Positions 1 through 38,266 of a stretch of DNA of 38,266 bases are shown piece by piece. How positions within the stretch are numbered: position 1 is the stretch's first letter; every line of letters starts with the position of its first letter. The translations under genes and the position numbers were made by a program. The notes below the pieces were generated by a model. The model worked only from the letters and a program-made list of their open reading frames with translations, did not search any database and was not told the DNA's origin. The DNA is from Deltaproteobacteria bacterium (lineage in GTDB: Bacteria; Desulfobacterota; UBA8473), in contig QZJR01000078.1 in NCBI GenBank assembly GCA_003599365.1, positions 1-38,266 of the forward strand, in the 5' to 3' direction.

Positions 1-1
1 G

Positions 2-394
2 GATGTTTTCAGGGAGATTCCCTGTGGGAGTGAAACCATCCTCATCGTTGAGGATGAGGAGACGGTACGGAAGCTCACAGTCAGAGTATTGGAAAGGCAG
101 GGATACAAATTGCTGGAGGCATCTGATGGGAATGAGGCTCTACTCCTCTGCGAAGAGTTCAAGGATTCTATTCATCTGATTCTGACCGATGTGGTAATGC
201 CCGGGATGAGCGGGCGTAAGCTGGTGGACTTTCTAAAAGAGATTTGTCCGGAGATAAAGGCTCTCTATATGTCCGGTTACACCGATAATGCAATAGTCCA
301 TCATGGTATGCTGGAAGAAGGGATAGAGTTTATTCAGAAGCCTTTTACCATGGAAAAATTGGCAGGAAAAGTGAGGGAGGTGCTGGATAAATGA
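2..394 (+). CDS. Receiver domain, C-terminal end of a hybrid sensor kinase (5' partial)
   Basis: The reading frame is open from the left edge, so the gene begins outside the window; the TTG at 89 lies inside the receiver fold and is not the true start. The residues before it (a Gly-Ser-Glu-Thr linker, then ILIVEDEE) form the first beta strand and acidic pocket of a response-regulator receiver domain. The phospho-acceptor Asp is in LTDVVMPGMSG, the switch Ser in YMSGYT and the conserved Lys in IQKPF. The linker style is typical of receivers fused behind the ATPase domain of hybrid histidine kinases, and no DNA-binding output follows. The domain would take a phosphoryl group from a kinase core. 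Family call is firm; the hybrid-kinase architecture is inferred. Confidence 0.85.
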   Translation, partial: DVFREIPCGSETILIVEDEETVRKLTVRVLERQGYKLLEASDGNEALLLCEEFKDSIHLILTDVVMPGMSGRKLVDFLKEICPEIKALYMSGYTDNAIVHHGMLEEGIEFIQKPFTMEKLAGKVREVLDK

Positions 395-481
395 CAGCAT
401 TGCTATGTTATTTTCGAAACGTTCTACTAGTATGGCATCCCTATATTTTTATAAGCCACTCTTTATGAAAGGGGATATCCT

Positions 482-2734
482 ATGATCAGCTCAAGACTTA
501 AGACCTATTTTCTGCTAGCTATTTTTGGTGCCATTATTGTTGCCTTAGTTGGATATTACTATACAAAAAAGGATTTACCGCCATATCCGGAAAAGGTCGT
601 CATGGAAAGCGGTGAACTGTTGACCGGAAAGGCCCAAATCATGGCTGGCCAACAGGTCTGGCAGAAATACGGCCTGATGGATATTGGGAGTGTCTGGGGG
701 CACGGCACTTACAGGGGTCCTGATTTTACTGCGCAAGCCCTGCACAATATGGGACAGAATATGCGGGAAAAGTTAGCCCATGAAAGAAGTGGAACTTCTT
801 ATCAGTCCCTTAATACAGAGTCTAAAGGGGGGGTAGACGCTGTTGTTATCAACCAAATCAAGACCAACCGATATGATTCAACCAATGACACCCTGACCCT
901 GACACCTCTCCAGACAGCGGCTCTCCTTGAAAATCGTAAATTCTACGACAACCTTTTCTCAGAGGGAAATAGAAGAGGTCCAATCCGTGCAGGAACTATC
1001 AAGGATACTCAGGAACGGCAGAATCTGGCCGACTTCTTTTTCTGGACGGCATGGTGCGCCGGGACCATTCGGCCCGGAGATACTCATACTTATACCAACA
1101 ATTGGCCCCACGACCCGGAGGTGGGAAATTTGGTCTCCGGAAAATCTCTGGTCTGGTCTGCAATATCCTTGGTGGCCTTCGGTATTATCCTTGGATTGAT
1201 TATTTTCCTGTTTCATAAATACGAGTTCAATCGTGGGTCGTTGCCGTATAAACCCGAACCTGCCCTGGCGCTGGCCGCAGCGAAAATATCCTCCAGTCAG
1301 AAGAAAACAGCCAAATTTTTCCTGGTCGTGGCTGCCCTGTTTTTCTTGCAGGTTATCATAGGCGGATTGATGGCCAGCTATACGGTGAACCCCGACTCCT
1401 TTTACGGAATTGATTTTGTAGCGAAATTCATACCTTATAATTGGGTTAAAACATGGCACCTTCAGTTAGCTGTATTCTGGATAGCCACCTCATGGATCGG
1501 TATGACCCTGTTTGTTTCCCCACGGGTCGGAGGTAAGGAACCGGCGGGACAGGGATTCTTGGTAGATGTCCTCTTCGTGGCTGTGATCATTGTTGCCTTG
1601 GGAAGCCTCACGGGAGAAGTTCTAGGAATAAAAGGGCTATTGGGCAAAGCCTGGTTCTGGTTGGGACATCAGGGTTGGGAATACCTGGAACTGGGCCGTC
1701 TGTGGCAGATTCTGCTGCTCATAGGTCTCATATTATGGCTGCTTTTGGTGGTCCGTGCATTAAAAGATCATTTTGCTTCCGGACAGGACAAATGGGGGTT
1801 ACCTCACTTCCTGGCATATTCCGGGATTGCGGTTGTTGGTTTTTTCTCTTTCGGTCTCCTCTATAATCCTCAGTCCCATTTGACCATTGCCGATTTCTGG
1901 CGGTGGTGGGTGGTGCATACGTGGGTTGAAGGAGCATTTGAGTTCTTTGCTGCAGCTGCAATCGTTTTTGTGATGGTAAATCTGGGACTGGTCGATCTGA
2001 AGGCCGGACTTCGCACCGTTTATTTTACCGTTTCCCTTGCTCTGGGCTCAGGTATCATCGGTGTAGGGCATCATTACTACTGGTTTGGCGAGCCTTCCTT
2101 CTGGCTGGCTTTGGGGTCTACCATATCAGCCCTGGAACCTGTGCCAATTTTGCTCCTTCTTGCCGAGGTGTGGCATGGACAAAAAGCGCTTGTCAAAGCA
2201 GGCAGTGGGTTCCCTTATCGGTATCCACTGATGTTTCTGATGGCCTCTGTTGTTTGGGAATTTGTAGGGGCAGGAGTCATGGGGCTCTCGATTACTACAC
2301 CGGTAGTAAATTACTATGAACACGGAACCTATCTGACCGTTAATCACGGTCACACTGCCTTGTTCGGGACTTACGGTCTTCTGGCCATCGGTTTACTGTT
2401 GTTTTCCATGCGGGGATTAGTCATGGAGAATGGATGGAATGACCGGTTACTCAAGGTATCTTTCTGGGGAACGAATATCGGGCTTTTTATTATGTTTATC
2501 GGGACGTTATTGCCTATCGGTATCCTTCAGGTTCTGGATAATATTAAATACGGTTTCTGGCATGCCCGTTCGGATGAATTCTGGTTTCAGGATACCATTC
2601 AATTATTAGGGCAAGCCAGGATGCTGCCAGACCTGCTGATTATCCTTGGCGCTGGCTCCCTCCTCCTGTTTATGCTTAAGACCATAACCAAACTGAAACC
2701 GGTTGAGGTTAAATCCGGTGAAAAGTTCGATTAG
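482..2734 (+). CDS. norZ: Quinol-dependent nitric oxide reductase (qNOR)
   Basis: Single-subunit membrane NO reductase that reduces two NO to N2O with electrons from quinol. The 750-aa length fits qNOR, a NorC-like N-terminal part fused to a NorB-like catalytic core. An N-terminal membrane helix precedes a periplasmic segment containing GQQVWQKYG and GSVWGHGTY, typical of the family, and about a dozen more hydrophobic helices follow. Candidate metal ligands are intact: His479 with Glu483 in HTWVEG, His530-His531 in GVGHHYYWFG, and His622/His624 in NHGHTALFG. These argue against the related nitric oxide dismutases, in which catalytic residues are substituted. AAGGGG lies just upstream of the ATG. 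No clear FNR, NorR or HcpR operator was seen upstream. A strong terminator closes the gene. Its last 369 bp recur at 15586-15954. Confidence 0.93.
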   Translation: MISSRLKTYFLLAIFGAIIVALVGYYYTKKDLPPYPEKVVMESGELLTGKAQIMAGQQVWQKYGLMDIGSVWGHGTYRGPDFTAQALHNMGQNMREKLAHERSGTSYQSLNTESKGGVDAVVINQIKTNRYDSTNDTLTLTPLQTAALLENRKFYDNLFSEGNRRGPIRAGTIKDTQERQNLADFFFWTAWCAGTIRPGDTHTYTNNWPHDPEVGNLVSGKSLVWSAISLVAFGIILGLIIFLFHKYEFNRGSLPYKPEPALALAAAKISSSQKKTAKFFLVVAALFFLQVIIGGLMASYTVNPDSFYGIDFVAKFIPYNWVKTWHLQLAVFWIATSWIGMTLFVSPRVGGKEPAGQGFLVDVLFVAVIIVALGSLTGEVLGIKGLLGKAWFWLGHQGWEYLELGRLWQILLLIGLILWLLLVVRALKDHFASGQDKWGLPHFLAYSGIAVVGFFSFGLLYNPQSHLTIADFWRWWVVHTWVEGAFEFFAAAAIVFVMVNLGLVDLKAGLRTVYFTVSLALGSGIIGVGHHYYWFGEPSFWLALGSTISALEPVPILLLLAEVWHGQKALVKAGSGFPYRYPLMFLMASVVWEFVGAGVMGLSITTPVVNYYEHGTYLTVNHGHTALFGTYGLLAIGLLLFSMRGLVMENGWNDRLLKVSFWGTNIGLFIMFIGTLLPIGILQVLDNIKYGFWHARSDEFWFQDTIQLLGQARMLPDLLIILGAGSLLLFMLKTITKLKPVEVKSGEKFD

Positions 2735-2765
2735 CAGCGGACAAGCTGAATAAACCATAACCAAC

Positions 2766-2804
2766 TCAGACCCCCCCTCGCAAGGGGGGGTCTGATGGAT
2801 TTTT
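2766..2804 (+). terminator. Rho-independent terminator after qNOR
   Basis: A perfect 13-bp stem (TCAGA, seven C, T paired with A, seven G, TCTGA) encloses the four-base loop CGCA. It is followed by TGG and then a TTTTT tract. It lies 31 bases after the qNOR stop and 20 bases before the CBS gene, so the CBS gene probably needs its own promoter or read-through. Confidence 0.85.
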
Positions 2805-2823
2805 GATATCCAGGTGAACAAAA

Positions 2824-3447
2824 ATGGACAAGAATACACTGAACCGTAATATCAGTTGCCCAGGGCCTTTGGATATCTCGGACGAGGATGTATTAAAGGC
2901 CATGAGAGACGTCCAAGGATATCTGGATATAACCCCGGCTGATGCCAAAGAGCTCTACCGCTTTGCCTATAGGCATGCCATTGAACGTCTCACCCATTCG
3001 GTCAGGGCAAGGGATGTTATGACCAAAACAGTAATTTCTGTCAAGATAGATACCTCCCTGGAAGAAGTAGCAGAGCTGATGGCACATCACGGTATCTCCG
3101 GTGTTCCGGTGATTGAGGGGGAAGGTATGGTTGCGGGCATCATCTCTGAAAAAGACTTCCTGCATAATATGGACAACGAAGGCGCCAGCTCATTCATGGG
3201 CATCCTGGCCCATTGTTTGAAAAGAGGGGGATGTATTGCCCTATCAATACTTAAATGGAAAGCCGAAGACATCATGACATCCCCTGCGGTAACTGTGGAG
3301 GAAGATACACCCGTTTCTGAAATTGCCGGCATTTTTACGAAAAAGAATATTAACAGGGTGCCGGTTGTTGACAGGAAGGGTAAACTGATCGGGATTGTCT
3401 CGCGGGCGGACATTGTCCAGTCATCGTCTCAGATAATTGAGAAATAG
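2824..3447 (+). CDS. CBS-domain pair protein with helical N-terminal domain
   Basis: A 207-aa soluble protein. Residues about 18-58 form a small helical domain containing GYLDITPADAKELYRFAYRHA. A first CBS motif follows from about residue 64 (RARDVMTKTVISV through HGISGVPVIE and GIISEKDFL). A second starts near residue 146 (AEDIMTSPAVTVEED through NINRVPVVDRKGKLIGIVSRADIV). CBS pairs bind adenosine nucleotides and regulate attached or neighbouring proteins. The next gene, 9 bp downstream, is an HPP-family membrane protein, and CBS and HPP domains are known to occur fused, so regulation of that protein is a reasonable inference. Function is otherwise unknown. Confidence 0.85.
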   Translation: MDKNTLNRNISCPGPLDISDEDVLKAMRDVQGYLDITPADAKELYRFAYRHAIERLTHSVRARDVMTKTVISVKIDTSLEEVAELMAHHGISGVPVIEGEGMVAGIISEKDFLHNMDNEGASSFMGILAHCLKRGGCIALSILKWKAEDIMTSPAVTVEEDTPVSEIAGIFTKKNINRVPVVDRKGKLIGIVSRADIVQSSSQIIEK

Positions 3448-3456
3448 GATTACCGG

Positions 3457-4008
3457 ATGAGGAATAGAACAATGAACTACTTCAAGAAAATGATCGGAAC
3501 AACAAAGAGCCCGCCATCTGTTGGTTTTTCTGAGATAGTCTGGTCATGGATAGGCGCCTTTCTTGGCATTGCCCCCTTAGCCTTGCTAAACTACACTATC
3601 CTCGAAAAAACAGATATGGTAATGCTTATAGGTTCTTTTGGAGCCTCATCCGTGCTTATCTATGGCGCAATCAAGAGCCCGCTGGCTCAGCCAAGGAATC
3701 TCATAGGTGGTCACATAATTTCAGCTCTTGTAGGCGTGACCTCATACAAGATACTCTACAGTCATATGTGGCTGGCTTCATCCATAGCGGTGGCAACATC
3801 AATTGTGGCTATGCATGCAACAAAAACCCTTCACCCCCCTGGGGGTGCCACGGCACTGATTGCAGTTACGGGAAGTCAGAAGATCATCAATCTTGGTTAT
3901 CTCTATGTAGTAATACCCGTCGGTCTGGGTGCAGCCATTATGTTAATTATTGCACTTCTAGTAAACAATATGCCCAAAAGCCGTAGATACCCGGAATTCT
4001 GGTTCTGA
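3457..4008 (+). CDS. HPP-family integral membrane protein
   Basis: A 183-aa protein with four to five hydrophobic helices and the family signature in TLHPPGGATAL at about residue 127. HPP proteins of cyanobacteria and plant chloroplasts have been reported to move nitrite across membranes; most bacterial members are uncharacterised. Here it lies between a NO reductase and a nitrite reductase (NrfHA) and directly after a CBS-domain protein, which fits a role in nitrite handling, but that is inference. An ATG 15 bases after the chosen start (MNYFKKM) could be the true start. The ORF is intact and uses codons like its neighbours. Confidence 0.82.
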   Translation: MRNRTMNYFKKMIGTTKSPPSVGFSEIVWSWIGAFLGIAPLALLNYTILEKTDMVMLIGSFGASSVLIYGAIKSPLAQPRNLIGGHIISALVGVTSYKILYSHMWLASSIAVATSIVAMHATKTLHPPGGATALIAVTGSQKIINLGYLYVVIPVGLGAAIMLIIALLVNNMPKSRRYPEFWF

Positions 4009-4095
4009 TCAACGAAAACACAGTAAGCAAAGAAAAGGATGTGTAAGTACTGGATCGATATATGAAGTTATTCGCTGTTCTATCAATGAGCTACC

Positions 4096-4119
4096 TATAG
4101 TGAACGAATTAAATAAATT
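4096..4119 (+). repeat. Solo end of a MITE-like element
   Basis: Twenty-four bases beginning TATAGTGAACG are identical to the left terminal inverted repeat of the element at 27860-27984. Only one end is present. It directly abuts the truncated DUF4445 gene, so it probably marks an old insertion or deletion breakpoint. Confidence 0.7.
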
Positions 4120-4478
4120 TGGCAGCCATGCGAGTGCTTCTTAATAGTGTTGGTCTATCATTTAACGATTTGGAAAAGATCTTTGTGGCAGGCGGTTTTG
4201 GTAACTACCTGAACGTGGAAAAGGCTATATTTATAGGTCTGCTTCCGGATATCCCTGTAGAACGAGTGCAGTTTATTGGTAACAGTTCTCTTACCGGTAC
4301 CCGAATGGCGTTGCTTTCCAGACATGCCTTTGCCAGGGCAAAAAACCTGGCGAACCAGATGACTTACTTCGAACTCTCCGTGAATCAAGACTTCATGAAT
4401 GAGTTTGTAGCATCTCTCTTTTTACCGCATACCGATATGAACCTGTTTCCTACGGTAAGGCGTTTGTTGGCAACTTAG
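4119..4478 (+). pseudogene. C-terminal fragment of an ASKHA-type corrinoid activator (DUF4445/RACo-like)
   Basis: About 119 codons matching the C-terminal end of DUF4445 proteins: VAGGFGNYLNVEKAIFIGLL, then GNSSLTGTRMALLSR, then a terminal FLPHTDMNLFP. Full-length members are about 600 aa with an N-terminal 2Fe-2S domain. They use ATP to reactivate corrinoid methyltransferase proteins in acetyl-CoA and methylamine pathways. Everything upstream of this piece is missing: the frame meets a stop at 4110 and the sequence changes to a MITE end at 4119. There is no ribosome binding site. This is a remnant, and shows that a corrinoid-dependent methyl-transfer system existed in this lineage. Confidence 0.75.
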
Positions 4479-4574
4479 GCAAAAGGATTTCAAATATCTG
4501 TAGTAACCGAACCATAACGACGACAAATATGGCAAGACCGGAAAAACAAGGAAGAACAAGATCGCGCACAATGA

Positions 4575-4751
4575 ATCTGCAAAGATGAAGACCTCTCATG
4601 GAGTTATCCATGGTTAGCATGGTGGATGTCTGCAGATGCCAAGGAACAGGTTATCGTTTATGCCAAAGCATTTGAGGATACACACGGTGAATGTGGAGTT
4701 GAGAAATGCAGCAGAGCGTTAACCGAAATAAGAATTGGCTTTACCTTATAA
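4575..4751 (+). other. Possible short gene remnant upstream of nrfH
   Basis: An open frame without obvious start reads through SWSYPWLAWWMSADAKEQV and then HGECGVEKCSRAL, ending inside nrfH. The composition looks protein-like and an ATG occurs at 4626, but I recognise no family. The rest of the 4479-4705 interval shows nothing I can name. It may be the tail of a lost gene or chance. Confidence 0.2.
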
Positions 4752-5176
4752 TACTTGGTTTGGCTATTGGCGTTGTGTCGGGCGTGGGAGCGTACACTTT
4801 TCTTTATGCAAAAGGTTTCTCCTACATGAGCAATGCCCCGGAGGTCTGCACCAATTGTCATGTTATGGACGCTAACTACAATGCCTGGGTTAAATCGAGC
4901 CATAAAAACGTGGCTGTTTGCAACGACTGTCACGCGCCGCACTCCTTTTTGCGCAAGTATGAAACTAAGATAGTCAATGGTTTTTTACATTCATTTGCGT
5001 TCACTACCGGGCGTTTTCCCGACCCGATTCGGATTACCAATCGCAGCCGCCGGATCGCCGAGCAAACGTGCCGCTATTGTCATGCTGATATTGTTCAACA
5101 GATAGACACCGCGCATAAGGGCGCCGAACCGCTTGACTGCCTGCGTTGCCATCCGTCGGTGGGTCACTTGGAGTAA
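4706..5176 (+). CDS. nrfH: Cytochrome c nitrite reductase small subunit, membrane quinol oxidase
   Basis: A 156-aa member of the NapC/NirT/NrfH family that carries electrons from menaquinol to NrfA on the outer face of the membrane. One N-terminal membrane helix (about residues 11-33) is followed by four heme-binding motifs: CTNCH, CNDCH, CRYCH and CLRCH. The first is followed by VM, matching the unusual methionine-ligated heme 1 of NrfH. GGAG lies about eight bases before the ATG. nrfA follows 117 bases downstream, as in most nrfHA operons. Confidence 0.93.
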   Translation: MQQSVNRNKNWLYLIILGLAIGVVSGVGAYTFLYAKGFSYMSNAPEVCTNCHVMDANYNAWVKSSHKNVAVCNDCHAPHSFLRKYETKIVNGFLHSFAFTTGRFPDPIRITNRSRRIAEQTCRYCHADIVQQIDTAHKGAEPLDCLRCHPSVGHLE

Positions 5177-5180
5177 GGAC

Positions 5181-5297
5181 ATGTATAAAAAAGGAGAGAT
5201 CGGCAAAGTGTTACGGGGTCTGACACCTGGATCGTTAAAACCCCATGGGCGGGACGTCCATGCCATTTTAGGAATACGAAAGCGAGGGATACCATGA
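5181..5297 (+). CDS. Possible 38-aa leader ORF between nrfH and nrfA
   Basis: An ATG preceded by AAGGA opens a basic 38-codon frame beginning MYKKGEIGK and ending with a TGA that overlaps the nrfA start codon (ATGA). The overlap would allow translational coupling to nrfA. I recognise no family, and short frames of this size occur by chance. Confidence 0.25.
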   Translation: MYKKGEIGKVLRGLTPGSLKPHGRDVHAILGIRKRGIP

Positions 5298-6757
5298 ACA
5301 TTAGACAAAGATTGATCTCCGCCGCGCAGCGCTGCGGCACAACCGTTCCCAGAATGCTGGCGTTTTTGATTGCGGTCATTGTGGGGACCATGGTTATAAC
5401 GTTCTTCGTGACGACAATCCTGATCAACATCTTCGAGCGCAAGCAGGAGGCGCGTAATCCGTTCTATCGAGTGGTAGAGTTGGATGATACCACGGAAGAT
5501 CCAGCGTTATGGGGCAAGGATTTCCCGCAGCAATACGATGCCTATCTACGCACAGTGGATCAGGTGCGCACAAAATACGGCGGGAGTGAAGCAGTCCAAC
5601 GAACACCGACCAATGTTGATCCGCGTTCCGTTCTTGCCCGGTCACGCCTCGAAAGCGATCCACGCCTCAAGAAGATTTGGGCGGGTTACGCCTTTGCCAT
5701 AGACTTCCGCGAAGAGCGCGGCCACGCCTATATGCTCGACGACCAGACCTACACGGAACGACAGCGTGTAGTCAAACAACCCGGAGCCTGTATACATTGC
5801 CACGCTTCGGTCTATGTGCCTTACAAGAAACTGGGCGACGGCAACTTGATAAAAGGCTTCGAAAAGATGAACCAGATGCCGTACTTCGAGGCGCGTAAAC
5901 TGGTTACTCACCCTGTGGCATGTATTGACTGCCACGATCCCAAGGACATGCAGCTCCGCATTACCCGCCCTGGATTTCTCGAGGGCATCCGCGTTTACAA
6001 GGAATCTCAGGGGATTCGAAACTACGACGTCAATGCCATGGCCACGCGCCAGGAGATGCGTTCCTTTGTTTGTGGGCAATGTCACGTGGAGTATTACTTT
6101 AAAGGCCAGGAAAAGCGCCTTACCTACCCGTGGTTTAAAGGACTCCAGGCTGATAATATCCTCGCATACTATGACGAGACAGGTTTCAAAGACTGGGCAC
6201 ACGCTGAAACAGGTGCGCCGATGCTCAAGGCTCAGCATCCTGAGTTTGAAACGTGGAAACAGGGAATTCACTCACGCGCCGGGGTGGCCTGCGCGGACTG
6301 CCACATGCCCTACAAGCGTGTAGGCGCACTCAAGATCAGTGACCATCATGTGAGTAGTCCGCTATTACCGGGCAATATCACCAATGCATGCCAGACCTGC
6401 CACCGTGTGCCGGAATCAGAGCTGAAGGCCCGGGCCGAGCAGATTCAGAACCGCGTGTTCGAGATGCGCAATGTGGCAATGGATGCGCTGGTAGAATTCA
6501 TTGGAGAGCTCAAGACGGCACGAATAGCCGGAGCAACCGACAATCAACTAATGGTTCCTCGGAAGCTCCAACGCAAGGCACAATTCCTGCTTGACTTCGT
6601 CGAATCCGAGAACTCGATGGGCTTTCACGCTCCACAGGAGTCCGAGCGTCTGCTGTTTCTGTCGCTTGACTATACGCGGCAAGGGCAAAAAGCAGTACAA
6701 GCCCTTAGCATGGAACTCTCTTCTACCGCTAAGTTCTCTTCGAAGGGAAAGCGTTGA
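5294..6757 (+). CDS. nrfA: Ammonia-forming cytochrome c nitrite reductase, CxxCH heme-1 type
   Basis: Catalyses six-electron reduction of nitrite to ammonium. It is 487 aa with an N-terminal hydrophobic segment (about 21-45) that exports or anchors it. Five heme motifs are visible: CIHCH at 166-170, CIDCH at 210-214, CGQCH at 260-264, CADCH at 333-337 and CQTCH at 366-370. The family landmarks CGQCHVEYYF, AQHPEFETW and GIHSRAG follow the Escherichia coli order. The motif at 166-170 lies where most NrfA have CxxCK, the lysine-ligated catalytic heme; here the lysine is a histidine. CxxCH variants are known in some bacteria, so it is probably active. It forms the complex with the upstream NrfH. 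NrfA enzymes also reduce NO and hydroxylamine. Confidence 0.92.
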   Translation: MNIRQRLISAAQRCGTTVPRMLAFLIAVIVGTMVITFFVTTILINIFERKQEARNPFYRVVELDDTTEDPALWGKDFPQQYDAYLRTVDQVRTKYGGSEAVQRTPTNVDPRSVLARSRLESDPRLKKIWAGYAFAIDFREERGHAYMLDDQTYTERQRVVKQPGACIHCHASVYVPYKKLGDGNLIKGFEKMNQMPYFEARKLVTHPVACIDCHDPKDMQLRITRPGFLEGIRVYKESQGIRNYDVNAMATRQEMRSFVCGQCHVEYYFKGQEKRLTYPWFKGLQADNILAYYDETGFKDWAHAETGAPMLKAQHPEFETWKQGIHSRAGVACADCHMPYKRVGALKISDHHVSSPLLPGNITNACQTCHRVPESELKARAEQIQNRVFEMRNVAMDALVEFIGELKTARIAGATDNQLMVPRKLQRKAQFLLDFVESENSMGFHAPQESERLLFLSLDYTRQGQKAVQALSMELSSTAKFSSKGKR

Positions 6758-6984
6758 AGATTTCTTCGGCGTTATCCGTCATTACGGCTGCTGTTGTCGG
6801 TGTGGTTCTGAATCTGGCAGTCTGGTTCGGGATATATGTGATATTTCCGCAAACAGGCGGAATCAACTGGTTTGCAATCATATTGGGAATAATATCATTT
6901 ACAGCTATGCAATGGCTTAAAATCGGAATGATTCCGGTAATTGCGGTTTCAGGCATAGCTGGAGTAGTATGGAATTTATTTTAA
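6754..6984 (+). pseudogene. C-terminal remnant of a chromate transporter (ChrA)
   Basis: About 75 codons containing SALSVITAAVVGVVLNLAVW and KIGMIPVIAVSG, which match the last two membrane helices of ChrA-type anion transporters (usually about 190 or 400 aa). The upstream part is absent: the frame runs back into the 3' end of nrfA and its only start is a TTG overlapping the nrfA stop. Either nrfA was inserted into or recombined with a chrA gene, or this tail is translated as a small membrane protein. A remnant is more likely. Confidence 0.65.
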
Positions 6985-7014
6985 AATATATCTAACCAGA
7001 AAGGAGTTTATCGT

Positions 7015-7752
7015 ATGCCCCCGTATAACAAACATTTGGAGGCAAGCGCAAAACGAACAGGGAAATCTTATCAACAAATGCACGACTGGCTTGACAATCA
7101 TCCGCAGATGAAAGCCGAACGTCATAGTTTGGACAAACTTTTTGAAAACATCGAATTTGTAAAAACATCATGGGGAGAGGAAGCGGTTAAAGAATATCTT
7201 CAACATATCGTGGAAGACTCGGCAATGCAGGACATTGAAGCCCTTCAAAAAGCCGGATGTCCTGATGAGGCGGTTTCCCACAGTATCGAGGTTGCCAGAA
7301 AAGCATTGGAGATTTCAAGCAGAGTTAAAATTAATGTGGATCGGAAATTAATCATTCGCGGCGCGGTTTACCATGATCTGGGCAAGTCAAAAACCTACGG
7401 AATGCAGCATGGCGAAATCGGAGCGCAGATGGCGCAGGAACTGAATTTAGAGAATGAGATTATACAAATCATTCTAAAGCATATCCGGGGTGGGCTTACA
7501 GAACCTGAAGCAGTCGAACTCAATCTTCCGGTACGGGATTACAAGCTGAAAACGCCGGAAGAAAAGATTATCATTTATGCAGACAGGATGGTTGACATCT
7601 ACACCGACGGCATTGTTCCGGATACAGATGAAAAAGATGCTGAAAATCGTTTTGTTGAAATTTTGCAGCAGTATGAAAAATATGGCAAAAATGCTGTCAC
7701 TCTGAAAAGATATATCGATATGCACCAAGAAATTCATAGGTGGATGAATTGA
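7015..7752 (+). CDS. HD-domain (HDIG-like) phosphohydrolase
   Basis: A 245-aa soluble protein with a good ribosome binding site (AAAGGAG). The HD metal-binding residues are His in VSHSIEVARK, the pair in AVYHDLGKSKTYG, and later His in QHGEIGAQ and KHIRGGL; an Asp in IYADRMVDIY completes the set. Such HD proteins hydrolyse phosphomonoester or phosphodiester bonds in nucleotides, but substrate cannot be told from sequence. The N-terminal 85 residues are helical and unassigned. It begins a three-gene unit with the PEP-dikinase-like and MFS genes. Confidence 0.8.
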   Translation: MPPYNKHLEASAKRTGKSYQQMHDWLDNHPQMKAERHSLDKLFENIEFVKTSWGEEAVKEYLQHIVEDSAMQDIEALQKAGCPDEAVSHSIEVARKALEISSRVKINVDRKLIIRGAVYHDLGKSKTYGMQHGEIGAQMAQELNLENEIIQIILKHIRGGLTEPEAVELNLPVRDYKLKTPEEKIIIYADRMVDIYTDGIVPDTDEKDAENRFVEILQQYEKYGKNAVTLKRYIDMHQEIHRWMN

Positions 7753-7812
7753 TTTTATTTTGTTAAGAAGCAGAGACTTGTAACAAGGTCAAAAATAGAA
7801 TTTAGAGATAAC

Positions 7813-10800
7813 ATGTTAAATCTATTTAATTTTTTTAAGAAAGAAGATGCCTGCACACTGCTTACTCCGCTTGAAGGCAAACAAGCTGAAAGATACCGCC
7901 ATTTCAGAGAACTGCTAAAAAACAATTACCTTGCGCTTCACCTGATTGCGGATTTGGAGGAAGCCTGTTACGGAGGCAAACCGTTCACGCTTCACTGGGT
8001 AAGGATGAAATATCAGAAACTTTTTGAAGCAATAAGTAACATTATTTCATCATTTGAAGGTTTATCCAAAAAGGATATTTCATCGCTTATCCGGGCAAGG
8101 GATGTTATCGGCAATGCCATAAATGAAGAGTTCCGTCCCGAATTCGAGTTTCTAAGCAAAGATATTGTTATTCCTTTTGATGCCTTAACAAGTGCGGAAA
8201 TGAAGAAAATGACAGGCTCAAAAGCCGGAAACCTTGCACTTATCCGAAATGTTCTGGGCTTGCCGGTGCCGGACGGATTTGTGGTAACTGCGTATGCGTT
8301 TCAAAAATTCATGGATGCAAACGGTCTGAATGAGCCTGTTGCAGAAGCATTGGAGGAGATGTCTGTTGAATCCGGTGAAGAGATTGAACGGGTCAGCCGG
8401 AAAATCATAGATATGATTATGCAGTCGCCGGTTCCTTCCGAGATCGAAGAAGCATTGATAAACGCTTATGCCGCGCTTGAACAGAAAACTGTGCCTGGCG
8501 TGCATATTGCCGTTAGAAGCAGCGCAATCGGCGAAGATACGGAAGCCTCATTTGCAGGTCAGTATTCGACAGAGCTGAATGTAACAAAAGACCATATTAT
8601 ACATGCCTATAAAACAGTGATCGCAAGCAAGTATTCCGCACGGGCAATTTCTTACCGGACACATTACGGGCTGGATGATAGGGAAACGCCAATGTGTGTA
8701 GCAGGAATTGTGATGCTGAATCCAAAAGCCAGTGGCGTGCTTTACACAAAGAATCCGACCGAACCTTTTTCTGATGCGGTCAAAATCAATGCGGTCTTAG
8801 GGCTTGGGGAGTATCTGGTTGACGGAAGCGCTTCGCCGGATGTGTTTGTGGCAGACAAAAAAAGAAATATCATTTTGGAAAAACATATCGGTTCCAAAGA
8901 ATTTCGGATGGTAAATCTGAGCGGCGGCGGAATAGATTTGGAAAAAATACCCGAATCCGAAAGACAAATTCCTGCTATTGACGATTCCATCCTGTTTCAA
9001 CTGAGAGATTTCGGGCTAAAACTTGAAGAATATTTCGGAAACCCGCAGGATGTGGAATGGGCAGTGGATAAAAACGGAAAACTGTTTATTCTGCAGTCCA
9101 GACCCCTGAATATTACAGACACCAAAGCTTCGGAAGAAAAAATCGAGGTGAATGAGGCAGAGTATCCGGTTCTGATTTCAAGCGGAAAAGCGGCATCGCC
9201 GGGCGTGGCAATCGGAAATGTTTTTATTGTAGCCCCGGATATTGCGCTCAAAGATATTCCTGCCTATTCCATTCTTGTCGCCAAAACCGCATCGCCAAGT
9301 TATGCCGAAGCCATCGGCAGACTGCGAGGAATCATAACCGATATGGGGAGCACAACCAGTCATCTGGCTTCCGTAGCCCGTGAATTCGGAGTGCCGATGC
9401 TGGCGGACACCAAAAACGCCACATCGGTTCTTGCAAATCAGGATACCGTTACCTTTTATGCCGATATTACCAAAGTCTGGCAGGGAGCCGTGCAATCGCT
9501 CGAAAAGCATGTGAAACCTGCCAAACGCCCGATGTTCGAAAGTCCGGTATATCAAAAAACCAGAAAAATCCTTGACCACATTACGCCGCTTCATCTGACA
9601 GACCCCAAATCCCCGTCATTTACCCCTGAAGGATGTAATAGTATTCATGATATTATCAGGTTCACCCACGAAGAGTCCATGAAACAGATGTTTTCTTTCG
9701 GAGAAACCACAGGAAAAGGCATGACTTCCGTGAAACTGACCGCAAACCTTCCGATGTTCTTTTATCTGATTGACATCGGCGGAGGACTTAAGTTCGGGCT
9801 CTCCACCTGCGATGTTGTTACTCCGGACAGTGTGGAATCCATCCCGTTCAAGGCGGTGTGGAAAGGTTTTACGCATCCTGGCATCACATGGTCAGGCGCA
9901 ATTAACCTCAGTATGGGCAATTTTATGACTCTCATGGCTTCGGGAGCAACAGCGGGCGAAATGCCGGGCGCCACGCCCAGTTATGTTCTGATTGCGCAGG
10001 ATTATATGAATATGAGTGCGCGCTTTGGATACCATTTTGCGACCATTGATACGCTTTGCACTGAAGACAGCAACCAGAATTATATCACGCTGCAATTTTC
10101 AGGAGGCGTAGGGACATATTACCGGCGTTCTTTAAGGATTAATTTTCTTGGAAATGTGCTTAAGCGGCTGGGTTTTGAAGTATCTCTCAAAGGAGATCTG
10201 CTGGATGCGGCTCTGATGAGATATGACAAAGCAGCCACAGAGGAAAAGCTCGATCAGTTGGCTCGTCTTCTGGCATGCAGCCGCCTTCTGGACATGGCGA
10301 TTTCAGGTCAGGAACAGGTCGGTGAAATGGCAGAGTCCTTTTTCAGACAGGAATATAATTTTCTTGAAAGAAAACAGGAAAATGACCCAAAGGAATTGTA
10401 TGTTCACACCGGCTTTTGGAAGACGGTTAAAGAAAAGGATCATATTCGCTGCATTCAGGACGGAGCCAAATGGGGAAACGCTCTCACATCAGGGGTTTCA
10501 AAGCTCATGGGCAAAATGTTCGGAGATTCGTATCAGGAATTTTTGGACAACATCGACGCCTATCATTATTTCCCTTTTGCTATCGCCAAAAACAGCGAGA
10601 TTTCAGACGGATCGGCATCGGTTCTTGTCAATGCAGCATCAGGAAGCATTGACAGAGCCGGTGGCCTGGCATTCGGCATCAAAGATGTCTGCAACTATTT
10701 TGTTTTCAGAATTAATGCCCTTGAAGACAACGTGATTCTGTTTGAATTTGACAAATGCAAGAGGTATCAACGAAAGTCATTTAAAAAGAAAATAAATGCC

Positions 10801-10998
10801 GGCGAATGGTATTTGCTTAAAGTGGAAATTACGGGAAATACATTCAAAGGCTTTGTAAACGATGAACTGCTCATGGAATACGAAGCACAGCGAACTTTGA
10901 GCGGATATATCGGGCTTTGGACAAAAGCGGATTCGGTTACCCATTTTGAGAATTTACAGATTCAATCCGAACAGACCGTGAGAACAATTGAATTTTGA
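7813..10998 (+). CDS. PEP-dikinase-like multidomain protein of unusual architecture
   Basis: A 1061-aa protein. Residues 1-115 are unassigned. About 125-445 form a PEP/pyruvate-binding ATP-grasp domain (KKMTGSKAGNLALI; RSSAIGEDTEASFAGQYS; ending WAVDKNGKLFILQSRPL). About 455-560 form the swivelling phosphohistidine domain, with His517 in TTSHLASVAREFGVP. The C-terminal TIM barrel that binds PEP or pyruvate in true dikinases is not recognisable. It is replaced by an unfamiliar region (about 600-900) and a beta-rich tail (about 925-1061; FVFRINALEDNVILFEF and GYIGLWTKADS) resembling LamG/DUF1080-type concanavalin folds. It may phosphorylate something other than pyruvate via ATP and His517; substrate unknown. 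Its end overlaps the MFS gene by 11 bases. Confidence 0.8.
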   Translation: MLNLFNFFKKEDACTLLTPLEGKQAERYRHFRELLKNNYLALHLIADLEEACYGGKPFTLHWVRMKYQKLFEAISNIISSFEGLSKKDISSLIRARDVIGNAINEEFRPEFEFLSKDIVIPFDALTSAEMKKMTGSKAGNLALIRNVLGLPVPDGFVVTAYAFQKFMDANGLNEPVAEALEEMSVESGEEIERVSRKIIDMIMQSPVPSEIEEALINAYAALEQKTVPGVHIAVRSSAIGEDTEASFAGQYSTELNVTKDHIIHAYKTVIASKYSARAISYRTHYGLDDRETPMCVAGIVMLNPKASGVLYTKNPTEPFSDAVKINAVLGLGEYLVDGSASPDVFVADKKRNIILEKHIGSKEFRMVNLSGGGIDLEKIPESERQIPAIDDSILFQLRDFGLKLEEYFGNPQDVEWAVDKNGKLFILQSRPLNITDTKASEEKIEVNEAEYPVLISSGKAASPGVAIGNVFIVAPDIALKDIPAYSILVAKTASPSYAEAIGRLRGIITDMGSTTSHLASVAREFGVPMLADTKNATSVLANQDTVTFYADITKVWQGAVQSLEKHVKPAKRPMFESPVYQKTRKILDHITPLHLTDPKSPSFTPEGCNSIHDIIRFTHEESMKQMFSFGETTGKGMTSVKLTANLPMFFYLIDIGGGLKFGLSTCDVVTPDSVESIPFKAVWKGFTHPGITWSGAINLSMGNFMTLMASGATAGEMPGATPSYVLIAQDYMNMSARFGYHFATIDTLCTEDSNQNYITLQFSGGVGTYYRRSLRINFLGNVLKRLGFEVSLKGDLLDAALMRYDKAATEEKLDQLARLLACSRLLDMAISGQEQVGEMAESFFRQEYNFLERKQENDPKELYVHTGFWKTVKEKDHIRCIQDGAKWGNALTSGVSKLMGKMFGDSYQEFLDNIDAYHYFPFAIAKNSEISDGSASVLVNAASGSIDRAGGLAFGIKDVCNYFVFRINALEDNVILFEFDKCKRYQRKSFKKKINAGEWYLLKVEITGNTFKGFVNDELLMEYEAQRTLSGYIGLWTKADSVTHFENLQIQSEQTVRTIEF

Positions 10999-12232
10999 CA
11001 GTCTGAAATCAGATATTATACTTCTTTTTTCGACACGCATTATACGTTTGTTTGCTTATGGCTTTCTGTCGGTTGTGCTGGTGTTGTACTTGGCGGAAAT
11101 CGGATTGAGCGGCTATGAAATCGGTCTGCTGCTGTCGCTGACGCTGCTCGGAGATGTGGCGGTTTCGCTGTGGATTACTACCGTTACGGACCGCATTGGC
11201 AGGAAACGGATGCTCATTTTCGGCTCTGTCCTGATGGTATCGGCAGGAGCGGTATTTGTTTTTACAAAGAACCCGCTATTTCTGACCGTCGCCGCTATTG
11301 TCGGCATCATCAGCCCGAGCGGAAACGAAATCGGCCCTTTTCTTTCCATAGAACAGGCTGCCCTGTCGCAACTGCTTCCGGATCAAAGACGCACCCATGT
11401 ATTCGGATGGTACAATCTTGCCGGATCATTTGCCACAGCCCTTGGGGCGCTTTGCAGCGGATGGCTGGTAGAATCTTTGCAAAAATCAGGGTTCACAATG
11501 TCAGACGCATACCGCTGTGTTTTATTCGGTTATTCTGCCTGCGGATTGCTGCTGATTCTGTTATTTATCGGACTGTCATCGGGTGTTGAAACAGGCAAAA
11601 CCCCGACCGTAAAGTGCAAAATGGGGCTTCACCGTTCGAGGAAGGTAGTCATCAAATTAAGCGCCTTGTTTTCTCTTGATGCGTTTGCAGGCGGCTTTAT
11701 CGTTCAAAGTATAGTGGCATACTGGTTTCATATCCGTTTCGGCGCCGATACAGGCGTTTTAGGCAGTATCTTTTTCGGGGCAAATATTCTGGCTGGAATT
11801 TCAGCGCTGCTTGCCGCCCGTATTGCAAAACGCATCGGGCTTATCAAAACAATGGTTTTTACGCATATTCCGTCAAATATACTGCTGTGTATTGTGCCTC
11901 TGATGCCGAATCTTGCATTGGCAATTTCTGTGTTGATGCTGCGTTTCAGTATTTCACAGATGGATGTGCCTACCCGTCAGTCATATATAATGGCGGTTGT
12001 GCTTCCTGATGAACGGGTTGCGGCATCCGGCATTACAAACATTGCCCGTTCAATAGGGGCCGCAGTATCGCCTTCTTTAAGCATATTTTTCTTTGCTAAT
12101 CCATTGTTTATCAGCGCTCCTTTTTTTCTGGCAGGCGGTCTGAAAATAATTTACGATTTGTGCCTTTACCACATGTTTCAGAATATCAAGCCGCCCGAAG
12201 AGAAAGGCACGCTAGTTGAGATGAAAAAATAA
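10988..12232 (+). CDS. MFS transporter
   Basis: A 414-aa integral membrane protein with about twelve hydrophobic segments and the major facilitator motif A (TVTDRIGRKRML) between helices 2 and 3. The best start is TTG at 10988, giving MNFDSLKSDIILLFSTR and overlapping the upstream dikinase-like gene by 11 bases; no ATG fits as well. The overlap points to translational coupling and a shared pathway. Substrate cannot be assigned. Confidence 0.85.
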   Translation: MNFDSLKSDIILLFSTRIIRLFAYGFLSVVLVLYLAEIGLSGYEIGLLLSLTLLGDVAVSLWITTVTDRIGRKRMLIFGSVLMVSAGAVFVFTKNPLFLTVAAIVGIISPSGNEIGPFLSIEQAALSQLLPDQRRTHVFGWYNLAGSFATALGALCSGWLVESLQKSGFTMSDAYRCVLFGYSACGLLLILLFIGLSSGVETGKTPTVKCKMGLHRSRKVVIKLSALFSLDAFAGGFIVQSIVAYWFHIRFGADTGVLGSIFFGANILAGISALLAARIAKRIGLIKTMVFTHIPSNILLCIVPLMPNLALAISVLMLRFSISQMDVPTRQSYIMAVVLPDERVAASGITNIARSIGAAVSPSLSIFFFANPLFISAPFFLAGGLKIIYDLCLYHMFQNIKPPEEKGTLVEMKK

Positions 12233-12506
12233 ATCGCCAAAGTCTCTTGTCAAATTTCCTGGTCAGGCCACACTTACTACAAGGCTTCTGACCTGTTGAT
12301 AACTCCCACAACTTTTTTACTATCGCAGCGAGGACAATTTTTCATAGCTGATTTCTACATTACATCAGCTAATTATCAAAGAACTAAGTGCAATTTAAAT
12401 GGGGAATTACCTTTAATTTAAAGGCATCTAAGATATGCTACAGTTCCTCCCGCGCGCCGCACTGTTTCGGAAAATCGTCCATATCTCCTTGATTCCATCT
12501 GCTGAT
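12233..12506. other. Intergenic stretch after the MFS gene
   Basis: AT-rich sequence between the MFS stop and the direct repeat at 12507. I see no gene, strong terminator or promoter in it. A minus-strand open frame across 12428-12727 overlaps the helicase remnant and looks like a shadow. Confidence 0.4.
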
Positions 12507-12571
12507 TTCGCTAACCATTTCGCTCGATTAAATCCTGACAGACTCGTCAAAACCGGTTGACAAGCAGGCCC
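12507..12571. repeat. Dispersed ~65-bp direct repeat, copy 1
   Basis: Similar to 16032-16095, sharing ACCATTT, AAATCCTGA and a 19-base identical block AACCGGTTGACAAGCAGGC. Similarity stops just after this block, and recognisable helicase coding sequence starts about 35 bases later. The block contains a TTGACA -35 element, but this copy lacks the TATAAT seen in copy 2. Confidence 0.65.
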
Positions 12572-12605
12572 GATTTTTGCCATTGATGATCTGAACAGAC
12601 GGTCA

Positions 12606-14243
12606 ACTAAGGACTGCCTCATATTCAATTTTGTTGCCACCAATACCATAGAAGGCAGGGTTCTCCGGAGGCTGCTGGAAAGACTCCAGGAAATACGCAA
12701 TGCCCTTGATGATGATGCAGTGTTCAATGTTGTGGGAGAAGTCCTTCCGGCTGTTCATATAGAACGCATCCTTCGTGACTATTATGCAGGCAGGCTTGGA
12801 GACGCTGATCTCGAAGAACGCCTGCTTGAAAACGTGGATGAGAGGCAGTTTCGAGCTATCTGCCAGAATGCACTGGAAGGTCTGGCATCAAAAACACTTA
12901 ATCTGGAAATGCTGATAGAACGCCGCGCCCGATCACAGGAATGCCGTGTAGTGCCTGAGACTATAGCCAGGTTTATCCGCGAAGCGGCCGAATACGTTCC
13001 ACTCAAGCTCAAGACATTAGATAATATGCCTCACACATTTGAACCGGCGCGAACCCCTGTAATTCTCCAAAAATACGAGCGGGAACCCAACTGGAAATTA
13101 CCTGCATTAGCAGTCAAATACCCGCGTTGTTCCACCGACCGCGTCACGGCTGAAACCCACAATCTCGAATGGGTAACACCTGGCCACCCACTTTTTGAAG
13201 CAATTCGCAGGCACACCTTTGAAAAAGCCGTTGAAACATTCGGTAAAGGCGCTTGTTTCTATTCCTTACAGCACGAAGTTCCATCCCGTATCGACTTCTA
13301 TCGGGCACGAGTTGTTGATGGCTTAGGGCAGGTTGTTCACGAACGGCTTTTTGCGGTGGAGATTAGGGACAATACCGGCCCATGTCTCCGTGAGTCGAAC
13401 ATGCTCGGAGATTTTATGCCTGCCGAAGCGCCGGAAGAAATCCCGGGTGTTACTTCAGTGCCTGAAGCTTCTGCGTGGCTGCACAAGAATGCTCTTGAGG
13501 CATTTCTCGAAGAAACACGCAAAGAGCGCTTGGCAGAGGTACAACGCATTGCTGAGCACGTGGAACTTTCGCTTACCGAACTGCTTCAACGGGCGGATGA
13601 AGAGATTGGGAAGGCCATGGAGGACAGGGAGAAAGGTATTGCCGGAGCAGACGGACGTATGGCTCAGGCAGAAAACCGACACGCCGAACTTATGGCCCGC
13701 CGCGAACGTCGCAGACAGGAACTCGAACGCCAGGGGGCGTTGTCGCTTCAGGCTATAGAACGTATTACAAGCATTATTGTCCTTCCTCATCCCGAACGCG
13801 AAGCGCCTGACGTCCGTAGTATGCGGCCGAATTCGGAGACTGAAGCCATTGCCATGAAAGTGGTAATGGATTATGAAAAGGTTAAGGGTCGACAAGTTTA
13901 CGATGTTCACGAGAAGAACCTTGGCTACGATATCACCAGTTTGGACATCAACTCCGGAGAACTGCGTCTCATTGAGGTGAAGGGGATAGGCGATGTCACG
14001 GGGACGATTTTGCTTTCGCCCAACGAACGCCGTGTAGCAGAAGACTGGCGAGACTGCTATTGGCTCTATGTAGTGACAAGTTGCAATACAACGCCGACCA
14101 TGCAGGAACCTATCAAAGACCCAGCACGTTTTCCATGGCGCGAGGTTACAAAGGTTGCCCACTACCGGCTCGAAGTAAACGCCATGACGAGACCGATGAT
14201 GGTCAGGGAGGATAAACCACCGTATGGAAGACAGAAACCATGA
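12606..14243 (+). pseudogene. 5'-truncated SNF2-type helicase with C-terminal DUF3883
   Basis: Homology opens at KDCLIFNFVATNTIEGR, the segment just after helicase motif VI in SNF2-family proteins, and continues through VGEVLPAVHIERILRDYYAG. Both RecA-like motor domains upstream are missing. A charged, coiled region (about 13490-13760) is followed by DUF3883 with GYDITSLDINSGE and LIEVKG, a nuclease-like fold. Full proteins of this type are about 1000-1100 aa and occur in phage-defence islands, including DISARM-like loci; that link is by analogy. The longest start-to-stop frame begins at GTG 12720 and would give 507 aa, so a truncated protein could be made. The end overlaps the Fic start by ATGA. 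Confidence 0.75.
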
Positions 14244-15288
14244 GATCCTTTGAATATGGATATTATCTTGAAACGCCGCTTTCCCATGCGCTTCTGATGA
14301 CAATGCGATCATTGGGTGAATTCAGAGGTCGCCAGACACTTTATACCGACCAGTTTCCTGAAGTTCTGGATACATTACGGCGGGTCGCTATTATACAGAG
14401 CACGGAATCATCGAACAGAATCGAGGGCATTACCGTTGGCCCGGGTAGAATCGAAGCCATTGTTTCAAAGAAAGCCAGCCCTCGCGACCGTTCCGAGCAG
14501 GAAGTCGCAGGATACAGAGATTTCTTGCATCCATCCATACCAACCATGCCGGGCTTGAAGTTTCAAACAGCCTCATCCTGGACTGGCATCGAGCCCTATA
14601 CCGTTTCACCAATGAAATGGGTGGAAAATGGAAAGAAAAGGACAATGCTATTCTTGAAGTTAGACAGGATGGGCGTCAAGTGGTGCGCTTTCAGCCCGTG
14701 TCCGCGCTGGCCACACCGGATTTTATGAACGGCCTGAGTAAGCTGTTCAAGCAGGCCACGGACAATGCTGAAACCGACCCTCTGCTGCAAATTGCCACGT
14801 TTGTTTTTGATTTTGAATGTATTCATCCTTTCAAAGACGGGAACGGACGTATCGGACGTCTGCTTACGCTTCTTCTCCTCTATCACGCCGGGTATGAAGT
14901 CGGCGGATACATAAGTCTGGAACGCATCATTGAAGACAGCAAGGATACCTATTACGAAGCGCTCAACAAAAGCTCGCAAGGCTGGCATGAGGGAAAGCAT
15001 GATCTTCGTCCCTGGTGGAATTATTTCCTAGGGATGCTGATTGCAGCTTACAAGGATTTTGAAGACAGGGTCGGAAAAATAACGTCAGCAAGGGGCGCAA
15101 AGAGAGAAATGGTGATAAATGCCATTGAAAGTCTGTCTGAGAAGTTTACGATCGGCGACCTCAGACGAGCCTGCCCCGGTGTGAGCTATCCCACCCTTCA
15201 GCGCGCTCTTGCCGATTTGAGAAAGGAAAAGAAGGTAAGGTGTCTCGGCAGGGGGCCTGATGCAGAATGGGAGCACATCAAGGGTTGA
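14240..15288 (+). pseudogene. Fic-family AMP-transferase gene with a frameshift
   Basis: Two frames together encode one Fic protein of about 349 aa. The first (from ATG 14240) holds the N-terminal domain and the inhibitory motif SSNRIEG, as in self-inhibited Fic enzymes. The second carries NHAGLEVSNSLILDWHRALY, then the catalytic motif HPFKDGNGRIGR, then a C-terminal winged-helix-like segment (TIGDLRRACPGVSYPTLQRAL). The break is at about 14521, after GYRD, and is best explained by one missing base. Fic enzymes usually transfer AMP from ATP to target proteins. A sequencing error could produce the same picture. The helicase remnant is immediately upstream and overlaps by 4 bases. Confidence 0.8.
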
Positions 15289-15304
15289 TAAGATAATCTT
15301 ATCA
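15286..15304. promoter_or_regulatory. Perfect palindrome TGATAAGAT-A-ATCTTATCA
   Basis: Nine-base arms around one central base, overlapping the Fic stop codon. A third half-site, TGATAAGATT, occurs at 15318. No T-run follows, so it looks more like an operator than a terminator. The regulator is unknown. Confidence 0.4.
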
Positions 15305-15333
15305 CGACATGCTGAAGTGATAAGATTGCAACG

Positions 15334-15495
15334 GTGTGGCTGATCCAAAAGTTGATGGCCGAGCTGTTCCAATATGAAAAGTTCCGGAAACAGATGCTGA
15401 ACGCGCCCTCTCCCGTGGAGCGGCATTTCCTAGAAGCGGTCCGGGAGGTTAAAGAACTGGAGAAGGTCAAAACAGCAAGCTCGAAGAAGCAGTGA
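15334..15495 (+). CDS. Short unrecognised ORF or remnant
   Basis: A 53-codon frame from GTG, with an ATG at 15355, reading through AELFQYEKFRKQMLNAPSPV and VREVKELEKVK. It is strongly helical and charged, like the C-terminal tail of a larger protein. No family recognised and no convincing ribosome binding site. It probably belongs to the debris between the Fic gene and the qNOR remnant. Confidence 0.25.
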   Translation: MWLIQKLMAELFQYEKFRKQMLNAPSPVERHFLEAVREVKELEKVKTASSKKQ

Positions 15496-15585
15496 AAGGA
15501 TGCTGGCGGGAAATGGACGGCAAACAAGGACAAGTCATGAGTGACAGCATCGTAAAAAGTAAATTTTCCCATCCCCCGGCGGGAG

Positions 15586-15954
15586 GGGACTTACGGTCTT
15601 CTAGCCATCGGTTTGCTTTTGTTTTCCATGCGGGGGTTAGTCAGGGAGGATGGATGGAGTGACGGGTCACTCAAGGTCTCTTTCTGGGGAACTAATATCG
15701 GGCTTTTTATTATTTTCATCGGGACTTTATTGCCTATCGGTATCCTCCAGGTTCTTGATAATATCAAATACGGCTTCTGGCATGCCCGTTCAGATGAATT
15801 CTGGTTCCAGGATACCATTCAATTATTAGGACAAATCAGGGCGTTGCCAGACCTGCTGATTATCCTTGGCGCTGGTAGGATCCTCCTGTTCATGGTTAAG
15901 GCGATAACCAGACTGAAACAGGCTGAGGTGAAATCTGGTGAAAGGTTTGATTAG
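15586..15954 (+). pseudogene. Remnant copy of the qNOR 3' end
   Basis: 369 bases align without a gap to 2366-2734, the end of the qNOR gene including its stop; identity by eye is roughly 85-90%. The encoded piece begins GTYGLLAIGLLLFSMRGLV and keeps IGTLLPIGILQVLDNIKYGF. It lacks the catalytic core and cannot work as a NO reductase. Substitutions are largely conservative and the frame is open, implying the sequence was under selection after the copies diverged, or came from a relative. The upstream edge falls in GC-rich sequence without homology. Confidence 0.88.
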
Positions 15955-16031
15955 CGGGCAGGGGAAATAGAGAAGGTTATCGAATACCTCTTCCCTACCG
16001 TGAAGAGTGTGATGGATATTACACCAGTTGG

Positions 16032-16095
16032 TCTCGGTGACCATTTTACTACGTCAAATCCTGAAACTCGGAAAAACCGGTTGACAAGCAGGCCG
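16032..16095. repeat. Dispersed ~65-bp direct repeat, copy 2
   Basis: Similar to 12507-12571 and in the same orientation, 3.5 kb downstream. It ends inside a promoter whose -35 element TTGACA is common to both copies. Confidence 0.65.
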
Positions 16096-16108
16096 GTTTC
16101 CATATAAT
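16081..16108 (+). promoter_or_regulatory. Near-consensus sigma-70 promoter for the MNT gene
   Basis: TTGACA at 16081-16086 and TATAAT at 16103-16108 are separated by 16 bases. Both hexamers are perfect consensus. The MNT gene starts 100 bases downstream, with a strong ribosome binding site (AAGGAGGG). Confidence 0.7.
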
Positions 16109-16208
16109 CTAAACTCTAAACCAGTTTGTTCTAATCGTATAAGATGGAAATTCCGGAAGGAAGAAGTGGACGGCTGGGTGAAGTCGGGGTAAAAAGGAGG
16201 GAAGGCAT

Positions 16209-16499
16209 GTGGAATTAGAGAAAAGTCTAAGACTGAAACGCAACGATATCCTACTTCTGGCTTCACGGCACGGGGCAAAAAATGTCAGAATTTTCGGTTC
16301 TGCCGCCAGAGGAGAAGCAGTGCAGGAAAGCGACGTGGACTTTTTGGTAAAAATGGAAGATGGACGTAGCCTCCTCGATCTTAGCGCTCTTGTCGCGGAT
16401 CTTCAGGATATTCTTGGGCGGAGGGTAGACGTTGTTTCTGAAGACGGTCTTTACTGGCTGCTGCGACGGAAGATTCTCAAGGAGGCTAAGCCGTTATGA
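16209..16499 (+). CDS. MNT-type nucleotidyltransferase (antitoxin of a MNT/HEPN pair)
   Basis: A 96-aa minimal nucleotidyltransferase. The signature is GSAARGEAVQESDVDFLV, with the two catalytic Asp residues in DVD, and a third acidic position in RRVDVV. Start is GTG 16209, seven bases after AAGGAGGG. In MNT/HEPN toxin-antitoxin pairs this protein adenylylates and so silences the HEPN RNase. The HEPN gene follows with a 4-base overlap but is deleted internally, so the antitoxin now has no visible intact partner. It is driven by the promoter at 16081. Confidence 0.85.
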   Translation: MELEKSLRLKRNDILLLASRHGAKNVRIFGSAARGEAVQESDVDFLVKMEDGRSLLDLSALVADLQDILGRRVDVVSEDGLYWLLRRKILKEAKPL

Positions 16500-16707
16500 C
16501 GAAAGATTCCCGTGTTTACCTAGTCCAGATACTTGAGCGGATCGAGAGAATCATTCAGTATACTGCCACTGGAAGGAACACTTTTTTTTCAGACCCGCTA
16601 ATCCAGGATGCCGTCATCAGAAATTTCAGGTTTCTATTTCTGCAATTCTCCCGCCGCTTGATCAGATCGAAAAGGAGCTTGCCGGCGATGAAAAAACAAG
16701 CGAATAA
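16496..16707 (+). pseudogene. HEPN (DUF86) toxin with internal deletion
   Basis: The N-terminal part (DSRVYLVQILERIERIIQYT through QDAVIRNF) matches DUF86 HEPN proteins. After about 43 residues the sequence jumps, in another frame, to a piece reading ISAILPPLDQIEKELAGDEK, which matches the family's C-terminal end. The middle of the protein, about 50 residues with the catalytic R-x4-6-H motif, is missing. Normal length is about 110-115 aa. As drawn in one frame the gene would give 73 aa with an unrelated basic tail. The RNase activity must be lost. Confidence 0.78.
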
Positions 16708-16730
16708 GAGAAAGTAAAAAAGCAAAAGTG

Positions 16731-17057
16731 ATGGATGTTCTGCTCACGTTCACAGGATTTCATGATCCCTATTTCAAGGGGCTGGTTGACCAGGAGGAAC
16801 AGCCCGGGCACATCCTTTCCCTCCTAAACACACGCTCATTCGATCATATATTTCTTTTCGATACCCCAAGCACACAACGGGTTACTGGGGAAACAAAGGA
16901 CACTATAACGAAACTCCATAGTGGTAGCGAGGCACACGTTCTTGAAATCAACCTTTCCGATCCGACCAATTACCAAGAAATATTAATAGGGCTCAGAGTG
17001 CACCTTCATCGTAATATACCTCACAAATCATACTTGATTCACATTATTATCCAATAG
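16731..17057 (+). pseudogene. Truncated CARF-like (RtcR/sensor-type) N-terminal domain
   Basis: 108 codons from ATG 16731 (a GTG lies one codon earlier), starting MDVLLTFTGFHDPYFKGLV and continuing with HILSLLNTRSFDHIFLFDT, then PTNYQEILIGLR. The pattern of a leading strand, a glycine turn, a FLFDTPST strand end and a GLR helix resembles the Rossmann-type CARF domains at the N-terminus of some sigma-54 activators (RtcR-like) and nucleotide-signal effectors. That resemblance is from memory and uncertain. The expected continuation after SYLIHI is absent: the frame stops and a different protein begins in another frame near 17045. A complete protein would need an effector domain. Confidence 0.4.
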
Positions 17058-17158
17058 ATATCGCTTATAATAAGTTTTTAAATAAACAAGTTCGGCACGC
17101 TTTCAAAGATACCCTTTCACGAAGCAACGACCCTTTTAGACTGTATCTCGCCTTCTTA

Positions 17159-19330
17159 ATGCATTGCCCAGCAATCTCTCTCACCTATCTCACTATCCAT
17201 GTATGCGAAGGGTTTGGGTCTCATGGAACTTTTGAAGTTTACCCGTTTATTCAAGATGCCCTTAAGCTTCCAGAATCATTAACAACATCTCAAAAGAATA
17301 AGCTGTGGAAGGCTTACAGGGCCTCATGCCTTAAATTGGGTCTTTCCATCTCAACGCGTCTTTCCGGTGCCCATTTCATGGTTGATGAGTACCTGAGACA
17401 AAGTGGTGTTCCCATCCCATATGTAGGAGACCTGACAGATAAAATGCTTCGTTATGGAAAAGTCACAGGTATTCCCGATGATGATGATCCCGCTGCTATT
17501 AAAAGATGGCAAGAAGGGTTGAGCCTTAGGCTTTTGCCACCTTTTTCGAAAGTAGCAAGACAGGCAATCGTCTTGGATGATAACGGTTATTATATCCGCC
17601 TCTTTCTCAAGCTTCTTGAAAAGCCAGCAGAGCCTGCTAGCGCACTATCAGATTTTGAATTGCGAATGTCCGATGCGATCCACAGACAGGAAATAACCGC
17701 AGTTCTCCGCCGAAAAGGTAAGTCTCTTCGTATCGTACAGGTCTTATGGAGAGATAATCAACTTGGCGTTGAACTCCCGCCTGGAGAAGGGGTGGAATGG
17801 TCGATAACGGTTGGGGATATAACAACCAACTATATCGGACAGATGGAAAGCAGATTTATTCCCTTTGATAAACCTTTACCACCGTTTGTTGAAATAAAAG
17901 GTGAGGATCGCAGCAGACCGCCAATAAGTCTATGGGAAGATGAGAGAAATAATCGTCTACTGATATTTACTGCGTCCGGCACCTTTGTCAACTCGTCAAA
18001 ACTGAGCGAAGCGCCAATAACCCTGGAGCCTGGTGACTATCATCTGGTTTTGCGTTTCATTCCGGATGGTCTAAGAGAAACCGTTGAGGAGGTGAGAATA
18101 CAGCCTTCACTGTATCTGCTTCCCCTACGTTTGGAACCCGGGGAAAAATTTGTTCTGAAGCACGGACCGGCCACCCTTGAACTGCATGCTGATCTGAAGC
18201 CGATTCTTCTTTGGGAGGGTACTAGCATCAAAGGGCTTAGAGGCAATGAAATATATTGCAGCAATAATTTGAAGCTGCGTGCAATCATTCCCGAAGAATA
18301 TTTTGTAGATGGTATTAAATATTACATTCGTTTTAGCCAGGCAGCAGAAACTGATGAACTAATTGCACAAATCTCCAACGATCAACCCGATGCAGCCATT
18401 ATCAATGTATACAAACTTATTCGAAATAGGTGGAGACCTGGCGTCACAAGGATTCTCGCTGAAATCTACCGTGAAGGGATACAGCGCCCCGTTTTTCGCT
18501 CGGCCATCATGTTATGGATAGGACTGGAGACGGTTAGAAGTCGGACACACTTCTATTGTTCTGCTCATCCATCCAATTTGATCGAGGAAGAATGCGACAA
18601 CCTTTTCATCAACAGAGAGGAGTCATATATCAGTTACCGGAACAAAGACAATCGATTTTTTCGCATGGTCTTCAATCTTGGCGATGCGAAGCGCTTTATC
18701 TTCACTTTGCCTGTTCCGGGAATATTCATGCAATTGAAAGATTATTCCGCTTCGACTGAAATTGAACGACCCTTAACAAAAGGATCCACACTTTCCGTTG
18801 CCCGGAATTCGAGAAACGTTCTCGAAATATCTTCCACATCAAGTGGGTTCTTAAAATTGGGTAATTTTAGGGCACGTGTGGATTTCAGTAAAAGGCTTCC
18901 CTTGTCCGGTCTCATTGAGTACCTGGGCCCGGAAACACATACGCTTCAGTTCATAGACGATGAAAGAGGCTGCGAAGAAGACCTATTGAATTTGGTTTCA
19001 CCTCATGAAATCCTCGCTTATTCGGTAGAACCCAAAAGTAATTTTTACCGCATTAGGTTTTCCCTGGCGCAGCAAGTCACGGAACTCACTATGAGAGCTA
19101 TTGATTTACTTTCCGGAACGTGTGAGATGCTACTTTTAGAATGTAATAGCACTTTCGAATCGACAGAATCCGGAGTACGCGGCTGGTTGACGTGTGAAAG
19201 CAATAACCAACAAGGTTTCTTCAATCACGATTTGTTGCTTTCGCTTAACGCGTGGCCTAATGGAACGTGGGTTATTGATCCTGAAGCTAAGATAAATGGA
19301 CGTTGGAACTCTGATCTCCCTCGCAGCTGA
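17159..19330 (+). CDS. Large protein of unrecognised family, possibly 5'-truncated
   Basis: A 723-aa ORF from ATG 17159. The frame is open and protein-like further upstream, from 17015 (KFLNKQVRHAF; PFRLYLAFL), without an ATG, GTG or TTG, so the original gene may have lost its 5' end where it meets the CARF-like fragment. The N-terminal 150 residues are mostly helical (FYPFIQ-like YPFIQDALKLP; HFMVDEYLRQSGVPIPY; GIPDDDDPAAIKRW). The rest, about 170-723, is rich in beta strands and could hold several Ig-like modules (VEWSITVGD; LEPGDYHLVLRFIPDG; LEPGEKFVLKHGPATLEL). No catalytic motif, signal peptide or membrane helix seen. Its neighbours suggest a defence-island protein, but function is unknown. 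Confidence 0.6.
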   Translation: MHCPAISLTYLTIHVCEGFGSHGTFEVYPFIQDALKLPESLTTSQKNKLWKAYRASCLKLGLSISTRLSGAHFMVDEYLRQSGVPIPYVGDLTDKMLRYGKVTGIPDDDDPAAIKRWQEGLSLRLLPPFSKVARQAIVLDDNGYYIRLFLKLLEKPAEPASALSDFELRMSDAIHRQEITAVLRRKGKSLRIVQVLWRDNQLGVELPPGEGVEWSITVGDITTNYIGQMESRFIPFDKPLPPFVEIKGEDRSRPPISLWEDERNNRLLIFTASGTFVNSSKLSEAPITLEPGDYHLVLRFIPDGLRETVEEVRIQPSLYLLPLRLEPGEKFVLKHGPATLELHADLKPILLWEGTSIKGLRGNEIYCSNNLKLRAIIPEEYFVDGIKYYIRFSQAAETDELIAQISNDQPDAAIINVYKLIRNRWRPGVTRILAEIYREGIQRPVFRSAIMLWIGLETVRSRTHFYCSAHPSNLIEEECDNLFINREESYISYRNKDNRFFRMVFNLGDAKRFIFTLPVPGIFMQLKDYSASTEIERPLTKGSTLSVARNSRNVLEISSTSSGFLKLGNFRARVDFSKRLPLSGLIEYLGPETHTLQFIDDERGCEEDLLNLVSPHEILAYSVEPKSNFYRIRFSLAQQVTELTMRAIDLLSGTCEMLLLECNSTFESTESGVRGWLTCESNNQQGFFNHDLLLSLNAWPNGTWVIDPEAKINGRWNSDLPRS

Positions 19331-19337
19331 TACATCA

Positions 19338-19831
19338 CAGTCTTGTCGTCAACCCTTCGAGTTGCGTTGCTTCATCAACATTACCACCGGGCTTCAGGTG
19401 TTGGAAACCGATTTTATATTTGAAGCGCCGGACAGATGCCTGATCAAATCTTAAAAGCGGTTCGTCGTGCAGATCAGGATGCCTCGAAATCGTTCTATCT
19501 GGGCGAGCAAGTCTTTGGTATGGCTGATTTCCCAATATCTGACAGCCCGGCTGCGAATGAAAAGGAAAGAATCCGTATCGTCCATAACCAGTACGGTATC
19601 CTTCGCTTCTGCCTTGGAAAAAACCTGGCTGATATTCTGTTCAGTTTAGCCCATATAGGGGCTTACAATGTCGCTGGTTCTCTTGACCATAAGTTCTCTT
19701 TCCAGATGTCCGGCAATCTGGCGCGCCAGTTCACTATTTCCTGTGTCAGGCGGACCGTAGAAAAGAAGGTTGAAGTTTCTGACTAGTTGCTGCTGATCGG
19801 AACTGCGGAGACAACGATCAAACTCTTTCAG
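19338..19831 (-). pseudogene. Decayed AAA+ ATPase
   Basis: Read on the minus strand, the sequence encodes LKEFDRCLRSSDQQQLVRNF, then a Walker A in YGPPDTGNSELARQIAG, DIVSPYMG, a stop, TEQNISQVFSKAEAKD, Walker B VLVMDDTDSFL, and ILICTTNRF, another stop. This is the core of a AAA+ ATPase. The Walker A Gly and Lys have become Asp and Asn (GPPGTGK to GPPDTGN), Walker B is altered, and there are at least three in-frame stops with a frame change near the end. It lies on the same strand as, and just after, the TIGR02757 gene. The region otherwise holds no gene. Confidence 0.75.
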
Positions 19832-19869
19832 GTGTTATGAGGGCAACAGCCCTTAAAGATTTGACCCTA

Positions 19870-20667
19870 TCAAATGCTCGGCGTACCGCATTCTTTAAGA
19901 AAATCATTCAGGTTCCCCTCATTTCGTATTCCTAAACGAGTAAGGGCAAAGTCGTACCTGACCGGGTCCTCTGGAGAGATTGTTCTGAAGGCGGCGGTTA
20001 TCTCAGATGCGGTGCGTATATCTGCCTGTTTTCGCCCTGTTATCTTGAGGGAAAGACATATCCTGTGCATGTGGGTATCAAGAGGGACGATGAGCTTGGA
20101 TGCCGGCACTGTATCCCACCCCCCTGGGTCTACTTCATCCTCCCTCACCATCCAGCGCAGGAAAAGGTTCAACCGTTTGCATGCACTGCCTTTCGTTGGA
20201 GAGGGCAAGAGGCTGTTAGCCCTGCCGTTGTGCTCAGTGGTCAATTCCTTAGCAAAGGCTGAAATCGCTGGCAGGATTGTACTATCACGATCATTCATGC
20301 CGGCAGCAAAACATGCATGAAGGGAACCATACCGTCCTATAACGCCTTTGATCCCCAAAAGCATCGATACAAGATCCTCTCCCGTGGTAAACCGATGTTT
20401 GAATCCTGCAAAGTCGGGAAGAAGTGCCTCCCTTGAGGCCTGGTTCAGAAAGATATATGGAGATGGTTGCATAAGCTCCCGCACTAAGGAAACACTTTTC
20501 AGTATCTGTTGAACCCTTCCATAGGCAAGGGACGAGGCAACTAGACCAACTATCTCACGGTCTCTAATATCTGCATAATTATATAAGAACTCAAGGGGAT
20601 CCGGATGGACGAACTCTCGTCGGTTGTATCTGGCATAAAGGTCGTCAAGGACATTTTTTTTAAGCAT
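19870..20667 (-). CDS. TIGR02757/DUF2400 family protein
   Basis: A 265-aa protein matching the TIGR02757 (DUF2400) family: DPLEFLYNYADIRDREIVGL near the start, FLRWMVREDEVDPGGWD and LIVPLDTHMHRICLSL in the C-terminal half. The family is widespread in Bacteroidetes and deltaproteobacteria and has no established function; a helix-hairpin-helix or DNA-glycosylase-like fold has been suggested for it. It starts 6 bases after the nifS stop, so it is probably co-transcribed with nifUS. Confidence 0.8.
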   Translation of the reverse strand: MLKKNVLDDLYARYNRREFVHPDPLEFLYNYADIRDREIVGLVASSLAYGRVQQILKSVSLVRELMQPSPYIFLNQASREALLPDFAGFKHRFTTGEDLVSMLLGIKGVIGRYGSLHACFAAGMNDRDSTILPAISAFAKELTTEHNGRANSLLPSPTKGSACKRLNLFLRWMVREDEVDPGGWDTVPASKLIVPLDTHMHRICLSLKITGRKQADIRTASEITAAFRTISPEDPVRYDFALTRLGIRNEGNLNDFLKECGTPSI

Positions 20668-20673
20668 TGTCGG

Positions 20674-21849
20674 CTATTCAGCCTTTGCCTTTTTATAAAG
20701 AGGAGACATATTCCTCAGAAACTCAACTGCTTCCCTTAATGCATCCAGGAATCGGTCAATATCAGACTCTTTAGTGTCTCGACCGAAACTGATAACCAGA
20801 GTCCCCTGGGCATCGGCATACTCTCTGCCAATGGAGAGAAGTACATGGGAAGCCCGAAGTGCCCCGGAAGCACAAGCCGACCTGGTAGAAACAGCTATGT
20901 TCTTCTCATCCAGCATAAGGACGATGCTCTCTCCTTCAATATACCTTATGGATACAGAGACCAGATTGGGCAGAGAAAATTCAGGATGCCCGTTTATAAT
21001 AATATCCTCAATGCTTTCCTTCAGCCCCCTTATCAGCCTGTCCTTCAACTTCCTTGCATGTTCTACCCTGCATTCCATCTCCCGAAAGGCAATGTCAGCG
21101 GCCACCCCCATCCCGATTATACCGATGAGGTTTTCCGTGCCCGCCCGCCTTCCATCCTCCTGAGCTCCACCGTCAATTAATGGCAACGGTGATACTCCTC
21201 GACGGATGTAAAGCCCCCCCACCCCTGATGGACCATTAAACTGATTGGAAGAGAAACTAAGTAAATCCACACCCAGATACTGAACATCAATGGGCATGAC
21301 ACCCACCGATGCCACAGCATCACTGTGGAAGAGAATATCCTTTTCCCGGGTAATCCGGGCAATTTCCTTTATGGGCTGAATGGTTCCGATTTCGTTGTTG
21401 CCATGCATGATCGTCACCAGAATGGTTTCGTCTGTTACTGCCTTGGCAATGTCATCAGGGTTTACCAATCCATATTCGTTCACAGAGACTGATGTTACCC
21501 TGTAGTCCATCTTCATCAGCCTCCTGAGAGACTTCAGGACGGCATTGTGCTCAATGTTAGAGGTTATGATGTGTTTCCCCTTGCCTGCTTTTGCTAAGGC
21601 TATCCCCTTTATGGCATGATTGATAGATTCAGTGCCGGATGAGGTGAACACCAACTCTTGGGGTGAGGCACAGTTTATCAGTCGGGCTGCTTTTTCCCTT
21701 GCCTGCTCCAATACCTCTGTTGCCTGTTCACCTAATTGGTGGGGGCTGGAAGGATTACCATGGTTTTTCTTGATAGCTTCGATCATGGCCTCCTGAACCT
21801 CAGGCAAGAGGGGATTGGCTGATATGTAGTCTAAGTTTATCGTATTCAT
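20674..21849 (-). CDS. nifS: Cysteine desulfurase-like NifS lacking the PLP lysine
   Basis: A 391-aa class-V aminotransferase fold. The start is ATG 21849, which overlaps the nifU stop (ATGA); a longer open frame upstream is only the nifU region in another frame. Landmarks: LDYISANPL near the N-terminus, SGTESINHAI, IEHNAVLKSL, NNEIGTIQPI, HSDAV with Asp177, and the loop Cys326 in STRSACASG. The PLP-binding motif, normally SSHKxxGPKG, reads SSNQFNGPSG at 200-209, so both His and the Schiff-base Lys are replaced (Asn202, Gln203). The DNA reading is unambiguous. A lysine-less IscS is known in Archaeoglobus fulgidus and lacks desulfurase activity while still supporting cluster assembly on IscU. 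A similar sulfide-fed role is inferred here. Confidence 0.9.
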   Translation of the reverse strand: MNTINLDYISANPLLPEVQEAMIEAIKKNHGNPSSPHQLGEQATEVLEQAREKAARLINCASPQELVFTSSGTESINHAIKGIALAKAGKGKHIITSNIEHNAVLKSLRRLMKMDYRVTSVSVNEYGLVNPDDIAKAVTDETILVTIMHGNNEIGTIQPIKEIARITREKDILFHSDAVASVGVMPIDVQYLGVDLLSFSSNQFNGPSGVGGLYIRRGVSPLPLIDGGAQEDGRRAGTENLIGIIGMGVAADIAFREMECRVEHARKLKDRLIRGLKESIEDIIINGHPEFSLPNLVSVSIRYIEGESIVLMLDEKNIAVSTRSACASGALRASHVLLSIGREYADAQGTLVISFGRDTKESDIDRFLDALREAVEFLRNMSPLYKKAKAE

Positions 21850-22373
21850 TTGAAAATCTCCTTGCCAAGATCCTTGCCACAGTTTGAACAAAACTCCATC
21901 GCCTCTCCTAAGTCGGTATCGCAGTAAGGACACCGACAGGTGTCTCCTTTGGTATGCTCATGCTTGTCTTCTGCCTTTGGAGGAGACTTGACCTTGCCTG
22001 CCTTTTTGTCTTCATAGTCCTTTATGGCCAGTTGAAGGGCATCTGCTCCCAGGTTGGAACAATGAAGCTTGTTTTTGGGTAAACCTTCAAGAGCCTCAGC
22101 TACCGATTTGTTGGTAATCTTCCTGGCATCTTCTATAGTCTTACCCTTGGCCATCTCTGTGAGCATGCTGGAAACAGCAATGGCTGCCCCGCACCCAAAT
22201 GTCAAAAACTTGATATCCTCAATACGGTCATCCTTAACCTTGATGTAAATGTTCATCATGTCACCACAGACAGGATTGCCAACCTCTCCTACCCCATCCG
22301 CATCCTTCATCTCCCCAACATTGCGGGGATTCTTAAAATGATCCATTACTACCTCTGAATACATCTCTTCCAC
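21846..22373 (-). CDS. nifU: IscU/NifU-type Fe-S scaffold with C-terminal zinc ribbon
   Basis: A 175-aa scaffold protein on which Fe-S clusters are built. The three ligand cysteines are in GNPVCGD, TFGCGAAIA and LHCSNLGADAL, with Asp following the first as in active IscU. After about residue 125 a Lys-rich linker leads to a zinc-ribbon-like end with CRCPYCDTD and FCSNCGKDL, which replaces the usual NifU 2Fe-2S and Nfu domains. GGGAGG precedes the ATG. It overlaps nifS by four bases, forming a nifU-nifS-TIGR02757 unit. Confidence 0.92.
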   Translation of the reverse strand: MEEMYSEVVMDHFKNPRNVGEMKDADGVGEVGNPVCGDMMNIYIKVKDDRIEDIKFLTFGCGAAIAVSSMLTEMAKGKTIEDARKITNKSVAEALEGLPKNKLHCSNLGADALQLAIKDYEDKKAGKVKSPPKAEDKHEHTKGDTCRCPYCDTDLGEAMEFCSNCGKDLGKEIFK

Positions 22374-22391
22374 CTCCCTATGTTTAAACCC

Positions 22392-22454
22392 ATTATAACC
22401 ACCCTGGCTAATTCGATTAGTTGTTTTCTCTATAAGACTATCGTCCTTTAGTCT
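22392..22454 (-). promoter_or_regulatory. Candidate promoter/operator of the nifUS unit
   Basis: On the minus strand a TATAAT lies at 22397-22392, 19 bases before the nifU start, without a good -35 element. Behind it, at 22435-22454, is an inverted repeat AGACTA-8 bases-TAGTCT. This layout would suit an Rrf2/IscR-type regulator, but the match is by position only. Confidence 0.3.
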
Positions 22455-22572
22455 ATTTTCTTAATATAATCCCTTTTTTCTTTTTGTAAACCCCTATTAT
22501 GTCAGGGCAGGCAATTCAAAAGTTGTTCATGTATGGTTAAATCTTATAGTCTTTTACTTTTTTCCAACATGC

Positions 22573-22676
22573 CATCTCAATAAGCTCGTGAGTGAGATTA
22601 CCTTGTTGATACTGACCGCGATGCGGGCCGGCTCTGCCGTTATCTGAAAAACTGTGTTTGCCACTTGGCCATTCTA
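22573..22676 (-). pseudogene. Fragment of a second flavin reductase gene
   Basis: About 104 bases closely resemble 27506-27600 inside the flavin reductase gene. The minus-strand reading is NGQVANTVFQITAEPARIAV, followed by SINK, then a one-base frameshift before a NLTHE-like stretch. No other part of the gene is present. The rest of the 22374-22752 interval shows only AT-rich sequence and the candidate nifU promoter. Confidence 0.75.
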
Positions 22677-22752
22677 TATAAGAATAATATTCTCAAACAC
22701 TTAGCCTATTAGGTTCAAACTTCCGATACAAACAGTTTTTTAGCTGTCGACG

Positions 22753-23163
22753 CTAAAAAGCCTTTATCCCGACCATCAGCGTCCACACCACTAGAGTTGC
22801 GGTGAGCGCGTATAACCCTAGCCACTTTAAATAGTTATAATAATTTTTAAATCTTCGCCTAACAGCTATTTTTAATATGATGACGGCGGTAATCGAGTTG
22901 CCGATTATTATGTGCGCGACCGTTTTTATCCCGTGAATATCTCGGAAGAAATCGGATACTATGATGCCCAGCACCGCGAGTAATATCAAAATTACGAGCG
23001 CTATGCGGCTAGCCAGACAGTGCAGTTTTCTACGCTGTGCTGCATCTTTGGGAGGTTTTTTACCGAAGGCTATCGCCCATATCAAGATAACCATCCAGAT
23101 AGTAACCAATAATAGAATGCTGGCTAAGACGTCTTTTATCAGGGTCAATTCCATAGAAATCAA
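22753..23163 (-). CDS. Four-helix membrane protein, possible cytochrome b
   Basis: A 136-aa protein with four hydrophobic segments at about 8-30, 50-70, 80-102 and 113-133. Histidines lie near helix ends (KLHCLASR, DIHGIK, VAHIIIGN), as in cytochrome b561-like membrane cytochromes. The gene starts 4 bases after the stop of a c-type cytochrome gene, so the two probably work together, for example passing electrons from quinol to an outer heme. No family is identified with confidence. Confidence 0.6.
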   Translation of the reverse strand: MISMELTLIKDVLASILLLVTIWMVILIWAIAFGKKPPKDAAQRRKLHCLASRIALVILILLAVLGIIVSDFFRDIHGIKTVAHIIIGNSITAVIILKIAVRRRFKNYYNYLKWLGLYALTATLVVWTLMVGIKAF

Positions 23164-23166
23164 AAA

Positions 23167-23481
23167 CTACTTTTTGGGCGGTATCGCGTTGACGAGATAA
23201 TTGACAATCAGCCCTTTTTCTTCGTCCGTCAACTCGCCTAGCCGTTTATGTTTATGTTTCATCTTCTCAGCCATCTTGCTGACGACCTTGTTCCACCTCT
23301 GTTGGGTGTAATTTTTATTTAAAGGCTTTTCTGTGGAGTGACATATCGAGCACTTTGTCTCGAAAAGCTCTTTTCCCTTGGTGAGACTCAGTTGTTTGTC
23401 CGCCTTAGGGGAGTCCGTCTGTGCGATAACAAAGGCCGGTATAAAGATTAAAGCTATCAATCCTGTTAAAATTTTTCGCAT
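23167..23481 (-). CDS. Small monoheme cytochrome c, exported
   Basis: A 104-aa protein with a signal peptide (MRKILTGLIALIFIPAFVIA) and one heme motif CSICH at about residues 45-49 within LFETKCSICHST. Several Met downstream (VSKMAEKM) could supply the distal ligand, and LTDEEKGLIVNYLVN is the usual C-terminal helix of class I cytochromes. It functions outside the cytoplasmic membrane as an electron carrier. The downstream gene encodes its likely membrane partner. Confidence 0.88.
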   Translation of the reverse strand: MRKILTGLIALIFIPAFVIAQTDSPKADKQLSLTKGKELFETKCSICHSTEKPLNKNYTQQRWNKVVSKMAEKMKHKHKRLGELTDEEKGLIVNYLVNAIPPKK

Positions 23482-23731
23482 TTATCCCTCCTATAGGACT
23501 TTGTGTTATTGCTATATTACTCTTTCCTCATCGTATTGAGAATGAATTCAGCGGACTGACAGCCTGCTTCGGAATAACACTGCTCACCGATGGCCTAGTA
23601 TATTTTATCCCTTCTTAAACGTTGTCCCTTGTCTCCTTATAATCAGCGACTTGGAAGCAATGGAAAAAATTCAGTAGAGGTAAGTTAAGCCCAGACTCCT
23701 ATGAAGCCATCCAATCAGACCCTCTGATTCC

Positions 23732-24583
23732 TCATGCATATCCTTCCATGATCTTTTTTAGCATCATCCGATCCACATCTCGTCCCACCAGAGGCCCTTG
23801 GCTCAAAACGGGAAAGTGTTCCTCAAATGGTGGTCTCTCATTCCGGTATATGACCCCTACTGGGATTCGATCTCCCCACTGATCTGCTGTCTTAACGGCT
23901 GCGTACCAGTCTGTAGGGTCGTAATCTTTGGGCAAGGGATAGCATCTAGACTTGTACCAAGCGAAGGTATTGACCTTGTTGAAAGAGACACAGGGCTGTA
24001 GAACATCGATAAGGGAAAAGCCGCGATACGCTATTGCCTGTTGAATTATGTCCGAAAGGTTATCTGTCAGCCTGGCGAAAGCACGAGCTACAAAACCGGC
24101 ATGCATGGCAACGGCTACAACCGCAGGATTGAAAGCAGCCGAAGCTACACCACCTGGCTGAACCTTGGTGATGAACCCTTCATCCGAAGTGGGACTGGCC
24201 TGCCCCTTGGTCAACCCATACACCTGGTTATTGTGGGCGAGGAGTGTCACGTCAATATTACGGCGTATTGCTGCAAGAAAATGGTTTCCTCCCTCTCCAT
24301 AGCTACAGCCATCTCCGCTTTCGACTATGACAGTCAGTTCGGGATTGGCCAGCTTCGCTCCGGTTGCTACGGGCAGTGACCTACCGTGGAGACCATTAAA
24401 GACATTGGCATTCAGGTAGTGAGGTGCCTTGGCGGCTTGACCTATGCCAGAGATGAAAAGCACCTGGTGGGGTTCTAATCCTCTGGCTACTAGGGCCTGC
24501 TTCATTGCCTCCAAAATGGAAAAGTTGCCACAGCCAGGACACCAAGTTGTATCATACTTTCCATAATCGCTGATTGTTACCAT
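23732..24583 (-). CDS. 2-oxoacid:ferredoxin oxidoreductase, beta subunit
   Basis: A 283-aa TPP-binding subunit. CPGCGNFSILEAM near the N-terminus is the usual KorB-type motif with cluster-ligand cysteines. GDGCSYGEGGNHFLAAIRRN is the TPP/Mg motif, and NNQVYGLTKGQ follows. With the gamma-alpha subunit upstream, it oxidises a 2-oxoacid (2-oxoglutarate or similar) with CoA, yielding acyl-CoA, CO2 and reduced ferredoxin, or runs in the reductive direction. No delta (ferredoxin) subunit gene is adjacent. Substrate cannot be fixed from sequence. Confidence 0.9.
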   Translation of the reverse strand: MVTISDYGKYDTTWCPGCGNFSILEAMKQALVARGLEPHQVLFISGIGQAAKAPHYLNANVFNGLHGRSLPVATGAKLANPELTVIVESGDGCSYGEGGNHFLAAIRRNIDVTLLAHNNQVYGLTKGQASPTSDEGFITKVQPGGVASAAFNPAVVAVAMHAGFVARAFARLTDNLSDIIQQAIAYRGFSLIDVLQPCVSFNKVNTFAWYKSRCYPLPKDYDPTDWYAAVKTADQWGDRIPVGVIYRNERPPFEEHFPVLSQGPLVGRDVDRMMLKKIMEGYA

Positions 24584-24618
24584 GGTTCTCCCCTCTATAG
24601 GTTAAATAAGTATGATTC

Positions 24619-24640
24619 ATCTCCCAACTAATTGGGAGAT
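24619..24640 (-). promoter_or_regulatory. Intercistronic hairpin between the oxidoreductase subunit genes
   Basis: Nine-base perfect stem ATCTCCCAA/TTGGGAGAT with a four-base loop, in the 70-base gap between the alpha and beta genes. No T-run follows on the coding strand, so it is more likely an mRNA-stability or expression-ratio element than a terminator. Confidence 0.5.
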
Positions 24641-24653
24641 GATCTTATAGTTA

Positions 24654-26339
24654 TTAATTACTACATAGTTTCCTAAGGATGTATTCCGGTGTAATCGGTA
24701 ACCCGTCATATCGCAACACCTGTTTGGCGATCAGCACCCCTGTCTCTCTTCGAATCAATCGGGCCAGTTGCCCGGTGGCATTTCCCTCTATACACACTAA
24801 TTCACGCGTCTTTTGAAGATGTTCCGAAAACTGCTCTGAGACCAAAGGCCAAACCTGGGTAAAATGGAGTGTGGCTATCCGTTTCCCGTTGGATCTCATC
24901 TGACTTGCGGCCTCAAGCACCGCACCCTTACTCGATCCCCATGAAACTAAAACCATATCCGGCTTTTCATCTCCCTGCAGTTGAGGCGGGAGCACCTCTG
25001 CTTTGATTCCTTCTCCCTTTTTAAGGCGTTTTTCTACCATCCTCTGGCGGACTGTCAGATCCTCAGTTATATGGCCATCTTCACTATGTTCATCACTATC
25101 GGCTACAACGAGGTGTTTGGAAATCCCTGGTAACATTCGCTGAGAGATACCGCTATCTGTAAAAGCATAGCGACGATACGGAGAAGATGAACTGGTCAGA
25201 GCATAAGAAGGGTTTACAGGAGACATGTCCTCAATGTCAAAAGGGTCTATAGCACGATACGAATCAGCGAAAAACTGATCCGTCAAAATAAAAATCGGCC
25301 CCTGATATCGCTCTGCAAGTTCAAATGCCTTTCGTGTTAGATAAAAACACTCTTCCACCGTACCAGGAGCGAAGATGGCTCGAGGGAACTCTCCGTGACC
25401 GCTGTGGAGCACTAATTCCATGTCCGACTGCTCGGTACGTGTTGGCAGACCAGTTGCCGGTGCAGGACGCTGAGAAACAACGATGACAATAGGAGTTTCA
25501 GTCATTGCTGCCAAACTCACTCCCTCGGTCATTAAGGCAAATCCGCCTCCAGAGGTACCTACCATGCTGGGGGCACCAGTGAATGATGCCCCTATAGCCA
25601 TGTTGATGGCGGCAATCTCGTCCTCAGCCTGCTCCACGATTATCCCCATTTTTTCAGACTTACCTGCCAGATTGACAGCTATGGAGGTTGCCGGGGTCAT
25701 AGGATAGAAGGAGTAGAACTTCAAGCCCGCTGATAGGGCTCCCAGGGCAATGGCTTCATTACCGTTCATAACCAGGCGGTCTGATGCATGGGAAACACGA
25801 GGTAGCTTTTGGAAAGATAGTGGCTGGTCGGCGGTCCACCGAAAGGCCTTTTCCAATACCAGTCGATTCTCTTTCACAGTCTCTTGATCCATCTTGTCAA
25901 AGAATTTATTCATTGTTTGGGAGACTAATTCTTCGTCAAGACCAATGAGGTAACTAACTACACCGAGAGCCGCAATGTTTAAGAACTTATCGGGAGCCCA
26001 CTGTTTGAAAGGAACTTTGATACCCTGATCATCGGCAATATCAAGTGCCTCGTCCATAATGATAAGCCCCCAAGGAGACAGTTCTTCCCGATGTATCCTG
26101 ACTGTATCCTTATCGAGGGGGACGAGGATATCTACCGCTTCCTGGGGAGCAATTACCTCATCAGCACCCATGCGAATAGCAAAGCTATTATGACCACCAC
26201 GAATTCGAGACTGGTAGCTCTGGGTCACGACTACTGAATAACCACTCCGCGCCACGCTCTTAGTAAGTATTTCCCCTATCGTTACCAGCCCCTGACCTGC
26301 CTCCCCCCCGATGAGCACGTTAATAGTATTTCTCGTCAC
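24654..26339 (-). CDS. 2-oxoacid:ferredoxin oxidoreductase, fused gamma-alpha subunit
   Basis: A 561-aa protein. Residues 1-180 are the gamma domain (GGEAGQGLVTIGEILTK; QSYQSRIRGGHNSFAIRMG). About 195-560 form the alpha domain (FYSFYPMTPATSIA; VEQAEDEIAAINMAIGASF; VGTSGGGFALMTEGVSLAAM; LPTRTEQSDMELVLHSGHGE). This gamma-alpha fusion is typical of KorA in bacteria and archaea. It precedes the TPP-binding beta subunit gene by 70 bases. A ribosome binding site (AAGGAGGG) precedes the ATG. Confidence 0.92.
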   Translation of the reverse strand: MTRNTINVLIGGEAGQGLVTIGEILTKSVARSGYSVVVTQSYQSRIRGGHNSFAIRMGADEVIAPQEAVDILVPLDKDTVRIHREELSPWGLIIMDEALDIADDQGIKVPFKQWAPDKFLNIAALGVVSYLIGLDEELVSQTMNKFFDKMDQETVKENRLVLEKAFRWTADQPLSFQKLPRVSHASDRLVMNGNEAIALGALSAGLKFYSFYPMTPATSIAVNLAGKSEKMGIIVEQAEDEIAAINMAIGASFTGAPSMVGTSGGGFALMTEGVSLAAMTETPIVIVVSQRPAPATGLPTRTEQSDMELVLHSGHGEFPRAIFAPGTVEECFYLTRKAFELAERYQGPIFILTDQFFADSYRAIDPFDIEDMSPVNPSYALTSSSSPYRRYAFTDSGISQRMLPGISKHLVVADSDEHSEDGHITEDLTVRQRMVEKRLKKGEGIKAEVLPPQLQGDEKPDMVLVSWGSSKGAVLEAASQMRSNGKRIATLHFTQVWPLVSEQFSEHLQKTRELVCIEGNATGQLARLIRRETGVLIAKQVLRYDGLPITPEYILRKLCSN

Positions 26340-26416
26340 GTTATATCCCTCCTTTGTAAAGCCTCTTAAAAAGTATTCCTTCCGGCTTCAGGACAGATGC
26401 TTTGACCAATCTGAGT

Positions 26417-27124
26417 TCAACTTCCATCCTTTCTCTTGTCAGCTCCCAGGGCTTCGCTAGCCATCTCGCTAACCCGTCGAACACTAAAGTGCCAGTCTCT
26501 ATAGAGATGTACCTCTGCATTGTCAGTCAAGAGAGCTTCAAGCTGTGAACGGCCATCTTGGACACCGAGCAATCCCATAGCCCATGCGGCCAGAGCCCTA
26601 ACCGTAGCATCTGATGAGCCCAGGCAGGGGTAAAGAATACGGGTGGCATCTTTCTCTCGTAATATATCGGGTCTCACCTGGGCCAGCCTTCCTAGACCCC
26701 ACACGACACCCCGCTGCAATGGTTGATAATCTATGTAATTCCCATCTTCTCGAATATAAGAAAGCAGGATATGGGCAAATTCCTCGGCCAGACCTTCATT
26801 GCATGTCATAATCTCGCCCATTGCCTCCGGTGCCCCCCACCCTATTCCTCCGGATTCGTCGTTTAGACTCCACATGAGGTGACGCATTATCGTGCGGGCT
26901 GACTCCATATCCTTTGCGGCAATATTAGAAACGATAAAGCCCATAGCAGTGACCGCCCTCCACTTCATATCTTCATCATCGGTATAGAGGGATGCAATAA
27001 GGGTATTGATGACCTTACGAGGATGCAGTTTAGATAATTCATCAAGTGCCTGATCAAAATCCGGTAATTTTAGCAGGCTTAATACCCTGTGCTTTAGAGC
27101 TGTTCTCCCTGTGCTCTTTTTCAA
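26417..27124 (-). CDS. HEAT-repeat protein, DVU0298-like
   Basis: A 235-aa helical repeat protein resembling the DVU0298 family of Desulfovibrio: repeats such as DMKWRAVTAMGFIVSNI, GGIGWGAPEAMGEIM, LQRGVVWGLGRLAQV and ATVRALAAWAMGLLG. Its members are uncharacterised; HEAT repeats normally bind other proteins. It lies between the flavin reductase and oxidoreductase genes with short gaps, so it is probably co-transcribed. Confidence 0.8.
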   Translation of the reverse strand: MKKSTGRTALKHRVLSLLKLPDFDQALDELSKLHPRKVINTLIASLYTDDEDMKWRAVTAMGFIVSNIAAKDMESARTIMRHLMWSLNDESGGIGWGAPEAMGEIMTCNEGLAEEFAHILLSYIREDGNYIDYQPLQRGVVWGLGRLAQVRPDILREKDATRILYPCLGSSDATVRALAAWAMGLLGVQDGRSQLEALLTDNAEVHLYRDWHFSVRRVSEMASEALGADKRKDGS

Positions 27125-27145
27125 CGTGCTCTCTTAAGTAAGCCT

Positions 27146-27679
27146 TCATTTTCTCCCGGTATCAGACCTATAAGTGGGCGCATTCTTTGGGGACTTACCC
27201 TTCTTGACTTCCTGGTAATAAGCATAGGTAAGGGGTCTGCCTTCACGGAGTACTCCAGCACTGACAACATCTCCAAAAAAGACTGTATGAGTCCCCACGT
27301 CAATCTGGTTAAAGACCCTGGCCTCTATTATTGAAAGGGCATAATCCATGACTATGGGACAGCCCGTGCTTCCTGTTTTTACCTGGAAGCACTGTGACAG
27401 TTTGTCAATGTCCCGGCCACACTTAAAGCCGAAAAGCCCTATAAATGTCATTGGCGTGGACTCATCCAGAACGGAAACGGTGAATAAACCACTCTTTGAG
27501 ATGTACTCATGGGTGAGATTGTCTTTATTGATACTGAGCGCTATACGGGGTGGCTCTGCCGTTATCTGAAAGACTGTGTTCGCCACCTGGCCATTCTGCT
27601 TGCCGTTAAACCCTGACGAGACAATGTACATTCCATAGCTGAGGTCCCAGAGGGCTTTTTTGTCTATCTTGTTGTTCAT
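27146..27679 (-). CDS. Flavin reductase-like FMN-binding protein
   Basis: A 177-aa protein of the flavin reductase-like domain family: GMYIVSSGFNGKQNGQVANT near the start, ALSINKDNLTHEYI, and SVLDESTPM followed by GFKCGRDIDKLS. Anaerobe members often pair with rubredoxin or high-molecular-weight rubredoxin systems and supply electrons to flavodiiron proteins. Rubredoxin and FprA genes lie 4-6 kb away on the same strand. A fragment of a second copy lies at 22573. Confidence 0.85.
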   Translation of the reverse strand: MNNKIDKKALWDLSYGMYIVSSGFNGKQNGQVANTVFQITAEPPRIALSINKDNLTHEYISKSGLFTVSVLDESTPMTFIGLFGFKCGRDIDKLSQCFQVKTGSTGCPIVMDYALSIIEARVFNQIDVGTHTVFFGDVVSAGVLREGRPLTYAYYQEVKKGKSPKNAPTYRSDTGRK

Positions 27680-27765
27680 GATGAGGCTCTCCTCTCTATA
27701 ATTAGGCCATCCTGAAAAATGAAATTTCCTTTGGAACGAACATGAACAGGATTATTAAATCGTTT

Positions 27766-27807
27766 ACAGTTGACAGTTCGCAGTTAACCGTGAACCGTGA
27801 ACAGTTT
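27766..27807. repeat. Degenerate short tandem repeat
   Basis: A run of imperfect eight- to nine-base units (CAGTTGACAGTTCGCAGTTA, then ACCGTGAACCGTGAACAG). A similar but different run (CTGACCACTGACAACGGACA and on) lies at 30314-30347. Function unknown. Confidence 0.45.
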
Positions 27808-27859
27808 TTAAAACCTGCGCTAGAGAGTGGAAAAGGGAATTTTTCAGTGTGAACTTAAT

Positions 27860-27984
27860 TATAGTGAACGAATTAAATAAATTGACAAGAAGGATGTCAT
27901 TGCGAGCGCAGCGAAGCAATCTTATGGGATTGCCACGTCGCTATCGCTCCTCGCAATGACCACTTTATTAAGCCGTTCACTATA
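27860..27984. mobile_element. MITE-like element with a nested REP hairpin
   Basis: 125 bases bounded by imperfect terminal inverted repeats of about 24 bases, both beginning TATAGTGAACG. No coding capacity. Inside, at 27896-27960, a hairpin repeat has arms GTCATTGCGAGCG and CGCTCCTCGCAATGAC, a repeat type common in many bacterial genomes. A TA at each outer edge would fit a Tc1/mariner (IS630)-type transposase acting in trans, but none is in the window. The rest of 27680-28012 shows only degenerate repeats. Confidence 0.7.
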
Positions 27985-28012
27985 GATAAGGGGAACGTGC
28001 AAGCCCCGTTTT

Positions 28013-28387
28013 TTATGCCTTCCACAGGCCATGCAAATTACAGTACTCCCGGGCCGTGATTTTTTCTGCATCAATGCAAAAGACAGCTTCGGGTGCTTCC
28101 CCTGCCTTCAAAAATTGACGATATGCCGTACCGTCTGCAATTACTTCGATCCATTCGATGAAGTGTTTTTCCTCCATAGGATGGGGAACACTTCCGATTT
28201 TTACCTTGAAGCCACTCTGGGTCTTTTCTACCACGGGAACATGCTTCTCCCTGGCTGCATCGGTTGTGTTCTCTACATAAAGCTTCATGGGCTGGCCGCA
28301 GCACACCAACTCACCTTTTCCTTCATGAAGCATCTCTACAATGTTTCCACATATTTCACATTTGTAAATCTCTAATCTCTTTGTCAT
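28013..28387 (-). CDS. dfx: Desulfoferrodoxin (two-iron superoxide reductase)
   Basis: A 124-aa protein; ATG 28387 gives the usual N-terminus [18 protein letters not shown], and a longer frame upstream is discarded. The rubredoxin-like centre I is formed by CEICG and VCCGQPM. Centre II, the catalytic site, uses [22 protein letters not shown] and CNLHGLW, giving four His and one Cys. It reduces superoxide to peroxide without making O2, taking electrons from rubredoxin. Confidence 0.94.
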
Positions 28388-28475
28388 GGCTGTTCTCCTT
28401 TCTGGATTGGTAAAACGTTTTGTAAACAACATCCTAATACTGTCATTTCAAGTGAAACGACATCTTAATAAAAGT

Positions 28476-28928
28476 TCAGTTATCCGTCAGAACCTCCTCG
28501 TCCCATAACTTTTCAAAGAAGAGTTTATGGGCTCCTTCTTCGGCAGCAAGATTTTCAAAGAGTTGCCTTGAAGGTGAATCCGTGATGAGCTTTGCTAAAT
28601 CCGTGTAAAGGTGCATGGATGCTAATTCTCGACGCATAGCTATCTGCAGGAGGTCCTGCCATTTCATATCTGGCGAAGGCTCCTTATCCACCAGGTAATC
28701 TGCTATCTTGAGATTCTGTACAGGGTTGACCACTTTTTGGAAATAACCGGAGACATCCATTTTCTTGAGCCGGTCCCTGTGACTCTCTTCTACCGCCGCT
28801 ATTTTACGCAGTTCCTCTGTTATGGGCTTTACTTTCACTCTGCCCGAGAGGAGGTTGTAAAAGTCAACAGCCTCCTGCTCCTTTTCTATAGCAAAGGCTA
28901 TAATGTCCTTAAGTTCTTCTATTTTCAT
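28476..28928 (-). CDS. Ferritin-like di-iron protein
   Basis: 150 aa from ATG 28928, chosen because GAGAGGTAGG precedes it; the open frame extends 24 codons further but without a site. Iron ligands of a four-helix ferritin-like bundle are visible: EKEQEAVDFY, VEESHRDRLKKM, RRELASMHLY and AAEEGAHKLFFE. These proteins handle iron or peroxide in anaerobes. It is one of five ferritin-like genes in the surrounding 7 kb. Confidence 0.82.
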   Translation of the reverse strand: MKIEELKDIIAFAIEKEQEAVDFYNLLSGRVKVKPITEELRKIAAVEESHRDRLKKMDVSGYFQKVVNPVQNLKIADYLVDKEPSPDMKWQDLLQIAMRRELASMHLYTDLAKLITDSPSRQLFENLAAEEGAHKLFFEKLWDEEVLTDN

Positions 28929-29006
28929 ACCTACCTCTCTTTTCTGAAATTCTTTTTTGCAGTCAAGCAATCTGTTACTTAAAGGTTCTCCATTAGGCAT
29001 TTTACG

Positions 29007-29522
29007 CTAGGTTAGCTTTTTCACTGCTGTCAGTATTGCATCATAATCAGGTTCTTCAGCGATCTCTTTGACTAAAGAGATATACTGTATAATTCCGTTG
29101 CGATCAACCACGAAAACCGCTCTTGCCAACAGTCTTAGTTCCTTTATCAGAACACCGTATAAAGTGCCAAAGGAAGCGTCCCGATGGTCGGAAAGTGTCT
29201 GAACTCGGGTGATACCGGCAGCACCACACCAGCGCTTCTGTGCAAAGGGCAGATCCATGCTTATCGTAAGCACAACAACATCAGAACTAAGTTGGCCGGC
29301 CTCCTTGTTAAATCGCCTCGTCTCCATATCGCACACTGAGGTATCCAGAGATGGCACTGAGGAGATAATGCATACCTTGCCGAGGAATTTTGAAAACCTA
29401 ACCGGAGAAAGCTCATTATCCAACACTTCGAAGTCCGGCGCCTTATCTCCAACTCTGACTTCGTTCCCTACCAGCGTCAGCGGGTTTCCCCTCATTGTTA
29501 CAATTCCCTTTCTCTCTTTCAT
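29007..29522 (-). CDS. tpx: Thiol peroxidase
   Basis: A 171-aa peroxiredoxin of the Tpx class. Peroxidatic Cys lies in SLDTSVCDMETRRF and the resolving Cys in KRWCGAAGI. VGDKAPDFEVLD opens the thioredoxin fold. AAGGAGAG lies eight bases before the ATG. It reduces hydrogen and organic peroxides in the cytoplasm with thioredoxin. Next to rubrerythrin and desulfoferrodoxin it removes the peroxide they form or encounter. Confidence 0.93.
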   Translation of the reverse strand: MKERKGIVTMRGNPLTLVGNEVRVGDKAPDFEVLDNELSPVRFSKFLGKVCIISSVPSLDTSVCDMETRRFNKEAGQLSSDVVVLTISMDLPFAQKRWCGAAGITRVQTLSDHRDASFGTLYGVLIKELRLLARAVFVVDRNGIIQYISLVKEIAEEPDYDAILTAVKKLT

Positions 29523-29558
29523 TTTACTCTCCTTAAAAAAGGGTGATGTTTAGGGTTT

Positions 29559-30131
29559 CTACCAGTTCTCTGCCAGGAGCTCGAAGTGAGCCTGAGGATG
29601 GTCACATGCAGGACATCTATCCGGTGCCTCGGTTCCCTCATGAAGATAACCGCAATTACGGCAGCGCCAAACCACGGCCTTGCCCTTCTTAAAGACTGTC
29701 CCTGCTTTGATGTTGGCAAGGAGTCCAAGGTAGCGTCTCTCGTGTTGCTTTTCAGCAACGGCTATTGATTCGAATATCCTGGCTATATCTACAAAACCCT
29801 CTTCCCGAGCAATTTTAGCAAAAGAAGGATACATATCTGTCCACTCGTAGTTTTCGCCTCCTGCTGCTTCCTTCAGATTCTCAGATGTCTTACCTATGAC
29901 GCCAGCGGGAAACGAAGCCTGAATCTGAACTTCACCTCCTTTCAGGAGTTTGAAGAGCCGTTTGGCGTGTTCCTTTTCCTGATTGGCGGTCTCCTCGAGA
30001 ATAAACGCTATCTGTTCGAACCCTTCCTTCTTTGCCTGGCTGGCAAAGTAGGTATAACGGTTTCGGGCCTGCGACTCGCCCGCAAAGGCAGTCAAGATAT
30101 TTCTCTCTGTTTTACTCCCCTTTAATTTCAT
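29559..30131 (-). CDS. rbr: Rubrerythrin (classical)
   Basis: 190 aa. The N-terminal di-iron bundle shows [31 protein letters not shown] and [11 protein letters not shown]. The C-terminal rubredoxin domain has [12 protein letters not shown] and [11 protein letters not shown]. The protein reduces hydrogen peroxide to water using rubredoxin electrons. The start is preceded by GGGGGA. Confidence 0.95.
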
Positions 30132-30200
30132 AAAATCCCCCTTTCCTTCGTATTTTATTCAATTTTAACCTTGAGGTATTCGTAAAGAATTCCAACGACT

Positions 30201-30281
30201 TGTCATTTCGAGCAAAGCGAGAAATCTTAATCGTTAGTAATGTTAAGAGATTCAGATTCCTCACATTCGTTCGGAATGACA
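30201..30281. repeat. Intergenic hairpin repeat
   Basis: TGTCATTTCGAGCAAAGCGA at the left pairs imperfectly with TCACATTCGTTCGGAATGACA-like sequence at the right. It lies between rubrerythrin and the next ferritin-like gene and belongs to the same loose class as the hairpin inside the MITE. Confidence 0.5.
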
Positions 30282-30347
30282 TATTGTTTGGTAGTGCACG
30301 CTGATCAATTTTACTGGCAACTGACCACTGACAACGGACAACCGACA

Positions 30348-30824
30348 CTACTTATTGTCTCTGGTCAAGAGGAAAAGCTTTCTCAAATGTTCCTGCTCCT
30401 GATGAACAAGTTCTTCAATTGCATCCATTTGTGATTCTCGGACTAAACCCTTTACCTCCACAAAGAAGATTATAGACTCCTTTTCAAACCCTATAGCCAC
30501 ATCCAGGGCATCCTTCCTGTCCTTTACCTTATTTAGCACCTCATTTATACCCTCTTTTTTCGTAAACACATTCATTTCTGCCATAGCCTGAATATAGTCA
30601 TAATATTCCTCTTTGTCCGGGATATCAGGCTCGTAGTCCTTGAAGGTTTCATAGAGGGATTCAAGTCTTCTTATATGTTTTTCTTCTTCATCTGCCAGAT
30701 AGTCAAAAAGCATCTTCACATCTTCTTGCTCCATTGAGTCGGCCAAAGATCGATAGAAGGCAAAACCGTTTTTTTCGATCTGTATGGCTACCTTGATTAT
30801 TTCACTACCAGAAAAGAATAACAT
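30348..30824 (-). CDS. Ferritin-like/rubrerythrin-like di-iron protein
   Basis: 158 aa without a rubredoxin domain. Ligand motifs: IEKNGFAFYRSLA, ADEEEKHIRRLES, FEKESIIFFVEV and HQEQEHLRKLFLL. The spacing fits a rubrerythrin-type four-helix bundle. It probably stores iron or reduces peroxide. It lies in the oxygen-defence run. Confidence 0.85.
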   Translation of the reverse strand: MLFFSGSEIIKVAIQIEKNGFAFYRSLADSMEQEDVKMLFDYLADEEEKHIRRLESLYETFKDYEPDIPDKEEYYDYIQAMAEMNVFTKKEGINEVLNKVKDRKDALDVAIGFEKESIIFFVEVKGLVRESQMDAIEELVHQEQEHLRKLFLLTRDNK

Positions 30825-30868
30825 TATATCTCTCCTTCATTTTAAGTTTATGAGGTTTTGAAAAAGTA

Positions 30869-31483
30869 TCAGGCAACCCTCTTAAAATTTTCCTTTGTTG
30901 CTTTGCAGACAGGACACTCCTCTGGCAAGTCTCCATCAAAGACATAGCCACAGACCTGACATACATGGTAATCAACCACTTGATCCGTTACCATGGCAGA
31001 TAAGGCATCCTTGTAGAGTTTGCTGTGCCTTTCTTCCACATCCCTGGAGCGGGAAAAACTCCCTGCGATATCCTCCCTGTTAAGTTCCATGGCATCCTTG
31101 ATTAGAGGAGGATATATTTGGGTATTGGCTTTGATCTCGTTCTCAAAGGCAGCCTTCAGATTATCCTCGGTGCTGCCGATTACCCCCTCCATGTACTTGA
31201 GATACTCGGATGCATGGACCCTTTCTGCCTCGGCAACTGCCCTGAAAAGACCCGCAATCTGGGGCAATCCTTCCTCCTCGGCCTTTTTGGCAAAGGCCAG
31301 GTTCCGTACATGTGCCTTCGATTCTCCGGCAAAGGCATCTTTCAGGCTTTTTTCAAGGACATCCGGCAATTTCTCATAAAGGATAAACTGGTACTTCGAG
31401 GCCCCACACACAGGGCATTTATCAGGCGGGCCTTCGCCTTCATGGATATAACCGCAAACCGTACATTTCCATTTTTTGCTCAT
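30869..31483 (-). CDS. Rubrerythrin with rubredoxin domains at both ends
   Basis: 204 aa. Residues 1-35 form a rubredoxin-like domain ([29 protein letters not shown]). The middle is the ferritin-like bundle (AFAGESKAHVRNLAFA; AEAERVHASEYLKY; AFENEIKANTQIYP; DVEERHSKLYKD). The last 35 residues are a second rubredoxin domain (HVCQVCGYVFDGDLPEECPV). Classical rubrerythrin has only the C-terminal one and reverse rubrerythrin only the N-terminal one. Two redox centres could speed electron delivery to the di-iron site. Expected activity is peroxide reduction. Confidence 0.9.
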   Translation of the reverse strand: MSKKWKCTVCGYIHEGEGPPDKCPVCGASKYQFILYEKLPDVLEKSLKDAFAGESKAHVRNLAFAKKAEEEGLPQIAGLFRAVAEAERVHASEYLKYMEGVIGSTEDNLKAAFENEIKANTQIYPPLIKDAMELNREDIAGSFSRSRDVEERHSKLYKDALSAMVTDQVVDYHVCQVCGYVFDGDLPEECPVCKATKENFKRVA

Positions 31484-31529
31484 CAGTACCTCACTTTGAT
31501 TAGTTCGTCCTGAAAAAGCCAGATCAATC

Positions 31530-32717
31530 CTACAGGCCGGACAGACGCTGCGCTATCTTTTTCCCAAGTTCATGGCAGGCATGAATGCCCTCTTTATCGG
31601 GCACATACTGTATCTTCAAGCCGGGATCGATGATTTCGAATTTCATCGCTTCCAGTTCCTTATTAATCAGGTTCATAGCCTCACCGCTCCAGCCATAGGA
31701 ACAAAAGGCGGCGCCAACCTTGTTCTTCGGTCTAAGTCCCTTCATATAGGTCAGAAAATCGCTGACTGTAGGGAATAGTCCATTATTCAGGGTTGGAGAA
31801 CCGACGATGACTGCCCCTGCATCAATAACCTCTGTCATTATGTCGCTTCTGTGACATGACCGCAGATGCAGTGGTTTGGCATCTATCCCTTCCTCTCCCA
31901 GAGCGGCTACAATAGCCTCTGCCATCTTTTTTGTGCTTTGCCACATGGTGTCGTAAATAACCACTGCCTTTTTCTTGGGTTTCTGTTTACTCCATTCAAC
32001 GTAAGCCTTTATTATTTTAGCAGGGTCTTTACGCCAGATGATGCCGTGATCAGGACAGATTGTATTGAAAGTCAATCCCATCTCTGTTACTTTATCGACA
32101 AGTTTAAGAATAAGCGGAGAATATAGTAAAAGAATATTGGCAAAATACTTGAGGGCATGGGGCATGATAGCCTCGCCCATCTGGTCATCAAACCTTTCCA
32201 ACCCTGCGTAATGCTGTCCGAAGGCATCACTGGAAAAGAGGAGTTTATCCTCTTTGACATAGGTAAACATACTGTCCGGCCAGTGTAACATCCTGGTTTC
32301 TAAAAAAACCAGGGTTCTTTTGCCCAGGCTCAAATCCCCGCCATCTTCCACGGGCTTATAATTCCATTTCTCCTGAAAATGACAGGAGAGATTTTTATGA
32401 CCCATCCTTGAGCAGAACAGGGGTTTATCTTCCCCGATTTTGTGCATCACTCTTGGGAGACTGCCTGAATGGTCCATCTCTGTGTGATTGCTGATAACAT
32501 AATCGATCTTTTTGGGGTCAACAATCCGGCTGATGTTTTCTAGTAGTTCATCGGCAAACTCCTTTTTAACGGTATCAATCAGGGTAATCTTTTTATCCAT
32601 GATCAGGTAGGAGTTATAGGTTGTTCCCTGATATGTAGAATATCCGTGAAAATCTCTGATATTCCAGTCAATAGCCCCAACCCAGTAAATTCCGTCAACT
32701 ATTTCTGTGGGTTTCAT
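31530..32717 (-). CDS. fprA: Flavodiiron protein (rubredoxin:oxygen/NO oxidoreductase)
   Basis: 395 aa. An N-terminal metallo-beta-lactamase domain with di-iron ligands in NHTEMDHSG, then a C-terminal flavodoxin domain (VVIYDTMWQSTKKMAEAIV; VGSPTLNNGLFPTVS; AFCSYGWSGEAM). It reduces O2 to water or NO to N2O with electrons from rubredoxin. The rubredoxin gene lies just upstream on the same strand, with a 21-base gap. Start preceded by GGAGGG. Confidence 0.94.
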   Translation of the reverse strand: MKPTEIVDGIYWVGAIDWNIRDFHGYSTYQGTTYNSYLIMDKKITLIDTVKKEFADELLENISRIVDPKKIDYVISNHTEMDHSGSLPRVMHKIGEDKPLFCSRMGHKNLSCHFQEKWNYKPVEDGGDLSLGKRTLVFLETRMLHWPDSMFTYVKEDKLLFSSDAFGQHYAGLERFDDQMGEAIMPHALKYFANILLLYSPLILKLVDKVTEMGLTFNTICPDHGIIWRKDPAKIIKAYVEWSKQKPKKKAVVIYDTMWQSTKKMAEAIVAALGEEGIDAKPLHLRSCHRSDIMTEVIDAGAVIVGSPTLNNGLFPTVSDFLTYMKGLRPKNKVGAAFCSYGWSGEAMNLINKELEAMKFEIIDPGLKIQYVPDKEGIHACHELGKKIAQRLSGL

Positions 32718-32738
32718 TTGTCCCTCCGTGTCTGGTAT

Positions 32739-32897
32739 TTACTCCTTTTCAAACTGGTCCTTCGATGCCCCACAGACAGGACATGACCAGTCATCTGGCA
32801 AGTCTTCGAATCTGGTCCCAGGTTTTATTCCGTTATCCGGATCCCCCTGAGCCGGGTCATAAATATAACCACAGACTGTGCATACATATTTATCCAT
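32739..32897 (-). CDS. Rubredoxin
   Basis: A 52-aa protein, [20 protein letters not shown] and on, with the second iron-binding pair in [13 protein letters not shown]. This is the classical four-cysteine Fe centre with the expected 50-54 aa length. It is the electron donor for FprA, encoded 21 bases downstream, and for rubrerythrins and desulfoferrodoxin. GAAGGAGG lies ahead of the ATG. Confidence 0.95.
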
Positions 32898-32919
32898 AAA
32901 ATTTAACCTCCTTCTTTAA

Positions 32920-33003
32920 CAGCGGGCTTAAGCCCGCTGTTGTCATACCCGCTGTTGTTGTTATGTCCGTTGTTGTCATGCCCGCTGTCGATACCCCCTG
33001 TTG
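32920..33003. repeat. 20-base perfect palindrome plus degenerate tandem repeats
   Basis: CAGCGGGCTTAAGCCCGCTG at 32920-32939 is its own reverse complement. It runs into about four imperfect units of 13-18 bases built on CCCGCTGTTGTCATA, to about 33003. The block fills the gap between the flavoprotein-ArsC gene and rubredoxin. It may end the upstream transcript or bind a regulator. Confidence 0.6.
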
Positions 33004-33008
33004 AGTAG

Positions 33009-33992
33009 TCAGCTCTCAGCTTCTTGATTTTTGGAACTGACAAGAGTTTTTACCCTTTCTTCAATCTCATCCCTAACCTCTCGCATAAAGTTTATTGGCT
33101 TATCAGAGGGGTCATGTAAATTCCAGTCATGGATGGGTACACCGGGAATATAAGGGCATTCTTCACCGCAACCCATTGAAATTATTGAGTCTGGCTTCAT
33201 ATAGTCTAAAACATCTTCAATGGATTTTGTCCTGCGAAATGCCATGTCTATCCCTTTTTCTTTCATTACCTCGACCATCGGCATATTTATCCCGCTTGCC
33301 GGCTGACTTCCGGCACTTTCCGCTTCAATCCTGTCCCCAGCATAGTACTGTGCAAATGCACTTGCCATCTGGCTGCGGCAGGCGTTTTCCCTACAGACAA
33401 AGAGGATTTTTTTCTTATTGAGAAGAGGCTCAATGAGCAGTCTGGTCTTTTCCTTCACCTCTGTCAGGGCTGTCGGGTGCTTTGCAATATCTCCTGGTCT
33501 CTCTATTTGCCTGTAGGTAAGACTTCCGTCAAAACCGGCACCAACGGCATCAAAAAAATATTTGGCTGTAAGGATAATGCCTTCAAAGAGGTTTTTACCT
33601 CTTGTGGCACCCAGAGCCAGTAAAAAGCCATGCCTCCACTTCCGACCCGGGTCTGTGAGTTTATGGATATACCTCCTTGCCCACAGGGTTTGACTGCGAT
33701 CGATAAGTGCCTTCAATTGTGCAGGAGCCCCGTAGAAGAATACAGGGGTAACCATTACTATTATATCTGCCTTCCAAAGTAAGGGATATATTTCCTCCAT
33801 ATCATCGCTTATAGAACAAAACCCTTCCCTTTCACAGGTGCCACATTCCTGACAAGGGGTTATCCTTTTGCTGGTTACCTCCAGGTTATATGTTCGTGCA
33901 CCGAGCCTTTCAGCCTCGGTCAGGAATGATGCAAGCAAGATGCTCGTGTTTCCATTCTTGCGAGGGCTTCCCTGTAATCCGAGAATAAACAT
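33009..33992 (-). CDS. Iron-sulfur flavoprotein fused to an ArsC/LMW-phosphatase domain
   Basis: 327 aa. Residues 1-185 are an NADPH-dependent FMN reductase/iron-sulfur flavoprotein domain: GSPRKNGNTSILLASFL, the compact cysteine motif PCQECGTCEREGFC, and VTPVFFYGAPAQLKALIDR. Residues about 192-320 are an arsenate reductase-like domain (ILFVCRENACRSQMASAFAQ; SAGSQPA; IHDWNLHDPSD). The catalytic Cys and Arg of the C-x5-R loop are present, and a CGEEC pair later in the domain could act as resolving thiols. The fusion could couple flavin electrons to arsenate reduction. Alternatively, an accidental in-frame fusion; the frame is clean. Confidence 0.88.
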   Translation of the reverse strand: MFILGLQGSPRKNGNTSILLASFLTEAERLGARTYNLEVTSKRITPCQECGTCEREGFCSISDDMEEIYPLLWKADIIVMVTPVFFYGAPAQLKALIDRSQTLWARRYIHKLTDPGRKWRHGFLLALGATRGKNLFEGIILTAKYFFDAVGAGFDGSLTYRQIERPGDIAKHPTALTEVKEKTRLLIEPLLNKKKILFVCRENACRSQMASAFAQYYAGDRIEAESAGSQPASGINMPMVEVMKEKGIDMAFRRTKSIEDVLDYMKPDSIISMGCGEECPYIPGVPIHDWNLHDPSDKPINFMREVRDEIEERVKTLVSSKNQEAES

Positions 33993-34013
33993 ATTTCTCT
34001 CCCAAATTGTTAC

Positions 34014-34211
34014 TTATTCAACCTCGTATCCGAATCTTCCGACGTGTTCTCTGACCGTATCCACGCTAACGGGTTTTTCCTCGTCAAAACTTGCCACGCC
34101 CTTGTCTAGATCGACCTTTACATTTTTAATACCTTCAATTTCATTCAGGGCTTTAGTTACCGCCATGACACAGTGATTGCAGGACATCCCTTTTACCTTA
34201 ATAGTCGTCAT
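34014..34211 (-). CDS. Heavy-metal-associated (CopZ-like) domain protein
   Basis: A 65-aa single HMA domain with the metal-binding loop GMSCNHCVMAV and the fold's end FGYEVE. Such proteins carry Cu(I) or another soft metal to P-type ATPases or regulators; no transporter gene is adjacent. It lies 21 bases upstream of the flavoprotein-ArsC gene on the same strand and so may share its transcript. Confidence 0.9.
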   Translation of the reverse strand: MTTIKVKGMSCNHCVMAVTKALNEIEGIKNVKVDLDKGVASFDEEKPVSVDTVREHVGRFGYEVE

Positions 34212-34284
34212 GATTTTACCCCCATTTATTAATATGTTAGTATCGTTTGTTATAAGCAGCCCGTAAAGCTGGCGTAGTGTTCTC

Positions 34285-34896
34285 TTATCCCACTAAACGT
34301 CTGGTAACCTCAGCCACATGCTTTCCCTGGAACCGAGCAATGGCAAGTTCGTTTTCACTCGGCAAACGACTGCCGTCAGGGCCGGCAATTGTAGAGGAAC
34401 CATAGGGGCTTCCTCCTGAAACTTCATCAACAATCATCAATCTCTTCTCGGAATATGGAACTCCGACTATTATCATCCCGTGATGCAATAGTGTGGTATG
34501 AAAACTCAAGATTGTAGATTCCTGGCCTCCATGTTGTGTTCCGCTGGAGGCAAATACACTCCCTACCTTTCCTACCAATGCATTATTAGCCCATAGCCCC
34601 CCTGTAGTATCGAAGAATGTCCGCATCTGTCCGCTCATCATGCCAAAACGTGTTGGAGTACCGAAGACAACAGCGTCTGCTTCGGTTAGGTTTCCCAGGA
34701 TAGCCGTAGGAATATGGGCAAACATTTTCTTGGTTTCTATTGCACCCATCTTAGCCAGAACCTCATCCGGGAGAGTCTCAGGGACTTGAAACAGTTTGAC
34801 CTGTGTACCACTTACCTGTCCGGCGCCTTCGGCAATCGCCTCTGCTAAACGATAGATATGACCATAGATACTGTGAAAAATGATATTAATCTTCAT
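34285..34896 (-). CDS. wrbA: NAD(P)H:quinone oxidoreductase, WrbA family
   Basis: 203 aa from ATG 34896, preceded by AAGGAGG; an upstream in-frame Met is rejected because it overlaps the previous gene and lacks a site. The flavodoxin-like FMN site starts in IIFHSIYGHIYRLAEAIAEG. PTRFGMMSGQMRTFFD, SSGTQHGGQESTI and GGSPYGSSTIAG are WrbA landmarks. It performs two-electron quinone reduction, avoiding semiquinone radicals. Confidence 0.93.
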   Translation of the reverse strand: MKINIIFHSIYGHIYRLAEAIAEGAGQVSGTQVKLFQVPETLPDEVLAKMGAIETKKMFAHIPTAILGNLTEADAVVFGTPTRFGMMSGQMRTFFDTTGGLWANNALVGKVGSVFASSGTQHGGQESTILSFHTTLLHHGMIIVGVPYSEKRLMIVDEVSGGSPYGSSTIAGPDGSRLPSENELAIARFQGKHVAEVTRRLVG

Positions 34897-34927
34897 AGTT
34901 CCTCCTTTTTTTATCGATAAAAAAATG

Positions 34928-35464
34928 TTAACCACCCCAAGGCATTTTGGAATAGGTATCAGAGAGTTTATCGCGGTATTCCTTAAAAAACTTCTCGTGG
35001 CTTTTTTCCCAACGGGAAAGCATTAAGAGAGCTCCCCCTAACTCTCCTTCCGTATTTTCGGCCATCCTTTCGTAAAATTCACACAGGTCCCTTTCTATGA
35101 GCCAGGCTGTGTTGAAAACCGTAACATCAGGGATCATTGAGCCATCGACGCATTGCTGCAAGAACTCTGACTTAGCTCGCGTGTCGAAATAATCTGTGGG
35201 TTCTAGAACCATATTCTTCAGGTTTGAAAGATTGATTTTGCCCTCCTGCTCCAAATTATTCAGAATTCCTTTGATAAAGAGGATGTGTTTTTCCTCTTCC
35301 TCGATCAATCGTTTGAATGCACTAACCGCCGCTCCTATGCCCATTCGCTTAAGGGAGGATTTAAAAAAGTCCTTTCCGGTCTCTTCCTGATTCAAGGCAT
35401 ATTCGAAGACCTTGATCAAATTTTTATTGCCGGTTATATACCCATCTTTGTTGTTTTTTGTCAT
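34928..35464 (-). CDS. Ferritin-like di-iron protein
   Basis: 178 aa. Helix ligand motifs: ALNQEETGKDFFKSSL, IEEEEKHILFIKGIL, IERDLCEFYERMAE and WEKSHEKFFKEYRD. No rubredoxin domain. It is the fifth ferritin-like protein of the window, placed next to wrbA. Probably involved in peroxide or iron handling. Confidence 0.82.
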   Translation of the reverse strand: MTKNNKDGYITGNKNLIKVFEYALNQEETGKDFFKSSLKRMGIGAAVSAFKRLIEEEEKHILFIKGILNNLEQEGKINLSNLKNMVLEPTDYFDTRAKSEFLQQCVDGSMIPDVTVFNTAWLIERDLCEFYERMAENTEGELGGALLMLSRWEKSHEKFFKEYRDKLSDTYSKMPWGG

Positions 35465-35532
35465 AACTATGCCTCCTGAAAGGGCGCTTCTCTGTGCTCT
35501 AACACTACCCTAAAGTGCAAAGGGTTGAGATA

Positions 35533-35763
35533 TTATTCCTGTAATTTCTGTTTCCAGAAGGCCATTATACCATCTTTCCCAAAGGACACCTGTATCAGTT
35601 CCCACCCTTGTCTGCCTCGTTCATTTAAGATGTCCTGGAGTATCTTCGTTTGATCCGTAGGAACCTGCTCCAGGGTGCATTCGGCAGACTCTGAACAAAA
35701 GTAAACCAGTTCCTTGAATGCCTCAGCGGGGTGTTTAGTGATTTGGTATTCAAACCGTTTCAT
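35533..35763 (-). CDS. Small DUF4177-like protein
   Basis: A 76-aa protein with the pattern FEYQITKHP then LNERGRQGWELIQVSFGKDG and a C-terminal FWKQ, as in the DUF4177 family. Function unknown. Seventeen bases separate it from the DUF255 gene upstream. Confidence 0.65.
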   Translation of the reverse strand: MKRFEYQITKHPAEAFKELVYFCSESAECTLEQVPTDQTKILQDILNERGRQGWELIQVSFGKDGIMAFWKQKLQE

Positions 35764-35779
35764 AACGTCTCCTTTTTCG

Positions 35780-37873
35780 CTAATCCAATTTAATGGCCAA
35801 TTTTAGGTTTTCCAAGTCTGTTATAGGAGTTTTACACACATACTGTTCACACAGGTATACCGTTGGTTGATGGTTTATCGGATGAAGTGCTTCTACAAAA
35901 GGAGCTAGCGTGGAGAGTATCCTACCTTCATCTCCACCCGGCTGGAGCAACAGCACCTTATTGGGCAGAAAGATTTTGTTGACAACCTGGAGCATCGCCC
36001 TTGTGGTTTCATGGGAAGGGTCTCCGACAATGACGATCTCCAGACTTGGGCCGACCATAAAATCGAGAGCGTTTAAGAATTGAGAATACCCCATAGGCAA
36101 AGCCGCAACATGACTGGAAAATGCCTCTGCTAACTGATCGGCCCTTTTCTCCAGATCAGTGTTTCCAGTCATACGGGCCAGACGCAGAAGGTTCAGCGCC
36201 GCCACAGAGTTGCCTGAAGGCAGGGCTCCATCATATATCTCTTTGCTCCTGGCAATAAGTATCTCATTGTCTTTCCCCGTGAAGTAAAAACCCCCTTTCG
36301 AGTCATCCCAGAAAAGGTCAATCATTCCCTTGTTGATTTCAATGGCGTCTTTCAGGTATGATATGTTAAAAGTAGCCTCATACAACTCGATAAGTCCCCA
36401 AACCAGAAAAGAATAGTCGTCCAGGTATCCAGGATACGCCACATCACCTTGCCTGTATCGCCGGAAGAGTTGGCCGTCGGGTTTCCTCAGTTTTTCCAGG
36501 ATGAAGGATGCAGCTTGCTTTGCAGCATCTATATATAATTCATTCCCCAGTGCCTTGTATCCTTTGGCCAGAGCCGCTATCATGAGTCCATTCCAGGAAG
36601 TGATAATCTTGTCATCCTTCAAAGGATGAACCCGCTTCTCTCTGTCCATAAATAGGAGTCGTCCGGCTTCCTCCAAAAGGGTTTCAAGCTTAGCTAAATC
36701 CATACCTTTTTGCTCAGCAAAGACCTCAAGAGCTATAGGGATGTGGGGGATGCTTAAGCCATCCTCAAAATTGCCTGCTTGGTTGATGTCATAGAAATGG
36801 CAGTAGAGGTCGCCCAGCTCATCCCCTAAATGATCCTTGACCTGCTGGGGTGTCCAGAGGTAGAATAACCCCTCCTTGCCTTCACTGTCGGCATCTTCCG
36901 CCGAGTAGAACCCGCCTTCAGGGGCTGTCATGTCTCGCAACACATAGGTAAATATCTCACCGGCCACCGCTGCATACCGGGGATTTTTTGTTACCTGATA
37001 TGCTTCGATGTAGGACATGGACAGCAGGGCTTGATCGTATAGCATCTTTTCAAAGTGAGGTGCCAGCCACTTTTCATCAACAGAATAACGGTGGAAACCA
37101 TAGCCAATCTGGTCGAAAACACCTCCGAATCGCATGGCATCGAGAGTCTTTTCTGCCATATTAAGGGCATTCGAATCGTTGCTGCGCCTATACCACCTCA
37201 AGAGAAAGGTCAACTGATGTGGTGTGGGAAATTTAGGTGCACCTCCGAAGCCTCCCCACTTTGGATCAAAGCTCCTTGCAAGTTGCTCATAACCCTTCTG
37301 AAGGGTATCAATGCCTAAGGTCTGGCCTTCGGAAGCCAGGTCTGCCCTTGGCTGAATGGCATTGGTAATCTCTTCGCCAGCCCTGAGAATGCGCTCCCGA
37401 TCCTTCTCCCACAAGGCTGCTATTTGAGTCAGGACATCTGTAAAACCAGCCATCCCCATACGGCTCGACTTCGGGAGATAGGTGCCTGAAAAAAAGGGTT
37501 TACCTTCGGATGTCATGAAGATGGAAAGGGGCCATCCTCCACGCCCTGTCATGGACTGGCACGCTGACATGTATATTTGGTCAATATCCGGCCGTTCTTC
37601 CCGATCTACTTTGATGGCAACATACGATTGGTTCAGTATGCGGGCAACTTCCTTGTCCTCAAAAGATTCATGTGCCATAACATGGCACCAGTGACAGGTG
37701 GCATACCCTATGGATAGGAAGATAGGCTTATCTTCCTTTTTCGCCTTTTGTAAAGCCTCATCACCCCAGGGATGCCAGTTCACAGGATTCTTGGCATGCT
37801 GGAGCAAATAAGGACTCTTCTCATGTATCAATTGGTTAAAACCCACCTTTGCTCCTTCTTCATTGTCATCCAT
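35780..37873 (-). CDS. Thioredoxin-domain (DUF255, YyaL-type) protein
   Basis: 697 aa. The DUF255 thioredoxin-like domain occupies residues about 10-170, with [16 protein letters not shown] and the redox motif [14 protein letters not shown], then [13 protein letters not shown]. The rest is an alpha/alpha-barrel like N-acylglucosamine epimerases ([33 protein letters not shown]). This matches bacterial YyaL and animal SPATA20 in order and length. No enzymatic activity is established for the family. Confidence 0.93.
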
Positions 37874-37909
37874 ATAAAACTCACGAGATGATTATTATGA
37901 AAAGATTTT

Positions 37910-38095
37910 TTAGGATGTCCCTTCTAGCGTGCACTTCGTGAAGTCGATTTCATTCCCGCAACCTGTACAGATATGCTTCTTGTCAAACTCGTCTGAAAAT
38001 ATTTCCTTCTCCTTGCCACAATTGGGACATTTACAGGTTAATAATTTTAAGTTCTTAAAATTCTCAAAGCCAGGGCAATGTCTCGGTGTAGTCAT
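37910..38095 (-). CDS. Small zinc-ribbon protein
   Basis: 61 aa from ATG 38095, preceded by GGGAGGA; a start six codons earlier is less well placed. Two Cys pairs (CKCPNCGKEKEIF and HICTGCGNEIDF) form a zinc ribbon, and an N-terminal CPGFENFKNLK precedes them. Related small proteins occur in deltaproteobacteria without known function. Confidence 0.7.
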   Translation of the reverse strand: MTTPRHCPGFENFKNLKLLTCKCPNCGKEKEIFSDEFDKKHICTGCGNEIDFTKCTLEGTS

Positions 38096-38147
38096 AACAA
38101 ATCCTCCCAGCACAAAATTTCTGACAAACTTTGGCTAATAAACGATT

Positions 38148-38266
38148 GATGGCTTCGTAAAAAGTCTATCTGCGGCGTTGCACTGCATCCTTCGTCGTTG
38201 CAGCGTACCCCTAAGTACGCTTCACTCCTCAGGATTTGCGCGCCTTGCATCTGGAGCTTTTTACTT
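38148..38266. repeat. Long imperfect palindromic repeat (partial, right edge)
   Basis: GATGGCTTCGTAAAAAGTC at the left and GGAGCTTTTTACTT at the window end are inverted relative to each other. The left arm (TATCTGCGGCGTTGCA) pairs loosely with GCGCGCCTTGCATC, and the centre holds GCGTAC-CCCTAA-GTACGC. I recall this repeat type as dispersed in Desulfobacterota-like genomes. Confidence 0.65.

Follow-up and report, generated by a model that had tools for sequence, protein, structure and literature searches.

What do an HD-domain protein, a PEP-synthase-like (PPS) protein, and an MFS transporter do when their genes are packed together on one strand of a deltaproteobacterial contig, and do the three genes form a unit of their own? 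The window analyzed here, a stretch of 38,266 nucleotides (GenBank assembly GCA_003599365.1, contig QZJR01000078.1), is a single contig from a 74%-complete MAG, and the ORF calls in the GC-rich relatives used for comparison are approximate. A preliminary description of this DNA had reported three same-strand genes, two of them sharing 11 bases, and the ORF calls at these positions bear this out: the HD and PPS genes are separated by 60 bases, and the PPS and MFS genes overlap by 11 bases (Table 1). The PPS protein was conserved at 43–51% identity in seven distant genomes, a degree of conservation that is not due to chance. No Rfam match was found across the window, the promoter and terminator counts in the window were at or below the shuffled-sequence level, and a search for related loci returned one relative among the genome contigs and none among the viral contigs. 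None of the three genes was identified as a known defense gene by PADLOC, which gave one weak Cas3g match, to the HD protein.

Table 1. Features of the locus, in window coordinates.
Feature	Position	Strand	Remarks
ChrA C-terminal remnant	6754..6984	+	76 residues; starts at the nrfA stop codon; remaining chrA absent
HD-domain gene	7015..7752	+	245 aa; ATG start
PPS gene	7813..10998	+	1061 aa; ATG start; long class, CBM66-like tail
PPDK_N ATP-grasp domain	8209..9150	+	Residues 133–446; PF01326, E 8e-89
PEP-utilizers mobile (swiveling) phosphohistidine domain	9265..9453	+	Residues 485–547; PF00391, E 5e-17
His517 codon	9361–9363	+	Invariant in 42/42 homologues
C-terminal domain (C-domain), in the place of the PEP/pyruvate barrel	9526..10380	+	Residues 572–856; without database match
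CBM66-like concanavalin-fold tail	10618..10962	+	Residues ~936–1050; levanase CBM66 4azz, E 1.1e-6
MFS transporter gene	10988..12232	+	414 aa; TTG start; PF07690/MFS_1, E 2e-29

The gene neighborhood shows that the trio stands in a chromate-resistance (chr) context. In the window, a ChrA remnant that was absent from the preliminary description lies between nrfA and the HD gene, and its sequence was 68% identical over 75 amino acids to the ChrA (PF02417) of locus L035 and 57% and 55% identical to those of L078 and L145, respectively. Neither PF02417 nor ChrB was matched anywhere in the 74%-complete assembly. The remnant and its junction with nrfA are known from this single MAG of 74% completeness, and the junction could be either the product of a genuine rearrangement or an artifact of assembly. 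In the sister MAG L034 (Proteobacteria), in which the PPS protein is 93% identical to that of the window and the members of the trio are 86–93% identical, the order is ChrB-HD-PPS-MFS in one direction, with ChrB directly upstream of HD, and the ribosome-binding region before HD is conserved. Related loci also carried chr genes in various arrangements: ChrB, the small N-terminal domain of the HD protein, a second ChrB_C, MFS, ChrA, and a long-class PPS in L035; PPS, a rhodanese-HD fusion, a multiheme cytochrome, a Phenol_MetA_deg-family protein, ChrA, and a further PPS in L078; ChrB_C, MFS, and PPS in L079; and PPS, ChrA, ChrB_C, rhodanese, MFS, ChrB, and HD in L082. ChrA was present in L035, L078, L082, and L145, and the rhodanese-HD fusion of L078 was ChrE-like according to NF033833, although its score of 92.7 bits fell below the cut-off of 120.

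ChrB is a chromate-responsive regulator and ChrA an efflux transporter (PMC3817168), and we chose the chr determinant, with its ChrB regulator, ChrA efflux protein, and ChrE rhodanese, as described for the N. vulgaris plasmids and the TnOtChr of O. tritici (PMC3817168), as the known system for comparison. The window resembles it in its ChrA remnant, in the ChrB, ChrA, and ChrE-like neighbors of its relatives, and in the small N-terminal domain and MFS-type genes, but it lacks chrB and the greater part of chrA; in PMC3817168, the chr components listed include neither PEP-synthase-like nor HD proteins. The trio is likely to be what survives of the right-hand side of a rearranged chr cluster, within which the PPS protein would serve as an accessory ATP-dependent phosphotransferase.

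A starker reading of the same truncation is that the locus is decaying, with chrA and chrB lost and the three genes left without any remaining joint function. The reduction of chrA to 76 amino acids and the lack of a chrA or chrB match in the assembly fit this reading, as does the downstream ORF at 12720–14243, which likewise resembles a C-terminal helicase fragment. However, none of the three genes downstream of the remnant is truncated or disrupted, and the PPS protein remains 93% identical to that of L034, in which chrB is present, and we regard decay as very unlikely.

In terms of the wider surroundings, positions 482–6757 of the window encode a NorB-type nitric oxide reductase and NrfH/NrfA-like cytochromes. 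A search of seven genomes from the same genus or family gave no match to nrfA, so the nrfA region differs among the relatives. On the other side, the ORF at 12720–14243 matches only the C-terminal part of a defense helicase (HmaA/TmtA, NOV_C) and is followed by a Fic protein (SoFic-like, 14617–15288), an arrangement that looks like a truncated defense island. Further downstream are a 723-amino-acid ORF (17159–19330) that matched neither PADLOC nor, at E values below 0.001, Pfam, and a fusion of an NADPH-dependent FMN reductase with a low-molecular-weight phosphatase (33009–33992), possibly a metal or arsenate reductase.

The two smaller partners of the PPS protein were each associated with chr genes in their own right. 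The HD protein matched PF01966 (E 3e-15), and the H...HD...D motif could be read from its sequence, but its score against TIGR00295 (99 bits) was below the cut-off of 172.35. Residues 1–72 form a small domain, which occurs elsewhere as a stand-alone gene adjoining chrB, and residues ~73–245 constitute the HD phosphohydrolase. The N-terminal part shared 44% identity with a hypothetical gene next to rhodanese-chrB-chrA in N. vulgaris, where it stands alone on the plasmids of RCH1 and L2, and it also adjoins chrB in five sampled genomes (G053, G107, G117, G145, and G385). Homologues of the HD part at 51–53% identity occurred in G145, G027, and G094, each in a chrA/chrB locus; the same range of identity was found with the HD genes by chrA/chrB in L145 and L146 and with the rhodanese-HD fusion of L078. 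Outside the window, HD directly adjoined PPS in L034 and L078 only, and the L082 locus also holds an HD gene. The MFS transporter was 62% identical to MFS proteins beside ChrB_C (L153, G123) and was 36–40% identical to transporters beside chrA on the plasmids of Methylocystis, Burkholderia, and S. mexicanum. Among the sampled alpha- and betaproteobacterial plasmids, the window-type MFS adjoined chrB/chrA in three of six and did not in the other three. In tblastn searches, the MFS transporters of L035, L079, L082, L145, and N. vulgaris had no match to that of the window, which implies that the chr genes are accompanied by at least two types of MFS.

These associations bear on the earlier proposal of a possible new three-gene unit, that is, a self-standing small-molecule modifying system comprising a kinase, a hydrolase, and an exporter and resembling the rifampin phosphotransferase (RPH). 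The tight locus is real, with its 11-base overlap and a trio kept at 86–93% identity in L034, but the independence of the unit was not supported, because its parts recur separately in chrB/chrA loci. When the gene neighborhoods were surveyed for conserved co-occurrence of the trio, as had been suggested, it was found in one other genome only (L034), and it is thus confined to two close lineages. RPH, moreover, has another domain order, and profile comparison showed no relationship between the acceptor regions, as detailed below. A self-standing system of this kind appears quite improbable, and the remnant of a chr cluster remains the preferred reading.

The PPS protein is composed of an N-terminal extension, a PPDK_N domain, a mobile phosphohistidine domain, a C-domain, and a tail. 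Across 42 homologues, the ATP-grasp residues K137, R235, E241, E415, Q428, and R430 and the phosphohistidine H517 were invariant, and the C-domain had invariant residues of its own (C608, D613, R616, H619, H741, R775, and D795). A C-domain profile built from 42 sequences (A1) gave no Pfam, NCBIfam, or PDB-sequence match for residues 572–856; profile searches of the PDB gave only chance-level matches (E 0.014 or worse), and an hhalign comparison with the PPDK/PtsI barrel gave a probability of 0.25%. The barrel family PF02896 was matched once in the assembly, by a 617-amino-acid frame, which we take to be PtsI, and was absent from all four PPS-like proteins of the assembly. The lack of a detectable PEP/pyruvate barrel in the PPS protein is thus supported by sequence and profile comparisons, although the region may have a divergent fold. 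AlphaFold2, applied to residues 565–1061 with a two-sequence input (window and L034), yielded a pLDDT of 29, which allows no fold comparison, so that a divergent barrel is still conceivable by fold. A profile of the last 200 residues of nine sequences (A4) matched levanase CBM66, and the tail also had weak matches to PF06439 and PF21708. The preliminary description, which had recognized the ATP-grasp domain and the phosphohistidine domain with His517, the missing TIM barrel, an unfamiliar middle, and a concanavalin-like tail, therefore agrees with these domain matches, invariant catalytic residues, and searches.

Comparison with characterized enzymes indicated where the resemblance ends. The PPS protein shares with PEP synthase (TIGR01418) the ATP-grasp and His domains, their order, and their invariant catalytic residues, but differs from it in having no detected barrel, an N-terminal extension of ~115 residues, a new C-domain, and a CBM66-like tail. 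Its PEP-synthase part matched PEP synthases in the PDB. It might accordingly be a diverged but ordinary PEP synthase, or a PEP-binding metabolic enzyme, that still makes or uses PEP; indeed, its best curated matches were PEP synthase models. These matches covered residues 116–574 only, however, with scores below the cut-offs for both TIGR01418 (328.8 versus 739.75) and NF005057 (340.8 versus 598), and they end at residue 574; the C-domain has different invariant residues and shows neither PF02896 nor appreciable barrel similarity. We consider retained PEP chemistry highly improbable. RPH (PMC4844700) and the HpeHI-type two-component dikinases (PMC12167813) share a working principle with the PPS protein, in that an ATP-grasp domain and a swiveling His domain phosphorylate a substrate other than pyruvate. 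The close tie to RPH that had been proposed was nevertheless not supported: RPH has the order ATP-grasp, acceptor (RIF-binding) domain, and His, whereas the PPS protein has the PEP synthase order of ATP-grasp, His, and C-domain; the rifampin phosphotransferase model NF041857 was not reached (228.1 versus 999 bits); and hhalign gave a probability of 1.1% between the C-domain and an RPH-like protein. The tail, at residues 936–1050, aligns with the levanase CBM66 (PDB 4azz) and the 3-keto-disaccharide hydrolase-like fold (E 1e-6), but, unlike in levanase, the CBM66-like module is fused to a phosphotransferase, with no glycosidase domain.

The PPS protein is one member of a large, as yet undescribed family. 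Among 99 sampled relatives, 93 matched it at E 1e-3, many of the weaker matches spanning the PEP-synthase part alone. In a phylum sample of 395 genomes, 33 matched at E 1e-170 or better, a cut-off that admits long-class proteins together with their closest short-class relatives. Two classes were distinguished: a short class of ~850 amino acids and a long class of ~1060 amino acids with the CBM66-like tail. The genome of the window itself encodes three 850-amino-acid paralogues without the tail, at 34–37% identity, which were absent from the preliminary description. The seven long proteins nearest to that of the window were all in chr loci. Of the 21 long-class genes, seven lay in chr loci and the other 14 had no chr neighbor, which means that the PPS protein does not serve chromate resistance exclusively. 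In the short class, neither ChrA nor ChrB occurred within 8 kb of any of the 80 genes. When 27 proteins were placed on a tree, the chr-linked long-class genes, seven in number, formed two neighboring clades, and the chr label changed twice, compared with 6.3 times in shuffles, none of 500 of which was as low; because near-copies in the tree ease such clustering, this establishes a chr-linked subset and not repeated independent recruitment.

The surroundings of the short class were of another kind. A stand-alone receiver (200 amino acids or less) lay within 2.5 kb of 45 of the 80 short-class genes, and a sensor kinase and TauE/SafE lay within 8 kb of 61 and 48 of them, respectively, these sampled genes being non-independent, since several are from one genome. 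Such genes were often paired (L045, L047, L048, L049, L053, L161–L164, L169, L172, L192, and others), with recurring modules of stand-alone receivers, sensor kinases, TauE/SafE, and universal stress proteins. These frequencies are in line with a signaling phosphotransferase whose phosphohistidine domain passes phosphate to two-component receivers or is controlled by them, the long class then being a tail-bearing offshoot with another partner. Adjacency is no proof of phosphotransfer, however, and the receivers may belong to the neighboring sensor kinases; moreover, no stand-alone receiver was found within 2.5 kb of the 21 long-class genes, and none adjoins the window locus. We judge a signaling role for the PPS protein unlikely and retain an accessory phosphotransferase of a chr cluster as the better explanation. 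Other neighbors and fusions were observed in the family. In L093 (8513–12289; 1259 amino acids), a PPS-like protein carries a fused dual-specificity phosphatase domain, and the same phosphatase adjoins PPS in L036, L041, L050, L092, and L184. An 1833-amino-acid protein in L206 (4760–10258) has the PPS-like part within its C-terminal half and ~1000 N-terminal amino acids without a Pfam match. Two GlgC-like nucleotidyltransferase genes, in L043 (5123–7683) and L052 (5868–8422), adjoin a short-class gene. An analogy with glucan dikinases, drawing on CBM66, the GlgC-like neighbors, and the dual-specificity phosphatase, was left as weak, the evidence being thin.

In terms of mechanism, the ATP-dependent phosphoryl transfer to an unspecified substrate that had been proposed is consistent, at the sequence level, with the ATP-grasp and phosphohistidine domains, the lack of a detectable barrel, and the unfamiliar domain, and the PPS protein probably uses ATP to phosphorylate an acceptor. 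Judging from the conserved residues, the ATP-grasp domain would phosphorylate His517 on the swiveling domain, and, by analogy with the known chemistry of PEP synthase and RPH, the swivel may carry the phosphoryl group from His517 to residues 572–856, which, standing in the place of the barrel, would bind the acceptor. The CBM66-like tail leads us to guess, weakly, at a carbohydrate-type acceptor or an envelope glycan, although CBM66-like modules do not invariably bind sugars. The dual-specificity phosphatase, fused to PPS in L093 or adjoining it, suggests that the product could be a phosphoester. The HD protein, as a hydrolase, and the MFS transporter, as an exporter, may act in the same chromate-type stress response. 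A broader proposal, which we consider rather unlikely, is that residues 572–856 represent an undescribed phosphoryl-acceptor domain and define a large family of phosphohistidine transferases driven by ATP. In this proposal, short-class members would feed or read two-component receivers in kinase/receiver/TauE modules, and long-class members, with their CBM66-like tail, would phosphorylate a carbohydrate in responses to chromate and other stresses.

In a search of largely open-access literature, no paper was found to link PEP-synthase-like proteins to chr clusters or to TauE/receiver modules. A PEP-synthase-type engine with an unrecognized substrate end, for which there is no Pfam, NCBIfam, or PDB-sequence model, is present in many genomes of the phylum, often in multiple copies. 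With short-class genes in two-component/TauE modules, it becomes possible to test whether receivers are linked to phosphohistidine transfer driven by ATP, and the recurrence of the long class in chr clusters provides chromate as a concrete condition under which its substrate may be sought.
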